Source: Methylomagnum ishizawai
Lineage (GTDB): Bacteria > Pseudomonadota > Gammaproteobacteria > Methylococcales > Methylococcaceae
Direction: 5' to 3'
DNA: 64,000 bases
Assembly (NCBI RefSeq): GCF_019670005.1
Contig: NZ_AP019783.1
Span: 310,001-374,000 of the forward strand
Part shown: positions 1 through 64,000 of the stretch, in pieces
Position numbering within the stretch: position 1 is the first letter of the stretch
Layout of the letters: each line of letters opens with the position of its first letter
Program-made: the position numbers and the translations under genes
The notes under the pieces: generated by a model
Seen by the model: only the letters and a program-made list of their open reading frames with translations
Database searches by the model: none
What the model was told of the DNA's origin: nothing

Positions 1-1542
1 GACCCCTATACCTTCGATCTTGTTTATACCAATCCTTCGATAGCGCGTATGACCGGCTACGCGGCGGAGGTTATGCTTGCCCAGCCCGGCTTATGGCGGG
101 ACATGTTGCTTCCCGGTGATCGGATTCGGCTCATGGATGATCTGAACCAAGCCAAATTGACCGGGGCGCTGGGCGGCGACTACCAGATCATGCGCCTGGA
201 TGGCCACCGGCGCTGGGTCAATATCCAAGGCCGCATGGTGTTCGACGCCAACGGCCGGCCCCAGCGGTTGGACGGGATCGCCTTCGATATCACCGAGCGC
301 CGTTTGAACGAGATCGCCAACGAGGCCATCCAATTGATCTCGGCGGTATTCCTGAAGCATCGCCAGGCATCGGAACCCTACCGGCAGGTGGCCGAACTCC
401 TCGCGCAACGCCTGGAGTTTCCGATGGTTTGCATCGATCTCTATAACCCCCTGACCGAGCGGATGGAGTCCCTGGGCTGTTCCGTTCCGCAGGCTGTCGG
501 CGAATCCATCACCGCCACCGTCTCGGCCCGTGGCACCTCCTGGTACGAAACCGACCTCGCCAGGAACGGCGGCGATCCCGGCTGCGAGGGGTTGCGCCAA
601 CTCGGTGGACGGTCTTTCATCGCCATGCCCTTGTGGATAGGCAACGAACCGCTCGGTGGCTTGTTGTTGGCCGATACCGCGCCCCGCCCGGATATAGGGT
701 CCTGGCAAATCTATCTATGCTTGATCGCCAGCCGCCTCGCCATGGAAATGGATCGACGCCGCAGGACCCGTGGCCTCGACCGCCAAGCCCAAGAATTCCG
801 TCAGTTGCTCGACAGCCTGTTCATCTATGCCGGCATCCTGACGCCCGAGGGCATGGTGATCGACATTAACCGCACCGCGCTGGAAACGGTGGGGCTGCGA
901 TTGGAAGACGTGCAGGGTCGGCCTTTCGAGGATACCCCTTGGTGGAGCGCTTCGGAAGCGAGCCAGCAGCGGCTGCGCGAAGCATTGACCGAGGCCGCCC
1001 AAGGCAGGACGGTCCGTTACGATACCCAAATACAGTACCGTCCCGGCGACTGCGCGACCATCGATTTCGGAATCACGCCCATCTTCGATGCGGAGGGGCA
1101 GGTGACATACCTGGTCCCTTCCGCCTTGGATATTAGCGAACGCTGCCGTGTCCAGGAGGAAGCGCGCCGTCAGGGCGCTTGGTTGCGTGCGGGGATCGAT
1201 AGGGTGCCTATCGGCCTGATGATCGTCGATCCCCGTTCCGGCCATTTGCAAAAGGCCAATCAAACCCTTTGCCAATTCCTGGGTTATCGGGAGGAGGCTT
1301 TGTTGGGCATGGCTTGGCTGGATTTGCTCATGCCGCTGGATCATGAAACTCATCGCCAAGGTATTGAAAGCTTGCTGCGCGGGGCGGTGGAAGCCTATAC
1401 AGCCCGGGAGCATTACCGGCATTGCAACGGCGATGCTCTGCCTTTCCTGGTCGAAATCCGTTATGGCCGCTACGCCGATGCCGATCTGGACGCCCTGATG
1501 GCGACCTTGGTTCCATCCGCTATGGAAGGCCCGCCGCCATGA
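1..1542 (+). CDS. PAS-GAF-PAS-PAS sensor protein, 5' end missing
   Basis: The frame is open from base 1, so the N-terminus lies outside the window; 513 residues are visible. It begins inside a PAS domain (residues about 1-95, ending in the usual DITERR linker), then a GAF-like domain (about 115-245), a second PAS (about 255-370, ending DISERCR) and a third PAS (about 375-480). It stops after the last PAS with no histidine kinase, GGDEF or methyl-accepting domain, so any output domain must lie upstream or be supplied by a partner. The stop overlaps the start of the VWA gene (ATGA), which suggests coupled translation with the next three genes. Role inferred: cytoplasmic ligand or redox sensing. 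Confidence 0.8.
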   Translation, partial: DPYTFDLVYTNPSIARMTGYAAEVMLAQPGLWRDMLLPGDRIRLMDDLNQAKLTGALGGDYQIMRLDGHRRWVNIQGRMVFDANGRPQRLDGIAFDITERRLNEIANEAIQLISAVFLKHRQASEPYRQVAELLAQRLEFPMVCIDLYNPLTERMESLGCSVPQAVGESITATVSARGTSWYETDLARNGGDPGCEGLRQLGGRSFIAMPLWIGNEPLGGLLLADTAPRPDIGSWQIYLCLIASRLAMEMDRRRRTRGLDRQAQEFRQLLDSLFIYAGILTPEGMVIDINRTALETVGLRLEDVQGRPFEDTPWWSASEASQQRLREALTEAAQGRTVRYDTQIQYRPGDCATIDFGITPIFDAEGQVTYLVPSALDISERCRVQEEARRQGAWLRAGIDRVPIGLMIVDPRSGHLQKANQTLCQFLGYREEALLGMAWLDLLMPLDHETHRQGIESLLRGAVEAYTAREHYRHCNGDALPFLVEIRYGRYADADLDALMATLVPSAMEGPPP

Positions 1543-3074
1543 AGCCCATGTTCCTTCCCTGCTGCGTCACGGTGCTGGCCGCCCTGTTCGGTGGCCCTGT
1601 CCAGGCCGCCCCGGTGGATGTGATATTGGCCCTCGACCACTCCGGCAGCATGAAAAGGACCGATCCCAACCGCGATAGCGTCCAGGGCGTGGAATTGTTC
1701 GCCGACCTGCTCGGCAAGGATGACCGGCTGGAATTCATGGGTTTCGCCGGGCGGGCCGAGACCTTGCTGCCGCTCACCGCCGGGTCCGGGCCCGCCGTCC
1801 GGGAACGGCTGTCCCGGCTGGCGCAGGCGCTCCCCATGAACGGCCAGCGCACCGATTTCGGCGAGGCCCTGCGGTTGGCCTATGAAGACCTGATCGTCGC
1901 TGCCGCCCCGCCGGATACCCGGCGCATGGTGGTGATATTTTCGGACGGTCAACTCGATCTCGGAGACGCCGCCGCCAACAATACGGCCCAAGCGCTCATC
2001 CTGGCGTTGCTCCCCGAATTCCGCGCCGTCGGGATCAAGGTTTATTGCGTGGCGTTCTCGGCCGAAGCCGATCTGGCCTTTCTCGGGCGCATCGCCGAAG
2101 CCACCGGAGGCCGAGCGCTGCGGGCGGAACGGGTGGCCGATATTTACAAAGCGTTTATCCGCTTGTTCGAAGAAACCGACCAGCCCTTGTCGGTACCGGT
2201 ACGGGATGGGCGGGTGGCGGTCGACAAGGAAGTCCGGGAACTCAAGCTCTTGGTGGAACGGGATTCGGAACGGGAGCGGATTCGGCTGGTCGATCCCAGT
2301 GGCAAAGAATTCGACGGGCAGGATAAGGCGCTGGGTTTGGAATGGCGGCACCATGGTCCTTTCGACCGGATCACCGTGCCGCGCCCCGCCGTGGGAACTT
2401 GGCGGATGCTCGGCGCGTCGGGCGAAAAAAAAGCTTATTTGGATAGCGATCTGGACCTGGGCATGGAAGTTCATCCGCCGATCCGGGTGGGGCGACCGGT
2501 TGAAATCACCGTGCGCCTGAGTTATCGCGGCCAACCAGTGTCCGATCAGCGGCTATTGGAAGGATTGAAAGTCGAGGTCACGGGCCATGGCGAAACCGGG
2601 ATGTCCTTGGAACCCTTGGCCTGGCTGCCGGATGCCCGGACCGGGCGTCCTGGGGAATTCCACGGGCTATTGCGATTCGCGGCTGAAGGGGGCTATCGGC
2701 TGGCGGCCTTGGCGGAAAACCCGGTATTCCAGCGCCGCAGGGAAATGTCGGTGACTGTTTTGGCGGCGGAACCCGCAGCCATCCCGCCAGCGGCGGCGGC
2801 ACCGCGCGAGGAGGGGCCGTCACCGCCCGCCCCAGTTCCCGCTGCTTCGGCTCCGGTACCTGGGCCACCTCCTCCCACGGCGGGCAATCCCTCGCTGGGC
2901 GGCTTGGGCTGGATCGTCGCGCTGAACCTGATCTTGGTGGCCTTGGTGGGTGGCGGCGTTTGGTTTTGGAAGTATCGGTCGGGCCGGGATAAACAGCAGA
3001 CCCTGGCCTTGCGTGCGGCGCGGAAATCCACGGAACACGGCGTCCCGCCGCGCCGTCCAGGGCCCATGCCATGA
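1539..3074 (+). CDS. VWA domain protein, secreted and membrane-anchored
   Basis: 511 residues from the ATG that overlaps the previous stop; a longer in-frame reading upstream lacks a signal peptide and was rejected. Residues 1-23 form a Sec signal peptide. A von Willebrand A domain follows, with the MIDAS motif D33-H-S35-G-S37 and a later SDG, so metal-dependent protein binding is expected. The middle is beta-rich, then comes a Pro/Ala-rich linker (about 420-450) and one membrane helix (about 458-479) with a basic tail. The body would face the periplasm. Neighbours are the PAS sensor upstream and a coiled-coil membrane protein downstream, both with overlapping start/stop codons. BatA-like stress or assembly roles are possible; the true function is unknown. 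Confidence 0.8.
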   Translation: MKPMFLPCCVTVLAALFGGPVQAAPVDVILALDHSGSMKRTDPNRDSVQGVELFADLLGKDDRLEFMGFAGRAETLLPLTAGSGPAVRERLSRLAQALPMNGQRTDFGEALRLAYEDLIVAAAPPDTRRMVVIFSDGQLDLGDAAANNTAQALILALLPEFRAVGIKVYCVAFSAEADLAFLGRIAEATGGRALRAERVADIYKAFIRLFEETDQPLSVPVRDGRVAVDKEVRELKLLVERDSERERIRLVDPSGKEFDGQDKALGLEWRHHGPFDRITVPRPAVGTWRMLGASGEKKAYLDSDLDLGMEVHPPIRVGRPVEITVRLSYRGQPVSDQRLLEGLKVEVTGHGETGMSLEPLAWLPDARTGRPGEFHGLLRFAAEGGYRLAALAENPVFQRRREMSVTVLAAEPAAIPPAAAAPREEGPSPPAPVPAASAPVPGPPPPTAGNPSLGGLGWIVALNLILVALVGGGVWFWKYRSGRDKQQTLALRAARKSTEHGVPPRRPGPMP

Positions 3075-3973
3075 ACCAAAACGACTATGTCTGGATTTAT
3101 ATATTGGCCGAAGCCCTGCTGGTCAGCCTCGGACTGATGGGGTTTTTCGGCTACCGTTGGTGGCGCTTGCGTTCGGAACGGCGATTGTTGATCCAGATTT
3201 GCGGGCAGGTGGCCGAACATCTCGCCGAATCCATCGAGGCCGTCCAAAAGGATCCCTTGCGCTATCCCGAATTCCGCCAGGCCGAAGCCGCCTGCCTCAG
3301 CGCGTTGTTGCCGCCATTCGCCGATTTGCGGCTGGCCGATGTCGGGGCTTGGGACGATATTTTCGCCAATATCCACGCACTATTTGATTTGTTGGCCAGG
3401 CGGTTGACAGCCTTGTCCGCCGAGGCGCACCAAGGAGCCGGCAAGCCCACCGATGACGACATGGAGCGGGCCGATACCCAGGAATGGGATGCGGCGTTTG
3501 CGGAATTCTTGTCCCAGCATAACCAAGGCTTGACCCTCCTGGCCGCGACCCGTGATGTCACCGCCGATATCAAACGGAAGTGCGAGGATGTTCGGCAAGC
3601 CCATCATAACCTGCGGGTCAATCTCGAATCCGTCGCCAAGATGGACCGCGGCGGCCAATTGCAACCCTTGCTGGCCGATATCGAAAAGAGCAATTTCGAA
3701 TTGCAACAACTGGCTTTTTCCTTGGAGCGCGCCCAAGGCCATATGGCGCCGCAGCTCGAAGCCCTAGGGCAACAAGTCCGCAATCTGCAATTGACCGTCC
3801 AGAACTATCGCAAATCGCTGCCTAAGATCGTGCGGGAGCGGGATAGGCTGGCCGAGGAGAAGGGGGATTTGGCCAAGCAATTGGAAGCCAAAGTCAAGCT
3901 GGTGGACCGTCTGAACCGGAATTACGAAACCTTGCGCCGCGAGTATACCAAGCTGTATCAGGCCACCCGTTGA
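3071..3973 (+). CDS. Membrane-anchored coiled-coil protein
   Basis: 300 residues. One membrane helix lies at about 7-28, followed by a basic WRLRSERR stop-transfer, a helical domain, and long heptad-rich stretches at about 165-300 that should form a coiled coil in the cytoplasm. I recognise no catalytic motif and no named family. The start overlaps the VWA stop (ATGA), so the two are probably co-translated and may form a complex through their membrane helices. The gene ends 23 bases before the ATG of the di-iron-type protein. Role unknown; a scaffold linking periplasmic VWA to cytoplasmic sensing is an inference from context only. Confidence 0.7.
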   Translation: MNQNDYVWIYILAEALLVSLGLMGFFGYRWWRLRSERRLLIQICGQVAEHLAESIEAVQKDPLRYPEFRQAEAACLSALLPPFADLRLADVGAWDDIFANIHALFDLLARRLTALSAEAHQGAGKPTDDDMERADTQEWDAAFAEFLSQHNQGLTLLAATRDVTADIKRKCEDVRQAHHNLRVNLESVAKMDRGGQLQPLLADIEKSNFELQQLAFSLERAQGHMAPQLEALGQQVRNLQLTVQNYRKSLPKIVRERDRLAEEKGDLAKQLEAKVKLVDRLNRNYETLRREYTKLYQATR

Positions 3974-3996
3974 TTATCCACCGCCGGAGTATCGCC

Positions 3997-4782
3997 ATGA
4001 ACCGTATCGACTTATTGGATTATGCCCACAGCAAACCGGCGTTCGATATCCCAACTTGCTTGTTCCAGGATGGCCACCACGCCATATATTGGCTGGGGAT
4101 CGAGCAGGATACGGCTTTCCGCTGCAATGTTTACTTGATCGAGGATGGCGGAGAAGGATATCTGGTCGATCCCGGCGGCAGGCCAGGGTTTTCCCAAATC
4201 AAACGGCGGGTCGAACAAATCATGCCCACCGGGCGGATCAAGGGCATGGTGCTTTGCCATCAAGACCCGGATGTGGCCGCCTCGATGGTGGATTGGCTGG
4301 ACCTGCACCCGGATATTAAGGTGTATAGCTCGACGCGCACCCACGCTCTTTTGCCGCATTACGGGAAGCCCAAATATCCAGCGGTCGATATCGTCGAGAA
4401 ACCCGTGCTTGAATTTTCATCGGGTGCCCGCCTGCGTTTTATCGAAGCGCCTTTCCTGCATTTCCCCGGTGCTTTCGCGAGCTACGATACCGCTTCGGGA
4501 TTCCTGTTTTCGGGGGATATTTGGGCTGCGGTGGGTATGGATTGGACCCTGGTCAGCGATGATTTCAATACCTTGTCGTTCAAAATGGAAATGTTCCATA
4601 CCGACTATATGGCGGGCAACAAGGCCAGCCGGGGATTCACGCGCAAACTACGGGAGGTCGATATCATGGCGATCCTGCCCCAGCATGGCTCGATTATTCC
4701 CCGCGCCCATGTGGCCGAGGCCATCGACTATTTGAACGATCTGCCCTGCGGCTTGGATTTGCTGTATTTATCCGGGCAATGA
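3997..4782 (+). CDS. Metallo-beta-lactamase-fold di-iron (ODP-like) protein
   Basis: 261 residues from ATG 3997, chosen because a GGAG ribosome site lies just upstream; an earlier TTG at 3970 overlaps the previous stop and is less likely. The fold is that of flavodiiron proteins without the flavodoxin domain. All six metal ligands are in register: H88-x-D90-x-D92, H155, D174 and H230. In this family such a centre binds oxygen or nitric oxide, and stand-alone versions (oxygen-binding di-iron proteins) act as sensors. Being last in an operon with a PAS-GAF sensor, a VWA protein and a coiled-coil protein supports a sensory rather than metabolic role. Function is inferred, not shown. Confidence 0.8.
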   Translation: MNRIDLLDYAHSKPAFDIPTCLFQDGHHAIYWLGIEQDTAFRCNVYLIEDGGEGYLVDPGGRPGFSQIKRRVEQIMPTGRIKGMVLCHQDPDVAASMVDWLDLHPDIKVYSSTRTHALLPHYGKPKYPAVDIVEKPVLEFSSGARLRFIEAPFLHFPGAFASYDTASGFLFSGDIWAAVGMDWTLVSDDFNTLSFKMEMFHTDYMAGNKASRGFTRKLREVDIMAILPQHGSIIPRAHVAEAIDYLNDLPCGLDLLYLSGQ

Positions 4783-4880
4783 GCGGATAGAGAGGAAGGG
4801 GGGGTATCGGCGCGGCATCAGGTTTTTGAAGCGCGCACTCCAACTTCCCCTCGGCACCGTACACTCAAACCGAAAATGCC

Positions 4881-6242
4881 CTAGTCCGCCAGGACCGCCC
4901 GCAGCGCTTCCGCGTAGGCCGCGATATCGGCTTCGGTCCTGAGTTCCGTGGCGCAGGTCAGGATCGCCGCGCCCAGCTCGGGATAAGCCCCCGATAGGTC
5001 CACCCCACCCAGGATGCCCCGTTCCGCCAGACCTTCCAGCACCGTGGCGGCGGGAAGCGGTGTGCGGTAGACCGCCTCATGGAAGCACGGCCCGGCGAAC
5101 ACCCGCTCCACGCCCGCGATGCCGGTCAATGTTGCCAGCAAGGCGCGGGTCTGGTGGTGGCAGGCCAGCGCGACCTGCTTCAAGCCTTCCGGTCCCAGCA
5201 GGGCCAGATAGATCGTCGCCGCCGTGACCATCAAGCCTTGGTTGGTGCAGATGTTGGAGGTGGCCCGTCCGCGCCGGATGTGCTGCTCGCGGGCTTGCAG
5301 GGTGAGGGTGAAGCCGGGTTTGCCGTCCAGGTCCATGGTGCGGCCCACGAGGCGTCCCGGCATCGAATGCACCAGCGCCTTGCGGCAGCACAGGAAGCCG
5401 AAATATGGCCCGCCGCCCGCCAGCGGGATGCCCAAGGGCTGGCCGTTGCCACAGGCGATATCGGCCCCCGCCGCGCCCCATTCTCCGGGCGGTTTGAGCA
5501 AGCCCAGGGCGGTGGGATTGACTAGGGCGACGGCCAGGGCGCGGTGGGATTTGGCCCAATCGGTCAGGGCGTCCACCGGCTCCAAACCGCCGAAGCCATT
5601 GGGCTGGGGGATGACCACGGCGGCGATATCGCCAGCCGCGTGGGCATCGAGGCCGGCCAGATCGGTGCAACCGGTGGCGGGATCGTAGGGCAGTTCGATC
5701 AATTCCAGGGCTTGGGCCTGGACGATGCTCGCCAGCACCGCGCGATAGACCGGCGGCAGGCTGCGCGGCACCAAGACCCGCCGGGATTGGGATTCGCGGT
5801 TGGCCCGCACCGCCATCAGCACCGCCTCGGCCAGGCCCGAAGCCGCGTCGTACAGCGAAGCATTGGCGACTTCCATCCCGGTCAGGCCCGCCATCATGCT
5901 CTGGTATTCGTAGAGGGTTTGCAGGGTGCCCTGGCTGGCTTCGGCCTGGTAGGGCGTGTAGGCGCTGTAGAATTCGCCCCGGCCCGCCACCGTCCACACC
6001 GCCGCCGGGATATGGTGTTCGTAGGCACCGCCGCCCGCGAAGCACAGCAGCGGACGGTTCAGCCGGGCCCGCTCGCGCATGAGCCGGGCGATCTCCATTT
6101 CCTTGAGTCCGGGCGTGGGGGCCGGATCGATATCGGCCCGCAAGGACGCTGGGATTTCATCGAACAGGTCGTCGATGGCGTGGACATCCAAGGCCGCCAG
6201 CATCGCTTGGATATCCGCTTGCGTGTGGGGGATGAAGGGCAT
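4881..6242 (-). CDS. gcvPA: Glycine dehydrogenase (P protein) subunit 1
   Basis: 453 residues, full length for the N-terminal half of the split P protein. With GcvPB it forms the pyridoxal-phosphate enzyme that decarboxylates glycine and passes the aminomethyl group to the lipoyl arm of GcvH. The N-terminus ([10 protein letters not shown]...DLFDEIP) and the internal [13 protein letters not shown] segment are typical of GcvPA. It lies 33 bases downstream of gcvH on the same strand, so the two are likely co-transcribed. GcvPB and GcvT are not adjacent on either side and must be encoded elsewhere. The window holds no obvious glycine riboswitch upstream. Confidence 0.95.
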
Positions 6243-6275
6243 GGGGAAGGATAGGAATGTGCCAAAAGGCCGGGC

Positions 6276-6662
6276 TTAGCCCGGTTCCACCGCTTCCTGA
6301 TAGGCCGCGGCGCTCAGGAGCTGGTCCAGTTCGGCGGTGGCGTCGGCCTGCACCACGAACAGCCAAGCGGCGTAGGCGTCCTCGTTGAGGGTTTCCGGGG
6401 TGTCGGCCAGCGCGGGGTTGGTGGCGACGATCTCGCCCGACACGGGGCTGAAAATATCGGAGGCCGCCTTCACCGATTCGACCACGGCCACGGCTTCGCC
6501 CGCCTTGACCTTGCGTCCCACCACGGGCAATTCGACGAACACTACATCGCCCAGTTCGCTTTGGGCGAAATCGGAGATGCCGACCCGCACCGTGTCGCCG
6601 TCTTCCAGCTTGGCCCATTCGTGGGTATTGGCGTATTTCAGATCATCGGGAAAATGGCTCAT
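6276..6662 (-). CDS. gcvH: Glycine cleavage system H protein
   Basis: 128 residues from the ATG that gives the standard N-terminus ([16 protein letters not shown]); a longer frame starting at 6710 was rejected because it adds 16 residues not seen in the family, and an AGGTG site lies before 6662. The lipoyl-carrying lysine is K65 in the motif ESVKAAS, inside a single hybrid-barrel domain. The protein shuttles the aminomethyl group between the P, T and L proteins. It is first in a two-gene leftward unit with gcvPA. No T protein gene is present nearby. Confidence 0.95.
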
Positions 6663-6796
6663 GCTCGCACCTGCTGTGGGTTGGGTTCCGGGGTTTGGAG
6701 TGGCCAGCAAATTACGGGAAAAGCGGGATCAGGTAAAGCGATGGGGCGTTGGCGGGTCTGTCGCCCGGAGGTGTCGGACCAGCTCCACTCTCCGCC

Positions 6797-7687
6797 TCAT
6801 TCCTCCCCCAGGCAGGCCGGAAGGCCGCTGGCCAAATCCGGGTAGCGTAACACCACGCCCAGTTCTTCCAGCATCCGCCGGTTGTCCAGGCGTTTCGATT
6901 CTTCCAGGAACGACAACATGGCGGGCGAAAAAGTCCGCCGGGCCTCGGCGAGGCCGACCAGGGGCGGGCGGGGCAGGCCCAGCGCGTCGGCGACCCGCTG
7001 GAAATAATCGGTCATGGTGGTGGGATGGCCGTCGCTGAGGTGGTAGGCCGTGCCGGGCCGCCCCTTGCGGGCGGCGGCGCAACACCCGGCGGCGAGGTCG
7101 TCGGCGTGGATACGGTTGCTATAGGGCGCTTCCGCGGGATGGACCACGGGGATGCCCTGGCGGATGCGCTCCACCGGCAAGCGCCCCGGCCCGTAAATCC
7201 CCGGCACCCGCAAGATTACGCAGGGCACGCCCTGGCGTCCGCTCCAAGCCAGGAGGGCCGATTCCGCCGCCAGCCGCCGCCGGGCGCGGTCGGTCCGGGG
7301 TTGGAGCGGGGCGTCTTCGTCGATCCACGCGCCTTGGCAATCGCCATAGACGCCGCTGGTGCTGATATAGACCACGCGCTCCGGCGGGGCGGGAAGCGCC
7401 GCCAGCAAGGCCCGGAGCCGCGGGTCGTCGCCGCCGGTGGGCGGGGGCGGGGCGAAGTAATAGAGGGTCGCCAGCGCGGCGGGTAGCTGGGTCAAGGTGG
7501 CGGGGTGGTCCAAATCGCCCTGGATTGGGCGGATGCCCAGCGCCGCCAGTGTCCGGGCCGAAGCCTCCGAACGGGCCAGCGCCGCTACGAGATTGCCGGC
7601 GGCGAGTTCCAAACGGGCCACGCGCTGGCCGATGTCGCCGCAGCCGACGATGAAGATGGGGGGACGGTGGGGTTCGGTGGCAGTCAT
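6797..7687 (-). CDS. NAD(P)-dependent SDR / epimerase-like protein
   Basis: 296 residues. The Rossmann nucleotide-binding loop is seen as VGCGDIGQR at about residues 13-21, and the sequence VVYISTSGVYGD carries the conserved Ser/Tyr region of extended short-chain dehydrogenases (YeeZ/YfcH-like). The start at 7687 puts the beta-strand before the GxxGxxG loop close to the N-terminus; the open frame runs further upstream to 7828, but that extension is proline/arginine-rich and reads like non-coding DNA. It lies 134 bases upstream of gcvH on the same strand and is divergent from minC. Substrate unknown. Confidence 0.85.
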   Translation of the reverse strand: MTATEPHRPPIFIVGCGDIGQRVARLELAAGNLVAALARSEASARTLAALGIRPIQGDLDHPATLTQLPAALATLYYFAPPPPTGGDDPRLRALLAALPAPPERVVYISTSGVYGDCQGAWIDEDAPLQPRTDRARRRLAAESALLAWSGRQGVPCVILRVPGIYGPGRLPVERIRQGIPVVHPAEAPYSNRIHADDLAAGCCAAARKGRPGTAYHLSDGHPTTMTDYFQRVADALGLPRPPLVGLAEARRTFSPAMLSFLEESKRLDNRRMLEELGVVLRYPDLASGLPACLGEE

Positions 7688-7848
7688 GGCGGGCGGTGGG
7701 CGGGGATAAAGGCACAGCATATCGCCCGCGGCCCGTTGCGGTCCAATCACCGGCCTGGGACGCGGGCCTACGGTTACGCGGCGGTAGGCGCGATGATAGA
7801 ATGCGCCACCGATCCGAACCCACCCCATCGATTCCGCGTATCCCCAGG

Positions 7849-8583
7849 ATGGCCGCGAAAAATCCCGACCCGCAACAACCCTCCGCCGCGCTGGACATCC
7901 GGGCGGGTGCCATCACCCTGCCCATCCTCAAGCTTTTCACCGCCGACCTGATCGCCGTCAACGTCCAGCTCGAAGAGAAGCTCCGGCGGGCCCCCGAATT
8001 TTTCCGCTACGCCCCGGTGGTCCTCGATCTGGCCGAACTCGATCCCGACCGCGAGAAGATCGATTTCCCGGCCCTGCTCAAGCTGTTGCGGAAACTCGAC
8101 CTGATGCCGGCGGGCGTGCGCGGCGGCAACCCGGCCCAGCATTCCGCCGCCCAGGCCGCCCATCTGGCGGTGCTGGCCGATGGCAAGGACATCGCCCCCC
8201 AAGCCGCCGCGCCGCGCCCCGCCGCCAAAAGCCCGGAACCCCCGCCCAAAGCCCAGCCCGCCACCAAGCTGGTCGAGCAGCCGGTGCGCTCGGGCCAGCG
8301 CGTCTATGCCCAGGGCGGCGACCTGATCGTCCGCGCCCAGATCAGCGCCGGGGCCGAGATCATCGCCGACGGCAATATCCACATCTACGGCAGGCTCAAG
8401 GGCCGGGCGCTGGCCGGGGTACAGGGCAACCCGGAGGCGCGGATTTTCTGCGCCGACTTGCAAGCCGAACTGGTGGGCATCGGCACACAGTACAAAATCA
8501 GCGAAAACATCGACCCGGCGCTCTGGGGCAAACCGGCCCACATCCATTTGGTGGATAACGCCTTGGTCATCGATCCGCTATAA
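7849..8583 (+). CDS. minC: Septum site-determining protein MinC
   Basis: 244 residues. MinC blocks FtsZ assembly away from midcell and is recruited to the membrane by MinD. The N-terminal FtsZ-antagonist domain covers about 15-110, then a Pro/Ala-rich linker (about 113-150), then the right-handed beta-helix that dimerises and binds MinD (about 150-240, including DGNIHIYGRLKGRALAG). ATG 7849 has only a weak ribosome site, and another in-frame ATG lies at 7801, so the start is uncertain by 16 codons. minD begins 33 bases downstream and minE follows, the standard order. Confidence 0.93.
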   Translation: MAAKNPDPQQPSAALDIRAGAITLPILKLFTADLIAVNVQLEEKLRRAPEFFRYAPVVLDLAELDPDREKIDFPALLKLLRKLDLMPAGVRGGNPAQHSAAQAAHLAVLADGKDIAPQAAAPRPAAKSPEPPPKAQPATKLVEQPVRSGQRVYAQGGDLIVRAQISAGAEIIADGNIHIYGRLKGRALAGVQGNPEARIFCADLQAELVGIGTQYKISENIDPALWGKPAHIHLVDNALVIDPL

Positions 8584-8615
8584 GCAAAAAATCTTTGGAA
8601 TCTGGAGAGTTAGGC

Positions 8616-9428
8616 GTGGCAAGAATTATCGTTGTAACTTCGGGCAAGGGCGGGGTCGGCAAAACCACCACCAGCGCCGCGTTATCCATGGGCTTGGCGC
8701 TCAAGGGCCATCGCACCGCCGTGATCGACTTCGATATAGGGCTGAGGAACCTCGACCTCATCATGGGCTGCGAGCGGCGGGTGGTCTACGACTTCGTCAA
8801 TGTCATCAACCAGGAAGCGAGCCTGAACCAAGCCCTGATCCGCGATAAGCGCTGCGAGAACCTCTACATCCTCCCGGCCTCGCAGACCCGCGACAAGGAC
8901 GCCCTCACCCAGGATGGCGTCGAGCGGGTGCTGAACGAACTGTCGGAAACCTTCGAGTATGTGGTCTGCGATTCGCCGGCCGGGATCGAGCGCGGTGCCT
9001 ATCTCTCGATGTATTTCGCCGACGACGCCATCGTCGTGACCAACCCGGAAGTCTCCTCGGTGCGGGACTCCGACCGGATGCTGGGCATCCTCGCCAGCAA
9101 GTCGCGCCGCGCCGAACTCGGCCAGGAACCGATCAAGGAATATCTCTTGCTCAGCCGCTATTCGCCGCAGCGGGTGAAGCTCGGCGAGATGCTCAGCGTC
9201 GAGGACGTGCAGGAAATCCTCTCGCTCCACCTCCTGGGCGTGATCCCGGAATCCAAGGCGGTGCTGAACGCTTCCAACTCCGGCACCCCGGTCATCCTCG
9301 ACGAGAAGAGCGATGCCGGGCAGGCTTATTCGGATGTGGTGCGCCGTTATCTCGGCGAGCATGTTCCCCATCGTTTCGTCGAAGAGGAAAAGAAAGGCTT
9401 GTTTGGCCGCTTGTTCGGGGGAGGCTGA
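8616..9428 (+). CDS. minD: Septum site-determining ATPase MinD
   Basis: 270 residues, the exact length of E. coli MinD, using GTG 8616 with a GGAGAG site six bases upstream. The deviant Walker A loop GKGGVGKT (K11 and K16) marks the ParA/MinD family, and the C-terminus KKGLFGRLFGGG is the amphipathic membrane-targeting helix. ATP-bound dimers sit on the membrane, recruit MinC and are released by MinE, giving pole-to-pole oscillation. A TTG seven codons earlier is in frame but has no better support. Confidence 0.97.
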   Translation: MARIIVVTSGKGGVGKTTTSAALSMGLALKGHRTAVIDFDIGLRNLDLIMGCERRVVYDFVNVINQEASLNQALIRDKRCENLYILPASQTRDKDALTQDGVERVLNELSETFEYVVCDSPAGIERGAYLSMYFADDAIVVTNPEVSSVRDSDRMLGILASKSRRAELGQEPIKEYLLLSRYSPQRVKLGEMLSVEDVQEILSLHLLGVIPESKAVLNASNSGTPVILDEKSDAGQAYSDVVRRYLGEHVPHRFVEEEKKGLFGRLFGGG

Positions 9429-9430
9429 CC

Positions 9431-9727
9431 ATGGGCCTTTTGGATTATTTTCGGAGTTCCAAGCCCACCAGCGCGGCCATCGCCAAGGAGCGCTTGCAGA
9501 TTCTGGTGGCCCATGAACGCTCGCAGCGCAATAGGCCGGATTATCTGGCCGATTTGCAGCGGGATTTGCTCGAGGTGATCCGTAAATATGTGAACGTGGA
9601 CCAGGACGCCATCACCGTCACCATGGAACAGGACGATAGCCGCGAAATCCTCGAGCTCAACATCATCCTGCCCGAGGAGGCCGAACAGAAGCGCACTCCG
9701 CCGCGCCCGCAAGGCAAATTCCCCTAA
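9431..9727 (+). CDS. minE: Cell division topological specificity factor MinE
   Basis: 98 residues. The N-terminal MGLLDYFRSS is the membrane and MinD contact region, followed by the anti-MinCD helix (AKERLQILVAHERSQRN) and the C-terminal dimerisation domain. MinE stimulates the MinD ATPase and confines MinC away from midcell. The ATG follows the minD stop by two bases, so translation is coupled. The C-terminal tail (EQKRTPPRPQGKFP) is somewhat longer and more basic than usual. Confidence 0.96.
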   Translation: MGLLDYFRSSKPTSAAIAKERLQILVAHERSQRNRPDYLADLQRDLLEVIRKYVNVDQDAITVTMEQDDSREILELNIILPEEAEQKRTPPRPQGKFP

Positions 9728-9892
9728 GCCCCGGCCCGCTCCCAGGGCCGCGGGCGGGGCGCTGGCCGATTTCGGTCCGACCGCCCGGCCTGCCTTCCCC
9801 GGTCGGTCTGTCCCGGCCCACCCGCTTCAATCCCCCGGATCGCGTCACCGCCCAAGGCGGCGGGTTCCACCCAGCACGAGGACCACCCTAGG

Positions 9893-11581
9893 ATGATCTT
9901 GGAAACCTTGAGCGCCATGCGCGACCTGGGCCGTTTGCACGACCTCGCCTCGATCCTGATCCGCTATGGCTTCGGCGATGTGGTGCGGCGGCTGGGGATG
10001 GAGCCGGTGTTGGAGCGGGCCGGGCGGGCCTTGCACTGGACCCGCTTCGAGGAACTCTTGCACCTCGACCCGCCGCAGCGGGTGCGCAAGGCCATGGAGG
10101 ACATGGGACCGACCTTCATCAAATTCGGCCAAATCCTCTCGACCCGGGTGGATTTGTTCACGCCGGAGTGGATCGCCGAATTCGAGAAACTGCACGATCG
10201 GGTGCCGCCCTTGCCGTTCGAGGCGCTGCGTCCACAGTTGGAGGAGGACTTGGGCGCGGCCCTGTCCGAGGTGTTCGCCCAGATCGACCCCAACCCGCTG
10301 GGCACGGCCTCCATCGCCCAGGTGCATCGGGCGGTGTTGCCGGACGGCCAGCAGGTCATCGTCAAAATCCGCCGTCCGGGTATCCGTCCCACCATCGAGG
10401 CCGATCTGCGCCTCTTGGAACGCTTGGTGGTCATCATCGAGCGCGAATTCGCCGACGCCCGCCGCTTCCATCCCCAGGAAATCCTGCGCCAGTTCAAGCT
10501 CTCGCTGCGCAACGAGCTGGATTTGCTGACCGAGGCCCGCAATACCGAACGCGCCGCCAATAATTTCGCGGGCGACGCCCAGATCGTCGTGCCCAAGGTG
10601 TTCTGGGAATATTGCGGCGAGCGCGTCAATGTCCAGGAATACATCGATGGCATTCCGGGCCGGAGCCTCCAAACCCAGCACATCGCCGGTTTTGACCGCA
10701 AGCTCGTGGCCCAGCGCGGGGCCGACGCCGTGCTGAAGATGGTGTTGATCGACGGTTTTTTCCATGCCGATCCGCATCCGGGGAATTTCATCTATCTGTC
10801 CGGCAACCGGCTGGCCTTCATCGATTTTGGCATGGTGGGTTCCCTGGCCGAAGTCCGCCGCGCCCAGGTGGTGGACCTGCTCAACGCCATCGTGGTGCGC
10901 GACGCCCCGGCCATGGTGGATGTGTTGCTGGACTGGACCGACGAGGGCAATCCCAGCACCGAGCGGCTGATTTCCGAGGTCGGCATGTTCATCGACAAAT
11001 ACCACGGCGTGGCGCTGCGGCAATTGCGGCTGGGCGATATCCTGGGCGATATGACCGCCCTGATGCGCGAACACCGGCTGACCTTGCCGCCGGACCTGAC
11101 CATGCTGTTCAAGGCGCTGATCACCCTGGAAGGCATGGGCCGCCAGATCGACCCCGATTTCGATATCGTGAGCCAGGTCGCGCCGCGCCTGAGCCAGGCC
11201 ATGTTGGAGCGCCACAAGCCGGAAGTCCTGATGCGCCATGCCCAGCGCAACCTCAGTAGCGTGCTGGCGCTGCTGGGCAGCTTGCCCGCCGATATCCGCC
11301 GGGTCATGCGCTTGTTGCGGGCCGGGGCGGTGAAGGTGAATGTGGATATGCCGGAATTGGCGCATTTCGGCGGGTTGATGGACCGCGCCGCCAGCCGCTT
11401 GACCGTGGGCATGGTGACGGCGTCCTTGATTATCGGCTCGTCCATCGTGATGACCGTCAACGGCGGGCCGCTGCTGTTCGGTTTGCCCGCCCTGGGGGTG
11501 TTGGGCTTCACGGCGGCGGGGGTCGGGGGCGTGTGGTTGTTGGCTTCGATGTGGCGGACTTCGCATGGCGATGAGCGCTAG
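9893..11581 (+). CDS. ubiB: UbiB/AarF-family atypical protein kinase
   Basis: 562 residues. Family signatures are clear: KxGQ (K77-F-G-Q80), the alanine-rich loop NPLGTASIAQVH, the VIVKIRRPG lysine, FHADPHPGNF and the metal-binding IDFGMVG. Two membrane helices at about 505-550 anchor it at the inner membrane, as in UbiB, which supports late ubiquinone biosynthesis by an ATPase activity. The N-terminus (HDLASILIRYGFGDVVRRLG) resembles the wider AarF group, and no other ubi gene is adjacent, so a general AarF assignment is possible. A 165-base gap separates it from minE, and it overlaps the next gene by 17 bases. Confidence 0.8.
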   Translation: MILETLSAMRDLGRLHDLASILIRYGFGDVVRRLGMEPVLERAGRALHWTRFEELLHLDPPQRVRKAMEDMGPTFIKFGQILSTRVDLFTPEWIAEFEKLHDRVPPLPFEALRPQLEEDLGAALSEVFAQIDPNPLGTASIAQVHRAVLPDGQQVIVKIRRPGIRPTIEADLRLLERLVVIIEREFADARRFHPQEILRQFKLSLRNELDLLTEARNTERAANNFAGDAQIVVPKVFWEYCGERVNVQEYIDGIPGRSLQTQHIAGFDRKLVAQRGADAVLKMVLIDGFFHADPHPGNFIYLSGNRLAFIDFGMVGSLAEVRRAQVVDLLNAIVVRDAPAMVDVLLDWTDEGNPSTERLISEVGMFIDKYHGVALRQLRLGDILGDMTALMREHRLTLPPDLTMLFKALITLEGMGRQIDPDFDIVSQVAPRLSQAMLERHKPEVLMRHAQRNLSSVLALLGSLPADIRRVMRLLRAGAVKVNVDMPELAHFGGLMDRAASRLTVGMVTASLIIGSSIVMTVNGGPLLFGLPALGVLGFTAAGVGGVWLLASMWRTSHGDER

Positions 11582-12461
11582 GTGCCGGCCCGAGGCGGTG
11601 AACCTGGATCGGGCCATGCCCCGCCACGATTTGCACACCCATTCCACCGCCTCCGACGGGGCTTACGCGCCCGCCGAATTGGTCCGCCAAGCCGCCTTGG
11701 CCGGGATCGAAGTGCTGGCCTTGACCGACCATGATTCCACGGCGGGCGTGGCCGAGGCCCGGAGCGCCGCCGCCGGTTTGGCTATCCGCATCGTGCCGGC
11801 GGTCGAGGTCTCGGTGACTTGGCAGAACAAGACCCTGCACATCGTCGGCCTCAATATCGACCCGGAGCATCCGGCTTTGCAGGCGGGTTTGGCCCGGCTG
11901 CGGGCCATCCGCGATGAACGCGCCGTGGAAATCGGGCGGCGCTTGGCCAAGCATGGCATTCCCGGCGTGTTCGAGGCGGTGTCGGCCCTGGCCGGGACGG
12001 GGATGGTGACCCGCACCCATTTCGCCCAATATCTGGCCGGGCAGGGCTTGGCCGGGGATGCGGGCGATGCCTTCAAGCGCTATCTGGGCCACGGCAAGCC
12101 GGGCTATGTCGCCACGCAATGGGCCGATCTGGCCGAGGCCATCGGCTGGGTCCGCGCGGCGGGCGGGATCGCGGTGGTGGCCCATCCCCGGCGTTATCAA
12201 CTCACCGGAAGCTGGCTGCGGCGGCTGTTGACGGAATTCAAGGCGATGGGCGGGGAGGGGATCGAAGTGGCTTCCGGCGTGGCCGTGCCCAACGATGTGC
12301 AGGCCAGCGCCGATCTGGCCCGGCGCTTCGGTTTGCTGGCCTCGGTGGGGTCCGATTTCCACAGCCCCGACCACCATTGGCTCAAGCTGGGACGGCTGCC
12401 GCCCTTGCCCGCCGGGCTGGTGCCGGTGTGGAGCCGCTGGCCCGCGGGGCCGGATTCATGA
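11565..12461 (+). CDS. PHP-domain phosphoesterase (RNase AM / YciV-like)
   Basis: 298 residues from ATG 11565, which overlaps the ubiB end; ATGs at 11571 and 11616 are also in frame, and the conserved domain begins just after the last. PHP metal-binding motifs are in order: DLHTHSTASDG near residue 22, TDHDST, the HP pair in VVAHPRRY, and GSDFHSPDHHW near the C-terminus. This arrangement is that of RNase AM/TrpH proteins, which remove 5' nucleotides from RNA or act on 3',5'-bisphosphates. It is linked to tag by an ATG overlap at 12458 or a short gap. Confidence 0.85.
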   Translation: MAMSARCRPEAVNLDRAMPRHDLHTHSTASDGAYAPAELVRQAALAGIEVLALTDHDSTAGVAEARSAAAGLAIRIVPAVEVSVTWQNKTLHIVGLNIDPEHPALQAGLARLRAIRDERAVEIGRRLAKHGIPGVFEAVSALAGTGMVTRTHFAQYLAGQGLAGDAGDAFKRYLGHGKPGYVATQWADLAEAIGWVRAAGGIAVVAHPRRYQLTGSWLRRLLTEFKAMGGEGIEVASGVAVPNDVQASADLARRFGLLASVGSDFHSPDHHWLKLGRLPPLPAGLVPVWSRWPAGPDS

Positions 12462-12481
12462 ACCATCACGGGAAACACCCC

Positions 12482-13051
12482 ATGCCACGATGTCCTTGGG
12501 CCGAACGCAGTCCGCTGGAACAGCAATACCACGATCTCGAATGGGGTTCGCCGCTGCACGACGATAGGCGGCTGTTCGAGTTCCTCATCCTGGAAGGGGC
12601 GCAGGCCGGCCTGTCCTGGGTCACGATTTTGCGGAAGCGCGAGGCTTACCGCGCCGCGTTCGACCAATTCGACGCCGAACGCATGGCCCGCTACGACGAG
12701 CTTAAAAAAGCCGAATTGCTGGCCGACGCGGGCATCGTCCGCAACCGGCTCAAGATCGAATCCGCCATCGGCAACGCCCGCGCCTATCTGGCCGTCCGCG
12801 AGCAATTCGGCAGCTTCGACGCCTATCTCTGGCGCTTCGTGGACGGGCGGCCGCGCCGCAACGCCTTCCAGGACATGGCCGAGATACCGACCCGTTCCCC
12901 CGAATCCGACGCCATGAGCCGGGACATGAAAAGGCGCGGCTTCCGTTTCGTCGGCACCACGATTTGCTATGCCTTCATGCAGGCGGTCGGGATGGTCAAC
13001 GACCATCGGGTGGATTGCTTCCGCTGGCGGGAACTCGACGGCGGCGGCTAA
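12482..13051 (+). CDS. tag: DNA-3-methyladenine glycosylase I
   Basis: 189 residues (E. coli Tag has 187). The start at 12482 gives MPRCPW with C4 and H17 exactly where Tag binds its structural zinc; the partner ligands appear in NDHRVDCFRW near the C-terminus. An in-frame ATG at 12458 overlaps the previous stop (ATGA) and is an alternative. The enzyme removes 3-methyladenine from alkylated DNA by base excision; the helix-hairpin and Y-HD-EWG region (residues 16-22) are intact. It follows the PHP gene and precedes a lytic transglycosylase. Confidence 0.95.
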   Translation: MPRCPWAERSPLEQQYHDLEWGSPLHDDRRLFEFLILEGAQAGLSWVTILRKREAYRAAFDQFDAERMARYDELKKAELLADAGIVRNRLKIESAIGNARAYLAVREQFGSFDAYLWRFVDGRPRRNAFQDMAEIPTRSPESDAMSRDMKRRGFRFVGTTICYAFMQAVGMVNDHRVDCFRWRELDGGG

Positions 13052-13144
13052 CGGCCACGGGGTCGGCCTTGATCCGGCGGGTATCGGTTTATCCCCGAGT
13101 TTGCTAAATTCCCCCGGATAAAACACGGTGCGCATGGGGGAAAG

Positions 13145-13975
13145 GTGGCTTTATTCAGATACGTATTGCTGGGCGGGCTGCTCGCGGGCAGCGCCTCGGC
13201 CCAGGCCCAGGACTTCATCCAGCAAGCGGCGGGCTTGCGGGCGCGGGCGGCGCTCTATGAACATGGCCGGGGCGTCGGGCAGGATTACGCCGAGGCCTAC
13301 CGGCTCTATTGCAAGGCGGCGCTGCTGGGCGATTCCATGGCGGCGTACAACCTCGGGTGGATGTATTTCAACGGGCGCGGCCTGCCGCGCAAGGCGGAAC
13401 TGGCGGTGGGCTGGTTCAAACGCGCCGCCAAGGCGGGCGATGCCTACGCGGCGAGGATGGTGGCCCATTACGGCGCGGTCCAGGCCGCCGAAGACCCGGC
13501 CTGCCAGCCCGAGCCGCCGCCCCCGGTGGTGACCGCCACCCTCAAGCGCAAGAATCCCCATCGCGGCGTGGTGGCGGATTGGGTCGAGCGGATCGCCCCG
13601 GTCTATTCCATCGATCCCGAGTTGGTGATGGCGGTGATCCAGGCCGAGTCCGGCTTCAATCCCGCGGCGCTCTCGCCCAAGAACGCCCAAGGCTTGATGC
13701 AGTTGATCCCGGCCACGGCGGAGCGCTTCGGCGTCAAGGATATCTGGGACCCGGAACAGAACATCCGCGGCGGCACGGCCTATCTGCATTGGCTGCTGCG
13801 GCATTTCTCGGGCAAGGTGGAATGGGCGCTGGCCGCCTACAACGCGGGCGAACGCACGGTGGAGCAATACCAGGGCGTGCCGCCCTACAAGGAAACCCAA
13901 AGCTATGTGAAGCGCATCCTGGCTTCCTATCAAAAAACCACCCATCCGATCCCGCCGCCCCTGGGCAAGTCCTGA
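13145..13975 (+). CDS. SEL1-repeat lytic transglycosylase (SLT family)
   Basis: 276 residues from a GTG. Residues 1-22 are a signal peptide (ending ASAQAQ). Two SEL1-like repeats cover about 35-115 (ALYEHGRGVGQDYAEAYRLY and NLGWMYFNGRG), then a Pro-rich linker, then the SLT catalytic domain at about 145-265 with catalytic Glu in IQAESGFNP, GLMQLIPATA, and AAYNAGE. It cleaves peptidoglycan glycan strands in the periplasm to make anhydro-muropeptides. SEL1 repeats suggest a protein partner. The gene ends just before a strong bidirectional terminator. Confidence 0.9.
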   Translation: MALFRYVLLGGLLAGSASAQAQDFIQQAAGLRARAALYEHGRGVGQDYAEAYRLYCKAALLGDSMAAYNLGWMYFNGRGLPRKAELAVGWFKRAAKAGDAYAARMVAHYGAVQAAEDPACQPEPPPPVVTATLKRKNPHRGVVADWVERIAPVYSIDPELVMAVIQAESGFNPAALSPKNAQGLMQLIPATAERFGVKDIWDPEQNIRGGTAYLHWLLRHFSGKVEWALAAYNAGERTVEQYQGVPPYKETQSYVKRILASYQKTTHPIPPPLGKS

Positions 13976-13981
13976 AACGCG

Positions 13982-14007
13982 AAAAACCCCGCCTAGGCGG
14001 GGTTTTT
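13982..14007. terminator. Bidirectional intrinsic terminator
   Basis: A perfect 12-bp inverted repeat (AAAAACCCCGCC, 2-base loop, GGCGGGGTTTTT) with runs of A and T at its ends lies between the convergent transglycosylase and pstS genes. It should stop transcription from both sides. Confidence 0.9.
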
Positions 14008-14032
14008 CATGCCGGGCCGGGGGTGGCGCGGC

Positions 14033-15100
14033 TTATTTCATCGTCATCGGGGTCATTTTCTTGGCGGCGGCGGCGACATGCTTGCGTTCGGCTTCGGGCA
14101 GCGGGATCAAGCCCTTGTCGGCCAGATAGCCTTCCTCGCCGAACGCCTTCTCGCTGGTGAACTCGGTCACATAGGCCTCGATGCCGGGGATCATGCCGGC
14201 ATGGGCCTTTTTCACGTAGAAGAACAGCGGGCGGGAAATGGCGTACTTGCCGGAGGCGATATGCTCGTAGCTGGGCGCGACGCCATCGACCGGGGCGGCC
14301 AGCAGCTTGTCGGAGTTCTGGTCCAGGAAGCTGTAGCCGAAGACACCGACGGCGGTGGGGTTGGCTTCCAGTTTCTGCACGATCAGGTTGTCGTTCTCGC
14401 CGGCCTCGATGTAGGCACCGTCCTCGCGCACGGTCATGCAGACGTTCTTGAACCAGGCGTCGTCGGTTTCCTTCTTGGCCTTGATCCAGGGAATCTGGGC
14501 GCAGCCGCCTTCCAGGGCCAGTTCGGCGAAGGCGTCGCGGGTGCCCGAGGTCGGGGGCGGGCCGAGGACTTCGATCTTGGTCTTGGGGAGCTTGGGATTG
14601 ATCTCGTTCCAGGTCTTGTAGGGATTCTCGACCAGGGCGTCGCCGTCCGGCTTGGCGGGGTCGGGCACGCGCTTGGCGAGGGCGAGGTAGAGTTCCTTGC
14701 GGGTCAGTTCCACCAGCTTGTCCTTGGATTTCTTGGACTGCGCGGCGACGATGCCGTCGTAGCCGATCTTCACTTCCACGATGTCCTTGACGCCGGCCTT
14801 CTGGCAGGTCTCGAACTCGGTCTTCTTCATGGCGCGGGAGGCGTTGGCGATATCGGGATATTGCACGCCGACCCCGCCGCAGAACAGCTTGATGCCGCCG
14901 CCGGTGCCGGTGGCTTCGACCTTGGGGGTCTTGAACTTGCCGCCCTTGCCGAATTGTTCGGCGACCACGGTGGCGAAGGGATAGACGGTCGAGGAGCCGA
15001 CGATGCTGATGTAATCGCGGCCGGCCTCGGCGGCGTCCGCGCCTTGGGTCAGGGCCAGGCCGGCGGCGAGGGCGCTGGCGATCAGGAGCTTGTTGTTCAT
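14033..15100 (-). CDS. PstS-family phosphate-binding periplasmic protein
   Basis: 355 residues. A signal peptide (1-23, ending GADA) precedes the PBP-like fold. Phosphate-binding loops are recognisable: GSSTVYPFATVVAEQF, ATGTGGG and PPTSGTRDAF. It is of the longer PstS/SphX-like kind common in marine and environmental bacteria. No pstCAB genes follow; instead the gene sits 90 bases downstream of an OprP-like porin on the same strand, so the pair looks like an outer-membrane/periplasm phosphate capture unit feeding a transporter encoded elsewhere. Confidence 0.9.
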   Translation of the reverse strand: MNNKLLIASALAAGLALTQGADAAEAGRDYISIVGSSTVYPFATVVAEQFGKGGKFKTPKVEATGTGGGIKLFCGGVGVQYPDIANASRAMKKTEFETCQKAGVKDIVEVKIGYDGIVAAQSKKSKDKLVELTRKELYLALAKRVPDPAKPDGDALVENPYKTWNEINPKLPKTKIEVLGPPPTSGTRDAFAELALEGGCAQIPWIKAKKETDDAWFKNVCMTVREDGAYIEAGENDNLIVQKLEANPTAVGVFGYSFLDQNSDKLLAAPVDGVAPSYEHIASGKYAISRPLFFYVKKAHAGMIPGIEAYVTEFTSEKAFGEEGYLADKGLIPLPEAERKHVAAAAKKMTPMTMK

Positions 15101-15160
15101 GCGAAACCTCGGTGGATTGAAGGGGGGCTGAGTTTATGGGGTGTCGTGGCGGAGGGGAAG

Positions 15161-15181
15161 CCCGGCGGGGATGCCGCCGGG
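15161..15181. other. GC-rich hairpin between porin and pstS
   Basis: A perfect 8-bp stem (CCCGGCGG / CCGCCGGG) with a 5-base loop lies in the 90-base porin-pstS gap. There is no T-run after it on the leftward strand, so it is more likely an mRNA-stability or partial attenuation element than a terminator. Confidence 0.4.
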
Positions 15182-15190
15182 CGGTTCCGG

Positions 15191-16846
15191 TTAGAAGTCG
15201 AGACGGACCGCGGTTTCCCAGATATCCGGGCTCAGGCCGTTGAAGCAGCCGATGGTGTCGTTCCCGGTCGCGCTGGTGGTGCATTTTCCGGCCGACCCGG
15301 TTTGGGTGCCGAAGATATGCACCCAGTTGGTCATGAAGCGGACTTTCGGGGTGAGGTACCAGTTGACGCCCAAGGTGCCGGCGTTGATGGAGCCACCGTT
15401 GATGTGTTTGGTGTTCATGTCCATGGTGTCGTAGCGGGCCGCGATTTCCCATGCGCCCCAACCATCGCCGAACAGGAAGTTGCTGTGGGGGATGACCCGG
15501 TTCCAGGTGCCTTTCTTCTCGTCGTAGGGGCGGTTTTCGCCGGTCAGGAACCAACCGCCTTGCACGTAGAAGCCTTGCAACAGGTCTTGGTTGGAATAGC
15601 CCTGGCCCGCGATCTGGGCCTGCATGTATTCGGCCTCCATATGCACCGGGCCATAGGAACCCGCGAGTTCGGCGCCGAACATCGCGACTTCGTCGGCCCT
15701 GAAGGAACCCGGCGCGTCCTTGTTGCCCTTGGTCAGGTTGCCGGTGTTGATCCAGGCGGTGCGGTCTATGTCGGTGTCCGGCTGGGACAGGTATTGCCAG
15801 CCGCCGTTGCGGTAGGTGCCGTCGGCGTTGTAGTTGTTGTTCACGCTGCGCCAGGAACCCCACACGCCGGTATGCAGGACATAGCCGTCCTCCTTGCTAT
15901 AGAGCGGGGCGAGGGTGCCGCGGCCCACGAGTTGGTAGCTGGTGTTGCCGCTGAAGCCGTTGCGGTTGGTGTTGCCCGCCGAGGTGTTGTTGGAGCTGTT
16001 GCCGGGGGCCGGGGCGCCGACCGATTCCGTGGTGATGCCGCCGCGCAGCGTCCAGGGCATGTTGAACGCCTTTTCGAAGGTCTCGGCCATGATACCGACT
16101 TGGTATTTGCTATTGGGGCCGGATTCGATGAAGGCGTTGTTGGGCAGGGAGCGCTCGATGAAGGTGAGGTAGTTGTTGCTCATCACCGACTCCATGCTCT
16201 TGCCTTCGTTCATCTGGCCGATGGTGATGGTGAAGGGCTTGAAATGGAGGTATTTCAGGTAGGCGTCGGTGATGCCGTTGACACCGCCGCCGTTGCGCGC
16301 CCAGTCGTACTCGAAGCGGTATTCGTAGTCCTTCCACATGATGCCTTCCGTGTACAGGCGGAGGCGGCGGAAGCCCACGCCATTGTCCAGGTCGGTATTG
16401 GCGTGGTCCGCTTGGCCGTTGTGGTTGTCGTTGAAATTGACCTGGGTGTCCACCTGGATGCGGCCACCGATCTTGGCCTTGAAGTTGCCGTCGTTGGATT
16501 CGATTTCCAGGCCCTTTTCGCCCAGCTTCACATGGGCGGCGTCCTTGTCCTCGGCCTTGGCCGGGGCCGCCGCCGTGGCGCTTTGTTTCTTGCTGAGGTT
16601 GGAATATTGGTCCTTGGTGATGGCCCCGTTCTTCTGGAGGATTTCCAGGAGGTCCGGGCTGTTTTGGGCGGCACCCTTTTGGCCCAGGGCGTGATATTGC
16701 TCCTTGGTGATGGTGCCGTTCTTGAGCAGCACGTCCAATAGCTCGGTATCCGCCGCCGCCGCCGTTCCCACCGAGAGGGCGGTGATCGCGGTCGCGACCA
16801 GGGGGCGACGCGAAGCGCGAGGCTTCGCCAGAACTTTCGATTTCAT
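15191..16846 (-). CDS. OprP/OprO-type phosphate-selective porin
   Basis: 551 residues from ATG 16846, which has a GGGGAA site upstream; the open frame continues to 17029 but that stretch is promoter DNA. A signal peptide (ending TAAAA) is followed by a near-tandem pair of short helices, LLDVLLKNGTITKEQY and LLEILQKNGAITKDQY, which resemble SHOCT-like oligomerisation motifs, then a 16-strand beta-barrel from about residue 115 ending in the C-terminal aromatic VRLDF needed for Bam assembly. OprP-type porins take up phosphate or polyphosphate under starvation. It is first in a porin-pstS unit with a Pho-box-like repeat upstream. Confidence 0.88.
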   Translation of the reverse strand: MKSKVLAKPRASRRPLVATAITALSVGTAAAADTELLDVLLKNGTITKEQYHALGQKGAAQNSPDLLEILQKNGAITKDQYSNLSKKQSATAAAPAKAEDKDAAHVKLGEKGLEIESNDGNFKAKIGGRIQVDTQVNFNDNHNGQADHANTDLDNGVGFRRLRLYTEGIMWKDYEYRFEYDWARNGGGVNGITDAYLKYLHFKPFTITIGQMNEGKSMESVMSNNYLTFIERSLPNNAFIESGPNSKYQVGIMAETFEKAFNMPWTLRGGITTESVGAPAPGNSSNNTSAGNTNRNGFSGNTSYQLVGRGTLAPLYSKEDGYVLHTGVWGSWRSVNNNYNADGTYRNGGWQYLSQPDTDIDRTAWINTGNLTKGNKDAPGSFRADEVAMFGAELAGSYGPVHMEAEYMQAQIAGQGYSNQDLLQGFYVQGGWFLTGENRPYDEKKGTWNRVIPHSNFLFGDGWGAWEIAARYDTMDMNTKHINGGSINAGTLGVNWYLTPKVRFMTNWVHIFGTQTGSAGKCTTSATGNDTIGCFNGLSPDIWETAVRLDF

Positions 16847-16980
16847 TATGTTTCCCCGATGTTTGTTATTCATGGCCATCGCAATCTTTGCCTGGCAAGC
16901 CGGGTTTGTTGGTCCAAACCAACAGGCGATTGCAAAAACGCGACGGACTATACGGATCGGGCTTTGCGGAAATGTTTCAG

Positions 16981-17002
16981 TTTGATGACCGTTTGATGAC
17001 GG
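16981..17002 (-). promoter_or_regulatory. Pho-box-like direct repeat
   Basis: On the leftward strand two adjacent 11-bp units read CCGTCATCAAA and CGGTCATCAAA (9 of 11 identical), matching the spacing and core (GTCAT-A) of PhoB sites. It lies 135 bases upstream of the porin start, ahead of a TATAGT that could serve as a -10. Regulation by PhoB is inferred. Confidence 0.6.
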
Positions 17003-17103
17003 AGGCACGGTAAGCGACTGAATTCGCAATGGATTCCGTAGCTTAACCCAAGACCTTGATAGGGCTTGATTTTTTGGTCCAGCGTGAATCCTGGCGTGAA
17101 ACC

Positions 17104-18201
17104 CTACTTCACGACACGGAGTTTCGGGGGCTGGTCCAGCACCGCCGCCGCGTCCGCCAGGTCTTCCTGGGCGAGGAAGGCATAGGTGCGGTAGGTGGTG
17201 GTCACGTCGGCATGGCGCAGGATCCGCGCTATCCGGTGGATGTCCACGCCGTTCTGGGCCAAGATGCTGCCGCAGGTACGGCGGAGGTCGTGAACGGTGG
17301 TGTGGGGCATTTCCAGGCCCGCGTGGCGGATGGCCCGTTGCAGGTCTTGATAGGGGTCCGTGTGCGGGAATACCCGGTTGTCGGGCTGGCGCTCGGCTTT
17401 CCGGTTGGCTAGGGCGAGGCGGGCCGTCCGGTTGAGGGGGACCGCGCCGACCTTGCGGTTTTTCTGGTCGGCGCGGCCCAGGTGCAGGACGCCGTTGTCA
17501 AGGTCCACCCGGTCCCAGGTGAGGCGCAGGGCTTCTTCCCGGCGCAATCCGGCGTTGAGGCAAAGCCGGATGTAGTCGGGCAGGTAGGCTTTGCGCGGGT
17601 GGGCGCGGCCATAGGCTTCCGCCGCCGCGATGAGTTGGCCGATTTCTTCGGGGGTGAGCCAGCGGTCGCGGGGCGCGTTCGGGGCGGGCTTGCGGGAGCG
17701 CCAGGGGTTGGGGATGGCCCATTCCAGGCGCTCGATAGCCCAGTTGGTAACGCTGGACATGAAGGCGATTTGGTTGCGGATGGTGGCGTCCGCAGTGCCC
17801 GCCGCCCGGCGTTGTTGGATGAAGGCATCGACCGCCGCGCCGTTGATTTCGGTCAGCGGGGTGGTTTTGAAGGCGTCGAACAGCCCGGCGCGGAGCATCC
17901 CACCCTGGTTGCGCCGGGTGCCGGGGGTGTGTTTGGAGCCGGGGCCGTCGAGGTAGCGGTTTATCATTTCGGCGAAGGTGTGGGTTGTGGTGGGGAGTTC
18001 CTGCGGGGTTGGGAGCGGGGTTTGCGCGATGAATCCGGCCCGGATTCGCTTGGCTTCGTGGCCTCGGGGGTCGTCGGCCACTTTAATCCCAGTCGAGCGG
18101 CGAGCAGTTCGGCTTCCGATTTTCCAGGCTGCCCACCAGTAGGGGGAGTCGGGCCGCTGGTAGATGCCGTCTTGGTCGCGGGGTTTGTTTCTTTTTTGCA
18201 T
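17104..18201 (-). CDS. int: Tyrosine-type phage integrase
   Basis: 365 residues from ATG 18201 with a GGAGG site; the open frame extends 89 codons further but runs antisense-like through the HTH gene. An arm-binding N-terminus (GIYQRPDSPYWWAAW), a core-binding SAM-like domain (about 75-165) and a catalytic domain follow, with R220, K250, H304-x-x-R307, H330 and the nucleophile Y340. It catalyses site-specific integration and, with an excisionase, excision. It is the last gene of the leftward operon and abuts the likely attL. Confidence 0.95.
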   Translation of the reverse strand: MQKRNKPRDQDGIYQRPDSPYWWAAWKIGSRTARRSTGIKVADDPRGHEAKRIRAGFIAQTPLPTPQELPTTTHTFAEMINRYLDGPGSKHTPGTRRNQGGMLRAGLFDAFKTTPLTEINGAAVDAFIQQRRAAGTADATIRNQIAFMSSVTNWAIERLEWAIPNPWRSRKPAPNAPRDRWLTPEEIGQLIAAAEAYGRAHPRKAYLPDYIRLCLNAGLRREEALRLTWDRVDLDNGVLHLGRADQKNRKVGAVPLNRTARLALANRKAERQPDNRVFPHTDPYQDLQRAIRHAGLEMPHTTVHDLRRTCGSILAQNGVDIHRIARILRHADVTTTYRTYAFLAQEDLADAAAVLDQPPKLRVVK

Positions 18202-18377
18202 GTCGTTTCCTCCATGGAGGACTCGCCAGCTTGCCGCCTCCGAAGATAGTCTGCCAGCGCTTGTTCGTCCACCCGGACACAGCCCTTCGTGACCCGGATC
18301 ACGGGGATGTGCCGCCGGACGGTGGACGTGCTGATGCTGAGGCGCTCGGCCGCCTGGGCGATGGTCAGGAGGGTCAT
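17964..18377 (-). CDS. Excisionase-like HTH protein
   Basis: 137 residues. Residues 1-55 form a MerR/Xis-type winged helix (MTLLTIAQAAERLSISTSTVRRHI, then a wing and DYLRRR), the fold of phage excisionases and DNA-binding domain 17 proteins. The remaining 80 residues are low-complexity and overlap the integrase coding sequence in another frame for 238 bases. That overlap is real on paper because no stop occurs, but the tail may have little function. Position immediately upstream of int supports an excisionase role. Confidence 0.65.
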   Translation of the reverse strand: MTLLTIAQAAERLSISTSTVRRHIPVIRVTKGCVRVDEQALADYLRRRQAGESSMEETTCKKETNPATKTASTSGPTPPTGGQPGKSEAELLAARLGLKWPTTPEATKPSESGPDSSRKPRSQPRRNSPPQPTPSPK

Positions 18378-18592
18378 GCCACGTCTCCCAGCAATCCAAA
18401 TTCCACCCGCTCGACGCTGACCTTCCCCGGCAGGACAAACCCGGATGGATAGACCGTGGGGCGCGCATGCCGCCGGATCAGGAGGGTCCGGCACTGGCCA
18501 CACTCGAAATGATCGGTGGGCAGGTGGCGGGGCATGGCCGAAAGCGGGGTTTGGGCACCGCAGGTGCAAGTCATGAAGGGTTCGGAGTTCAT
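18374..18592 (-). CDS. Small zinc-ribbon protein
   Basis: 72 residues starting at the ATG that overlaps the stop of the DUF488-ASCH gene (ATGA) and ending in an overlap with the HTH gene. Two CxxC-type pairs (CTCGAQ and CGQC) with intervening histidines predict a small zinc ribbon. No family recognised. The tight overlaps on both sides support it being a genuine gene of the leftward operon. Confidence 0.6.
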   Translation of the reverse strand: MNSEPFMTCTCGAQTPLSAMPRHLPTDHFECGQCRTLLIRRHARPTVYPSGFVLPGKVSVERVEFGLLGDVA

Positions 18593-19464
18593 GCCATACG
18601 CTCCAACTCGATCTCGCGGTAATTGGCCCGGACCAGGGCGGCGGCGATGGGGGCAAGGTCGGCCTCGCTCACATCGAACAAGCCCAGCCGCCCTGTAAGC
18701 GGCAGGAACGGCAGGGGGCGGGGATCGGCCAGCACGAAGCCGAACCCGCCGCCGAACCAGGGCGATTCCGACCTGTCCACGCAATCCACGATGCGGGCCG
18801 CGCCGACGATGCCGCCGCGCTCCAAATCCTCATGGCGGGGCACGTCGAGGCGCGGTGCCATGATGCCGATGTCGAGGCAAGCGCCCGTGTACTCGGCCTG
18901 GGTCAAGGTTTTCGCCGCATGGATCAGGACCGGGCCGCGATAATCGGTTTTCCAGGAGCGGTTCTCGATGTCCTTGCCGCCGTGGAGGATGGCCCAGGCC
19001 CAGGGCTGGCGGATGGAGAGGCATTTCCAGCCGGGCGAGGCCGAGACGGGCGGTTCCAGGTGTTCGATGCGGAGGGCGAAGCGGTCCCCTAACCGCTCGG
19101 CGGCGAGTTCGGCGACCACCTTGCGGTGGCAGGTCCGCACGTCCCGGCAGCCGCACAGCAATACCATGGCGTCGATGCCCGGCCAGTCCAGGATGGCCGC
19201 GAGGCTCCGTATCCCGTTGTCGGCATCGACCAGGGCTATCGGGTCGCCCTTGCGGTTGAGGTTGCCCAAGGACTTGAAGTGGGCGTAGCGCATTTTGCCG
19301 AAGCGGGCGAGCAGCCTGCCCCGCGTCCATTCGGTCGATTGGGTGGACCAGGGGAGGCGGCGAATATCCACCAGCACGGCACCGCGCTCGATCATGGCCG
19401 CGTCGAGCGTCTCGGGCGTCCAGCCCGCGCCGTAGCCTGCGGTGTAGAGGGTTTTCCCGGCCAT
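18589..19464 (-). CDS. DUF488-ASCH domain fusion
   Basis: 291 residues. The N-terminal half (about 1-135) is a DUF488 domain: LYTAGYGAGWTPETL at the start, VDIRRLPWS and LLCGCRDVRTCHRKVVAELAAERL with its conserved Cys-His. The C-terminal half (about 145-285) is an ASCH domain (CLSIRQPWAWAILHGGKDIENRSW), an RNA-binding fold related to PUA. Neither activity is settled; ASCH proteins include RNA-modifying and N4-acetylcytidine hydrolases. Phages often carry stand-alone ASCH genes; the fusion with DUF488 is notable. It lies between two genes of the leftward early operon. Confidence 0.8.
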   Translation of the reverse strand: MAGKTLYTAGYGAGWTPETLDAAMIERGAVLVDIRRLPWSTQSTEWTRGRLLARFGKMRYAHFKSLGNLNRKGDPIALVDADNGIRSLAAILDWPGIDAMVLLCGCRDVRTCHRKVVAELAAERLGDRFALRIEHLEPPVSASPGWKCLSIRQPWAWAILHGGKDIENRSWKTDYRGPVLIHAAKTLTQAEYTGACLDIGIMAPRLDVPRHEDLERGGIVGAARIVDCVDRSESPWFGGGFGFVLADPRPLPFLPLTGRLGLFDVSEADLAPIAAALVRANYREIELERMA

Positions 19465-19467
19465 GGC

Positions 19468-20739
19468 TCAAGCCTCCGCCCCGAACAGCTCGCGCTGGTC
19501 GGGATCGGTCCGCATGGCCGAGCCGGTGCCGGAGTACATGTCGAAGTTCTCGGGCAGGACGATCAGCACCTCGTCGCCGGCCCGGTCGGCCAGCAGGTGG
19601 GCGTACTCGTTCTTGCCGACCGTGAGCGAGACCTTGATCCCGTTGGACTTGAACGCCACCCCGTCCACGGAGGCCATGAAGTTGGTGCGATTCTCGCTGG
19701 CGTAGGTGCGCAGGGCCGACCGCGCCGCCTTCTCGCAGTCCTGGCGGACCCGGCCCAGCACGTCCTTCTGTTGGTCCTCGGGCGTGGCGTTCCAGGGCAC
19801 CATCGCCAGCCGTAGCTGTTGGGTGGCGGCGGCGATCAACTCGCCCAGCAGGACCGAGGCGGGGAAGCGTTCGCCGCTGTCCAGGCGGTCGATCCGGCGC
19901 AGGGCTTCGACCTTGCTCCCGCCGGGCATCATGTCGGCGAGGGCGTTGGCGATGTCGCCCTGGGTCCAGCCGAGGTCCGTCAGCGCTTGGAGGTTGTTCC
20001 GTATGGCGTGCAGGGTTTCCCGGACGAGCTGCTCGGGCGTGGGCAAGCCCTGGGGCGCGGCGGGGGCCGGTTCCGGTGGGGGCTTGGGTTCGCTGGTGCC
20101 CGGCGCGGGCGCGGCTCCCTGGCCGTCCTGGGCCGGTTCATGGGCCGTGCAAACCGGCCTGTTCCCGTCGTAGCGCCATTCCTTCGGGTATTCGGGGTCC
20201 GATGCCTCGCGGGCGGCGGCGGCGCGGTAGATCGGGCACCGGTCGCCCCGGTATCGCGAACACGAACCGCACCAATCGGCCACGAAGGCGTCGAACCCGT
20301 CGCCCTTCGGGGCGAAGATCCGCACCGGCTGTCCGGCCACGGCGGCGACGAACGCGGTGCAGGTCGGGTCGCCCTGGCCGTCGTAGGTCCATTCGCGGGG
20401 ATACTCGGGGTCTTCCGGGCCGAAGGCCATGGTGCGGGCCTGGATGTCGCATCCCTTCGCGCCCCACTGGCCGCACCGGAAGCAGAAGGCGCTCATGAAG
20501 GAATCGCCCTCGGTGCCGTTCGAGGGCTGGAAAATCCCGGCCTGTTCGATGTGCCGGGCTTCGATTTCGCGCATTTCCTTGATCGGGATACGCGCCTCGA
20601 TGGCCTTGCGGTTCGCCGCCTTGATGCCCTTGGCTTGGAGCGCTTCCCGGAGTTGGTCGAGGCTGGCGGTTTCCAGGGCTTGGTGGAACGGCTCCTGGAG
20701 GGGCGAGCCGGTGGAAAGGGTTTTGATGAGGTCGGACAT
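19468..20739 (-). CDS. Phage protein with duplicated cysteine-rich module
   Basis: 423 residues from ATG 20739 with an AGGAAC site. The N-terminus is helical. A cysteine-rich module occurs twice (about 85-135 and 160-205): each holds a CxxC pair, further Cys residues and a closing segment DPEYP(R/K)EWxYDG followed by a lone Cys, so each unit may bind a metal. A Pro-rich linker and a C-terminal domain (about 240-423) follow, with no motif I recognise. It is downstream of recombination genes in the early operon. Function unknown. Confidence 0.65.
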   Translation of the reverse strand: MSDLIKTLSTGSPLQEPFHQALETASLDQLREALQAKGIKAANRKAIEARIPIKEMREIEARHIEQAGIFQPSNGTEGDSFMSAFCFRCGQWGAKGCDIQARTMAFGPEDPEYPREWTYDGQGDPTCTAFVAAVAGQPVRIFAPKGDGFDAFVADWCGSCSRYRGDRCPIYRAAAAREASDPEYPKEWRYDGNRPVCTAHEPAQDGQGAAPAPGTSEPKPPPEPAPAAPQGLPTPEQLVRETLHAIRNNLQALTDLGWTQGDIANALADMMPGGSKVEALRRIDRLDSGERFPASVLLGELIAAATQQLRLAMVPWNATPEDQQKDVLGRVRQDCEKAARSALRTYASENRTNFMASVDGVAFKSNGIKVSLTVGKNEYAHLLADRAGDEVLIVLPENFDMYSGTGSAMRTDPDQRELFGAEA

Positions 20740-20760
20740 GGGGGTTCCTGCTGGGATGGA

Positions 20761-20783
20761 AAAAGCGGGCCGTCCCTGGCCCC
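20761..20783 (-). terminator. Leftward terminator after the 105-aa gene
   Basis: On the leftward strand a GGGCC-AGGGAC-GGCCC hairpin is followed by GCTTTTT. It lies between the 105-residue gene and the cysteine-rich gene and may reduce readthrough within the operon. The stem is short. Confidence 0.45.
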
Positions 20784-20797
20784 GGAGGAGGAAAAAG

Positions 20798-21115
20798 CTA
20801 GGCGCGGTGGATGGTCGGGGTCTTGAGCAGGTCGGCCTGTTCCGGGGTGATCTGGGCGAACTCGACCGCGATCTCCCCGCTGTGGATGGCGTAGACGAAG
20901 GCCAGGGTGTGGATGGAGGCCAGTTCCGCCATGGCGTCGGCGGGGATGGCGTGGGCATGGCCGATCAGCGCCGCCTTGAGCAGTTCGGCCAGGCCGATGA
21001 AGCACGGCTCGGGGGTCTTGGGCAGGGTTCCGTTCCGCAGTTGCAGCGCCGCGGTGGCCGCCACGGAGTCCAGGGAGAATTCCGCCCGCTGGGCCGGGGT
21101 CGTGTGCTTGGGCAT
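20798..21115 (-). CDS. Hypothetical helical phage protein
   Basis: 105 residues from ATG 21115. Mostly alpha-helical by composition (FIGLAELLKAALIGHAHAIPADAMAELASIH), with no recognised motif or membrane segment. A ribosome site (GGAGCC) precedes it and it follows the nuclease gene by 11 bases on the same strand. No function assigned. Confidence 0.55.
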   Translation of the reverse strand: MPKHTTPAQRAEFSLDSVAATAALQLRNGTLPKTPEPCFIGLAELLKAALIGHAHAIPADAMAELASIHTLAFVYAIHSGEIAVEFAQITPEQADLLKTPTIHRA

Positions 21116-21126
21116 GGGGGTGGCTC

Positions 21127-21732
21127 CTAAATGGGTGGGGCGATCCGGGCCTGGATTTCCGGGACGCCCCGCGCCCACAGGCGGAAATCGCCGACCAGGG
21201 CGAGGCAGTCGTCGAGCAGGGCCGGATAGGGGTACAGGGGGAAGGTGTGGGACTCGACGACCCGGTAAGGAAGATCGTCGGGGACCTCGAAGACCCGGTA
21301 GACGAAGCGCTCGCAGCCGGTCAGGGCCAGATACAAGCGCCATTGGTAGGACGCCTCGTAGTCATCGGCCTTGAACGGGAGGCCCGTGGCCTTGAAGTCG
21401 CGGATTTCCAGCCCGTTCACGAGGTCGGCCTTGGCGTGGACATGGGTATCGCCGAGCGGGCCGGAAATCCAAAGCTCGTGCTCCCCGACAAGGTCGGATT
21501 CCTCGATGGCCGCGTCCACCGAATCCCTATCCCAGGCCAGTTGCATGGTCCTGGGGTTGCCGGTTTCGATGTACTTGTGGAGGTCGATCCCCTTCTGGAT
21601 ACGCACGTTCTCCGAATCCTCCCGGAAGGGCGTGGTCAGCCGCGCCACCAGTGCCTCCTGGGTGAGCAATTCATTCTGGAACCGGCGGAAGGCTTCCAGG
21701 GCGGAAACGCTGGTCTTGGCGGTGGGGTTCAT
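21127..21732 (-). CDS. PD-(D/E)XK family exonuclease-like protein
   Basis: 201 residues. The core HVHAKADLVNGLEIRDFKATG gives the Asp and the D-x-K of a PD-(D/E)XK nuclease, and YQWRLYLAL is the QxxxY helix of RecB/Cas4-type exonucleases. In phages such enzymes resect DNA ends for single-strand annealing. The Sak4-like ATPase gene lies 0.7 kb upstream in the same operon, so the two likely form the recombination pair. Start and stop overlap neighbours (ATGA with the DUF3268 gene). Confidence 0.75.
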   Translation of the reverse strand: MNPTAKTSVSALEAFRRFQNELLTQEALVARLTTPFREDSENVRIQKGIDLHKYIETGNPRTMQLAWDRDSVDAAIEESDLVGEHELWISGPLGDTHVHAKADLVNGLEIRDFKATGLPFKADDYEASYQWRLYLALTGCERFVYRVFEVPDDLPYRVVESHTFPLYPYPALLDDCLALVGDFRLWARGVPEIQARIAPPI

Positions 21733-22181
21733 GGCCGGTACTCCCTCAGGATGGATTCAGCCGCTTGCTTCGCCCTGGCGCACAGGGCCGCGTCGAACCA
21801 TCCGAAATGGCACTCGGCCTGTGGGATGCCCAGCCGCTCGGCCAGTAGCCGGTAGGCGGCGTCGCGGTCCATCAGGCGGCTCCGGTGCAGGGCTTCGAAG
21901 GGCGCTTTCGCCGATTTCCGCGCCTCGCGGGTCTCCCGGTCCGCCAGGGTGCCCAGCGGGATGTGGGTGAACGGGTGCATCCCGACGTGGGCGTCGCACG
22001 GGCGGCAGAGGTAGGCCCATGGCCAGTCGCCGTACTCGCGCCCGTAGATTTCCCGGTGGTTCACGATCCCGACCGGCCCGCCGCAATAGGGGCACCGTTC
22101 CGGGACCGGCAGGGGGTTGGACACCCGCGCCGTGGCCGTCCGGCTCGGATTCCAGGGGGTTTTCTTCGCCGGGGCGTTCAT
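21729..22181 (-). CDS. DUF3268-like zinc-finger protein
   Basis: 150 residues. Residues 29-66 hold a four-cysteine zinc ribbon (CPYCGG ... CRPCDAHVG) with the aromatic GDWPWAYLC spacing typical of DUF3268 phage and ICE proteins. The rest is helical and includes a segment AAYRLLAERLGI. Such proteins accompany recombination genes; the biochemical role is unknown. ATGA overlaps with the genes on both sides indicate translational coupling. Confidence 0.7.
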   Translation of the reverse strand: MNAPAKKTPWNPSRTATARVSNPLPVPERCPYCGGPVGIVNHREIYGREYGDWPWAYLCRPCDAHVGMHPFTHIPLGTLADRETREARKSAKAPFEALHRSRLMDRDAAYRLLAERLGIPQAECHFGWFDAALCARAKQAAESILREYRP

Positions 22182-22468
22182 GGGGTTTCCTCCCTCCTGG
22201 CTTGGGCGAGGGCGGCGCGGGCCATATTTGCGGCGAGGCAGAGCGGGTGATTGGGCCGGACCGCGACCATGCCGTTTTCGCCTTTAGGCATTGCCCAATC
22301 GCCTATTTCGAGGATCACTTTTTCCAAGGCTTCCAGCAGCGCGTCGCGGTCGGCCCTGAGCTTGGCGATGGCCCGTAGGATGGCCTCGTTATCCGGCTCG
22401 CAGCCAAGCTCGGCGGCGGTGTCCGCGATGGCTTGGTTGAGGGTTTCGATGACGGCCTGGACGTTCAT
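22178..22468 (-). CDS. Small helical phage protein
   Basis: 96 residues. Contains two heptad-like helices (VQAVIETLNQAIADTAAELG and AIAKLRADRDALLEALEKVILEIG), suggesting a small coiled-coil protein. Not a recognised family. It overlaps the ATPase gene stop by four bases and the DUF3268 gene start by four bases, so it belongs to the same translational unit. Confidence 0.6.
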   Translation of the reverse strand: MNVQAVIETLNQAIADTAAELGCEPDNEAILRAIAKLRADRDALLEALEKVILEIGDWAMPKGENGMVAVRPNHPLCLAANMARAALAQARREETP

Positions 22469-23406
22469 GCCGCCTCCCGCTGCTCGGCCTTGGCCTGGAA
22501 CGCCTTGGCGTCCTTGTCGTAAGCCAGCCCTTGTTCCTCGGCGGCTTTCTTGAGCGCGGTCCAGGCTTGCAGGGACAGCGGCTTGCCCAGGGACGCGGCC
22601 TCCTCGATCAGGGCGTTCCAAACGTCCAGTTCCCCGGCGTTCTTGGCGAACTCGATCTGGCCTCGGAACCCGGCCAGCTTGTCCACCGCCTCCTTCTGGC
22701 GCTGGGCGATGCCGCCCAGCGCGGCCTTCATCCGGGCCATGATCCCGGCGAACCACTCGGGGTCGGCGGCGAAGTCGGGCACGGCCAGCGGCGGGAAACC
22801 GGCGCTGTTCTTGCCGATCCATTGGGCGGTGGGGTTGAAGTCGAGGACGGTGTTGCGCCCGTCCAGCTTGGCGACGTAGCCCACGAAGTCGGCCGCCTTG
22901 ACGATCTCGTGGTAGGAGCCGCCGGTGATGTCGGGGCGGATGATGCGCTGGTCGCCGTCCTTCTCCTCCTTGTCGTGGCAGATGAGGATGACGTCCAGGC
23001 CGAAGGTGTTGACCTTGCGCAGCCAGGACACGAAGTCGTCCTTGAGCCGCCCGAAGCCTTGCAGGGTCAGCCCGCCGCTGGGGCGCTTGAGTTGTATCTT
23101 GCCCTCGGTGGACGGCATCGCCGCCGCCAGGAAGTCGAGGGCGCGGCCGGCGGTGTCCACCACCAGGGTGGAATAGCCGGCGAGGTCGTCGCGGGTCATG
23201 TGGGCCACATCGGCCCAGGATTCGACCTGGACGGTGTCGGGGCGGAAGGCGGAACGGTGGGAGCCGCGGTCGAAGTCGAGCAGCAGGGGGCGGGCGGCGG
23301 TGCCGCCGATGCTGGTCTTGCCCGCGCCGGGCTGGCCGTACAGGCAGACGATGGCGGTAAGGACGGCCAGCGGCTCGGCGGCTTTGGTGATTCTCTTCAA
23401 GGCCAT
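22465..23406 (-). CDS. Sak4-like phage recombination ATPase
   Basis: 313 residues from ATG 23406 with a GGAG site. A P-loop CLYGQPGAGKTS at about residues 22-33 is followed by LLLDFDRG and STLVVDTAGRALDFL (Walker B region), the layout of phage RecA-like nucleotide-binding proteins of the Sak4/AAA_24 type. These anneal single strands or support phage recombination with an SSB. The C-terminal third is a helical extension rich in Lys/Glu. The nearby PD-(D/E)XK nuclease completes the module. Confidence 0.75.
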   Translation of the reverse strand: MALKRITKAAEPLAVLTAIVCLYGQPGAGKTSIGGTAARPLLLDFDRGSHRSAFRPDTVQVESWADVAHMTRDDLAGYSTLVVDTAGRALDFLAAAMPSTEGKIQLKRPSGGLTLQGFGRLKDDFVSWLRKVNTFGLDVILICHDKEEKDGDQRIIRPDITGGSYHEIVKAADFVGYVAKLDGRNTVLDFNPTAQWIGKNSAGFPPLAVPDFAADPEWFAGIMARMKAALGGIAQRQKEAVDKLAGFRGQIEFAKNAGELDVWNALIEEAASLGKPLSLQAWTALKKAAEEQGLAYDKDAKAFQAKAEQREAA

Positions 23407-23555
23407 GGGAATGCGCTCCTGAATGATGGGAAATGGGGGGTGGATAGCGGCGTCCCTGCCGGTTCGTCCTGGGTTTCGTGTTGTTGGGCTTGCCCCGTCC
23501 GGGGCCGGTATCGGGGGATACCCGCGCCGCCCGCTCCGATGGAACGGGCGACCGG

Positions 23556-23627
23556 CTATCTCCAAAAGGTCTTGCGGAGCCGCGCCCGCTCGGGGCGGGT
23601 GATCCGCCTGCGGTAGGTCCGGGTCAT
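23556..23627 (-). CDS. Tiny basic ORF overlapping its upstream gene
   Basis: 23 residues, 10 of them arginine or lysine, starting at an ATG that overlaps the upstream stop (ATGA). It follows the overlap pattern of this operon, but it is too short to be sure; it may simply be chance in GC-rich DNA. Confidence 0.25.
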   Translation of the reverse strand: MTRTYRRRITRPERARLRKTFWR

Positions 23628-23824
23628 CGCGCCGCCCTCGCCTTCGCCATGATTTCGGTTTCCACCCCGGCCACGATCCGTCTGGCGTTCCAGAGGGCGG
23701 TTTCCAGTTCGTGGGCCTTGAGTTCCCAGTGCAGGGCTTGGCGGCGGGCGCCCTCGTATTCCGCCTCGGCGGTTTTGAGGCGTTGCCGGCACAGCCACAG
23801 CTTGAATCGTCCGGCGATGCTCAT
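23624..23824 (-). CDS. Small helical phage protein
   Basis: 66 residues, one long charged helix (RLKTAEAEYEGARRQALHWELKAHELETALW). No recognised domain. It overlaps the 138-residue gene upstream (ATGA) and is therefore likely translated with it. Similar short coiled-coil proteins are common in phage early operons without known role. Confidence 0.5.
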   Translation of the reverse strand: MSIAGRFKLWLCRQRLKTAEAEYEGARRQALHWELKAHELETALWNARRIVAGVETEIMAKARAAR

Positions 23825-24237
23825 GCCGCCTTCCTCCCGTGTCCTGCCGCCGCTTCCGCCAGCATCCGGTCGAACGCCATTTCCTCCCGCACCTTCTCCA
23901 TGGCGGCGTCGATGTCGGCCTGGGCCTGAATGCCTGCGGCCCGCGCCTTGAGGTTGTCGAGGGTGGCCTTGAGGCTTCCCAGCACGAACGGCCAATCGGC
24001 GTCCGCTTCGTCGGTGTCGGCCACCGCATCGACGGCCTTGTCCAGGCGGGCCTTGAACTCGTCGGCTTCGTCCTGGGGCAGCAGGGCCAGGGCCGCGGCC
24101 ATCGTCATGCCCTGCCTGTAGTGGGCTTGGGCTTCCTCGAATCGCGCTTGCCGGGAGCGCGGCAGGCCATCCGGCCCGCGCATCATGTACTCGGTCATCA
24201 GGGCCAATTCGGCCCGGTGTGTGAAGGGGGTTGCCAT
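23821..24237 (-). CDS. Hypothetical helical phage protein
   Basis: 138 residues from ATG 24237 with an AGGAGG-like site (CCTCCT on the top strand). Predominantly acidic helices (DEADEFKARLDKAVDAVADTDEADADW). No motif recognised. A terminator separates it from the DUF932 gene upstream, so it may have its own promoter or depend on antitermination. Confidence 0.55.
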   Translation of the reverse strand: MATPFTHRAELALMTEYMMRGPDGLPRSRQARFEEAQAHYRQGMTMAAALALLPQDEADEFKARLDKAVDAVADTDEADADWPFVLGSLKATLDNLKARAAGIQAQADIDAAMEKVREEMAFDRMLAEAAAGHGRKAA

Positions 24238-24253
24238 GGTTGTGCCTCCTGGG

Positions 24254-24280
24254 AAAAAAGGGCGGGGGGTCGCCCCGCCC
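24254..24280 (-). terminator. Leftward intrinsic terminator after the DUF932 gene
   Basis: An 8-bp stem GGGCGGGG/CCCCGCCC followed on the leftward strand by six T residues lies 14 bases after the DUF932 stop. It implies that expression of the distal early genes needs readthrough or antitermination. Confidence 0.75.
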
Positions 24281-24293
24281 GAGGGAGCGCACT

Positions 24294-25361
24294 TCAGGCG
24301 GCGACCGCGATGCGGTGCCACTCCGAGGTGTTCAGGGTGAGGAGCCGCCCGCCGATCTGCTGGAGCTCGACCGCCCGGTCGTAGCCCACGGCGTCGTCGT
24401 TGGCGAGGTGGGTGATGGCGTTGAGCATTCCCCAGCGGCTGTAGTCGCCGTCGCGGATGAGGCGTTCGAGGATGGATTCGCCCTCGCCCTGGGTGATGGG
24501 CACCGCCTTCTGCAAGACCTCGACCGCCTTGACGGGCTTTTCGATGCGCGGCCCTTCGGTGGCCTCGCGCATCCGGGCCAGCAGGTTCCCGAAGCTGGCG
24601 GCGTTCATGGAATCGCGCACCGCGTCGCGCATCTTGAGGGCCAGGGCGCGGTCGTCGGCGGCGAGGGTGTCGTCCTGGAAGATCGAGGCGTCCTCCCCGT
24701 TGGATTCGACGCGCCGACCGACGTGGTTCCGGCGGATGCCCCCGGTCTCGGCGATCATCCCGTTGGTGCAGACCAGCCGGTAGACCAGGGGCCGGACCTG
24801 GAACGCGCCCAGCCCCACCTCGCTGTTGCTGATGACGATCCCGGCTTGCACCACGTCGCCCTTCTGGACTTCGCCCTCGATGCGGGGGAACAGGGCTTGG
24901 ATGTAGAGGCGCAGGTCGGTGATCTCGCTGGACACGATCTCCACCGGCTGGGCGGCGTCCAGCAGTTCGGGCAGCACCGCCTCGGCGATCTGTTCGTTGT
25001 CGATCCGGCGGTAGCGGTCGGACAGGAAGGCGCGGGCGCGGTTGTCCAGGGTGCGGACCATCCGCCGGGCCGGTTCCCGTTGGAACCAGTGGTTCAGGTT
25101 GTCGGCCAGGAGGCCGGGGGCTTCGGCCAGCATCCGGTCGTAGTAGCGGCTGGGGATGCCGGCGTGCTGGCCGATCTGCTGGTGGGCCAGGGGGAGCGGG
25201 GCCGCGTAGCCCACGCCCTCGATGTGCAGGGCCACGGCGGGTTTGTCCTCCCCGACGACCTCGATCCGCATGGCGCGGGTGTCGGCCACGAGGTCTTTCT
25301 TGGCGCTGGCCCGGCGGGCGAGTTCCTGGGCCAGTTCGACGATGGATTTTCCTGGTTTCAT
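24294..25361 (-). CDS. DUF932 phage/plasmid protein
   Basis: 355 residues. The family pattern is seen in the central RRIDNEQIAEAVLPEL, the IVISNSEVGLGAFQVRPLVYRLVCTNGM segment and the C-terminal WGMLNAITHLAND. DUF932 proteins are frequent in phages and conjugative elements, some close to DNA processing or anti-restriction genes; no activity is established. It is the second gene of the leftward early operon, 85 bases after the giant repeat protein. Confidence 0.8.
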   Translation of the reverse strand: MKPGKSIVELAQELARRASAKKDLVADTRAMRIEVVGEDKPAVALHIEGVGYAAPLPLAHQQIGQHAGIPSRYYDRMLAEAPGLLADNLNHWFQREPARRMVRTLDNRARAFLSDRYRRIDNEQIAEAVLPELLDAAQPVEIVSSEITDLRLYIQALFPRIEGEVQKGDVVQAGIVISNSEVGLGAFQVRPLVYRLVCTNGMIAETGGIRRNHVGRRVESNGEDASIFQDDTLAADDRALALKMRDAVRDSMNAASFGNLLARMREATEGPRIEKPVKAVEVLQKAVPITQGEGESILERLIRDGDYSRWGMLNAITHLANDDAVGYDRAVELQQIGGRLLTLNTSEWHRIAVAA

Positions 25362-25446
25362 GGTGCGCTCCGGTGGAAGGGTTGTGGTGTGGCGCGGTGG
25401 CGCCCCTCGCTGCCCCCTCGCGGGGAAGGGGCAACGGGGCGGGCCG

Positions 25447-27972
25447 CTAGCCCGGGAGGCCGGCCTTGTACCCGGCCACCCAGCGGGTGTTGGTGGTTTC
25501 GTTGGCCCCGGTGAACCCGGCCACGTAGCCGGAACGGAGGGAGCGGCCCGCCATCTCGGCCTCGCGGGAGGCGCGGCCTTCGGCCTTGTCGGCGGTGCCC
25601 AGTCCGTAGCCCTGGAACCAGTCGGCGTCGGCCTTGCCGCCCTTCCGCGCGGCGGCGAAACCGCGCTTGTAGGGGGCGGAGTCCTCGATGGCCTTGGCGG
25701 CGGCGGGGGTGGGCGCTTGGCGGGGCGTGGCGGGCGTTTCTGCCGCCTTGGCTTGGGTGGCGGCCTTGGGGGCCGGTTGTGGGGCCGGGCGGGAAACCGG
25801 GGCGGCTTCCAGCTTTCCGATGCGGGCCTCGGCGGCGGCGAGCCGGTCGGCCAGCTTGACCGCTTGCTCGACCAGGAACTGGTGGGCGGCCAGCAGTTCA
25901 TCGAAGTTCAGGGGGGCGGGCTGGGCGGGTTCGGCCTGTACCGGCATGGCGGCCAGCCGTTCTTGCAACTTGGCCTCGGTGGCCTGCCTGGACTGGGCGG
26001 CGTTCCAGCCTTCCATGTAGCCCTCGTTGAACACCGGCATGGATTCGATCAAGTCGGGCTTCTCGTAGCCTTCCATCGCGTCGGAATAGCCCTGGCTGAA
26101 AGCCGTGGTTTGCGCCGGGGTGGGGGCCGGGGCTTCCTCAACCACCGGGGCCGGTTCGGCGGTCTTGGCTTCCTCGATGGCTTCCCAGGCATCGCCCTCG
26201 CAGGAAGGGGCGGCCTCGGGGGCGGGGGCCAAGCCGGTGTCGGCCTGTTCCTCAAGGCCGCGCAGGGAACGGGCGGCGTCGATCACGTCGCCCACCGTGG
26301 CCGCTTCCGGCAATTGGCCGGCCAGGGCGGCGAACTCGCCCTCGGTCATGTCGGAACCGTTGTAGACCGCCACCAGGGCCGGGGTTATTTCTTTCACTAC
26401 CGCAGCGACAGCCTTTCGCGCCGCATCCAGGGCACTCGACAACCGGCTTAGAACGTCAAAATCCTCGTTGGAATACCCGCACACGCCGCCCCGGTCCCAC
26501 CATGCCTGTGAAGCGGCCAGGGCCGGGTTTTCCGGGTCGATTTCCCGGAGTTGGGTTTCTAGAAAGGCGATATGGCCTTGATTGGCGGTTTCGGGTGCCG
26601 GGCGGGGCGGTTCGCGCATCGCCCGCGCCGCCTCGCGCTGCGCCCGGCACACCGCGCCGTGGTTCCAGCCGGAACGGTAGTCGGCCACGTCATGGGTGGG
26701 TTCGCGGCCCGCCTCGCCATCGGCGAAGCCCTCATGCCAGCGGGCCTTGCTGTGGACCGGGGCCGGGTCGGCCTTCACTTCCCCGGCCATGATGGCCAGG
26801 GTTTCTTCACGCTCCTGAGCCTCGATGTTTTCCTCGATTTCCTCGTCAGTGGGGTCGCCGCCCAGCGCTTCGTCCAGCATGACCGCGGAAGCGCCCGCCC
26901 CAACCGTTTCCTCCTGCGCGGCGGGTTCCAGCATCGGGTCGCCGCGCTTGATGATGTCCAGCGCCTTGCGGATACCGGCCATATCGTCATCGGCCCCGTG
27001 GGCGGCTTGGGCCGGGGCTTGCGGGGCCGGTTCCGGGCGCTGGGGGTGCTGCGCGTCCCAAATGGCCCGCAGGGTGTTGGTGTAGTAGAGCTTGTTGTAC
27101 ATGCCCTGGCTGAAATAGCCGCGGGCGAACGACTTGAATTCCTCAAAGCTCTCGATCTCGTCGATATGCGCGGCCAGCCGGTTGGCGATCAACTGCTCGG
27201 CCTGGGCAAAGGCCGCTTCCGGCGCGGTTTCCTGTTCCTGGGCCAGGGCTTGGGTCTGTTCGGCCTTGACGCGCTCCATGAGCGTGGCATGGGCCGCGAT
27301 GGTGGAAGCCATGGACGGGTGGGGGGTGGCGGTGTTGGGGGTCATGGGCTGCGCTCCTGTGTCGTGGTCGGGTTCGGTGGGGATGGCGGCGGGGCCGGGG
27401 GCCGGGGCCGCGGCCTGCATTTCCAATCGCCGGGCGCGGGCTTCCAAGGCCGCCGCCGCGTCCAGGTCGGCGAGGTAGGCGCGGTAATCGTCGGCATAGC
27501 CCGCGCCGCACCGCAGTTCCGCCGCCTGCCTACGCAGTTCCGCTCCGGGTCCGTCCTGGAGGGGGGCGGCCTGGACCTGTCCGGCGCGGGCGTGGGCGCG
27601 GGCTTCGGCCCTGGCCGCATAGGCCGCTTCCACCTGTTCGGGCGTCAGCGGCGCGGGGCCGGGCTTGAGGCCGATGCGGCGCACGTCGGCGTGGGTCAGT
27701 TTGTCGGCGGGGTCGATGCAGCCGTAGGGGCGGCTGGGGGCCGGAACGGCTTCCGGGGCTTGGGCTTCGAGGGCGGCGGCTTCGGCCTGGGCTTGTATGG
27801 CCCCGGCCAACTGCCGGGCGAACCGCTTATAGGCGGCGTTCCAAGCCCGCTTGGAATCGCCGAACCGGCGGGGGTGGTTTTGGCGGTCCAGCCAGGGCTG
27901 GCCGTCGATGAGGACCACGTAGGGCTTCGCGCCGTCGCCGGCTTCGCGGCGGGAAACGGTGATGTTGCTCAT
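25447..27972 (-). CDS. Giant repeat-containing early phage protein
   Basis: 841 residues, first gene under the repressed leftward promoter. Residues 1-60 look like a small DNA- or protein-binding domain (SKRAWNAAYKRFARQL). Long Ala/Pro/Glu-rich linkers alternate with short Gly-aromatic motifs of the type GYxxG/GWNxG at about 411, 428, 626, 648, 770-790, 813 and 833 (examples DYRSGWNHGA, FNEGYMEGWNAA, SLRSGYVAGF, RWVAGYKAG). A helical stretch AAHIDEIESFEEFKSFARGYFSQGMYNKLYY sits near 270-300 in two pieces. I do not recognise the family. Its size and early position suggest an interaction hub or anti-host protein; that is inference. Confidence 0.7.
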   Translation of the reverse strand: MSNITVSRREAGDGAKPYVVLIDGQPWLDRQNHPRRFGDSKRAWNAAYKRFARQLAGAIQAQAEAAALEAQAPEAVPAPSRPYGCIDPADKLTHADVRRIGLKPGPAPLTPEQVEAAYAARAEARAHARAGQVQAAPLQDGPGAELRRQAAELRCGAGYADDYRAYLADLDAAAALEARARRLEMQAAAPAPGPAAIPTEPDHDTGAQPMTPNTATPHPSMASTIAAHATLMERVKAEQTQALAQEQETAPEAAFAQAEQLIANRLAAHIDEIESFEEFKSFARGYFSQGMYNKLYYTNTLRAIWDAQHPQRPEPAPQAPAQAAHGADDDMAGIRKALDIIKRGDPMLEPAAQEETVGAGASAVMLDEALGGDPTDEEIEENIEAQEREETLAIMAGEVKADPAPVHSKARWHEGFADGEAGREPTHDVADYRSGWNHGAVCRAQREAARAMREPPRPAPETANQGHIAFLETQLREIDPENPALAASQAWWDRGGVCGYSNEDFDVLSRLSSALDAARKAVAAVVKEITPALVAVYNGSDMTEGEFAALAGQLPEAATVGDVIDAARSLRGLEEQADTGLAPAPEAAPSCEGDAWEAIEEAKTAEPAPVVEEAPAPTPAQTTAFSQGYSDAMEGYEKPDLIESMPVFNEGYMEGWNAAQSRQATEAKLQERLAAMPVQAEPAQPAPLNFDELLAAHQFLVEQAVKLADRLAAAEARIGKLEAAPVSRPAPQPAPKAATQAKAAETPATPRQAPTPAAAKAIEDSAPYKRGFAAARKGGKADADWFQGYGLGTADKAEGRASREAEMAGRSLRSGYVAGFTGANETTNTRWVAGYKAGLPG

Positions 27973-28036
27973 GGTGCGCTCCTGGGGGTGTTTGTTCTTG
28001 GGGGGGTGCCCCGGTTGGGTGGGGGCTTGGGGCTTA

Positions 28037-28065
28037 ATTTACCAAAATGGTAAAATAATGGTCAA
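28037..28065 (-). promoter_or_regulatory. Leftward early promoter (pL-like)
   Basis: On the leftward strand a -35 TTGACC (28,065-28,060) and a -10 GTAAAT (28,042-28,037) are separated by 17 bases. The -10 and spacer lie within operator 1 and the -35 touches operator 2, so a bound repressor would block RNA polymerase. It would drive the 27,972-17,104 operon. Confidence 0.65.
28038..28054. promoter_or_regulatory. Operator 1, leftward
   Basis: Perfect palindrome TTTACCA-AAA-TGGTAAA (7-3-7). Its half-sites are identical to those of operator 5 beside the Cro-like gene 3.9 kb away, so both are likely bound by the same repressor. Confidence 0.8.
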
Positions 28066-28080
28066 TACCAAATTGGTAAA
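28064..28080. promoter_or_regulatory. Operator 2, leftward
   Basis: TACCA-AAT-TGGTA core with one side extended to TGGTAAA. It is centred 26 bp from operator 1, about 2.5 helical turns, and overlaps the edge of the -35 element. Confidence 0.75.
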
Positions 28081-28114
28081 TTTTTTCGGGGTCGCTAAAA
28101 TTTTCATCGCCCAC

Positions 28115-28140
28115 AAAAAAGCCCGGACTGGCCGGGCTTT
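28115..28140 (-). terminator. Leftward terminator A upstream of the early promoter
   Basis: Nine-bp stem AAAGCCCGG/CCGGGCTTT with a 5-base loop, ending in a run of six T on the leftward strand. It would stop leftward transcripts from the immunity region before they enter the early operon. Confidence 0.8.
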
Positions 28141-28151
28141 GGGATGAGCAT

Positions 28152-28175
28152 AAAAAAGCCCGCTCGGGGCGGGCT
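28152..28175 (-). terminator. Leftward terminator B, tandem with A
   Basis: Seven-bp stem AGCCCGC/GCGGGCT with a 5-base loop and six T at its leftward end. It lies 12 bases from terminator A, giving a double block in the same direction. Confidence 0.8.
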
Positions 28176-28188
28176 GGTGGATGACGGA

Positions 28189-28311
28189 ATGGTTGTTACC
28201 TTTTATCGTGCGGGGCTGCGCAAGGACAAGTACGGGCACACGTTGGGCTACGGGCACTCACGGCCCAATGGCCGGGTACGGCTGGACCTTCCAACCAATC
28301 GGCTCCCATAG
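28189..28311 (+). CDS. Possible 40-aa phage ORF
   Basis: A short frame starting MVVTFYRAGLRKDKYGHTL and ending in PTNRLP. Its composition (YRAGLRKDKYG, GYGHSRPNGRVRL) reads like protein rather than chance, but no ribosome site is clear and the length gives little statistical support. It fills part of the 426-base non-coding stretch between the early promoter and the methylase; the rest, 28,312-28,398, shows nothing I can name. Confidence 0.3.
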   Translation: MVVTFYRAGLRKDKYGHTLGYGHSRPNGRVRLDLPTNRLP

Positions 28312-28398
28312 GGTTGCTTAGGGAACAGGGATCAACTATTTTCGCTGTTTTCGCTTACCCCGGCGACTTGCGCCATAACGCGAGACCCAACCACGAAA

Positions 28399-29922
28399 AT
28401 GAGTGATCGCATCATGACAAGGCAGACGATTGAACGGAAAATCGCCCGCCTCCGGGCCGGAAAACAGCCCAGAGTTCTCGACTTGTTCGCCGGTTGCGGC
28501 GGACTTTCCCTCGGCTTCGAGGCCGCTGGATTTGAACTCGCCGCCGCCGTCGAATTCGACCCCGACGCGGCCCGCTCCCACGGTTTGAACTTTCACCCCG
28601 GCAAGGAAGCCCACAGCCAAGCCCGCGATATCCTTACCACCCACCCGGAAGACTTAGCCCGTGAACTGGGCCTGGGTCCAGTCGCCGAGGCTATCGATGT
28701 GATTGTCGGCGGTCCCCCCTGCCAAGCATTCGCCCGCGTCGGTCGCCCCAAACTGCGGGAAATCGACGCCCACCCCCAGGCTTTCAAGCATGACCCACGG
28801 GCACGCCTCTACCTGGAATACCTCAGCTATGTGGAAGCCTTCCAGCCCCTGGTCGTGCTAGTGGAAAACGTCCCGGACGTGCTAAACCATGGCGGACAAA
28901 ATATTGCCGAGGAAATCTGCGAAGTCTTGGAACAGAAAGGCTATCTCTGCCGCTACACCCTGCTGAACGCCGCGTTTTATGGAGTGCCCCAGACGCGGCA
29001 AAGAATGTTCTTGATCGCGTACCGGGGCGAAATCGCCGACCGGGTGGTTTTCCCGGAATCTACCCACTGGGTTGAACTGCCACCGGGCTACGAAGGCTCA
29101 CGCGCCGTAGCGCTGAAACTGCTGAACGATGGAAATATCTCCGGCGATGCCAACGATTACACAGACCCCCCGGAAGCCACTCCCGAACTGATTCCCGCCG
29201 TCACCGCTGAACAGGCGCTCGGTGACTTGCCACCGATCTATGCCCGCGACCTGCTCAAATCCGGCGAATTGCGACGGGGGGCACGCCGGTTCGATAAGCC
29301 GATGCCCTACGGTGCCCATACCAAACTATCCGCCTATGCCAGACTGATGCGGACTTGGCCAGGATTCCAAGCGCTGCCCGAAGGTCTCAAAGACCATGTC
29401 ATCCGCTACCTGCCACGCGACTATGAACTGTTCGCCCGCTTGAATCCCGGCGACCAATACCCGCAAGCCTGGAAACACGCCCACGACATGCTGGCCGAAA
29501 GGGTTCAGGAACTGCGCGGTCGGGGAATCTACATCTTTGAGGGAACCCCGGAATACGAACGCCTGAAAGAGCAAATCATCCCGCCCTATGATGTCAATAA
29601 ATTCCCGAACAAGTGGCGGAAAATGGAAGCCGACCAACCCGCCCGCACGCTCATGGCCCACCTGGGGAAGGATGGCTATAGCCACATCCACTACGACAGC
29701 GCCCAGGCGCGGACCATCTCGGTGCGGGAGGCCGCGAGGCTGCAATCCTTTCCCGATGGCTTCGTATTCAATGGCACCATGAACCCGGCCTTCCGGCAAA
29801 TTGGGAATGCGGTGCCGCCGCTTATGGCCAAGGCGCTCGCGACAACAATCATCAAACAAATCAGAGAGGGAGTAAGGGCAGGTGAAACGGAAACTTGTCC
29901 TAAAGCGGCTGTCTGCGTCTGA
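28399..29922 (+). CDS. C5 cytosine DNA methyltransferase of a type II R-M system
   Basis: 507 residues from ATG 28399 (ATG 28414 is an alternative). Motifs in order: I DLFAGCGGLSLGFEAAGF (from D28), IV GGPPCQA with catalytic C108, VI VENVPD, VIII QTRQRMFLIA, a long target-recognition region (about 210-430), IX SVREAARLQSFPDGF and X QIGNAVPP. It transfers methyl from SAM to carbon 5 of cytosine in a recognition site that cannot be read from the sequence. It overlaps the next gene by 41 bases; that gene looks like the cognate endonuclease. GC content is visibly lower than in the flanking phage genes, a sign of separate acquisition. Confidence 0.93.
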   Translation: MSDRIMTRQTIERKIARLRAGKQPRVLDLFAGCGGLSLGFEAAGFELAAAVEFDPDAARSHGLNFHPGKEAHSQARDILTTHPEDLARELGLGPVAEAIDVIVGGPPCQAFARVGRPKLREIDAHPQAFKHDPRARLYLEYLSYVEAFQPLVVLVENVPDVLNHGGQNIAEEICEVLEQKGYLCRYTLLNAAFYGVPQTRQRMFLIAYRGEIADRVVFPESTHWVELPPGYEGSRAVALKLLNDGNISGDANDYTDPPEATPELIPAVTAEQALGDLPPIYARDLLKSGELRRGARRFDKPMPYGAHTKLSAYARLMRTWPGFQALPEGLKDHVIRYLPRDYELFARLNPGDQYPQAWKHAHDMLAERVQELRGRGIYIFEGTPEYERLKEQIIPPYDVNKFPNKWRKMEADQPARTLMAHLGKDGYSHIHYDSAQARTISVREAARLQSFPDGFVFNGTMNPAFRQIGNAVPPLMAKALATTIIKQIREGVRAGETETCPKAAVCV

Positions 29923-31021
29923 CTTGACGCTATTTGAATACCACTACAGGAATACCAGCGGAGCCAAACAGAAAGCGATCAACATGGACGCGGCGGTGTT
30001 CGTCAACGTCTTGTTTCCAACCCTACCGGGAAGGATCGACGCCATCCGGGATCGCGTCAAAATTACGCTGGAGGTCTATGGTCCCGGCGAGGCGGGGATT
30101 CACAGCATCACCCGGAAAATCCTCAAGCAGCAAAAGAACTGGCGCTTGAACGGCGAATTGATCGTCAATCCGCCAGAGGAGCCGGGCCGCTATGACCCTT
30201 TGCAAAAGGGTGATTATGCAATCCTGGATTTCGTTGGCGACCCGGAACCCCACACGGCCAGGATGTATTTGGTAGCGCGGGCCTTGCCACAGGATGCCGC
30301 GCTCCATGCCGCCCTTGATGCGAAATACGGAGCCGCCTTTTCTCCCAGGAAAGGGATGGAACCCATCGACCTGGAGGATTTGGCCCAACTCCTAGGCGGA
30401 TTAAGCCTGCCGGAAGGCCATCCCGTCTTGGACTTTATCGATTCCGACACGCTTGAGGACGCGGCCCAAGGCGGCGTGGAAGCGCTGCGGAAACTACGCA
30501 AACGGCGGAAAGCCCGTGGCGTGAGCCGGGAGGAATTTGGAAGGGCGAAACGGGCAGCCGAGCAAGTGGGCCGATTGGGGGAAGAAATACTCAATGGCTG
30601 GCTGGAAACGGAGCAACATGCAGGCAGGATACAGGGCTACCGTTGGGAATCGGATGCCAATGCCATCGCGCCCTATGACTTCGTGCTGGTGGAGGACGGC
30701 GCTGATATCCGCAGGATCGATGCGAAATCCACTACCGGCGATTTCAAAAATCCTATCCATGTTTCGCTGGCGGAACTTTTTGAGATGGCCGAGGGTGGGT
30801 TGCCTTACGACCTATACCGGCTTTATTCGGTTAGCGAGAACTCGGCGCGATTGCGGATCGCAAAAGGCCTACGGGAAACCGCAGCCCGGATATTGGAGCC
30901 TTTCAGGAGGTTGCCTAGCGGAGTAACAGTGGATGGGGTGTCCATAGCCCCGGAAACCTTGGGCTTTGGCGAGGAAATCATCATCAGCTTTTCAGCCAAT
31001 GACGAAGGGATCGATGAATAG
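29882..31021 (+). CDS. Putative type II restriction endonuclease (DUF3883-like)
   Basis: 379 residues from GTG 29882, preceded by a GAGGGAG site. The N-terminal part (about 1-160) has no motif I recognise. The C-terminal part (about 225-345) is DUF3883-like: GRLGEEILNGWLETE, then YDFVLV with Asp and RRIDAKSTTGDF giving D-x-K, the PD-(D/E)XK nuclease signature. Its start lies within the methylase 3' end, the usual coupling that delays endonuclease after methylase. The pairing makes restriction the best explanation; specificity is unknown. Low GC matches the methylase and not the phage. Confidence 0.75.
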   Translation: MKRKLVLKRLSASDLTLFEYHYRNTSGAKQKAINMDAAVFVNVLFPTLPGRIDAIRDRVKITLEVYGPGEAGIHSITRKILKQQKNWRLNGELIVNPPEEPGRYDPLQKGDYAILDFVGDPEPHTARMYLVARALPQDAALHAALDAKYGAAFSPRKGMEPIDLEDLAQLLGGLSLPEGHPVLDFIDSDTLEDAAQGGVEALRKLRKRRKARGVSREEFGRAKRAAEQVGRLGEEILNGWLETEQHAGRIQGYRWESDANAIAPYDFVLVEDGADIRRIDAKSTTGDFKNPIHVSLAELFEMAEGGLPYDLYRLYSVSENSARLRIAKGLRETAARILEPFRRLPSGVTVDGVSIAPETLGFGEEIIISFSANDEGIDE

Positions 31022-31309
31022 CAAAACTTCCGCTGACCTGACCGAACGGGCCGACTCTGGATAGCAAACTGGCCTGAACGACTGACCCCGACTTGACCGG
31101 GAAGCTCTCCGCCTCATCTTTTTCCAAGCCCAATGAGGGTAAGCCAGAGGGCGAGAATCCCCCGCAAACGAAAAAGGCCCCCCTTTTGAAAGGAAGAAGC
31201 CTTTGGAGAATAGGGTGTCACGGATTGGCTGATAATAGCGTTTTTATCGATTTGTCAATGTAAATACTTCACAGAAAAAAGCGTGACAGGGTTGGCACAA
31301 TATACAGGA
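31022..31309. other. AT-rich intergenic stretch between R-M cassette and repressor
   Basis: 288 bases between two convergent genes. An imperfect hairpin at about 31,168-31,204 (AAAGGC ... GCCTTT) could terminate either side. I see no open frame with coding character and no operator of the TACC-N5-GGTA type. Confidence 0.5.
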
Positions 31310-31894
31310 TTATGCCACTACTCCCGTCATACGCCGCTTCTTGTCGGAAGTTGGCTGTTCAATTACTTCTTTGGTGTTTTTCTGTTCAATTCCATCAACA
31401 AACCGCACCACACTGTCAACCTTTCCGTCCTCCATCTTCATGGTGGCAGTAATAATGTTGCGCATTTTCCCCCTCTTGCCCAGTGGCAAGATTTCTTCCG
31501 GTAAAGAGGATAGGAATTCGTCCAACCGCTGAGCAAGGTCTTCTTCACTAGAGCCTAATTGCTTCTGCTGCGTAGATGGTGAGGTTGTTTTCTTTTTTCT
31601 GCCGCGTTTACTGCCCCTCTTGTCAGCATCCCGATCAAGGATATCGGCTGCGGCCTGTTCGTCCCATATTTCTGGGTGCGGGATATCCAACCAACCATCC
31701 CCCACCTCGAAGGCGTCGGTTATTTGTTTCGCGATGCCATGGCCGATGTTGCGCGTCGGTTTTTGCCCAATGATATGAGCCACCTGGGCATCCGACTTCC
31801 GTAATTTTTCAGCAAAGGCACGCTTACTGCCGCACCTGTGGGCGGCCAGATGTCGGGCGTTCAGCCATCTTATCTTCGTGATATCCATCTTCAT
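31310..31894 (-). CDS. Phage repressor (CI-like HTH, no peptidase domain)
   Basis: 194 residues from ATG 31894, chosen because AAGGAAG lies eight bases upstream; ATG 31888 and a TTG at 31930 are alternatives. Residues about 10-65 are a lambda-repressor-type helix-turn-helix (RHLAAHRCGSKRAFAEKLRKSDAQVAHIIGQ in two parts). A basic linker (DKRGSKRGRKKK) and an acidic helical C-terminus follow; there is no LexA/S24 Ser-Lys protease motif. Operators 3 and 4 lie just upstream of its start, so it probably regulates itself. It sits between the leftward and rightward operator sets, as expected for the prophage master repressor. Confidence 0.8.
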   Translation of the reverse strand: MKMDITKIRWLNARHLAAHRCGSKRAFAEKLRKSDAQVAHIIGQKPTRNIGHGIAKQITDAFEVGDGWLDIPHPEIWDEQAAADILDRDADKRGSKRGRKKKTTSPSTQQKQLGSSEEDLAQRLDEFLSSLPEEILPLGKRGKMRNIITATMKMEDGKVDSVVRFVDGIEQKNTKEVIEQPTSDKKRRMTGVVA

Positions 31895-31907
31895 AATTTG
31901 CGCTTCC

Positions 31908-31922
31908 TTACCTTTAAGGTAA
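31908..31922. promoter_or_regulatory. Operator 3, at the repressor start
   Basis: Perfect palindrome TTACCTT-T-AAGGTAA, 14 bases upstream of the repressor ATG and sharing the TACC-N5-GGTA core of the other sites. Binding here would block repressor transcription or initiation. Confidence 0.7.
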
Positions 31923-31939
31923 ATGAGCAAATTGGTAAA
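31923..31939. promoter_or_regulatory. Operator 4, half-site
   Basis: One intact half TGGTAAA paired with a degenerate half (4 of 7 matches), directly abutting operator 3. Likely a weak site filled by cooperative binding. Confidence 0.5.
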
Positions 31940-31947
31940 AAAATCCC

Positions 31948-31976
31948 TTGCGTGTCTTTTACCATTTTGGTAAAAA
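31948..31976 (+). promoter_or_regulatory. Rightward promoter (pR-like)
   Basis: TTGCGT and TAAAAA with a 17-base spacer; operator 5 covers the spacer and -10. A start of transcription near 31,983-31,985 would coincide with the Cro-like ATG at 31,985. Confidence 0.5.
31958..31974. promoter_or_regulatory. Operator 5, rightward
   Basis: Perfect palindrome TTTACCA-TTT-TGGTAAA, differing from operator 1 only in the three central bases, and ending 10 bases before the Cro-like start codon. Confidence 0.8.
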
Positions 31977-31984
31977 ATACAGCC

Positions 31985-32347
31985 ATGGACTTCAAAAACT
32001 TCATTTCAGGGCTTACGCCCACCGAGCTTGACGAGTACGCATGTAGGGCGGGCACAACCGCCCTCTACATACGCACTCATTTGGTTAAGCCCCGCAAAAT
32101 CCCGCGCCCCCCCTTGATGCAAGGGTTGCTTGCTGCCAGCGATGGCGTTCTCACCGGCGCGGATTTAATGGCCCACTTCAATATTTTGGGAGAGAAGAAT
32201 CAGGCTTCCGAGGCAACCCCGCCCGAGGACCGACGAACAAACCCCTCGAACGCCGCCAGCCAAAAAACCGGGGAGGCAGGCGGCAGCACGACCCGAAGGA
32301 CCGCCCCGACCGCAGGAAGCGGTGAAGTAATCGAGCGGGCCGCATGA
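31985..32347 (+). CDS. Cro/YdaS-like HTH protein
   Basis: 120 residues, first gene of the rightward operon. LTPTELDEYACRAGTTALYIRTHLV and a following KIPRPPLMQGLLAASDG resemble YdaS/Cro-type helix-turn-helix antirepressors. The C-terminal 50 residues are disordered. No Shine-Dalgarno is visible and the promoter -10 is only about 9 bases away, so its mRNA may be leaderless. Being divergent from the repressor across shared operators makes it the Cro equivalent. Confidence 0.7.
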   Translation: MDFKNFISGLTPTELDEYACRAGTTALYIRTHLVKPRKIPRPPLMQGLLAASDGVLTGADLMAHFNILGEKNQASEATPPEDRRTNPSNAASQKTGEAGGSTTRRTAPTAGSGEVIERAA

Positions 32348-32376
32348 ACACCGTTTCCCCTCCGGGAAACAACCCA

Positions 32377-32403
32377 CGCCGGGTTTCGGCCCGGCGGTCT
32401 TTT
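32377..32403 (+). terminator. Rightward terminator after the Cro-like gene
   Basis: Seven-bp stem CGCCGGG/CCCGGCG with a 6-base loop, followed by GTCTTTT. A second perfect hairpin (GTTTCCC/GGGAAAC) lies just before it at 32,353-32,370. The position matches lambda tR1 and suggests control by antitermination. Confidence 0.6.
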
Positions 32404-32422
32404 CAACCCTGAAGGATCGGTT

Positions 32423-32629
32423 ATGTCCAGACCCCCCATACCAGACCCGGAAAAGCACCAATACGAACTGTTCGTGAAAGTCCAGGAAGCGGATTGGCTG
32501 ATTATCAACGGCATCGCCAAAAAGAAGGGGATACCCCGGAACGTGGTCGCCAGGGCGCTGATAAGGAAGGCGCTCACCGGCACCATGTCCACTGTGGACA
32601 AAATCCTAGACGACGCGCTGTCGGCATAA
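32423..32629 (+). CDS. Small phage protein, ribbon-helix-helix-like
   Basis: 68 residues with a good AAGGA ribosome site. The pattern of a short strand (YELFVKVQE) then two helices (ADWLIINGIAKKKGI, RNVVARALIRKALTG) suggests a ribbon-helix-helix DNA-binding fold, but the evidence is compositional. It precedes a second short gene by 15 bases. Possibly an early regulator. Confidence 0.5.
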   Translation: MSRPPIPDPEKHQYELFVKVQEADWLIINGIAKKKGIPRNVVARALIRKALTGTMSTVDKILDDALSA

Positions 32630-32644
32630 CCAGAGGCTAAAAAC

Positions 32645-32833
32645 ATGGCCTCCGGAATCGACGAAAGCCGCGAGAGGGCGGTGGGTATCACCCTCGATGC
32701 TGTCGATATGGAGTTGTTAACAGCTAAAAACCGGAACAAAAGCCCCGAGGAACTGGCGGCGGAACTGCTCGGCCAAGCCTGCCAGGAAATCGCGGACAGG
32801 ATTTTCGATGACGAGATCGGACCGAGGCACTGA
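32645..32833 (+). CDS. Small phage protein
   Basis: 62 residues (MASGIDESRERAVGITL...), mostly acidic helix, with an AGAGGC region upstream. A strand followed by helices (GITLDAVDMELLTAK, SPEELAAELLGQAC) again hints at an Arc/MetJ-like fold. Not recognised. It is followed by a GC-rich hairpin (32,849-32,885) whose A/T flank faces leftward. Confidence 0.45.
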   Translation: MASGIDESRERAVGITLDAVDMELLTAKNRNKSPEELAAELLGQACQEIADRIFDDEIGPRH

Positions 32834-32906
32834 AGGGGTGCCGTGGCGAAAAAAAGCCCCGGAAGGAGGGTATCCCGCCGGGGCTAAAACTCAAGGTGAT
32901 AATAGT

Positions 32907-33155
32907 ATGAAGGCGAAAACGACGGAAATCAATGGCGGGGAATCGATCCCGCCGCCCGGCATAGCCCGGTGCCCGTGGTGCCGGGGCCATCATCCAGAAT
33001 CCGCCATCGTCGATGGGGTCTGCCCGGATTGCCGGAAATGGGGCGCGGTGCTTCCGCCGTCCGCCCGCGAAATCGTCCTGGCCGGGCCGGTGACGATCCG
33101 GGTATCGGGGGATTTGACCGTGGTCGGGATAACCATGGACGGGGGGCGGCCATGA
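32907..33155 (+). CDS. Small zinc-ribbon phage protein
   Basis: 82 residues from ATG 32907 with AAGGTGAT upstream. A four-cysteine ribbon (CPWCRG ... CPDC) occupies residues about 21-45; the C-terminal part is beta-rich (TIRVSGDLTVVGITM). It is ATGA-coupled to the replication protein, so a role in replication initiation or as a small transcription factor is possible. Unassigned. Confidence 0.6.
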   Translation: MKAKTTEINGGESIPPPGIARCPWCRGHHPESAIVDGVCPDCRKWGAVLPPSAREIVLAGPVTIRVSGDLTVVGITMDGGRP

Positions 33156-33892
33156 GTATCCTCGAATACCTGGACCGGCCCATAGCCTTCCATCGGTGCT
33201 TCGTCACCATAACCGGCTCGATTACCGCCAGCCTCATGCTTTCCCAGGCGCTGTACTGGCAGAAGCGTACCCAGGAAACCGATGAATGGTTTTTCAAGAG
33301 CCGCGAGGAATGGACCGAGGAAACCGGCCTGTCCCGCACCGAGCAAGAGACGGCCAGGGCGAAGCTCAAAAGCCTGGACTTGCTGCAAGAGGAACTCCGG
33401 GGGCTTCCGGCCCGGATGTACTACCGGGCAAACGTGGCCCGGCTGGAAGCGTTGCTGTGCCAACAAGTTGGCGGGAAACCTGCCAACACTGAGGCGGGAA
33501 ACCTGCCAACAGGTAGGCAGAAAAGTCGCCAACATTTAAAGGAAACAGAGACTACTACAGAGACTACGCAGAGAGATATCCCCCCACCCCCTTCGGGCAA
33601 GCCACGGAACCCCCCCGGCCAACCCATCGAACTCCCTGCCTGGCTGCCCCAAGCCGCATGGGCCGAATTCCGCCAGCACCGGAAGGAAATCCGCAGCCCC
33701 CTCACGCCCCTGGCCGAAAGCAAGGCCATCCAGAAACTCGACGAACTGCGCCGGCAGGGCCACGACCCGGTGAAGGTCATCGACCAGTCCATCGGCAACG
33801 GCTGGACCGGCCTGTTCCCGCTCAAGAGCGAAACCCCCCAGCGCAACCCGAGCAAGCCGGGCCGCGATGATTGGATGGAGGGCGCGGTATGA
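33152..33892 (+). CDS. Phage replication initiation protein
   Basis: 246 residues. The N-terminal domain (about 1-110) is a winged-helix type seen in phage replication proteins: FVTITGSITASLMLSQALYW, then EWTEETGLSRTEQETARAKL and a wing. A Thr/Pro-rich linker follows, then a DnaT-like C-terminal segment (LPAWLPQAAWAEFRQHRKEI ... KLDELRRQGHDPVKVIDQSIGNGWTGLFP). This layout loads helicase at the phage origin. It overlaps the zinc-ribbon gene and the primase-helicase gene (both ATGA). Confidence 0.75.
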   Translation: MSILEYLDRPIAFHRCFVTITGSITASLMLSQALYWQKRTQETDEWFFKSREEWTEETGLSRTEQETARAKLKSLDLLQEELRGLPARMYYRANVARLEALLCQQVGGKPANTEAGNLPTGRQKSRQHLKETETTTETTQRDIPPPPSGKPRNPPGQPIELPAWLPQAAWAEFRQHRKEIRSPLTPLAESKAIQKLDELRRQGHDPVKVIDQSIGNGWTGLFPLKSETPQRNPSKPGRDDWMEGAV

Positions 33893-35745
33893 AACCCTCC
33901 GAGATTTCCGCATTGCTGGCCGAACAGGCCGAGTCCGTCGCCAAGCACCTGCTGCCGGAAGGCAAGCGCGACGGGCGGGAATGGCGCTGCGGTTCGGTCC
34001 ATGGCGAACCGGGCCAAAGCCTGGGCGTCCACCTGTCCGGCCCCAAGGCCGGGGTGTGGGCCGATTTCGCGTCCGGCCAGGGCGGCGACCTGCTGGACCT
34101 GTGGATGACGGTCGGGAAAACCGACCTGCCCAAGGCCATGCGCGAAGCCGCCCGCTGGCTGGGTGTTGCCATCGACCCGCCCCGGTTCGCCAAGGGCGGG
34201 CACAGGCGAGCCTTCGTCAAGCCTTCCAAAACGCCCGTGGAGGCACAAAAGGGGTCCGCCCCTTGGGCTTGGCTTACCGAAACGCGGAAGCTGCCGGAAC
34301 CGACCCTGCGGGCTTTCCGCGTGGGCGGGCATGGCCGGTCGGCGTTGTTCCCGTTTTACGACCCCGCCGGGGAACTGGCGATGGTGAAGTGGCGGGATAC
34401 GGCGTGGACCAAGGAAACGGGCCGGGCCAAGTCCGGCGTGACCGAGAAGGACATGCGCCCGGCCCTGTTCGGCTGGCAAGCCATCCCACCCGGTGCCCGT
34501 TGGGTGGTCATCGCCGAGGGCGAGATCGACGCGATGTCCCTGCACGCCTACGGCGCGCCGGCGCTGTCGGTGCCGTTCGGCGGCGGGACCGGCGCGAAAC
34601 AGGACTGGATCGAGCACGAGTTCGACCACCTGGAACGCTTCGACGAGGTTTTCCTGTGCCTGGATTCCGACGGGGAAGGGCGCAAGGCCACCTTGGAAAT
34701 CGCCGACCGGCTGGGGCGGCACCGCTGCCGGGTGGTGGAACTCCCCGGCGGACACAAGGACGCGAACGAATGCCTCAAGGCCGGGGTGGCCGGGCGGGAA
34801 ATGCTGGACGCCTTCGCCGCGGCGAAGACCCTGGACCCCGGCGAGCTGCGCCGGGCCGGGGAATTCCTGGACGGCGTGCTGGCGGCCTTCTACCCGGCCG
34901 GCGCGGCGGAAATCGGTTTCTCCCTGCCCTGGCCCAAATGCCCGACCCTGCTGTTCCGGCCCGGCGAGGTGAGCTTGATCGCCGGGGTGAACGGCCACGG
35001 CAAATCGGAAGGCGTGGGCCACCTCGCCGTCGACATCATGCGGCAGGGGGCCCGCGTCTGCGTGGCGTCCATGGAGTTCAAGCCCGCCCGCTGGATCGCC
35101 CGCATCGTGCGCCAGATTTCCGGCCTGGATACCCCATCGGCCGATTACGTCCGCGCCATCATGACGTGGCTGGACGCCCGGTTATGGGCCTTCGACGTGG
35201 TGGGGGCGGCAAAGCACAAGGAAATGCTCAGGGTGTTCGCCTACGCCCGCCAGCGCTACGGCGTCCGGCTGTTCGTCATCGACAACATGAGCAAGCTGGA
35301 CATCGGGCTGGAGGACTACGACGGGCAGCGGGCCTTCGTCGAATCGCTGTGCGGCTTCGCCAAGGCCCACGACGCGCATGTGTTCCTCGTGGCCCATGTC
35401 CGCAAGGGCGAGGACGACGGCAAGCCGGGCGGCAAGTTCGATGTGAAGGGGTCCGGGGCCATCACCGACTTGGTGGACACGGTGCTGATCTGGTGGCGGA
35501 ACCGGAAGAAGGAAGAGCGGTTGAAGCGCTCCGACCTGTCGGACGCCGAGCGCCAGGAATTGGAGGAAAAGCCCGACGCCCTGTGCGTGTGCGAGAAGCA
35601 GCGCAACGGGGAGGACGAACCGCGGATAGCCCTGTGGTTCCACAGGCCCAGCCATCAATTCCTGCCGTTCCGCAATTCCAAGCCGGTCGAGTACGTGCCG
35701 TTTTCCACCAGGGAACCGGCTGCCGAAGCAGAGGGGGGGTGGTAG
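33889..35745 (+). CDS. Phage primase-helicase
   Basis: 618 residues. The TOPRIM domain at about 205-275 has the catalytic Glu in VIAEGEIDAMSL and the DSDGEGR motif. The RecA-like helicase domain begins near 360 with Walker A GVNGHGKSE and has FVIDNMSKLD as Walker B. The organisation is that of T7 gp4 and Twinkle, though the N-terminal zinc ribbon is replaced by a short domain (WADFASGQGGDLLDLW). It unwinds and primes phage DNA. Only two bases separate it from the helicase-methylase gene. Confidence 0.88.
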   Translation: MKPSEISALLAEQAESVAKHLLPEGKRDGREWRCGSVHGEPGQSLGVHLSGPKAGVWADFASGQGGDLLDLWMTVGKTDLPKAMREAARWLGVAIDPPRFAKGGHRRAFVKPSKTPVEAQKGSAPWAWLTETRKLPEPTLRAFRVGGHGRSALFPFYDPAGELAMVKWRDTAWTKETGRAKSGVTEKDMRPALFGWQAIPPGARWVVIAEGEIDAMSLHAYGAPALSVPFGGGTGAKQDWIEHEFDHLERFDEVFLCLDSDGEGRKATLEIADRLGRHRCRVVELPGGHKDANECLKAGVAGREMLDAFAAAKTLDPGELRRAGEFLDGVLAAFYPAGAAEIGFSLPWPKCPTLLFRPGEVSLIAGVNGHGKSEGVGHLAVDIMRQGARVCVASMEFKPARWIARIVRQISGLDTPSADYVRAIMTWLDARLWAFDVVGAAKHKEMLRVFAYARQRYGVRLFVIDNMSKLDIGLEDYDGQRAFVESLCGFAKAHDAHVFLVAHVRKGEDDGKPGGKFDVKGSGAITDLVDTVLIWWRNRKKEERLKRSDLSDAERQELEEKPDALCVCEKQRNGEDEPRIALWFHRPSHQFLPFRNSKPVEYVPFSTREPAAEAEGGW

Positions 35746-35747
35746 CC

Positions 35748-38264
35748 ATGGCCGCGAAAAAAACCTACCAGGAATTCCTCCGGGGCAAGATCAGGCTGGC
35801 CGAGTTCGGCGGCTTCGACGTGGCCCCGTCGGAAATCAATCCCATCCTGAAACCCCACCAGCGCGACATCGTGCGGTGGGCGGTGAAAGGCGGACAGCGG
35901 GCCGTGTTCGCCGCGTTCGGCCTGGGCAAGTCGGTCATCCAGATCGAAGTCCTGCGCCTCGTCAAGGCCAAGGTCGGCGGCACCGTGCTGGTGGTCCTGC
36001 CCCTGGGCGTCCGCCAGGAGTTCCGCCGCGATGGCCAGATGCTCGGGGTGGAATTCAAGTTCATCCGCCGCAACGAGGAAATCTGGCCGGACGCGGACAG
36101 CGGGTTCTACCTGACCAACTACGAGAGCATCCGGGACGGGAAGCTCGATCCGAACCGGTTCACCGCCGTCAGCCTGGACGAGGCGTCCGTGCTGCGTAGC
36201 TTCGGCTCCAAGACCTACCAGGAGTTCCTGCCCCTGTTCGCCCGCGTCCGCTACAAGTTCGTGGCGACGGCCACCCCCAGCCCCAACCGCTACAAGGAAC
36301 TGATCCACTACGCCGGGTTCCTGGGGATCATGGACACCGGGCAGGCGCTCACGAGGTTCTTCAAAAGGGATTCCACCCAGGCGAACAACCTCACGCTCTA
36401 TCCGCACAAGGAACGGGAATTCTGGCTCTGGCTCAACTCCTGGGCCGTGTTCCTGCAACGCCCCTCCGACCTGGGCTATTCCGACGAAGGCTATTCCCTA
36501 CCGCCGCTCAAGGTGGTCTACCACGAGGTGCCCGCCGGCGACCTGGTGGGCCACGAGCGCGACGGCCAGGGCTTGCTGTTCCCCGACGCGGCCATGGGCC
36601 TCAAGGAAGCCGCCGGCGAAAAGCGGGATTCCGTCGAGGCCCGGATCGCCCGGATGGTGGACATCCTCAAGGCCGACCCCGGCTCCCACTACATCCTCTG
36701 GCACCACCTGGAAGCCGAGCGCCGCGCCATCAAGGCGGCATGGCCGGAAGCCACCGAGGTCTACGGCACGCTGGACCTGGACGAGCGGGAGCGGCGGGTG
36801 GTGGCGTTCTCGGAGGGCCGCGTCAAGTACCTGGCCACCAAGGAGGAAATCTCCGGTTCCGGCTGCAATTTCCAACGGCATTGCCACAAGGCGATATTCA
36901 CCAGCATCGGGTACCGGTTCAACGACTTCATCCAGGCCATCCACCGGATATACCGGTTCCTCCAGACGGAAGCATGTGAAATCCACATCATCCACACTGA
37001 GGCGGAACGGGAAATCCTGCGGTCGTTGCAGGAGAAGTGGACCCAGCACAACGAATTGGCGGCGAATATGAGCGACATCATCCAAGAACACGGATTGAAC
37101 ACCCTATCCATCGCGGACACCCTGGCCCGGACCATCGGCGTCGAGCGGGTGGAGGTTTCCGGCAAGCACGGGCGTTTCCGGGTGGCGAACAACGATTGCG
37201 TGGACGAGGCCCGGCGCGTGGAGGAAAACTCCGTGGGCCTGATCGTCACCAGCATCCCCTTCGCCAACCACTACGAATACACCCCGACCTACGAGGATTT
37301 CGGGCACACCGAGGACAACGCCCATTTCTGGGAGCAAATGGATTTCCTCACGCCGGAGCTGCTGCGCATCCTGCAACCGGGGCGGCTGTACTGCTGCCAT
37401 GTGAAGGACCGCATCCTGTTCGGCAACGTCACCGGCCAGGGCGTGCCCACGGTGTCGCCGTTCCATGCCGAGGCGATATTCCATGGCATCCGGCACGGGT
37501 TCCAATACCTGGGCATGATCACCGTCGTCACCGACGTGGTGCGCGAGAACAACCAGACCTACCGCCTGGGCTGGTCGGAGCAGTGCAAGGACGGCACCAA
37601 GATGGGCGTGGGTTCCCCCGAGTACATCCTGCTGTTCCGCAAGCCCCAGACCGACCGCTCCAAAGGCTACGCCGATGTGCCGGTGCAGAAATCCAAAGAC
37701 GCCTACACCCGCGCCCGCTGGCAGGTGGACGCCCATGCGCTGTGGCGGTCCCGTGGCGACCGGCCTTTGACCGCCGATGATCTGGCGGGCATGGGGCCGG
37801 ACAGGCTGGCGAAGGCCTTCACCCGGTTCAGCCTGGAACACGTCTACGACTACGAGTTCCACGTCCGCATCGGCGAGGAACTCGAAGCCCGCGGCGCGTT
37901 GCCGTCCAGCTTCATGAGCCTCGCCCCCGGTTCCGGCCATCCCGCCGTCTGGCACGACATCAACCGGATGCGGACCCTCAACGGCAACCAGTCGGCGAAG
38001 GGCTTGCAGAACCATGTCTGTCCCCTGCAATTCGACATCGTGGAGCGCCTAATCGAGCGCTACAGCAACCGGGACGAACGGGTCTACGACCCGTTCGGCG
38101 GGCTGATGACCGTGCCCTACTGCGCCGTGAAGATGGGCAGGCGGGGCGGGGCGTCGGAACTCAACCCGGCCTATTTCCTGGACGGCCTGCAATACCTGCA
38201 AGCGGCGGAACGGGACCACGCCATGCCCACGCTATTCGACCTGCTGGAAGCGGAGGCCGCATGA
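35748..38264 (+). CDS. Helicase-DNA methyltransferase fusion
   Basis: 838 residues from ATG 35748; the frame stays open 1.9 kb further upstream, but that is antiphase to the primase gene and not real. The N-terminal half is an SF2 helicase: FGLGKS at about 57-62, SLDEAS as motif II near 143, TATPSPN as motif III, and a C-terminal helicase lobe up to about 440. The C-terminal half is an N6/N4 amino-methyltransferase with catalytic TSIPF near 500 and the SAM site VYDPFGGLMTVPYCAVKMGR near 780, in the beta-class order. It may methylate phage DNA while translocating, protecting against host restriction. The catalytic tetrapeptide is unusual (S-I-P-F instead of DPPY/SPPY). Confidence 0.85.
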   Translation: MAAKKTYQEFLRGKIRLAEFGGFDVAPSEINPILKPHQRDIVRWAVKGGQRAVFAAFGLGKSVIQIEVLRLVKAKVGGTVLVVLPLGVRQEFRRDGQMLGVEFKFIRRNEEIWPDADSGFYLTNYESIRDGKLDPNRFTAVSLDEASVLRSFGSKTYQEFLPLFARVRYKFVATATPSPNRYKELIHYAGFLGIMDTGQALTRFFKRDSTQANNLTLYPHKEREFWLWLNSWAVFLQRPSDLGYSDEGYSLPPLKVVYHEVPAGDLVGHERDGQGLLFPDAAMGLKEAAGEKRDSVEARIARMVDILKADPGSHYILWHHLEAERRAIKAAWPEATEVYGTLDLDERERRVVAFSEGRVKYLATKEEISGSGCNFQRHCHKAIFTSIGYRFNDFIQAIHRIYRFLQTEACEIHIIHTEAEREILRSLQEKWTQHNELAANMSDIIQEHGLNTLSIADTLARTIGVERVEVSGKHGRFRVANNDCVDEARRVEENSVGLIVTSIPFANHYEYTPTYEDFGHTEDNAHFWEQMDFLTPELLRILQPGRLYCCHVKDRILFGNVTGQGVPTVSPFHAEAIFHGIRHGFQYLGMITVVTDVVRENNQTYRLGWSEQCKDGTKMGVGSPEYILLFRKPQTDRSKGYADVPVQKSKDAYTRARWQVDAHALWRSRGDRPLTADDLAGMGPDRLAKAFTRFSLEHVYDYEFHVRIGEELEARGALPSSFMSLAPGSGHPAVWHDINRMRTLNGNQSAKGLQNHVCPLQFDIVERLIERYSNRDERVYDPFGGLMTVPYCAVKMGRRGGASELNPAYFLDGLQYLQAAERDHAMPTLFDLLEAEAA

Positions 38265-38455
38265 ACGGCGAGCGCCAATTCGTGATCACGCGGGAATGGG
38301 CGGAGACGTACAAAACCCCGGCGGGTGGTTGGACCAAGGCCCAGCTTGCCGCCATCGGGGTTGCATGGCCCCCTCCCAGAGGTTGGCTCAAGGAAGTGGT
38401 AGGCATGGCTATCGACGAAGCCGCCCGCCACGCATTCGAGGAGGGTTGCCGATGA
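38261..38455 (+). CDS. Small phage protein
   Basis: 64 residues, overlapping the methylase stop (ATGA) and the ninB start. Segment ITREWAETYKTPAGGWTKAQLAAIGVAWPPPRGWLKEVVG suggests a small helical fold; many phages carry a related short protein near nin genes. No function known. Confidence 0.55.
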   Translation: MNGERQFVITREWAETYKTPAGGWTKAQLAAIGVAWPPPRGWLKEVVGMAIDEAARHAFEEGCR

Positions 38456-38883
38456 GCCGCGCCCTTTTCGTTCTGCAACCCGCGCCCCATCCAGCCCGCG
38501 CCCGCGCCCTGGAAGCCGTCCGCACCGCCCCCGAGGGCTACGTGGTCGAGGTCAGGCAGAAGACCCGGAGCCTGGAACAGAACGCCCTCATGTGGTCGAT
38601 GCTGGCCGAAATCTCCCAGCGGGTGTGTTGGCATGGCGAATGGCTGACGGCGGAAAACTGGAAGGACGTGTTCACCGCCGCCCTCAAGCGCGAGAAGGTC
38701 GTGCCCGGCATCGGCGGCGGGTTCGTGGTGCTGGGCCAGCACACCAGCCGCATGACCCGGCGGGAGATGGGCGACCTGATCGAACTCATGCACGCCTTCG
38801 CCGCCGAGCAAGGCGTCGCGTTCCCCTGGGAAACACCGCCCAGGCCCATGCCGGACGCCCGCGACGGGGAGGTGCCACGGTGA
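38452..38883 (+). CDS. ninB: NinB-like recombination mediator
   Basis: 143 residues. The NinB/Orf core is clear: VRQKTRSLEQNALMWSMLAEIS, then WLTAENWKDVFTAALK, VVPGIGGGFVVLGQHTSRM and REMGDLIELMHAF. Orf proteins bind single-stranded DNA and help RecA or annealases replace RecFOR functions. It complements the Sak4-like ATPase and nuclease of the leftward operon. The GTG of the next gene overlaps its stop. Confidence 0.88.
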   Translation: MSRALFVLQPAPHPARARALEAVRTAPEGYVVEVRQKTRSLEQNALMWSMLAEISQRVCWHGEWLTAENWKDVFTAALKREKVVPGIGGGFVVLGQHTSRMTRREMGDLIELMHAFAAEQGVAFPWETPPRPMPDARDGEVPR

Positions 38884-40199
38884 AGTTCCTTTCCGTGTGT
38901 TCCGGCATCGAGGCCGCGTCGGCCGCTTGGCGTCCGCTGGGCTGGGAGGCGCTGGCCTATGCCGAGATCGAACCCTTCCCGTGCGCCGTGCTGGCCCACC
39001 ACTACCCCGATGTCCCCAACCGGGGCGACATGGCCCGGTTCCAGGAGTGGCCCGATGCCCGACCAGATGTCCTTGTGGGGGGAACCCCCTGCCAATCCTT
39101 CTCCGTCGCCGGCCTCCGAGCGGGCCTGGACGATCCGCGTGGTCAACTCATGCTGGCCTACGGTGCGGTTGCTCGCCAATACCGCCCCCGCTGGCTGGTT
39201 TGGGAGAACGTCCCCGGCGTCCTGTCGAGCCACGGGGGACGGGATTTTGGAACCTTCCTCGGGATGTTGGCGGAACTCGGGTATGGGTTCGCCTACCGGG
39301 TTCTTGACGCTCAATACTTCGGAGTTCCCCAGCGCCGCCGCCGTGTGTTCGTTGTCGGCCGTCTTGGAGACTGGCGACGTGCCGCGGCGGTACTTTTTGA
39401 GCGCCACGGCCTGCAAGGGCATCCTCCGCCGCGCCGCGAACCGGGGGAAGGCGTTGCCGGAACCCTTGCAAGCCGCCCTACGGGCGGTGGCGGACTCGGA
39501 ACCGACTTCGACCTAGGCGGTGGCTTGGTATCTGGGACGCTTACCGCGAGCTATGGCAATTCAACGGGTCGCGACATGGCCGAAATGCCGGGCGCGTTGG
39601 TAGCCCGGCCATTGACCGCACACCAACGGCGCATGGACGGCACGGTAGAAACCTTCGTCGCCCATTCCCTCCGCGCCGAAGGTTTTGACGCCAGCGAGGA
39701 CGGCACGGGACGGGGCACGCCCCTGGTGCCGATGGCCTACCGCACCTCGCCGAATTGCGGAGCCTGGGACACCGGGGACCGCGTGGACGCGCTGACCACG
39801 GGCACCGATCCGGCTTCCCATGTGCTGGCCTTCCAGGAACGGGGGCGGAAGGGCGGCCGTTCCCTGGAAATCATGGGCGACATCCATCCGGCCTTGCTCG
39901 CGCCGGACGGCGGCGGCCGAGGCGGCGAACGGAACATCCTGGCCGGGACCGGCGTGCGCCGCCTCACGCCCCGCGAATGCGAGCGCCTGCAAGGCTTCCC
40001 CGACGACTACACCCGCGTCCCCTACCGGGGCAAACCAGCCGCCGACGGCCCGCGCTACAAGGCGCTGGGGAACGCCATGGCCGTGCCCGTCATGCGCTGG
40101 ATCGGCGAACGCATCCAGGCGGTGGAGGCGATGGGACGCCCGGCCGACGCACCACGGCCCATGGCCCGGCGCAAGGGCCACGCAACCTCGAAACCTTGA
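38880..40199 (+). CDS. Phage C5 cytosine methyltransferase (orphan)
   Basis: 439 residues from GTG 38880. Motif I SVCSGIEAASAAWRPLGW, IV GGTPCQSFSVAG with C71, VI ENVPG, VIII QRRRRVFVVG, IX LTPRECERLQGFPDDYT and X ALGNAMAVPV are all present. There is no adjacent nuclease gene, so it is likely an orphan that protects phage DNA. It differs from the R-M methylase in motifs I and X and is of the short phage kind. Two C5 enzymes plus the helicase-methylase give this phage three DNA methyltransferases. Confidence 0.92.
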   Translation: MKFLSVCSGIEAASAAWRPLGWEALAYAEIEPFPCAVLAHHYPDVPNRGDMARFQEWPDARPDVLVGGTPCQSFSVAGLRAGLDDPRGQLMLAYGAVARQYRPRWLVWENVPGVLSSHGGRDFGTFLGMLAELGYGFAYRVLDAQYFGVPQRRRRVFVVGRLGDWRRAAAVLFERHGLQGHPPPRREPGEGVAGTLASRPTGGGGLGTDFDLGGGLVSGTLTASYGNSTGRDMAEMPGALVARPLTAHQRRMDGTVETFVAHSLRAEGFDASEDGTGRGTPLVPMAYRTSPNCGAWDTGDRVDALTTGTDPASHVLAFQERGRKGGRSLEIMGDIHPALLAPDGGGRGGERNILAGTGVRRLTPRECERLQGFPDDYTRVPYRGKPAADGPRYKALGNAMAVPVMRWIGERIQAVEAMGRPADAPRPMARRKGHATSKP

Positions 40200-40218
40200 C
40201 ATCCCGATGGAGGACACC

Positions 40219-40782
40219 ATGAGCAACGCAACCATAGAAACCCCTTTCCAGGACGCCTTCCGCGAGGTCGTCGGCATCGAGGGCCGGTACAGCGACAACC
40301 CGGCGGATTCCGGCGGCGAGACCATGTGGGGCATCACGGCGGCGACGGCCAGGGCGGCGGGCTACGCCGGCCCCATGCGGTCGATGCCGCCGGCCGAGGC
40401 CCGGCGCATCTACAAGGCCGGGTTCTGGGACCGGCTGGGCCTGGACGCCATCGCCGCCGTCTCGGCGCACGTGGCCCGCGAGGTGTTCGAGCAGGGCGTG
40501 AACATGGGCCTGGACCGGGCCGGGCGCAACCTCCAGACCGTGCTGAACGTGCTGAACCGGGCCGGGAGCGACTACCCCGACCTCGCGGTGGACGGCAGGG
40601 TCGGCCCGGCCACCGTGCGGGCCGTGTCCGAGCTGCGGCGGACGCGGGGGGCGGACGGCATCGCGGCGTTGATCCGCGGCCTCAACGCGCAGCAGGGGGC
40701 GTTCTACATCGATCTGGCATCGCGCCGCGGGAAGGACGAGGCGTTCGTCATGGGCTGGCTCCTGAACCGGGTGGCGGCGTGA
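40219..40782 (+). CDS. Endolysin, GH108 muramidase with PG-binding domain
   Basis: 187 residues from ATG 40219 with a GGAGG site; ATG 40207 is part of that site. The glycosyl hydrolase 108 domain has the catalytic Glu in EGRYSDNPADSGGETMWGIT (E21), the peptidoglycan-binding part follows at about 105-180. No signal peptide or membrane arm is seen, so a holin should release it, but no clear holin is next to it. It lies far from the tail genes, in the middle of the rightward early-late region. Confidence 0.9.
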   Translation: MSNATIETPFQDAFREVVGIEGRYSDNPADSGGETMWGITAATARAAGYAGPMRSMPPAEARRIYKAGFWDRLGLDAIAAVSAHVAREVFEQGVNMGLDRAGRNLQTVLNVLNRAGSDYPDLAVDGRVGPATVRAVSELRRTRGADGIAALIRGLNAQQGAFYIDLASRRGKDEAFVMGWLLNRVAA

Positions 40783-41219
40783 GGGCGTCCCATCCCGGCG
40801 GGAACGCCCTGCGGGCCGGGCACGCGCCCCGGCCCAAACCCCGCGACCGCGAACACCGGGAACAGGCCGCGCTGTTCGGGTGGGTGGAACTCGCCAAGGC
40901 CCGCCATCCCGGCCTGGGCCTGCTGTTCGCCATCCCCAACGGCGGCGACCGCCACCCCGCCGTGGCCGCGAAGCTCGGGGCCGAAGGCGTCCGGGCCGGC
41001 GTGCCCGACCTGTGCCTCCCGGTCCCGCGCGGCGGGTTCCATGGCCTGTGGATCGAACTCAAGGCACCCCAGGGGCCGGGGGCGCGGCCCGGTGCCTTGG
41101 AACCCGGACAACTCGACTGGCTCGACGCCCTCAACGCCCATGGCTACAAGGCCGTGGCCCGCTGGGGCTGGGAGGCCGCGCGGAACACCCTCATCGACTA
41201 CCTGGAAGGCAAACCATGA
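40779..41219 (+). CDS. VRR-NUC domain nuclease
   Basis: 146 residues from GTG 40779 overlapping the endolysin stop. The VRR-NUC fold is recognised by EQAALFGWVELAKARHPGLGLLFAIPNGG, GVPDLCLP with the metal-binding Asp and GLWIELKAP giving E-x-K. Small phage VRR-NUC proteins are structure-specific nucleases, often Holliday-junction or endonuclease partners of replication forks. ATGA overlap with the ParB-like gene. Confidence 0.85.
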   Translation: MRASHPGGNALRAGHAPRPKPRDREHREQAALFGWVELAKARHPGLGLLFAIPNGGDRHPAVAAKLGAEGVRAGVPDLCLPVPRGGFHGLWIELKAPQGPGARPGALEPGQLDWLDALNAHGYKAVARWGWEAARNTLIDYLEGKP

Positions 41220-41923
41220 CCCAGACCAAGACCCAAGCCAAGCCCACGGCCACCCTGCGCCCCATCGCCGAACTGGCCCCCCACGGGGATAACCCCCGCA
41301 TCCACCCGGAGGAACAGATCGCCAAGCTGGCCGCGATGATCGACCGGGTGGGGTTCGTCGGCGTCGTCGCCGTCCGGGATGGCGTCATCGCCAAGGGCCA
41401 CGGCACCCTCGCGGCCTGCCGGCGCTTGCTGGCCGAGGGCAAGGATATCCACCCGGCCCCCGGCAGGGAGCGCGGCGCCCCGCCGTTCCCGAGGGGCCAG
41501 CTGCCGGTGCAGGACTGCACCGGCTGGACCGACGCCGAGTTCCGGGCCTTCGTGGCCGCCGACAACCAGCTCGGCCTGCTGTCGGGCTGGGACGATGACC
41601 TGTTGCGGCTCAACCTGGACGGCCTGGAACTGGACGGGTTCGATTTGGGGGACATCGGCTTTTCCGGCGACGAGCTGGAACGGCTGCTGGCGCTCCCCGA
41701 TAGGGCCACGCCACCCGAACCGGGCTTCCAGCCCGCCCTGGACCCCGGCACCGACCACCGCCAAGTCACCGACGCCGAGGTGGACCGCGCCCAGGCCCGC
41801 GCCGATGGCCGGTTCTCCGGCGGGGACGCCCGCCGGAAGGCCGAACTGCTCTGCCCGAACTGCGCCGAATCCTTCCACATGAACGCCGACGACCTCGCCC
41901 TGATCCTGAGGGACGCCCAATGA
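41216..41923 (+). CDS. ParB-like nuclease-fold protein
   Basis: 235 residues. Residues about 15-85 hold a ParB/Srx fold (PIAELAPHGDNPRIHPEEQIAKLAAMI, then KGHGTLAACRRLLAEG with the G-H-x-R type loop). The C-terminal third has a zinc pair CPNCAESFHM. Such proteins accompany phage DNA methyltransferases and often sit before terminase. ATGA links on both sides. Activity not known; a DNA-modification accessory role is inferred. Confidence 0.75.
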   Translation: MTQTKTQAKPTATLRPIAELAPHGDNPRIHPEEQIAKLAAMIDRVGFVGVVAVRDGVIAKGHGTLAACRRLLAEGKDIHPAPGRERGAPPFPRGQLPVQDCTGWTDAEFRAFVAADNQLGLLSGWDDDLLRLNLDGLELDGFDLGDIGFSGDELERLLALPDRATPPEPGFQPALDPGTDHRQVTDAEVDRAQARADGRFSGGDARRKAELLCPNCAESFHMNADDLALILRDAQ

Positions 41924-42741
41924 ACCAGCCCATCCCCTTCGACCTGTTCCAGGCCACCGCCGGGGCGCTCACGGCCCGGCAATACACCTACGCCCGCACC
42001 ATGCCCCATTGCCCGAACTGGTACACCCTGCGCAAGGACTGGCCCGACGACGGCGAGTTCGTCCGGGTGGTGGAGGCCATGCGCCGCTACGGCTACCCCG
42101 AGCGGTATGGCAGGAAGACCTTCACCCGCTTCGACGTGAACGGGTTCAAGTACTGGACCATGGGCGACCCCATCGAGACCACGATCCTCATCAACCGCGC
42201 CTACATCGAGGCCGGATCGCCCTACGACACCCTGGCCCACGACTACGACGACCTGTTCGCCGCCCCGGACGCGGCCCGCGAGAACCGCGCCCTGGCCGAT
42301 TTGCTGCCCGACCTGCGGAACCGCAAGGTGCTGGACATCGGCTGCGGGACAGGGCTGCTGGCCGAACTGAAACCCCTGGGCGGGTACACCGGCCTCGACC
42401 CCTCCGGGCTGATGCTGGCGAAGTTCCGGGCCAAGGCCCCGCATTTGGCCAAGGGGCTGGTCCATGCCGGCTTCGAGGCGTTCCACACCCCGGAACGGTT
42501 CGACTTCGCGGTCGCGCTGTTCGGCTCGCCGTCCTACATCGACCCCGGCCACCTGGGCAAGGTCAAGGACCTGCTGGCACCGGGCGGCGAATACTTCCTG
42601 ATGTTCTACCGGCCCGGCTACGTCCCCGCCACCCACGTCCCGATGGGCGGCGGCGTGCCCTGGCATGGCCACAACCACGAAACCATCGACGGCGAGCGCC
42701 TGGACTTCGGGAACTATGTGATTGTCAGGGGACGGGCGTGA
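41920..42741 (+). CDS. SAM-dependent methyltransferase, class I
   Basis: 273 residues. Motif I VLDIGCGTGLLAEL is at about 134-147, with TGLDPSGLML next, and ALFGSPSYIDP near 205 as the acceptor region. It has no target-recognition domain or N6/N4 catalytic tetrapeptide, so it is more like a small-molecule or protein methyltransferase than a classical DNA methylase. The first 90 residues are of a separate helical domain. It lies between ParB-like and IbrA-like genes, joined by overlaps, which suggests a shared modification pathway. Confidence 0.75.
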   Translation: MNQPIPFDLFQATAGALTARQYTYARTMPHCPNWYTLRKDWPDDGEFVRVVEAMRRYGYPERYGRKTFTRFDVNGFKYWTMGDPIETTILINRAYIEAGSPYDTLAHDYDDLFAAPDAARENRALADLLPDLRNRKVLDIGCGTGLLAELKPLGGYTGLDPSGLMLAKFRAKAPHLAKGLVHAGFEAFHTPERFDFAVALFGSPSYIDPGHLGKVKDLLAPGGEYFLMFYRPGYVPATHVPMGGGVPWHGHNHETIDGERLDFGNYVIVRGRA

Positions 42742-43856
42742 GGATCTACCAGAACCGCACCGTCTGGAAGGCCGCGCTGGACCGGTTCCGCTGGCTGTAC
42801 GACGAGTTCGGGAACATCGTCGTCAACTTCAGCGGCGGCAAGGATTCGACGGTATGCCTCAACCTGGCCTTGATGGTGGCGGAGGAAAAGGGGCGGCTGC
42901 CGGTGGACGTGCTGTTCATCGACCAGGAGGCCGAATGGCGCACCGTCATGGCCGACCCCCGCGTCAACCCGCTCTGGCTCCAGGTGCCGTTCAAGATCTT
43001 CAACGCCACCAGCACCCTCGAACCGTGGCTGCATTGCTGGGAGCCGGGCCGGGAATGGGTCCGGGAAAAGGAACCCATCAGCATCAAGGACAACCGGTTC
43101 GGCGTGGACCGCTTCGGCGGGATGTTCAACGCCTTCGCCGACCACCACTTCCAGGGCGGCCCCTACATCAACATCGCCGGGGTGCGCTGCGAGGAATCCC
43201 CGGCCCGCGCCCTGGGGCTGACCTCCTACGCCACCTACAAGCACATCACCTGGGGCAAGAAGGAAAACGCCCGGAAGCACCAATATACGATGTATCCCCT
43301 CTACGACTGGAGCTATACCGATATTTGGAAGGCCATCCACGACAACGGCTGGGCGTATTGCCGGATCTACGACTACATGTGCATGTATGGCGTTCCCATC
43401 ATGGAGATGCGGGTTTCCAACGTCCACCACGAAACCGCCGTCAAGACCCTCTACTACCTCCAGGAAATCGAGCAGGACACCTGGAACCGGATCACGGCCA
43501 GGATCGGCGGCCTGAACACCGCGAAAACCCTCCGCGAGGATTTCATGGCCCCCAAGGCACTGCCGTGGATGTTCCGGGATTGGCGGGAATACCGGGAACA
43601 CCTGCTGGAAAACCTGATCGCCGACCCGGATATCAAGGCCACCTTCCGCAAGGAATTCGACAACGCCGACAAGCTGTTCGACCGGGAAATCCATGACGCG
43701 CTGTGGAAATACCACGTCGGGATGGTCTTGAAGAACAACCACCACCCCGAGGCCATGCGGCTATTCCAGGCCTCGCACGGGCAATACACGCAGGGCAGCC
43801 ACCACAAAGCCAGGAAACGCCGTGAGAAACCACCCGATCCATTTGCAATTGCGTGA
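42738..43856 (+). CDS. IbrA-like PAPS-reductase-family protein
   Basis: 372 residues from GTG 42738. The PP-loop VVNFSGGKDST at about 32-42 marks the adenosine-phosphosulfate reductase superfamily, and the long body with EAEWRT, RCEESPAR and YPLYDWSYTDIWKAI is that of DUF3440/IbrA proteins. E. coli IbrA acts with the ParB-like IbrB to switch on prophage eib genes. Here the IbrB-like gene overlaps its 3' end by 35 bases, the same pairing. A role in nucleotide or sulfur chemistry on DNA is also possible. Confidence 0.75.
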   Translation: MRIYQNRTVWKAALDRFRWLYDEFGNIVVNFSGGKDSTVCLNLALMVAEEKGRLPVDVLFIDQEAEWRTVMADPRVNPLWLQVPFKIFNATSTLEPWLHCWEPGREWVREKEPISIKDNRFGVDRFGGMFNAFADHHFQGGPYINIAGVRCEESPARALGLTSYATYKHITWGKKENARKHQYTMYPLYDWSYTDIWKAIHDNGWAYCRIYDYMCMYGVPIMEMRVSNVHHETAVKTLYYLQEIEQDTWNRITARIGGLNTAKTLREDFMAPKALPWMFRDWREYREHLLENLIADPDIKATFRKEFDNADKLFDREIHDALWKYHVGMVLKNNHHPEAMRLFQASHGQYTQGSHHKARKRREKPPDPFAIA

Positions 43857-44475
43857 ATACGTCGAAGCGGCCCCCGACCGCATGGCGGCCATCGCCGAAC
43901 TCAGGGCCATCCTGCACGGGCTGTCGGGCATCGCCCACCCCATCGATTGGGTGCGCTGGATACCCATCGACAAGGTTTCGCCCAACGACTACAACCCCAA
44001 CAGCGTGGCCCACAAGGAGATGGGCCTGCTCCACACCTCGATCAGCCACGACGGCTACACCCAACCGGTCGTGGTCATCTGGAATCCCGACCGGGATCGG
44101 TTCGAGATCGTGGACGGCTTCCACCGCTACTACACGATGAAGACCCACCCGGACATCCACGCCACCACGGGCGGGCTGCTGCCGTGCGTGGTCATCGACA
44201 AGGACATCAACGACCGCATGGCCTCGACCGTCCGCCACAACCGGGCGCGGGGCAGGCACAGCGTCCAGGGCATGTCGGCCATGGTCTTCAAGATGCTGGA
44301 GGAGGGATGGAGCGACGCCCAGATCTGCAACGAGCTGGGCATGGAGGCCGAGGAACTGGTCAGGCTCAAGCACATCACCGGCTTCTCCAAGCTGTTCAAG
44401 GACACCCAGTACAAGCGGGCCTGGGTCACGAAGAACCAGATCAAGCTCGCCAACAAGCTTGGGGTGAAGCCGTAG
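43822..44475 (+). CDS. IbrB-like ParB-fold protein
   Basis: 217 residues from GTG 43822, inside the IbrA-like 3' end. ParB/Srx motifs: IPIDKVSPNDYNPNSV, VEVIDGFHRYY-type loop seen as FEIVDGFHRYYTM, then RHNRARGRHSVQGMSAMVFKMLEEG and an HTH-like ELGMEAEELVRLKHITGF. IbrB is a co-activator of prophage genes with IbrA. It precedes the terminase small subunit by three bases, so it could control late gene onset or modify DNA before packaging. Confidence 0.75.
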   Translation: MRNHPIHLQLREYVEAAPDRMAAIAELRAILHGLSGIAHPIDWVRWIPIDKVSPNDYNPNSVAHKEMGLLHTSISHDGYTQPVVVIWNPDRDRFEIVDGFHRYYTMKTHPDIHATTGGLLPCVVIDKDINDRMASTVRHNRARGRHSVQGMSAMVFKMLEEGWSDAQICNELGMEAEELVRLKHITGFSKLFKDTQYKRAWVTKNQIKLANKLGVKP

Positions 44476-44478
44476 ACC

Positions 44479-45204
44479 ATGGCCAGCAACCGGACCCAGC
44501 CGACACCGCAGCATCCATGGGAACGCCAACCGGGCGAGTCGGAAACGGCCTACGCGGCGTTCCGCCGGTACCGGGATATGCCGGTAGGGGAAAGGAGCAT
44601 CCAAAGGTCAGTTGGCGAGGACGCAAGTACCCAGAAAGTACGCCGTCACAAGGCTTGGAGCGCGGAATTCTCATGGGTGGAACGCGCCGCCGCCTACACC
44701 GACCACCTGGACCGGATCGCCCGCCAGGAGAGAGAACGGGCGATCCGGGACATGGAGCGCCGCCACGCCCACAGCGCCCAGGCCATCCATGCCGTGGTGA
44801 ACGCCAAGCTCGCGGCCTGGAACCGGACGCCGGAGGCCCGCGAAGCCGCCGCCGAGGCGTTGACCCCCTACCAACTCGCGAGGCTGCTGGACACGGCCAC
44901 GCGGGTGGAGCGCGCCGCCCTGGGGCATGTGCCCGACCCGCCGCCGAAGAAGCCCGACCGCGCCCCCCTGCTGGCCGAACTGGCCGAGGTCAAGGCGAGG
45001 GCGCGGGAAGACGGCGATTGGAACCTGTACTTCCGGGCGATGCAGGAGGAACGCCTCCTCACGGGCGAGGGGACGCCCATCGCGGCCAGGGTCGAGAACG
45101 GCGATTGGAAGGCCGACCTGCAAGCGGCGGGCATGGACCCCGACGCCGTGTTCGAGGAGGCCGTGCGGCTCGCCATGGCGAAGCTGGAAGGGGACCTGCC
45201 ATGA
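44479..45204 (+). CDS. Terminase small subunit-like protein
   Basis: 241 residues. Placed directly before the large subunit with ATGA overlap. The N-terminus has an HTH-like AYAAFRRYRDM ... SVQKVRRHKAWSAEFSWVERAAAY region resembling the DNA-binding domain of small terminases, followed by long helices. The family match is by position and pattern, moderately confident. It would recognise the packaging site on phage DNA. Confidence 0.65.
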   Translation: MASNRTQPTPQHPWERQPGESETAYAAFRRYRDMPVGERSIQRSVGEDASTQKVRRHKAWSAEFSWVERAAAYTDHLDRIARQERERAIRDMERRHAHSAQAIHAVVNAKLAAWNRTPEAREAAAEALTPYQLARLLDTATRVERAALGHVPDPPPKKPDRAPLLAELAEVKARAREDGDWNLYFRAMQEERLLTGEGTPIAARVENGDWKADLQAAGMDPDAVFEEAVRLAMAKLEGDLP

Positions 45205-46676
45205 GCGCCCCGGCCCGCGCCCGGAACCGGATGATGGAGGCCGCGGTGCGCGAGGCCCGGCGGCGGCTCCGGGACGGCGGGCGCGAGCGGAACCTGCTGG
45301 CGCGGCTATCGCCGCCGCAACGGCAATACCTGGAATCCCAGGCGGACATCGTGATCTTCGGCGGGGCCGCCGGGGGCGGGAAGACCTTCTCCCTGCTGGC
45401 CGACCCGGTCAGGCACCGCGACGTGAAGGGCTTCCGCGCCCTGGTGTTCCGCCGCACCTTCCCCGAGATCAACCTGCCGGGCGGTATGTGGGAGGCGTCG
45501 GAATCCATGTACCGCGACCTGGGCGGCCTCCCGTCCTACGGCGCGAAGTCGTGGTCCTGGCCCAGCGGTGCGTCGATCAAGTTCACCCACATGCAGCGGG
45601 AGGCCGACAAGTTCAACTACCTGGGCGCGGAGATCACGATGATCGGCTTCGACCAGCTCGAACTGTTCACCGAGTCCATGTTCTTCTACATGCTCAACCG
45701 CAACCGCTCGCTCTGCGGCGTGAAGCCCTACCTGCGGGCGACCTGCAATCCCGACCCGGATTGCTGGGTGGCCGGGTTCATCGCCTGGTGGATCGACCCC
45801 GACACCGGGTTCCCGCTCTATGGACGCTCGGGGGTGGTGCGCTGGTTCTACCGGGTGCAGGACGCCATCCGCTGGTACGGCAGCCGGGAAGAAGCGGAAA
45901 CCGCCCACCCGGACCTCGCCGCCGAAGGCCCGCCGTTCAGCGTGACCTTCATCCCGGCCAAGCTGGACGACAACCGGGTGCTGCTGGAGAAGGACCCGGC
46001 CTACCGTTCCAAGCTGATGGCGATGGACCGGGTCAGCCGCGGCCGGTTGCTGGACGGGAACTGGAAGGTGCGGGCCACGGCGGGCAGCTATTTCGACCGG
46101 GCCGAGGTGGAGAGGGTGGACGGCCCGCCGGACGACATGGACGCCTGGACCTGGGTCCGGGCCTGGGATCTGGCCGCGACCGAGCCGAACCGCGAGAACC
46201 CGGACCCGTCCTGGACCGCCGGGGTCCTCATGGGCTACCGGGCCGGGGACCGCAAAGTCCTGATCGCGGGCCTCGAGCATGTGCGGAAGCGGGCGGGCGG
46301 GGTGAAAAGCCTGGTGCTGGATACCGCGTGGTCGGATGGGCATACCGTCCGCGTCACCGTACCGAAAGACCCCGGACAGGCGGGCAAGGGGCAGGCCGAG
46401 GATTTCGTGGCCATGCTGGCCGGGGAAGGGTTCATGGTCGCGGCCCGTCCGCCCGGCAAGGCCAAGGAGGTCCGGGCGAGGCCGTTCGCCGCCCACTGGC
46501 AGCACGGGCACGTCCAGGTGTTGGCCGCCCCCTGGAACGACGAATTCTTCGCCGAGATGGAGCGCTTCCCCTCGGGCGCCCACGACGACATCGTGGACGC
46601 CTGTTCCGACGCCTACGCCGAACTCGTCGGCGAAGGCCGCGGCTTTTTCGACCTCCTCGCCGAGGAATCCCACTGA
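45201..46676 (+). CDS. Terminase large subunit
   Basis: 491 residues from ATG 45201. Walker A VIFGGAAGGGKTFSLL at about 50-62 and the Walker B-like ITMIGFDQLELFTE at about 150 form the packaging ATPase; the nuclease domain has AWDLAAT and SWTAGV near 320 and closes with SGAHDDIVDACSDAYAEL at about 457-474. The motor cuts and pumps phage DNA into the prohead through the portal. The frame extends far upstream but that part is shadow of other genes. Confidence 0.93.
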   Translation: MSAPARARNRMMEAAVREARRRLRDGGRERNLLARLSPPQRQYLESQADIVIFGGAAGGGKTFSLLADPVRHRDVKGFRALVFRRTFPEINLPGGMWEASESMYRDLGGLPSYGAKSWSWPSGASIKFTHMQREADKFNYLGAEITMIGFDQLELFTESMFFYMLNRNRSLCGVKPYLRATCNPDPDCWVAGFIAWWIDPDTGFPLYGRSGVVRWFYRVQDAIRWYGSREEAETAHPDLAAEGPPFSVTFIPAKLDDNRVLLEKDPAYRSKLMAMDRVSRGRLLDGNWKVRATAGSYFDRAEVERVDGPPDDMDAWTWVRAWDLAATEPNRENPDPSWTAGVLMGYRAGDRKVLIAGLEHVRKRAGGVKSLVLDTAWSDGHTVRVTVPKDPGQAGKGQAEDFVAMLAGEGFMVAARPPGKAKEVRARPFAAHWQHGHVQVLAAPWNDEFFAEMERFPSGAHDDIVDACSDAYAELVGEGRGFFDLLAEESH

Positions 46677-46685
46677 GAGGACCCC

Positions 46686-48464
46686 ATGGAAACCTACCGA
46701 CCCTCCTCCGGCGGCCTACTGGTGCCGACCGCCGCCTTCCGGGAACTCTACCCCGAACCCATCCAACAGGCCGCGCTACAGGACGGACCCATGCCGCCAG
46801 GAACCCGCCGTCCCGTGGGCGACGGCCTGGAAAACATCCTGGCCGGGCTGGGGACCGGGCGGGACAAGGCGTTCCACACCGGATGGACCTTCCCGCGCCT
46901 CCTGACCCGGCAAGACCTGGAGAACATGTACCGGGTGTCCTGGCTCGCCAAGCGCATCGTCAACGCCCCGGCGGACGACATGACGCGGGAGTGGCGGGCG
47001 CATTCGTTCGACGATGGCCGGGGCACCGAGAACCGGCGCATGGAACAGGCCGAAAAGTGGTTCGGGGTCCGCCACAAGGTCAACGAGGCGCTGCGGTGGG
47101 CGCGGCTCTATGGCGGCTCGCTCATCATCGTCGGCACGGCGGACACCCAGGCCCAGCCGCGCCGGATGGCGGAACCCCTGGAAATCGACCGCATCCCCAG
47201 GGGCGGGCTGCGCTACCTGATGGTGGCGGACCGCTGGCGCTGCCCGTCGTCCGGCAAGATCGAGGCGGACCCGGCCTCCCCGCACTTCGGGATGCCGGCA
47301 TCCTACCTGCTGGCCGACACCGGCTACGAAATCCACCACAGCCGCGTCGTCCGGTTCGACGGGGAGCGGCTGCCCTGGTCCTCGTGGCGGCAGAACGCCC
47401 TGTGGCACGACAGCGCGTTGCAGCACGTCCTGGACGCCCTCAAGGGCTGCGACACCACGGTCGCGGCCATCGCCACCATGATGTTCGAGGCCAACGTGGA
47501 CATCCTCAAGCTGTCGAGCCTGGATGCGAAGCTGTCCCGCAAGGACGGGGAGGCGCTGCTGCACAAGCGGTTCCGTATGGCGGCCACCATGAAGAGCTTC
47601 AACCACCTGTTCATGCTGGACGAGACCGAAACCTACGAGAAGAAATCCAACTCGTTCGCCAACCTCGACAAGATCATGCAGGAGTTCTACGCCTACGTGG
47701 CCGGGGCCGCGGGCATCCCCCTCACCCGGCTGTTCGGGCGCTCGCCGGGCGGGCTGAACGCCACCGGGGACAGCGACCTCGAAAACTATTACGGGCGCAT
47801 CGCGTCGGACCAGGAGACCGAACTCCGGCCCCGGCTGGAAACGCTGGACGCCATCCTCTACCGGCACGAACTCGGGGCCATCCCGGACGACGCCGGGTTC
47901 GGCTTCAACAGCCTGTGGGAACTGACCGACAAGGAACAGGCCGAGGTGGAGGAAAAGCGGGCGAACCGGGACCGGGCCTATGTGGACATGGGGGCCGTCA
48001 CCCCCGGCCTCGTGGCCCGCGAACTCAAGGACCGGGGCACCTACCGGGCCATGACCGACGACGACTTGCTGGACATCGAGGAAGGGCCGGACGAGGAAGG
48101 CGATACCGGCTCCGAAGGACAACAAACCGGCGACGCGGCCCTGGCGCTGCGCCCGACCCGCGCCATGGCGGAAGAAGCCAAGCGCGGCCTCGCGTGGCGC
48201 AGGAAGCACGGGCGCGGTGGCACGGCTATTGGCATCGCCCGCGCCCGCGACATCGCCCGGCGGCGCAACCTGTCGCCCGAGACCGTGCGCCGGATGCACA
48301 GCTTCTTCGCCCGGCACGAACCCGACACCCGGGCGGAGGGGTTCCGGCCCAGCGAGGGTGGGTATCCCAGCCACGGGCGCATCGCGTGGGCGCTGTGGGG
48401 CGGGGACGCGGGCAAGGCGTGGGCGGATCGGATGATGGCGCGGCTGGATAAGCGGGATGATTAG
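46686..48464 (+). CDS. Portal protein (DUF1073-type) with C-terminal extension
   Basis: 592 residues. The portal body (about 50-440) is DUF1073-like: ADDMTREWR, then LRWARLYGGSLIIVG and PLTRLFGRSPGGLNATGDSDLENYY. After residue 475 comes a separate helical domain (TRAMAEEAKRGLAWRRKHGRGGTAIGIARARDIARR in two halves, then GEGxPS-type YPSHGRIAWALWGGDAGKAW), which in other phages occurs on head or protease proteins. Portals form the dodecameric DNA channel. Fusion of this domain to the portal is notable. Confidence 0.88.
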   Translation: METYRPSSGGLLVPTAAFRELYPEPIQQAALQDGPMPPGTRRPVGDGLENILAGLGTGRDKAFHTGWTFPRLLTRQDLENMYRVSWLAKRIVNAPADDMTREWRAHSFDDGRGTENRRMEQAEKWFGVRHKVNEALRWARLYGGSLIIVGTADTQAQPRRMAEPLEIDRIPRGGLRYLMVADRWRCPSSGKIEADPASPHFGMPASYLLADTGYEIHHSRVVRFDGERLPWSSWRQNALWHDSALQHVLDALKGCDTTVAAIATMMFEANVDILKLSSLDAKLSRKDGEALLHKRFRMAATMKSFNHLFMLDETETYEKKSNSFANLDKIMQEFYAYVAGAAGIPLTRLFGRSPGGLNATGDSDLENYYGRIASDQETELRPRLETLDAILYRHELGAIPDDAGFGFNSLWELTDKEQAEVEEKRANRDRAYVDMGAVTPGLVARELKDRGTYRAMTDDDLLDIEEGPDEEGDTGSEGQQTGDAALALRPTRAMAEEAKRGLAWRRKHGRGGTAIGIARARDIARRRNLSPETVRRMHSFFARHEPDTRAEGFRPSEGGYPSHGRIAWALWGGDAGKAWADRMMARLDKRDD

Positions 48465-48510
48465 GGGGATCTATGCAGGTTGTATTCAACAAACGTCGCG
48501 GGTGGCCACC

Positions 48511-48708
48511 ATGGCGCAGGATTTGAAGACCAGGGCGATACTGGCGCAGTTATCGGATACCCATGGGGGGACGCGGGTATATGTGCCGAAAAGGAAACCC
48601 ATTTCCAACGCGCGGATCAAGGAAGCGCGGGCGGAAGGGAAAACCTGCGCCGAGATAGCCAGGGAACTCGGATGCCACAAATCCACGATCAGCCGTAGGA
48701 TGCGATAA
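48511..48708 (+). CDS. Small HTH protein
   Basis: 65 residues from ATG 48511; an in-frame ATG at 48457 overlaps the portal stop and would add 18 residues. SNARIKEARAEGKTCAEIARELGCHKSTISRRM is a resolvase-type helix-turn-helix (split here for length: recognition helix CHKSTISRRM). It interrupts the virion gene order between portal and protease, so it may regulate late genes. A terminator-like hairpin follows. Confidence 0.55.
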   Translation: MAQDLKTRAILAQLSDTHGGTRVYVPKRKPISNARIKEARAEGKTCAEIARELGCHKSTISRRMR

Positions 48709-48726
48709 CCCTGGCGCACCCCCGCC

Positions 48727-48750
48727 AAGCCCCGTACCGCCGGGGCTTTC
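48727..48750 (+). terminator. Terminator-like hairpin before the protease gene
   Basis: Eight-bp stem AAGCCCCG/CGGGGCTT with a 6-base loop ending in TTTC. Together with the HTH gene it separates packaging genes from capsid genes and could be a partial terminator. Confidence 0.5.
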
Positions 48751-48801
48751 CCATGCCCACCTTATCCATGGGTTGCGTTTCCGGTATACCAATGCAACGA
48801 C

Positions 48802-50169
48802 ATGGCGGGCACCATGCCCGCCATGGACAGCGAAGCGCCCACCCCCCAAGCCCATGAGGCCATCCCCGGTTCCCCCCCGGGTGGCGTCCCGCCCGCCCGC
48901 CCGGCGGGAAGCCCCTTTCCCGTGGCCGGCGGGGGCCGGCCCATGCCCGCGCCGGAAACCGTCCTGGCCTTCGACCGGCTGCCCCTGGCCCGCCGGGAAA
49001 CCACCCCGGAGGGCTACCTCGTGGCCCCCGGCGTGCTGTCCCGGACGGGCATCCAAACCTACTACGCCTATGAGTTGGGCTTGGACGGCGGGGGCATGGA
49101 CCCCATGCGCCGGGTCCGGCTCCACCGCCCACCGGAAGAGGTGTTCGACCCCGGAAGCCTCGCCACCTTCAAGAACCTGCCCGTCACCGTGGGCCACCCG
49201 CCGAACGGGGTGGACGCGGCGAACTGGCGGAAGACCGCCGTGGGCGATTGCCGGGGCGGCCTCCGCGAGGGCGATACCCAGGTGGGCACGGTCACGGTGC
49301 GCGATGCCAAAGCCGTGGCGGCGGTGCGGGACGGCACCACCGAACTCTCGTGCGGCTACACCTTCGCCCTTGATTTGACGCCCGGCACCGACCCGGTGTC
49401 CGGCCAACCCTACGACGGCATCCAACGCCGCATCCGGGGCAACCACGTCGCCCTGGTGGACGCGGGCCGCTGCGGGTCCGCCTGCCGCATCGCCGACGCT
49501 TTACCACCCACCCCCGAACCTGGAGACAACCCCATGCCGGACCCGATCCGCAAGACCGTGGTCGATGGCATCCCCATCGAACTCAACGACACCGCCGCCG
49601 CCGCGGTGGACAAGCTGCTGAAGGAGCGCGACGCGGCCAAGACCGCCGCCGATGCCGCCCTGAAGGGCAAGGCCGACGCCGAACAAGCGCTGGCCGACGC
49701 CACCAAGGCGCACCAGGACGCGGTGGGCAAACTAGCGACGGACCACGCGGCCAAAGTTGCGGAACTCGAAAAGGACGTGCTGACCCCCGCACAGCGCGAC
49801 GCGATGGTGCGGGACTGGGCGGAAATGCTGGCCGACGCCAAGCGCCTCGCGCCGATGGTGGCGACCGATGGCAAGACCTGCGTGGACGTGCGCCGCGCCG
49901 TGGTCAAGGACGTGGGCGACCGCAACGCCACCGCGCAAGGCGTCATCGCCGCCATCCTGGCCGGGAAGGCCTTGGAGGTCGCCGACGCCGATACCGTCCG
50001 CGCCGCGTTCAACGCCGTCAAGGCGCTGCCCATCGCCCATGCCCATGACAACCGCCTCGACGGGTTCACCCAGGCTTTGGCGGGCGTGAAGGTCGGCGAC
50101 GGCCCGCCCGTGGCCGATGCCCGCATGATGTTCCACCAATCGATGGCCGACTACGCCATCGAGCATTAA
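48802..50169 (+). CDS. DUF2213 protease-scaffold protein
   Basis: 455 residues. The DUF2213 domain (about 50-225: TTPEGYLVAPGVLSRTGIQTYYAYELG in parts, LPVTVGHP, LSCGYTF with conserved His and Ser) is a head maturation protease-like fold. From about 245 a coiled-coil region (DKLLKERDAAKTAADAALKGKADAEQALADA in parts) looks like a scaffold. An internal in-frame ATG at 49,534 with its own GGAG site may give free scaffold, as for lambda C/Nu3. The capsid genes follow directly. Confidence 0.8.
   Translation: MAGTMPAMDSEAPTPQAHEAIPGSPPGGVPPARPAGSPFPVAGGGRPMPAPETVLAFDRLPLARRETTPEGYLVAPGVLSRTGIQTYYAYELGLDGGGMDPMRRVRLHRPPEEVFDPGSLATFKNLPVTVGHPPNGVDAANWRKTAVGDCRGGLREGDTQVGTVTVRDAKAVAAVRDGTTELSCGYTFALDLTPGTDPVSGQPYDGIQRRIRGNHVALVDAGRCGSACRIADALPPTPEPGDNPMPDPIRKTVVDGIPIELNDTAAAAVDKLLKERDAAKTAADAALKGKADAEQALADATKAHQDAVGKLATDHAAKVAELEKDVLTPAQRDAMVRDWAEMLADAKRLAPMVATDGKTCVDVRRAVVKDVGDRNATAQGVIAAILAGKALEVADADTVRAAFNAVKALPIAHAHDNRLDGFTQALAGVKVGDGPPVADARMMFHQSMADYAIEH
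49534..50169 (+). CDS. Nested scaffold product, internal start
   Basis: 211 residues starting MPDPIRKTVVDGIPIELN inside the DUF2213 gene, in frame. TGGAGAC lies nine bases before the ATG, a better ribosome site than most in this operon. The product would be only the coiled-coil scaffold part, needed in many copies during prohead assembly. Inferred from position and signal; not demonstrated. Confidence 0.5.
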   Translation: MPDPIRKTVVDGIPIELNDTAAAAVDKLLKERDAAKTAADAALKGKADAEQALADATKAHQDAVGKLATDHAAKVAELEKDVLTPAQRDAMVRDWAEMLADAKRLAPMVATDGKTCVDVRRAVVKDVGDRNATAQGVIAAILAGKALEVADADTVRAAFNAVKALPIAHAHDNRLDGFTQALAGVKVGDGPPVADARMMFHQSMADYAIEH

Positions 50170-50181
50170 GGAGCGACCTCA

Positions 50182-51234
50182 ATGTCCCGACCCTCTCTCG
50201 ATAATCCCGGCGGCTTGCAACGCGCTATCGGCTACCCCGGCATGGTGGTGGCGGGCGAGGTCCACGCCATCCGCGATTTCGTCAACGACGGCACCGTGCC
50301 CGTCGATTTCGGCGTGGCCGTGGCCTTCGGTTCCGCCGATGGCAACTGCAAAGCGCCGTCCGCCTTGACCGACAGGCTGCTGGGCATTTCTGTCCGGCAT
50401 GTCACTATGCCCGCGACCTACGGCGGCGGGAACACCGTGCGCTATGCCCAATACAAGGCGGTGCCGGTCTTGCAGGAAGGCCCGATCCACGCCATCGCCG
50501 CCCAGGCCGTGAACCGTGGCGACCGGGTGGCCGCGCTCCTGAATGGCGCGGCCACCACCGCCACGAAGCCCGGCGGCAACACGGGCAACGGCACGCTCAC
50601 CCTCGACGCCACCACGCCCACACTGTCCGGCTATCAGGTCGGCACCTACACCGTGCGCTGCACGGCGACCGCCACCAATGGCGGCACCTTCACCGTGACC
50701 GGCCCGGATGGCGCGTCCAAGGGCACCGTGGCCGTGGGGTCCACCTTCAACAACGAGATCAAGTTCGTCGTGGCGGACGGCTCGACCGACTTCGCCCTGG
50801 GCGACGGCTTCGATGTGGTGGTGGCGGGCGGGTTGCTGGGTTCGGTGGAACCGGCGGCGATGCCGTCCAGTTCGGCGGCGAAATCCGGCGGCAACACCGG
50901 CACCGGCACTTTGACCCTGGACGGCACCACCCCGCTGCTGGCCGGCGCGAGGCCCGGCGTCTACACCGTGCGCTTCACCGCCGCCGCCGCCAACAACGGC
51001 ACCTTCCGCGTTTTCGACCCGGACGGCGCGGTGTTGGGCGACGTGGCGATGTCCGGCGGGGCCGGATCGTTCGCCAACCAGGTCAAGTTCGCCCTGGCCG
51101 ATGGCGGCACCGATTTCAGCGTGGGCGATGGCTTCGACATCGCCGTGGGCGGCGACCGCATCGCGTTCCCCAACGCCTATTGGGAAACCACCACGGCCAA
51201 GGGCGCGCTCGGCATCGTCAAGGTCGTCCGCTAA
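50182..51234 (+). CDS. Capsid decoration / cement protein with tandem repeats
   Basis: 350 residues with an AAGGAG site. Residues 1-125 and 325-350 resemble DUF2190-type structural cement proteins (PGMVVAGEVHAIRDF, AYWETTTAKGALGIVKVV). Between them two copies of a module of about 90 residues (about 129-215 and 233-325) share GGNTG(N/T)GTLTLD.TTP, YTVR(C/F)TA and GDGFD(V/I).V. The modules are inserted, as if the surface loop has been expanded into two beta-domains. It likely sits on the capsid surface and may bind outside ligands. Confidence 0.75.
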   Translation: MSRPSLDNPGGLQRAIGYPGMVVAGEVHAIRDFVNDGTVPVDFGVAVAFGSADGNCKAPSALTDRLLGISVRHVTMPATYGGGNTVRYAQYKAVPVLQEGPIHAIAAQAVNRGDRVAALLNGAATTATKPGGNTGNGTLTLDATTPTLSGYQVGTYTVRCTATATNGGTFTVTGPDGASKGTVAVGSTFNNEIKFVVADGSTDFALGDGFDVVVAGGLLGSVEPAAMPSSSAAKSGGNTGTGTLTLDGTTPLLAGARPGVYTVRFTAAAANNGTFRVFDPDGAVLGDVAMSGGAGSFANQVKFALADGGTDFSVGDGFDIAVGGDRIAFPNAYWETTTAKGALGIVKVVR

Positions 51235-51252
51235 CCGCAGCAGGTACAGGCA

Positions 51253-52290
51253 ATGCCAACCCCCCCCCAGCAAAGACAAGCGGCCATCGCCGCCTACACC
51301 GAACAGCGCCGGATGGCCCTCGATGCCGCGCCCGGCGTCCTGCCCCAGGTGTTCAGCCAGCACACCCCGTCCCCCCTGATGCGGGTGGGCGATAGCGCGG
51401 AAGCCCTCAGCTTCGTGGTGGCGCAGTTGGCCCACACCGAGGCCACGGTCTTCGCCAAGCAGTACACCCCGATGCAGTACGAGGAATTGCTGCCCCTGAG
51501 CTACGAGGCGGGCGAGTACGCGACGGAAATCCGCTACGAGATCATGGACGCCGTGGGCGCCACCCGTTCCGGTTCCGGCAAGGGCGCGGTCAACCTGGTC
51601 GATGTGGCCTACGCCGACAAGACCTTCCCGGTGGTGGCCGACAACATCGGCTACGACTACACCCAGGAGGAACTGCGCCAGACCGCCTACCTGCGCCGCC
51701 CGATCAGTTCGGCCCGGATGGACGCGGCCATGGACATCTACCGCCGCAAGCTGAACGCCGTGGGCCTGTTCGGCGACACCCAGCGCAACCTGACCGGCCT
51801 GTTCAACAACCCCTACGTGCCGCAGGCGTCCGCGCCGACCGGCAACTGGGCCGCCGCCACGCCGGACCAAATCCTGGCGGACATCAACACCGCCCTGCTG
51901 GCCGTCTGGAACAACAGCGCGAACAACGACCATGCCGACACCCTGGCCCTCGCGCCCTCGGCCTACAGCCAGTTGCTCCGCCCCCGCGCCACGAACTCCG
52001 ACATGACCCTCCTCCGGTTCGTGCAGGAGAACAACCTCACCACCCAGCGCACCGGCAGGCCCCTCAAGATCGCCCCGGCCTATGGCCTGGACACCGCCGG
52101 GGTGGGCGGCACCAAGCGCTTGATGGCCTACGTCCGGTCGCCGTTGCGGCTCGTGATGCACGTCCCGCTGCCCCTGCGCTTCCTGGCCCCGCAGTTCGTG
52201 GGGCTTAGCGTGCAGGTGCCGGGCGAGTTCAAGTACTCGGGCGTGGAAAACCGCTATATCAAATCCTCCTATTACATGGACGGGCTGTAA
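51253..52290 (+). CDS. Major capsid protein (DUF2184-like)
   Basis: 345 residues. Pattern of HK97-fold encapsidation proteins of the DUF2184 family: LMRVGDSAEALSFVVAQLAHTEATVFAKQY, then AVNLVDVAYADKTFPVV, NIGYDYTQEELRQT, and C-terminal PLPLRFLAPQFVGLSVQVPGEFKYSG. Its position after protease-scaffold and decoration genes supports the call. The weak ribosome site (CAGG) is surprising for an abundant protein and may be helped by coupling. Confidence 0.85.
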   Translation: MPTPPQQRQAAIAAYTEQRRMALDAAPGVLPQVFSQHTPSPLMRVGDSAEALSFVVAQLAHTEATVFAKQYTPMQYEELLPLSYEAGEYATEIRYEIMDAVGATRSGSGKGAVNLVDVAYADKTFPVVADNIGYDYTQEELRQTAYLRRPISSARMDAAMDIYRRKLNAVGLFGDTQRNLTGLFNNPYVPQASAPTGNWAAATPDQILADINTALLAVWNNSANNDHADTLALAPSAYSQLLRPRATNSDMTLLRFVQENNLTTQRTGRPLKIAPAYGLDTAGVGGTKRLMAYVRSPLRLVMHVPLPLRFLAPQFVGLSVQVPGEFKYSGVENRYIKSSYYMDGL

Positions 52291-52292
52291 CC

Positions 52293-52565
52293 ATGGCGAA
52301 GGTACTCCTGCAAAACCCCACCGAACGCGATATCCATTTGAACCTGACGACGGATAACGGCGCGGTCGCAACCGTCACCATCCCGGCCTCCCGCATGGAA
52401 GGCACCGCCGAGACCGCCCGGCGCGTGCCGGGACAGGCCGAGGCGGACGATTCGTTCCTCGAACAGGCCATGAAGGGCAATCCGGCGAACAAGGCGTTCT
52501 TCGACGAAGGGCTGTTGCGGATCGTGAAGCCCGAAGGCCCGGCCCCCACGAAGAAGGCGGCTTGA
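52293..52565 (+). CDS. Small head protein
   Basis: 90 residues, ATG two bases after the capsid stop. A beta-rich start (VLLQNPTERDIHLNLTTDNGAVATVTIPASRM) resembles small head completion or capsid-associated proteins; the C-terminus is disordered. Not a family I can name. Coupled to the capsid gene, so made in the same amounts. Confidence 0.6.
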   Translation: MAKVLLQNPTERDIHLNLTTDNGAVATVTIPASRMEGTAETARRVPGQAEADDSFLEQAMKGNPANKAFFDEGLLRIVKPEGPAPTKKAA

Positions 52566-52567
52566 CC

Positions 52568-52951
52568 ATGACCCCGGCGGAATTCCTGGCCCGCTTCCCG
52601 GAGTTCGACGGCCTGGACGGCATCGCCGGACCGGGCATCCAGGCCGCCATTGATGACGCCGATCCGCATTTCGATGTGGAACGCTGGGGCGACCTATATA
52701 CCCAGGGCCTGGGGAATTTCGTGGCCCATACCCTGCTGATGCGGAAGAAGCGCCACGACGCGATGCGGAATACCAACGATACCGACCCGCCGCCGGATGC
52801 GATTGGCTACAAGGCCGGGGATACCGAGGTGAAGTTCTCGGAGAAGCTGATCCTGTATAGGGTGGAGAAAAGCCCCTACGTCTCCACCGAATACGGCCAG
52901 CAATACCTGTACCTGCGGGATATTGTCGGCGCGGGGGCTTTGGCGGTATGA
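52568..52951 (+). CDS. DUF4054-like head-tail adaptor
   Basis: 127 residues from ATG 52568 (a TTG two codons earlier is also possible). FLARFPEFDGLDGIAGPGIQAAIDDAD is the typical helix pair of DUF4054/gp6-type adaptors, followed by GNFVAHTLLM and a C-terminal YLYLRD. Such proteins form the ring below the portal. ATGA overlap with the next connector gene. Confidence 0.75.
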   Translation: MTPAEFLARFPEFDGLDGIAGPGIQAAIDDADPHFDVERWGDLYTQGLGNFVAHTLLMRKKRHDAMRNTNDTDPPPDAIGYKAGDTEVKFSEKLILYRVEKSPYVSTEYGQQYLYLRDIVGAGALAV

Positions 52952-53295
52952 GCTTCGTCTATCCCCGGACCCTGGCCATCCTGCGCCCGGTCCAACCGGC
53001 CCCGGCGGGTTTGGCCCCCTACGGGGGGCAGGCGGCGGACGGGGAATCCCTGGTAGCCGAGGGGGTTCCCGCCAGTATCCAACAGATACGGGCCGGAAGT
53101 GGAAACCCGGCGAAGCTGCCGGGCGATGCCAAGGTGCCGGATTTCAAAATCCTGATTCCGAAGCGGGCCGTGGCGAAGGGCGTCATCAAGGCGCGGGATA
53201 TCGTGGTGGACGAACTCGGGACGAGGTATCAGGTGATGGGGCCGTACTGGAATAGCCTGGGCTATAACCTGACCGCTTCCTTGTTGCAGGCGTGA
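52948..53295 (+). CDS. Head-tail connector protein
   Basis: 115 residues with beta-rich character (FKILIPKRAVAKGVIKARDIVVDELGTRYQVMGPYWNSLGYNL). This resembles the small stopper proteins next to DUF4054 adaptors in myophages. It starts within the previous stop (ATGA). The family name is uncertain, the role is inferred from place. Confidence 0.6.
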   Translation: MSFVYPRTLAILRPVQPAPAGLAPYGGQAADGESLVAEGVPASIQQIRAGSGNPAKLPGDAKVPDFKILIPKRAVAKGVIKARDIVVDELGTRYQVMGPYWNSLGYNLTASLLQA

Positions 53296-53296
53296 T

Positions 53297-53725
53297 ATGG
53301 CGAAACAAGTATTCTTCCTCGAAGATAGCCATTATGGGCTATCGGATTACCGGAAAGGCGACGCGGTTTGGCTGTCGGACTCCGATGCGGAGGGCTTGAT
53401 CGGCGCGGGCCGCGCGGCGTTGTGTCCCGGCACCGCCAACATCGCGACGGCGGGCACGGTGGCCTCCACGCCCGTCGTGGTCGATGTGTCCGGCTCGCCC
53501 GGCCCGGTCACCGTCACGGTGGTTCCCGGCGCGGGCAACACCAGCAAGGCGGAATATTCGACCACGCCGGACGCGGCGTCCGCCCCCAATACCGCCAATT
53601 GGCAAACATGGCCCCCCGGCACCGTCTCCGCCATCGCCACCGATGTTTTCCTGGGGCGGCTGGCGGCGCTGCGCTTCACCCGTGTCGGCGGGTCCGGCAC
53701 CGACGCCTACGAGGTGCTGGCATGA
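53297..53725 (+). CDS. Phage structural protein, unknown
   Basis: 142 residues. The first 45 residues are globular (FFLEDSHYGLSDYRKGDAVWLSDSDAEGLIGAGRA); the rest is beta-rich with a repeat-free Ig-like look (TVTVVPGAGNTSKAEYSTTPDAA, RLAALRFTRVGGSG). Similar two-part proteins occur as virion decoration or host-contact parts. It lies between connector genes and is ATGA-coupled with the next gene. Confidence 0.5.
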   Translation: MAKQVFFLEDSHYGLSDYRKGDAVWLSDSDAEGLIGAGRAALCPGTANIATAGTVASTPVVVDVSGSPGPVTVTVVPGAGNTSKAEYSTTPDAASAPNTANWQTWPPGTVSAIATDVFLGRLAALRFTRVGGSGTDAYEVLA

Positions 53726-54363
53726 ATGGCTGGGCTTCCAGGATGGCGGCGCTACCGGCCTTCGCCTGGGCCGCCCGGCCATCGGCCCAGTCCTACGCGG
53801 GCCGGCTCATCCGCGTCACCGATTACGGCGTGGGCCATGGCTCACTGTGGTTCTCCGATGGCTCCGCTTGGCGATTGGTCGGCCCCACTGAGGTCTACAA
53901 CACCACGACCGATGTCGTCGGCGCCTACGCCGGGGCCACGCTGGTGGCCCAGGCCATGTTCCCGGCGGGCCTGTTGCGGGTGGGCGATGCGCTGGGGCTG
54001 GTCATCCGCACGTTGAAATCGGGGACCGCCGATGCGTTCGCCCGGAATATCCGGTTCGGCGGCACCGGGGATATAGGCATCGATAGCAGCGTCTTCTCGC
54101 TGGGGTATGGGTCCACCAATACCCATACCGCCGAGAACCCGCGCCTCAAGATCGCTTCGGCCACGGCTATCCGGGTCACGACCATCGGCTCGACGACCTC
54201 GTTCAGCGGCGGCACGTCCGCCGTGGGCGCGACCGATACCACGATCCCGGACATCGCCGCGAACAACAACTATCTCAGCATCACCTTCAACAAGAATTCC
54301 GGGTCGGCGGGGGAAACCCTGACCATCAAGGAATTGACGATCACCCACCACCCCGGACCCTAG
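53722..54363 (+). CDS. Phage beta-rich structural protein
   Basis: 213 residues from ATG 53722; the frame is open upstream but is a shadow. The sequence RLIRVTDYGVGHGSLWFSDGSAWRLV resembles the short loop regions of phage fibre-like or coat-associated domains, and the remaining 150 residues are Thr/Ser/Gly-rich beta (IRVTTIGSTTSFSGG). Perhaps a virion surface protein. No motif gives a clear function. Confidence 0.5.
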   Translation: MNGWASRMAALPAFAWAARPSAQSYAGRLIRVTDYGVGHGSLWFSDGSAWRLVGPTEVYNTTTDVVGAYAGATLVAQAMFPAGLLRVGDALGLVIRTLKSGTADAFARNIRFGGTGDIGIDSSVFSLGYGSTNTHTAENPRLKIASATAIRVTTIGSTTSFSGGTSAVGATDTTIPDIAANNNYLSITFNKNSGSAGETLTIKELTITHHPGP

Positions 54364-54368
54364 CCGCC

Positions 54369-54616
54369 ATGCAGAACGTCAAGACCCTCCAAGAGCGCGA
54401 CGCCCTCAAGCCGGTCCTGGCCGTCCAGGTGGAGGCGGATGGTTCATGGGATTGCTACCTGCCGGGAGACGGGTTGCCATCCATGCCGCCCCCCGCGCCG
54501 GTCGCGGCCTGTTCCCCTTGGCAGTTGCGCCGTTACCTCAATCAGACCGGCTTGAGGAGCGCGGTGGACGCCTATGTGGCGGCGGCGGGCCAAGACACCC
54601 AGGATCGGAAGATTTC
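54369..54616 (+). pseudogene. 5' part of an IS-interrupted head-tail gene
   Basis: The first 82 codons of a small virion gene (SPWQLRRYLNQTGLRSAVDAYVAAA), stopped shortly after by IS sequence. Joining it to 56,280-56,412 gives one continuous frame of 126 residues, in which the downstream part supplies DGWATASVFLSTDPFVV. Short phage proteins of this type often start SPWQ(F/L)R and end in an Ala/Leu helix. The gene is probably inactive now. Confidence 0.75.
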
Positions 54617-54620
54617 AATG

Positions 54621-54633
54621 TAGTTGTCGCCTC
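54621..54633 (+). repeat. IS terminal inverted repeat, left
   Basis: TAGTTGTCGCCTC, matching the reverse complement of 56,264-56,276 at all 13 positions. Confidence 0.8.
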
Positions 54634-54645
54634 GCCGTTGTGGGT

Positions 54646-55728
54646 TCAGGCCGCTTTTGGAGGCGTGGCGTGAACCTCGGATTGGGTCTTGGCTGGCGCG
54701 GCTGATCGTTCCGGGTTCAGGTGTACGGCCGGGATCGGCCGCCAATTGCGGAGGCCACCGGTCCATCGTTGCGGATGCCGTGCGCGGGCGGCCTCATAGA
54801 CGGCTCGGCGCCGCTTCAGGAGGTCGGCGTCCTGGCCGGCATGCCGCTCGGCGGGGGTGACGAAGCGGATCGCGCCGTGGCGGTGCTCGTGGTTGTACCA
54901 CCGGACCAGGCCTTCGGCCCAACGGCGCGCCGCCGCCAGGTCGTCGAACGGCCGGACCGGATGGTCGGGCCGGTATTTCAGGGTCTTGAACACCGCCTCG
55001 GCATAGGGGTTGTCGTTGCTGACGGCGGGCCGGCTGAAGGACGCCGCGACGCCGAGGGATTGCAAGGTCGCGAGCATGGTCGAGCCTTTCATGGGCCCGC
55101 CGTTGTCCGAATGTAGGACGACCTGGCCCGGGGCCACGCCCTCGCGCCGACATACGTCGCGCAGGAGTTCGCCGGCCAGGGCGCTGCTTTCCTCGCCGTA
55201 GACCTGCCAGCCCACGACCTTGCGGCTGAACAGGTCGAGGAACAGATAGAGGTAGAAGAACTGGCCCCGGATCGCGGCGGGCAAATAGGTGATGTCCCAG
55301 CAGTAGACTTGATTGGGAGCCGTGGCGCACAGGGCCCTGGGCTTGCCGCGCGGCTGTCCCGGCCGTTCGGCCCGGCGGTGCGCCAACTGGTTTTCGGCCT
55401 TGAGGATGCGGTGGAAGGTCGATTCCGAGGCCAGGTATTCCCCCCGGTCCGCCAGCCGGGGCACGATCTGGCACGGCGGCAAATGGCCGAACTCGGGGGA
55501 GTTGGCCACCGCCAGCACCTTGGCCCGCTCGGCCTCGCTCAGCTTGTGGGGTGGAACGTACACCCGCGCGGGCCGCCGGTCGGCCTGGACGCCGTCCCCG
55601 GATCGCCAGCGCTGGACGGTGCGGGCGGACAACCCCAGCACCCCGCAGGCCCGCTCCAGGCGCGCGCCGGCGGCGGTGGCCTCGTCGATCAGGGCGGTCA
55701 CGGTTTCGCGCTCTTGCGGCGGGGTCAT
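54646..55728 (-). CDS. IS3-family transposase OrfB
   Basis: 360 residues. The DDE triad is intact: CWDITYLP, VLHSDNGGPMKG and the Glu in NPYAEAVFKTLKY. An HTH (LSARTVQRW) and HTH-like SESTFHRILKAE precede it. Its ATG overlaps the orfA stop (55,725-55,728). It may also be made as an OrfAB fusion by -1 frameshifting at the slippery run in orfA. Nothing suggests it is dead. Confidence 0.93.
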   Translation of the reverse strand: MTPPQERETVTALIDEATAAGARLERACGVLGLSARTVQRWRSGDGVQADRRPARVYVPPHKLSEAERAKVLAVANSPEFGHLPPCQIVPRLADRGEYLASESTFHRILKAENQLAHRRAERPGQPRGKPRALCATAPNQVYCWDITYLPAAIRGQFFYLYLFLDLFSRKVVGWQVYGEESSALAGELLRDVCRREGVAPGQVVLHSDNGGPMKGSTMLATLQSLGVAASFSRPAVSNDNPYAEAVFKTLKYRPDHPVRPFDDLAAARRWAEGLVRWYNHEHRHGAIRFVTPAERHAGQDADLLKRRRAVYEAARARHPQRWTGGLRNWRPIPAVHLNPERSAAPAKTQSEVHATPPKAA

Positions 55729-56222
55729 TCTTCCCCTCCCCCCAAGAGCGCCCGGTACTTTTTTTGAAGGACCAGCAACGCCGCCGCCTCCGCCAGCGCC
55801 TTGTCCTTACGCGCCAATTCCCGTTCGAGGCTCTGGTTGCGCTCCTTGAGGACCCGCAGTTCCCGGGCGTTCGTCGATGCCTCTCCCGTGCCCCCTGGAT
55901 CCCGGCAAAAGTCCCGCTTCCAACCGTCCAGCTGGTGGGCGAACAGGCCGCGCTCCCGGCACCAGGCGTTCAGGGCTTCCCCTTCCAAGCCATGGCTCTC
56001 CTGCAACGCCGCCAACCGTTCCTCCGGGCGCCAGTCCCCGGGACGCCTCTCCCGCTTCACCGCGCCGCGTACCGCCTCGGGTAATTTCTTTTTCATCCAG
56101 CCCTTCAAGGTCAAGTGGTTCATGTTCAGTTCCTCGGCCACCTCTTTTATCGACCGGCGGCCACGCGCAAACACCTTCCGAAGCGCTTGCTCTTTGAACT
56201 CTGCGGAATACGTCGTAATCAT
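55725..56222 (-). CDS. IS3-family transposase OrfA
   Basis: 165 residues from ATG 56222 with GAGGA upstream; an extended frame to 56,273 runs into the end repeat. The N-terminal HTH (YSAEFKEQALRKVFARGRRSIKEVAEELNMNHLTLKGWMKK in parts) binds the ends, and a C-terminal leucine-zipper-like helix (ELRVLKERNQSLERELARKDKALAEAAALL in parts) mediates multimer formation. The run A AAA AAG occurs near its end. Confidence 0.9.
   Translation of the reverse strand: MITTYSAEFKEQALRKVFARGRRSIKEVAEELNMNHLTLKGWMKKKLPEAVRGAVKRERRPGDWRPEERLAALQESHGLEGEALNAWCRERGLFAHQLDGWKRDFCRDPGGTGEASTNARELRVLKERNQSLERELARKDKALAEAAALLVLQKKYRALLGGGEE
55758..55764 (-). other. -1 frameshift heptamer in orfA
   Basis: CAA AAA AAG in the zero frame gives the slippery A AAA AAG. 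After a -1 shift the frame stays open through the orfB start, which would give the OrfAB transposase typical of the family. Confidence 0.7.
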
Positions 56223-56263
56223 GGGCAATTGTCCTCTTCTTTCCTCTTTCATTCGGAAAATTA

Positions 56264-56276
56264 GAGGCGACAACTA
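56264..56276 (-). repeat. IS terminal inverted repeat, right
   Basis: GAGGCGACAACTA, the reverse complement of the left repeat. Confidence 0.8.
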
Positions 56277-56279
56277 TTC

Positions 56280-56412
56280 TGACGCCGGGGGGGATGGATG
56301 GGCGACCGCCTCGGTGTTCCTCAGCACCGATCCCTTTGTCGTGGCGGCGTGCGCCGCGCTCGACCTCGACCCGTATGCCGCCATCCAGGGCGCTTCCGAG
56401 GTTGTTGGATAA
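56280..56412 (+). pseudogene. 3' part of the IS-interrupted head-tail gene
   Basis: 44 codons (SDAGGDGWATASVFLSTDPFVVAACAALDLDPYA in pieces) ending in TAA at 56,410-56,412. They complete the gene begun at 54,369 when the IS and one TTC are removed. The next gene's ribosome site (AAAAGGTGGGG) overlaps this end. Confidence 0.7.
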
Positions 56413-56453
56413 AAGGTGGGGAAGTATGGCCGGCCTTTGACGTATTGAACGCG

Positions 56454-57356
56454 ATGGCCGCCCTGGCGGTTGCCGCCACCTATCCGGCGGGCACCGGCCA
56501 GCCCTCGGTGACGGGGCAAGCGGTGTCGGTCTACCCCGGCTGGCCGCTGCCGGACCGGCTCGATGCCGACCTCGCGGCGGGCGCGGCCCATGTTTCGGTC
56601 TACCCGCCGGGCGGGAGCCGCAATACCACGCGCTACCGGCCCGAGGCCGTCGAACTCGGGTTGAACCCGCACACGCTGACCTTGCAACCGGCGGCGATGG
56701 GTGGGCTACCCATCGGCCAAGGCGTGGTCGGCACCAGTTTGATCGTGGCCGGTACCGCGCCCAACAAGCTCCGGGTCGGGGGCACCGTGACCGTGCCGCA
56801 GACCGTGACCGCGATTGTCGAAAAGCGGGCCTATGCCTACGCCGTCCGGGCCGAAGACAGCCTGGAATCGGTCGCCGAAGGATTGGCCCAGGCCATCGCT
56901 GCGGGCGTTCCGGGCGGTCCCGGTATACCGGGCACCGTGGCGGTGGGCCGGGAAGTGGTTTTGCCGCCGGGCCACGGATACGACGCCTACCGGGTCGGCA
57001 CCGGCTCGCCCACCGTGACCGCGCTGCGGCAGCAGGAGGAGAGGGTGTCGCTCATCGTGTGGGCCTCGACCCCGGCGCAGCGCGGCCGGATCGCCGACGC
57101 CCTGGACGCGGCCTTCGCCGATACGCCGTTCCTGGCCCTGGCCGACCAAACGGCGGCGCGGTGCCGGTTCGCCGGGCGGCACCTGGACGACGGCCAGCAA
57201 CTCCGCCGCCTCTACCGGGAGGATTTGATGTTCACCGTGGACTATTCGACCACCCGCGCCGACTTCGCCCACGAGATCGCCAGCGTGGGCATCGGCTCCA
57301 AAGCGCCGCCAAACATCGGGGCGGACGCGGATTTTTCCATCAGGATCGACGTGTAG
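56454..57356 (+). CDS. Tail terminator/neck-like protein, start apparently frameshifted
   Basis: 300 residues if started at ATG 56454; TTG 56445 is another option. The strongest ribosome site (AAGGTGGGG) points to ATG 56426, but from there the frame stops after four codons. Removing one G in the run at 56,428-56,434 would give MAAFDVLNAMAALAV and join this frame. The body (YPAGTGQPSVTGQAVSVYPGWPLPDRLDADLAAG in parts) resembles proteins preceding sheath genes in myophages. It may be poorly translated now. Confidence 0.65.
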   Translation: MAALAVAATYPAGTGQPSVTGQAVSVYPGWPLPDRLDADLAAGAAHVSVYPPGGSRNTTRYRPEAVELGLNPHTLTLQPAAMGGLPIGQGVVGTSLIVAGTAPNKLRVGGTVTVPQTVTAIVEKRAYAYAVRAEDSLESVAEGLAQAIAAGVPGGPGIPGTVAVGREVVLPPGHGYDAYRVGTGSPTVTALRQQEERVSLIVWASTPAQRGRIADALDAAFADTPFLALADQTAARCRFAGRHLDDGQQLRRLYREDLMFTVDYSTTRADFAHEIASVGIGSKAPPNIGADADFSIRIDV

Positions 57357-57365
57357 AGGTTCGAT

Positions 57366-59603
57366 ATGCCCCTTGTCCAAGACAACCACTTCAACGCGGC
57401 GGGCCTGAATGTCCCGGACGTGTTCGTCAACATCATCGCGCCGCCGGACCGGATCACGGGCGTCTCGACCAACGTCCTGGGCTTGGTCGGCGTGGCCTCC
57501 TGGGGGCCGGTCGGCGCGCCGATTTCCGCCGGAAGCGGTAGCGCCGACCGGCTCGTCGGCCCCATCGTCAATCGGAAACACGACCTCGCCACGGCGGTGA
57601 AGATCGCCGCCTTGCAGGGCGTGAACAACTTCAAACTGGTGCGCGTCACCGATGGCGGCGATACCCAGGCCGCCGTGGCCGTGCAGACCGATTGCATCGC
57701 CTACACGGCCAAATACAGCGGTACCGAGGGCAACCGGATCACCGTCGCCCATGCCGCCGGGCGCAAGCCGGGCACCACGCGGGTGACGGTCAACCGCGCC
57801 GGCTATACCCCCGAGGTGTTCGACAACATCGAGGGGAGCGGCAACGCGCTATGGGTGGCGATGGCCCAGGCCATCAACCAGGGCCAAAGCGGCATCCGTG
57901 GGCCGTCCGAATGGCTGACGGCGGCGGCGGGCGCGGGCACCGCCGATCCCGTTTTGACCGCCTACGCCCTGGCCGGCGGCACCGATGGTCTGGCGGATGG
58001 CATGATCACCGCCGTGGAGGTCGCCGACGCGGGGAGCCACTATACGGGGTTCCCGACCGTCGCCCTATCAAACGCCGGTAGCGGCTCGGGCCTGGTGGCG
58101 GCCGTCCACATGAAGGCGGTGGCGGTTTCGTCGGTGGTATCGGCGGGGCATGGCTACGCGCCCGGCGACACCATCACGCTGCGACAGGGGGGCGCGTCAT
58201 CCGTGGCGGCGGTCCTGGCCGTGACCCACACCAAGGTGGTTTCCGCGGCCATCGTGGACGGCGGCACGGGCGGCACCGATGGCACGCAGACCGTCACCGG
58301 CACCACGGGCACCGGTACCCGGTTCCAGGCGAGCGTGACGGTTTCCGACGGCGCGATCACCGACATCGTATCGATCACCACGGCGGGCGATTACACCGCC
58401 AACCCCGCCAATATCGACAGCGAACACGTGACCGGGGCCGGACTATCCGGCGCGGCGCTGTCCGTGGCCCTGGGCGTCCTGACCGCCGCGATCACCACGG
58501 CGGGCGATTATCCGGCATTCCCGCCCGGTTCCCCCGCCACCCAGGCGTCGACGTCCGGCGATGGTTCGGGGGCGATGTTCTCGATATCCTGGGGCGTGGG
58601 GTCCATCGCCATCACGGCGGGGGGCAAGAACTATCCAAACACCGTGACCGCCTCCCTGTCCGGCGGCTCGCCCAGCGTGGCGGCCACGCTGGGCGATGTG
58701 ACCACGCAAAACTGGGCGGATGTGGCCACTTCGCGCCTGGTCGGCGTGGACGGTTCCAACCGCACCGGCATGTACGGGTTGCGCGGGGCCGGGGCGCTGA
58801 CCTTCGCCCTGGTGGATTGCGACGACCCCGCCACGTGGTCCGAACAACTGGCCTTCGCCCTGGAAACCGGCTCCTACGCCTTCGCGGCGCTGCCGGCGGG
58901 GATGTATGCGGACGTGGCCGGGGCCGTCGCCGGCAAGGGCGGCGCGGGGGTCGTCGATTACGGGCTGCACGTCTGGCACGGCGACTGGTGCTATTTCAAC
59001 GACACCGCCAACGGGGTCCGGCGCTTGGTTTCCCCGGCCACCTATGCCGCCGGGCTGCGGGCGGCGCTCGGCCCCGAGCAATCGATCCTCAACAAACCAT
59101 TGAACGGCGTGGTCGGCACCGAAAGCACGGCGGCGAACCGCGTCTATTCGGGCGCGGAACTCTCCGACCTGGTGGAGGCCGGGATCGATGTCGTCACCAA
59201 CCCCATCCCGGCGGGCGACGCCTACGGCTCGCGGCTCGGGGTCAACTGCGACGTGAACACGGCGCAACGCTCCGACGCCTACACCGCCCTGACCCATTTC
59301 CTGGCCCACAGCTTCGAGAACTTCGGCGGGCGCTTCGTGGGCCGGGTGCAGACGCCGCGGGAGGTGCAAGAGGTGGACGACGCCTTCGACTTCTTCCTGG
59401 GCGGCTTGGTGGACCTGGGCATGATCGGCGACATCGACAACCCCGGCAAGCGCGACAAGGCGTACAGCATCGCGGTGGACACCAGCCGGGCCGGCCTGGG
59501 CTATCAGGCCGTGAACCTCAAGGTCGTGTACCTGGGCATCGTCCGGTACTTCATCGTCAACCTGGAAGGCGGTTCCACCGTCGTCCTGAACCCGGCGGCA
59601 TAA
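57366..59603 (+). CDS. Tail sheath protein with large inserted domain
   Basis: 745 residues, well beyond the 480-500 usual for sheath subunits of this type. The sheath start (FNAAGLNVPDVFVNIIAPPDRITGVSTNVLGLVGVASWGPVG in parts) and the C-terminal core (VVDYGLHVWHGDW, then NVNTAQRSDAYTALTHFLAHSF and RYFIVNLEGGSTVVL) are typical. Between about 210 and 450 lies a Gly/Thr-rich beta domain with repeats of the kind ITTAGDY(T/P)A, AGGKNYP and AGHGYAPGDT. The insert probably faces outward on the contracted tail. Confidence 0.9.
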   Translation: MPLVQDNHFNAAGLNVPDVFVNIIAPPDRITGVSTNVLGLVGVASWGPVGAPISAGSGSADRLVGPIVNRKHDLATAVKIAALQGVNNFKLVRVTDGGDTQAAVAVQTDCIAYTAKYSGTEGNRITVAHAAGRKPGTTRVTVNRAGYTPEVFDNIEGSGNALWVAMAQAINQGQSGIRGPSEWLTAAAGAGTADPVLTAYALAGGTDGLADGMITAVEVADAGSHYTGFPTVALSNAGSGSGLVAAVHMKAVAVSSVVSAGHGYAPGDTITLRQGGASSVAAVLAVTHTKVVSAAIVDGGTGGTDGTQTVTGTTGTGTRFQASVTVSDGAITDIVSITTAGDYTANPANIDSEHVTGAGLSGAALSVALGVLTAAITTAGDYPAFPPGSPATQASTSGDGSGAMFSISWGVGSIAITAGGKNYPNTVTASLSGGSPSVAATLGDVTTQNWADVATSRLVGVDGSNRTGMYGLRGAGALTFALVDCDDPATWSEQLAFALETGSYAFAALPAGMYADVAGAVAGKGGAGVVDYGLHVWHGDWCYFNDTANGVRRLVSPATYAAGLRAALGPEQSILNKPLNGVVGTESTAANRVYSGAELSDLVEAGIDVVTNPIPAGDAYGSRLGVNCDVNTAQRSDAYTALTHFLAHSFENFGGRFVGRVQTPREVQEVDDAFDFFLGGLVDLGMIGDIDNPGKRDKAYSIAVDTSRAGLGYQAVNLKVVYLGIVRYFIVNLEGGSTVVLNPAA

Positions 59604-59615
59604 GGAGGCCACCCC

Positions 59616-60050
59616 ATGACCGCGATGCAACGCACCACGGGCCGCGATTTCTCCTTGGCCCTCCAATCGACCTATGGCACGTTCAGTCCGTCGCCCGGCC
59701 TGACCGTGGAATACACCGAGGAGCCGCTGGCCGATTCCACCCCCAAGAGCTATGTGGACGGCGCCCCCCGGACGCTGGTCACGCACAAGGGGCACCGGGT
59801 CACGTTCAAATTCGACCGTTCCGGCCCCGCCGCCGAGCGGATGTGGAGCCGGGTCGAGGCCGATTATTTCGCGGGCGTGGCCCAGGCGGATTGGACCGCG
59901 ACCATGCGCATCCGCAACCCGAACGGGTCCGTCGCCACCAAGAGCTACACGCTGGGGGCGCTGGAAAAGCTGTCGCAATCCCCGGCGGGCGGGGACGCCA
60001 CGGTGGAGCAGACCCTGCAATTCTTCTTCGGCCTCCTGGCCACGGGTTGA
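59616..60050 (+). CDS. Tail tube protein
   Basis: 144 residues from ATG 59616 with AAGGAGG, following the sheath gene by 12 bases. Beta-rich with conserved LTVEYTEEPLADSTPKSYVDG and a closing LQFFFGLLATG. Position between sheath and tail chaperone fits the inner tube. Met at codon 4 is an alternative start. Confidence 0.75.
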   Translation: MTAMQRTTGRDFSLALQSTYGTFSPSPGLTVEYTEEPLADSTPKSYVDGAPRTLVTHKGHRVTFKFDRSGPAAERMWSRVEADYFAGVAQADWTATMRIRNPNGSVATKSYTLGALEKLSQSPAGGDATVEQTLQFFFGLLATG

Positions 60051-60053
60051 ACC

Positions 60054-60443
60054 ATGTCCGAACCGAAAATCGCCATCAAGCCGGAATCCGGCGAAACCAC
60101 CGTCACCGACGCGCTGGGCCGCAGGCTTACCCTCCGCAAGCCGGGCCGGGTCCGTAGCTTCAAATTCTTCGAGGCGCTGGGGGCGCAGGCGTCGGTGAAT
60201 CCGATGTGCGTGCAGATGTTCCAGTTCGCCCTGTTCCTGACGGCCATCGACGGCAAGCCGGTGGAACCCTGCCATACCCTCATCGACATGGAAGCCCTGG
60301 CCGACGTGCTGGGGGACGAGGGCTGCGGGGCCATCGACCGGGCCGCGCAGGAGGCCTGGGGCCAATCCCAGGAGGAGGCGCTCACCGCCGCCATAAAAAA
60401 GTGGCGGGCGATGCTGGACTCCGGGAAGCCGCCTGGCTCATGA
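60054..60443 (+). CDS. Tail assembly chaperone (gpG-like)
   Basis: 129 residues. The small alpha-helical protein (SFKFFEALGAQASVNPMCVQMFQFALFLTAIDGKPV in parts) sits in the standard place between tail tube and tape measure. Codons 114-116 read ATA AAA AAG, which contains A AAA AAG, so a share of ribosomes should slip to -1 and produce a longer form ending at 60,610. In lambda the two forms are gpG and gpGT and their ratio is critical. Confidence 0.82.
   Translation: MSEPKIAIKPESGETTVTDALGRRLTLRKPGRVRSFKFFEALGAQASVNPMCVQMFQFALFLTAIDGKPVEPCHTLIDMEALADVLGDEGCGAIDRAAQEAWGQSQEEALTAAIKKWRAMLDSGKPPGS
60395..60401 (+). other. Programmed -1 frameshift site in the tail chaperone
   Basis: Heptamer A AAA AAG in the zero frame, the most efficient known class in bacteria. 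After the shift the reading frame is open for 69 more residues to 60,610, giving a 185-residue protein. Confidence 0.85.
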
Positions 60444-60610
60444 GGAACGGCGTGCCGTGGGATTGCGCGTTCGGGGATGACGACCCCGCCCAGGTCGCTG
60501 CCTTCCTCCGCCGCGAGGATGTGCGGGCCGGGCTGGCCATCCTCCTCTCCGAACTCGAAACCGGCCTGAGATACAACTGGAACACCCACCGCTACGAGAA
60601 ACCGAAGTGA
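60401..60610 (+). CDS. Frameshift extension of tail chaperone (gpT-like)
   Basis: Sixty-nine residues (VAGDAGLREAAWLM then RNGVPWDCAFGDDDPAQVAAFLRREDVRAGL in parts) read in -1 frame after the heptamer. A free start at ATG 60440 overlapping the chaperone stop is also possible and would give 56 residues. As in other phages, the extension likely binds the tape measure. Confidence 0.75.
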   Translation: MAGDAGLREAAWLMRNGVPWDCAFGDDDPAQVAAFLRREDVRAGLAILLSELETGLRYNWNTHRYEKPK

Positions 60611-61095
60611 CCCGGACCTTCGCCCCCGCCGGTTTCGCCGCCTTCCTCCGCGCCCGGCCCCAGGCCATCGCGGCGGCGCGGCGCAAGGTGCTGGACACCG
60701 GCTCCATGCTCATCCTGGAGACCGCCAAGGGCAAGATCGGCGAATACCAACCGGCGGCGGGGCCGTTCGCGGCCTGGGCACCCCTGGCGGAAACCACCCT
60801 GGAAGGCTGGGATTCGCCCTGGGGCGTCCACTATCCCGGCAAGGTCGAACTGGGCTACGCCCCGCCGGACAACCCCCTGCTGCGCACCGGGGAACTGCGG
60901 AACTCGATCAACCGGGCCATCTTCGGCAACGGGGCGGCGGCGGTGGGGTCCGATAGCCCCATCGCGGTTTGGCAGGAGCGGGGCACGCACAGGATACCGG
61001 CCCGCTCGTTCCTGGGCGCGGCGGCGTTCGAGATGGAACACCATATCCACGACATGGCCGGGAAGGCGCTGGTGGCGGCGCTGACGGGAAAATAG
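60607..61095 (+). CDS. Tail completion-like protein (gp10-type)
   Basis: 162 residues from GTG overlapping the previous stop. Central NPLLRTGELRNSINRAIFGNG and AVWQERGTHRIPARSFLGAAAFEMEHHIHDMAGKALVAALTG are the pattern of HK97 gp10/tail-completion proteins. In many tailed phages this lies before the tail tube, so its place after the chaperone is slightly unusual. Role inferred from pattern. Confidence 0.7.
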   Translation: MTRTFAPAGFAAFLRARPQAIAAARRKVLDTGSMLILETAKGKIGEYQPAAGPFAAWAPLAETTLEGWDSPWGVHYPGKVELGYAPPDNPLLRTGELRNSINRAIFGNGAAAVGSDSPIAVWQERGTHRIPARSFLGAAAFEMEHHIHDMAGKALVAALTGK

Positions 61096-61105
61096 CGAGG
61101 CTGGC

Positions 61106-61363
61106 ATGAACGAAGCGTATTTGCAGACCCTGGTGCGCGAGGCGGTGGGCGAGGTCTTGGACCAGCGGGCGCGGATCGACCAGGAAACCCATTCCGACCA
61201 CCATGCCTGGATCCAGGCCAAGATCGAGGCCGAAAAGGAGCGGGCGGAAGCGTGGCGGGATATCCGGCGCACGGCCATCGGCTGGGCGGTCACGGCGGTG
61301 TTGGGCACGGCGCTGGCGTGGTTCGCGGGCGCGTTCGGCTGGAAGGTCGGGGGCGGCCAGTGA
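61106..61363 (+). CDS. Small membrane protein
   Basis: 85 residues: a soluble charged helix, then one membrane segment at about 58-80 (TAIGWAVTAVLGTALAWFAGAFGW). It resembles the short membrane proteins that follow tail completion genes, and one of these could be a holin-like protein, but the single late helix and absent lysis neighbours leave this open. Confidence 0.5.
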   Translation: MNEAYLQTLVREAVGEVLDQRARIDQETHSDHHAWIQAKIEAEKERAEAWRDIRRTAIGWAVTAVLGTALAWFAGAFGWKVGGGQ

Positions 61364-61393
61364 TGGAAGGATGCCGCGTCCTTGCGGCTGCGC

Positions 61394-61684
61394 TCAACGG
61401 AACAGGTTCGCCAGCAGCGGCACGACCTCCGCCGCCACGACGAGGGCCAGCATCCATTGAACGAGCGTGAGCTTGCCGTCCATCTTCTCGAACCGGGCAT
61501 CCAGCCTGAGTTCGAGTTCGCGGACATCCTGCCGGACCAACTCCACGTCCCGCTTGGTGGCGAACTCGCCTTCCCCGGTGGCCTCCCTGAACGCCTTGGA
61601 CACGGCCTCGGCCTGCTTCGGATCGAAGCCCGCCTCTTGCAAGGTCTGGATGAATTTGTGGGTGTCGAAGGTGATGGTCGCCAT
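61394..61684 (-). CDS. DUF1640-like protein on the opposite strand
   Basis: 96 residues. FDTHKFIQTLQEAGFDPKQAEAVSKAFREA and a long coiled coil (RQDVRELELRLDARFEKMDGKL) end in a membrane helix (LVQWMLALVVAAEVVPLLANLF in part), the layout of DUF1640/CCDC90-like proteins. It is the only leftward gene among the late genes and has 108 bases of its own upstream DNA, so it is probably expressed from its own promoter in the lysogen. Host-effect or superinfection functions are guesses. Confidence 0.75.
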   Translation of the reverse strand: MATITFDTHKFIQTLQEAGFDPKQAEAVSKAFREATGEGEFATKRDVELVRQDVRELELRLDARFEKMDGKLTLVQWMLALVVAAEVVPLLANLFR

Positions 61685-61792
61685 GGGTGGGGTTCCGGGA
61701 AATATTGGTAGAGGGTATGCCCTGTGGGCGGGCGGGGCAAGGGCCGCGTCCTTGCGGCGGGGGTTCATCAATACTGCGTCGGTACAACTCCA

Positions 61793-64000
61793 ATGTTCGA
61801 AGCCTATCGAATCCAATCGAGCCTTATCCTCAAAGACGAAACCCTGCCCACCTTGCAGAGGATGGCGGCTGAATTCGACAAGCTGGACAAGAAGGTCAAG
61901 GCCGTCCAGAAGAACATGGACATGATCGCCAAGCTGACCGATCCGCTCCATCGCACCGCCGGGGCCGTGCAGATGATTTCCCGGCACCTGTCCACCGCCG
62001 AAACACGGTCGGCCCGCCTGCTCGCCAACCTCACGGGGATTTCCCGCCTCAAGTTCAAACCCGGCGACTACGGCTTCGGCGGCTTGAACTTCGGGGAGGG
62101 GGCCGCGTCCGTGGGGGGCGGTGGTCGGCGTGGGCGCTCGGGAGGGGGCGCGCCCATGCCCGCCATGGAGGAACCGTTCTATGCGCCCACCCTCTATCAG
62201 GGCGGTGGACCGGTGGTTCCCTTCGCACGCCCGCCGCAACAACCCCCGCCCGCCATGCCAAGCTGGCCCGTCGGCATGATGGCCGGGGGCGCGGCCGGCG
62301 GGGGCCGTGGTTTCCCTCCTGGCGGAATGCCCCCCCGGCTGGGCGCTCCCGACTGGATTCCAGGGAATGGGCGCGGTGGCAATCCGTGGGATCGGTGGGA
62401 TAGGAGCGAACCGTTCGATACCGGGTTCCGGGAGCCGGGCGGCGGCGTCCCGCCCGGAATGCCGCCCCAGCCGCCCCGTGGGCCGTTCTTCGGCCATGGC
62501 CGCAACGCCCACCAGGACATGATGGGCGGCCTGGTGCTGATGGGCGGTGGCGCGGCGGGTATGGGCGCCCTGGACGCGGCCCTGGACGCCGCGAAGGAAT
62601 ACAACCTCGAACTCGCCAAATTCCGCACCCTGGGCCTGGGGGAGGCCACCAACCGGCGGGCCGACGAGTTCGCCCGGAATGCCCGGCCCTGGGGCACATC
62701 CAAGGCGGAACTCATGTCGTCCCTGCGGGAATCCATCGGCCTGTTCAACGACTTCGACCTGGCCAAGGCGCTATCCCCGAAGATCGCCGAACTCAACGCG
62801 GCGAACTCCCTGCTGTTCGGCGGCAAGATCGGCAAGATCGACGACAAGGCCACGCTGGCGCTCATGCGCTTCATCGACCGGCGCGGCGGCAACGCCGACC
62901 GGGAATCCTTCCTGCGCAACCTGGACCTCGCGCAGAAGATGGTCACGGGTTCGGGCGGTTTCCTGCAATTCTCCGACCTCGCCAATTTCTCGCAGATGGG
63001 CGGCACCGCGTTCCGGGGGCTGAGCGATGAGGGCCTGCTCAAGATGGCCTCGCTCATCGCCGAACAGGGCGGGGCGCGGGCGGGCACGTCGCTCATGAGC
63101 ATGTACCAGAACCTCGTGGCGGGCCGGACCCCCAAAAAGACCATGGCCTTGCTGGAATCCTTGGGCCTGGGCAGCGCCGACGAAGTGAAGTCCGGCACCG
63201 TGGGCGGGAAGAAATCGACCACCACCACCTTCAAGCTCAAGCCGGAATATTCCCAGGTTTTGCAGCGCGACCCGGTGGAGTTCTACAAGTCCATCGTGTT
63301 GCCCTTGCTGGCGAAGAAGGGCATCGCGTCCGAGGAAAAAATCCTCGAAACCATCAACGACATGCTGTCGAACCGGACCGGTTCCGGGCAGGCCGGCATC
63401 ATGACCACCCAGCTTTTGCAGGTATTGCGCGATTACGACGTGACCAAACGGGCCATGGGGGCGCGGGATACCGTCCGCACCGCCAGGGACGCGGCCTACG
63501 GCTCGGATGTGGACCTCTCCCGGAGCTGGAAGGATTTCACCCTGGCGGCGGGCATCCCGGCGCTCGGGGATTACCAGAAGGCGGTGGAAGGCGTGTCCGG
63601 GGCGTTGAATACCGGGACGAAATTCTTGGATAGCCACCAAACCGCCACCAAAGTGATGACGGAAGCCCTGGGCGTGCTGTTCGGCGCGGCCATGATCGGC
63701 GGGGCTTGGAAGTTGACCAAGGCGGCGGCGGGGTTCGTCGGGCTGGCCCCGGACCTCGCGGCCATGGCGACCACGGCCCCGGCGGCGGCGGCGGGCTTGG
63801 GCGCGGTGGCGGCCTGGATCGGCAGGCTTCCGGCCATGGCGGCGACCTTGGGGGTGGGGTTTGTCGCGGGCAAGTCCATCACGGACAACTCGCCTTGGCT
63901 GCAAGGCAAGATCAACAAGGCCACCGATTATTGGATGGACAAATTCGGCGGGTCCCCGGAAGTGACCGGCGCGATTTCCCGGCAAGAACACGAGGAACGG
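61793..64000 (+). CDS. Tape measure protein, 3' end beyond window
   Basis: 736 residues visible from ATG 61793 with no stop, so the gene continues. The start is helical (LQRMAAEFDKLDKKVKAVQKNMDMI), followed by a Gly/Pro/Met-rich disordered stretch (about 100-235), then helical regions with RNARPWG, LSPKIAELNAAN and a hydrophobic segment near 640-690 (VLFGAAMIGGAWKLTKAAAG). Length and place after the tail chaperone identify a tape measure. It sets tail length and may enter the host membrane. Confidence 0.85.
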   Translation, partial: MFEAYRIQSSLILKDETLPTLQRMAAEFDKLDKKVKAVQKNMDMIAKLTDPLHRTAGAVQMISRHLSTAETRSARLLANLTGISRLKFKPGDYGFGGLNFGEGAASVGGGGRRGRSGGGAPMPAMEEPFYAPTLYQGGGPVVPFARPPQQPPPAMPSWPVGMMAGGAAGGGRGFPPGGMPPRLGAPDWIPGNGRGGNPWDRWDRSEPFDTGFREPGGGVPPGMPPQPPRGPFFGHGRNAHQDMMGGLVLMGGGAAGMGALDAALDAAKEYNLELAKFRTLGLGEATNRRADEFARNARPWGTSKAELMSSLRESIGLFNDFDLAKALSPKIAELNAANSLLFGGKIGKIDDKATLALMRFIDRRGGNADRESFLRNLDLAQKMVTGSGGFLQFSDLANFSQMGGTAFRGLSDEGLLKMASLIAEQGGARAGTSLMSMYQNLVAGRTPKKTMALLESLGLGSADEVKSGTVGGKKSTTTTFKLKPEYSQVLQRDPVEFYKSIVLPLLAKKGIASEEKILETINDMLSNRTGSGQAGIMTTQLLQVLRDYDVTKRAMGARDTVRTARDAAYGSDVDLSRSWKDFTLAAGIPALGDYQKAVEGVSGALNTGTKFLDSHQTATKVMTEALGVLFGAAMIGGAWKLTKAAAGFVGLAPDLAAMATTAPAAAAGLGAVAAWIGRLPAMAATLGVGFVAGKSITDNSPWLQGKINKATDYWMDKFGGSPEVTGAISRQEHEER

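Follow-up and report, generated by a model that had tools for sequence, protein, structure and literature searches.

The window analysed here, by which we mean the whole 64-kb stretch of DNA, lies on contig C1 of a genome of 5.2 Mb. Near its middle, two rightward open reading frames overlap by 41 bp and encode the proteins with which this study is concerned:

28399–29922, + strand: C5-cytosine DNA methyltransferase, the modification subunit (507 amino acids), identified with Pfam DNA_methylase, TIGR00675 and aligned motifs.
29882–31021, + strand: predicted DUF3883/NOV_C restriction endonuclease (379 amino acids, GTG start, GGGAGTAAGGGCAG upstream), identified with Pfam NOV_C and a structure model.
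29882–30376, + strand: N-terminal B3-like DNA-recognition domain (nuclease residues 1–165), a predicted fold from VIA-align.
30533–30991, + strand: PD-(D/E)XK-type catalytic domain (nuclease residues 218–370), containing E234, D266, D280 and K282; assigned from invariant residues and weak fold matches.

The original prediction of a methylase paired with a DUF3883-type nuclease was borne out, both in the reading frames and, by Pfam and TIGR models, in the families. The methyltransferase gene is intact and precedes the overlapping nuclease gene. Its product matches Pfam DNA_methylase (E = 1.8e-57) and TIGR00675 dcm (171.2 bits; cut-off 100.65), and the catalytic and cofactor motifs of a DNA methyltransferase are present, with GGPPCQ, ENV and GNAVPP all found in alignment A2. 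PADLOC reported its Type II methyltransferase model for this protein and also the methyltransferase models of DISARM and Druantia.

The nuclease matches Pfam NOV_C at E = 1.8e-5 (25.2 bits; cut-off 22.1), and the same model was matched in all 12 aligned members of the nuclease family. Relatives on plasmids are annotated as DUF3883, which we take to be one family with NOV_C. PADLOC returned TmtA (best E = 1.9e-9, covering the C-terminal part only) and PDC-S36. Four residues, E234, D266, D280 and K282, are invariant across the 12 nucleases of alignment A3, as in an intact active site of a Type II enzyme. Mutation of the D-x-K site in all relatives had been named beforehand as evidence against a working restriction enzyme; D280 and K282 are kept in 12 of 12, so this sequence-based objection falls.

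Searches of the PDB by sequence gave no match to the nuclease as a single sequence and, with a 12-row profile, only matches at E of at least 0.19 (haemoglobins and FIS); neither these searches nor Pfam detected a B3 domain. A model of the nuclease was built in AlphaFold2 on nine aligned relatives. The best of five models was used (mean pLDDT 79.7, pTM 0.66; 62.5–68.4 for the other four); residues 259–263, close to the active site, have a pLDDT below 50. The top Foldseek matches of this model were BfiI and the BfiI recognition domain (E = 2.0e-5 and 1.3e-4). In VIA-align, residues 1–186 matched the C-terminal domain of BfiI (PDB entry 3zi5; Z = 11.5), EcoRII-N (3hqf; Z = 10.5), the N-terminal domain of Helicobacter pylori LlaJI.R1 (Z = 10.2) and the B3 domain of UbaLAI (5o63; Z = 7.3), and the next B3 entries were plant factors with Z of about 7. 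The N-terminus is thus predicted to have the B3-like pseudobarrel recognition fold of BfiI, EcoRII and LlaJI.R1 (Z = 10–11.5 over 119–148 residues). Residues 218–370 gave Z scores of 6.1–7.5 to chains of the SPARDA complex, RecU, DpnI and Hjc (6.1–7.2 for the last three), among which are several PD-(D/E)XK nucleases; according to the tool's own note, this level may reflect only a common arrangement.

The likeness to the BfiI, EcoRII and UbaLAI class accordingly concerns the predicted N-terminal domain. EcoRII consists of a B3 domain joined to a PD-(D/E)XK nuclease, as the window nuclease appears to do, whereas catalysis by BfiI resides in a phospholipase D-type domain. The catalytic domain of the window nuclease differs from this class in being DUF3883/NOV_C, with no sequence similarity to solved structures. 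The description of the nuclease as only weakly similar to known restriction enzymes therefore holds for its sequence, which has no relative in the PDB, but not for its predicted fold, in which a B3 domain is seen. In the accessible passages of two papers, DUF3883 is a presumed Type II restriction endonuclease group in a survey of archaeal R-M systems (PMC10609329) and is called a novel restriction endonuclease domain, there fused to an SNF2 helicase (PMC3710099); those passages give neither a recognition domain nor a prophage setting. In the literature on DUF3883/NOV_C and restriction, mostly outside subscription journals, no study of a B3–DUF3883 enzyme was found.

The surroundings of the gene pair contain the following features:

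17104–18468, − strand: integrase (prophage gene).
25447–27972, − strand: first gene of the leftward operon (841 amino acids), on the far side of OL.
28039–28053: OL operator 1, TTACCAAAATGGTAA, a perfect match to TTACCNNNNNGGTAA.
28065–28079: OL operator 2 (OL2), with one mismatch.
28073–28101, + strand: promoter-like site TTGGTA-17-TAAAAT overlapping OL2, the top-scoring site upstream of the methyltransferase (9 of 12 consensus positions; weak evidence).
28112–28177, − strand: tandem leftward hairpins (direct repeat D1) at the OL-side edge of the proposed cargo slot, 88% identical in a second genome, G001 (E = 2e-15).
28181–28209, rightward: weaker promoter-like site (8 of 12) clear of the operators, from a relaxed scan.
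31310–31930, − strand: prophage repressor, convergent with the gene pair (phrog_12107 transcriptional repressor, E = 4e-8).
31908–31973: OR-side operator cluster (31908–31922 perfect, 31924–31938 with two mismatches, 31959–31973 perfect).
48802–50169: head protease (prophage gene).
51253–52290: major head protein (prophage gene).
57366–59603: tail sheath (prophage gene).

The element around the pair is a prophage. It also carries replication genes (O-like and primase/helicase), and the tail sheath gene implies a contractile tail. By eye, long phage-like reading frames run to about 8.4 kb beyond the window end, where an Rhs-like frame and others follow, giving an element of roughly 55 kb. With at most one mismatch, TTACCNNNNNGGTAA occurs four times in the 64 kb (three perfect copies and one with a single mismatch), always within the two operator clusters; with up to two mismatches there are 12 matches against 9.0 expected, a number reached in 19 of 100 shuffles and not significant. 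An exact inverted repeat of 18 nt, in which 28038–28055 pairs with 31957–31974, joins the clusters. Given the operator clusters on both sides, this repeat and the leftward repressor, the placement of the cassette between OL and the repressor is correct.

This is the slot of rexAB in lambda and of bstA in BTP1, which are likewise flanked by the repressor on one side and the leftward operator region on the other. One paper, in its accessible text, describes the cI–n interval as a hotspot of mosaic diversity and places bstA downstream of the repressor, presumably on the repressor's promoter (PMC8585504); a RexAB-type pair of Pseudomonas putida is likewise placed downstream of a CI-like repressor in the available part of another (PMC12894663). 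At the level of titles and abstract openings, no matching case of an R-M pair in a prophage immunity region was found in the literature. The comparison with rexAB made in the original prediction holds for position, but not for orientation: the two R-M genes are read towards the repressor, which itself runs leftward, and the cassette therefore lies outside the repressor operon and off any shared transcript. The pair further differs from rexAB and bstA in that it would act by restriction and not by abortive infection. The term 'defence island', also used at the outset, was dropped, as two genes do not make one.

Convergence with the repressor means that expression in the lysogen cannot be taken over from the rexAB analogy, and judging by the arrangement of the sites the lysogen might not express the pair. 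Since the top promoter-like site overlaps OL2, the operator may control expression. On such an account the pair would be under a rightward promoter that is repressed in the lysogen and would act on entry or induction, when the methyltransferase would mark the phage and the nuclease attack host or competitor DNA; the orientation of the genes against the repressor also fits. We regard this as unlikely. Matches at 9 of 12 positions are near chance level (five in 27900–32100 against 2.5 expected, s.d. 1.8), the weaker site at 28181–28209 touches no operator and about 300 nt separate the OL2 site from the methyltransferase start codon. The preferred reading, in which the position of the slot suggests defence of the lysogen, is taken up again below.

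Lower GC had been proposed to set the pair apart from the phage. The lower values are real (59.6% for the methyltransferase and 56.6% for the nuclease, against 65.8% for the 64-kb window). With 49.8%, however, the repressor falls below both, and low GC is a mark of the whole immunity region, not of the cassette in particular. Third-position GC is 0.68 in the methyltransferase, 0.65 in the nuclease and 0.56 in the repressor, against 0.84–0.92 in four sampled phage genes; it is 0.74 in reading frame 49–1542, outside the phage, and 0.51 in reading frame 44927–48451, which is perhaps no gene.

Comparison of related prophages for other genes at the same spot had been proposed; one sibling region was found, and it does have other genes there. 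The helicase-methyltransferase of the prophage (35748–38264) was used as a query on 61 genomes, and a match was found only in the genome of the window and in G001, a second genome of the genus; the G001 copy is 97% identical. Otherwise, the DNA common to the window and 60 kb of G001 consists of two pieces of 242 and 49 bp and the 66-bp tandem hairpins. In G001 the hairpins border operator-like repeats, TACCTACTTGGGTA, which occur on both sides and differ in sequence from the window operators. The slot there holds two genes, leftward like the repressor-like gene, which encode proteins of 274 amino acids (no Pfam match) and 238 amino acids (HipA-like; a weak HipA_2 match with E = 4.7e-5 and 23.2 bits where the cut-off is 27, and PADLOC PDC-M66A at E = 3.4e-5). 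The region is prophage-like, and its 'repressor' is named by position, having no Pfam match. One of the two hairpins at 28112–28177 was called in a terminator scan whose total was not above chance. Similar hairpins give short weak matches (19–29 nt) at further viral loci and at a second place in the G001 stretch, which makes them weak markers of common descent that mark the slot only together with the operators. The two cases, compared in sequence, support the view that the interval between the OL-side hairpins and the repressor is a cargo slot.

Further siblings were sought with the helicase-methyltransferase, and 80 of at least 600 viral loci were kept. In those 80, tblastn at E = 1e-4 gave no match to the repressor, the 841-residue gene product, the phrog_1362 gene (24294–25364) or the nuclease. 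No relative of the repressor was found by a pattern scan of viral contigs or in the 60 other genomes searched, and two viral contigs carrying a relative of the phrog_1362 gene had no match to the R-M pair or the repressor at E = 0.01.

Relatives of the nuclease were collected with a peptide-pattern genome scan, in which 55 stretches matched and eight encode a nuclease relative (loci L002–L009; 41–72% identity). A relative of the methyltransferase adjoins the nuclease in all eight (58–77% identity), that of L002 running past the contig end, so an endonuclease gene tightly linked to a methyltransferase, as in Type II R-M systems, is found at these loci as well as in the window. The genes are in tandem and overlap as in the window at three loci (L002–L004) and are divergent at five (L005–L009). 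In the plasmid collection four records match the nuclease, one of them (H4) over 24% of the query only at E = 9e-4; by coordinates, all four have a methyltransferase match alongside, and three were opened. Within the order, two of 301 genomes carry the nuclease, the genome of the window being one; the other (G228) is, by contig coordinates, the same place as L004. In a set of 101 genomes, none of the 100 others besides that of the window carries it. By eye, L003 and L004 sit among housekeeping-like genes.

This pairing bears on whether the nuclease might be a modification-dependent, Type IV-like enzyme that travels with a methyltransferase of another function. DUF3883 does occur away from methyltransferases, for instance on the lactococcal plasmid pLd11, whose gene list, in the accessible part of its description, names none (PMC6098607). 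A methyltransferase of the window family, however, stands beside the nuclease in eight of eight genome loci despite inverted gene order, and a nuclease directed against its partner's mark would kill the cell. We consider such an enzyme very improbable and retain the reading of the pair as an R-M system.

The relatives also bear on the original setting of the pair as phage cargo. At E = 0.01 the phage collection contained no match to the nuclease and at 1e-30 none to the methyltransferase, and two pattern scans of viral contigs, which reach close relatives only and may leave out records near the genome of the window, gave no relative. For the relatives this setting was not upheld: all that were found lie outside phage collections, and phage records give no support for retention of the pair in phages.

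Recombination between the methyltransferase and the nuclease was suspected from uneven identities. In trees of nine pairs the window groups with L004 for the methyltransferase (97/95) and with L002 and L003 for the nuclease (90/95); the placement of the window is the only conflict and is too weak, so the suggestion was dropped.

The methyltransferase matched 21 plasmid records, nine of which were opened (L010–L018). An AAA protein and a DUF2357/PDDEXK_7 nuclease lie beside relatives of the methyltransferase on plasmids (L010, L012 and L014) and at L005, L007 and L008; at L007 the DUF2357 match spans residues 219–549 only. The AAA protein has weak, below-cut-off Pfam AAA matches and matches PADLOC PDC-M26A; it is named McrB-like here on account of its partner, by analogy with LlaJI and PcaRCI. 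L011, L015, L016 and L018 carry Mza-type genes, whose products are related to MzaB or are DUF4420 proteins with a match to MzaD, and a DUF3883 gene is present at plasmid loci L013, L014 and L015; at L015 the DUF4420 protein matching MzaD adjoins the DUF3883 gene. None of the tested partners was found at L017. Among the 11 DUF3883 loci outside the window, four (L005, L007, L008 and L014) have the AAA/DUF2357 pair flanking the same single methyltransferase.

Relatives of the window methyltransferase thus share the partners of LlaJI/PcaRCI-type R-M systems, which comprise a C5 methyltransferase, a McrB-like AAA protein and a McrC-like/DUF2357 nuclease, and the N-terminal domain of LlaJI.R1 has the fold predicted for the N-terminus of the window nuclease. 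In the accessible text of the respective papers, LlaJI recognizes GACGC (PMC1459862) and M.PcaI recognizes CCNGG (PMC8989522). The window cassette differs from this type in having no AAA or DUF2357 gene: tblastn at 1e-4 with the L010 proteins found neither in 25–35 kb of the window.

A tblastn search with the Vsr annotated in L010 detected a vsr gene in all 17 relatives opened (L002–L018), L010 itself supplying the query; the same query found none in 25–35 kb of the window. A Vsr remnant was sought at 28000–28450 and 30900–31400 with five Vsr queries, and the scattered short matches (best E = 0.046) were taken as chance. A single Vsr is encoded in the genome of the window, at C1:395285 and next to another C5 methyltransferase; it might act in trans for the prophage pair. 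Of all the copies seen, that of the prophage is the most reduced, with one mark, one cutter and no Vsr repair. It is conceivable, and we put it forward tentatively, that the methyltransferase family is a shared hub, in which one mark protects against exchangeable cutters (DUF3883, AAA/DUF2357 and Mza-type), sometimes side by side.

Taken together, the pair is probably a minimal Type II R-M system and interchangeable cargo of a contractile-tailed prophage; the patchy occurrence of the nuclease in the order was counted in favour of the cargo reading. The C5 methyltransferase would mark one site in the DNA of host and prophage, the B3 domain of the nuclease would read the same site when unmarked and the C-terminal DUF3883 PD-(D/E)XK domain would cut there, so that incoming phage DNA would be cleaved and the lysogen spared. 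The cassette would have come from a pool on chromosomes or plasmids and entered the interval bounded by the OL-side hairpins and the repressor. From these comparisons we infer that the two enzymes share a site, that the nuclease cleaves, that the lysogen expresses the pair and the host benefits, and in which direction the cassette was acquired. The pair may instead serve the prophage as an addiction module, with defence as a side effect: on loss of the prophage the methyltransferase would be diluted and residual nuclease would cut. Post-segregational killing after loss of an R-M system is described in the accessible text of the M.PcaI paper (PMC8989522), and overlapping genes with the methyltransferase first are consistent with it. 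The prophage is, however, integrated and has an integrase, and is therefore probably stable already. Nothing separates addiction from defence, and both can hold together; as the main role, addiction seems to us quite unlikely.

As minimal R-M cargo, the pair is a new example of a known arrangement, real, well placed and mostly ordinary in kind. With it, the prophage defence slot known from rexAB and bstA is seen to hold a Type II R-M pair as well, here in what is probably the prophage of a methanotroph (Methylococcales), and two related regions of one genus have different operators, similar hairpins and different slot genes. A predicted recognition fold is assigned to a DUF3883 restriction enzyme, and one methyltransferase family appears to serve several cutting modules. 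If that family is indeed a shared hub, the prophage mark could license the entry of such systems into the host, or lift addiction to them.

By tblastn across 25–35 kb of the window, the prophage copy of the restriction–modification (R-M) pair was found to lack a Vsr mismatch endonuclease gene. No Vsr remnant was detectable beside the pair with five Vsr proteins in stretches 28000–28450 and 30900–31400. In all of the relatives of the R-M methyltransferase that were opened (17 of 17; genome and plasmid loci L002–L018), a Vsr gene accompanies the methyltransferase (tblastn, with the Vsr of L010 as the query). The interval concerned and the further methyltransferase-related genes of the window are as follows.

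31022–31309, interval after the nuclease gene, Vsr absent
35748–38264 (+), helicase–N6/N4 methyltransferase fusion (phrog_16)
38592–40199 (+), distant second C5 methyltransferase (phrog_116), same prophage as the R-M pair
40880–41923 (+), best match to the phrog_498 phage DNA methyltransferase family, also matching ParB-like families

The best segment between the phrog_116 and R-M methyltransferases shares 39% identity across 101 residues; the 40880–41923 protein is encoded close to the former. The helicase-methyltransferase is frequent among viral contigs (at least 600 matches) and is 97% identical to the copy in the prophage-like sibling region of G001, a second genome of the genus. This region otherwise has little in common with the window. 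Its cargo slot, between the OL-side hairpins and a repressor-like gene, holds a possible defence pair, tentatively proposed:

L024:12439–13976 (G001), HipA_2-like protein and 274-amino-acid unknown protein

Elsewhere on the host contig, a further pair lies approximately 21 kb past the window end:

G000:C1:395285–396888, vsr and C5 methyltransferase

At G000:C1:4358444–4358584 (L118:5445–5585), close to a transposase-looking gene, a 129 bp piece has 87% identity to the middle part of the window methyltransferase. A relative of this methyltransferase gene seems to have once been present in the host.
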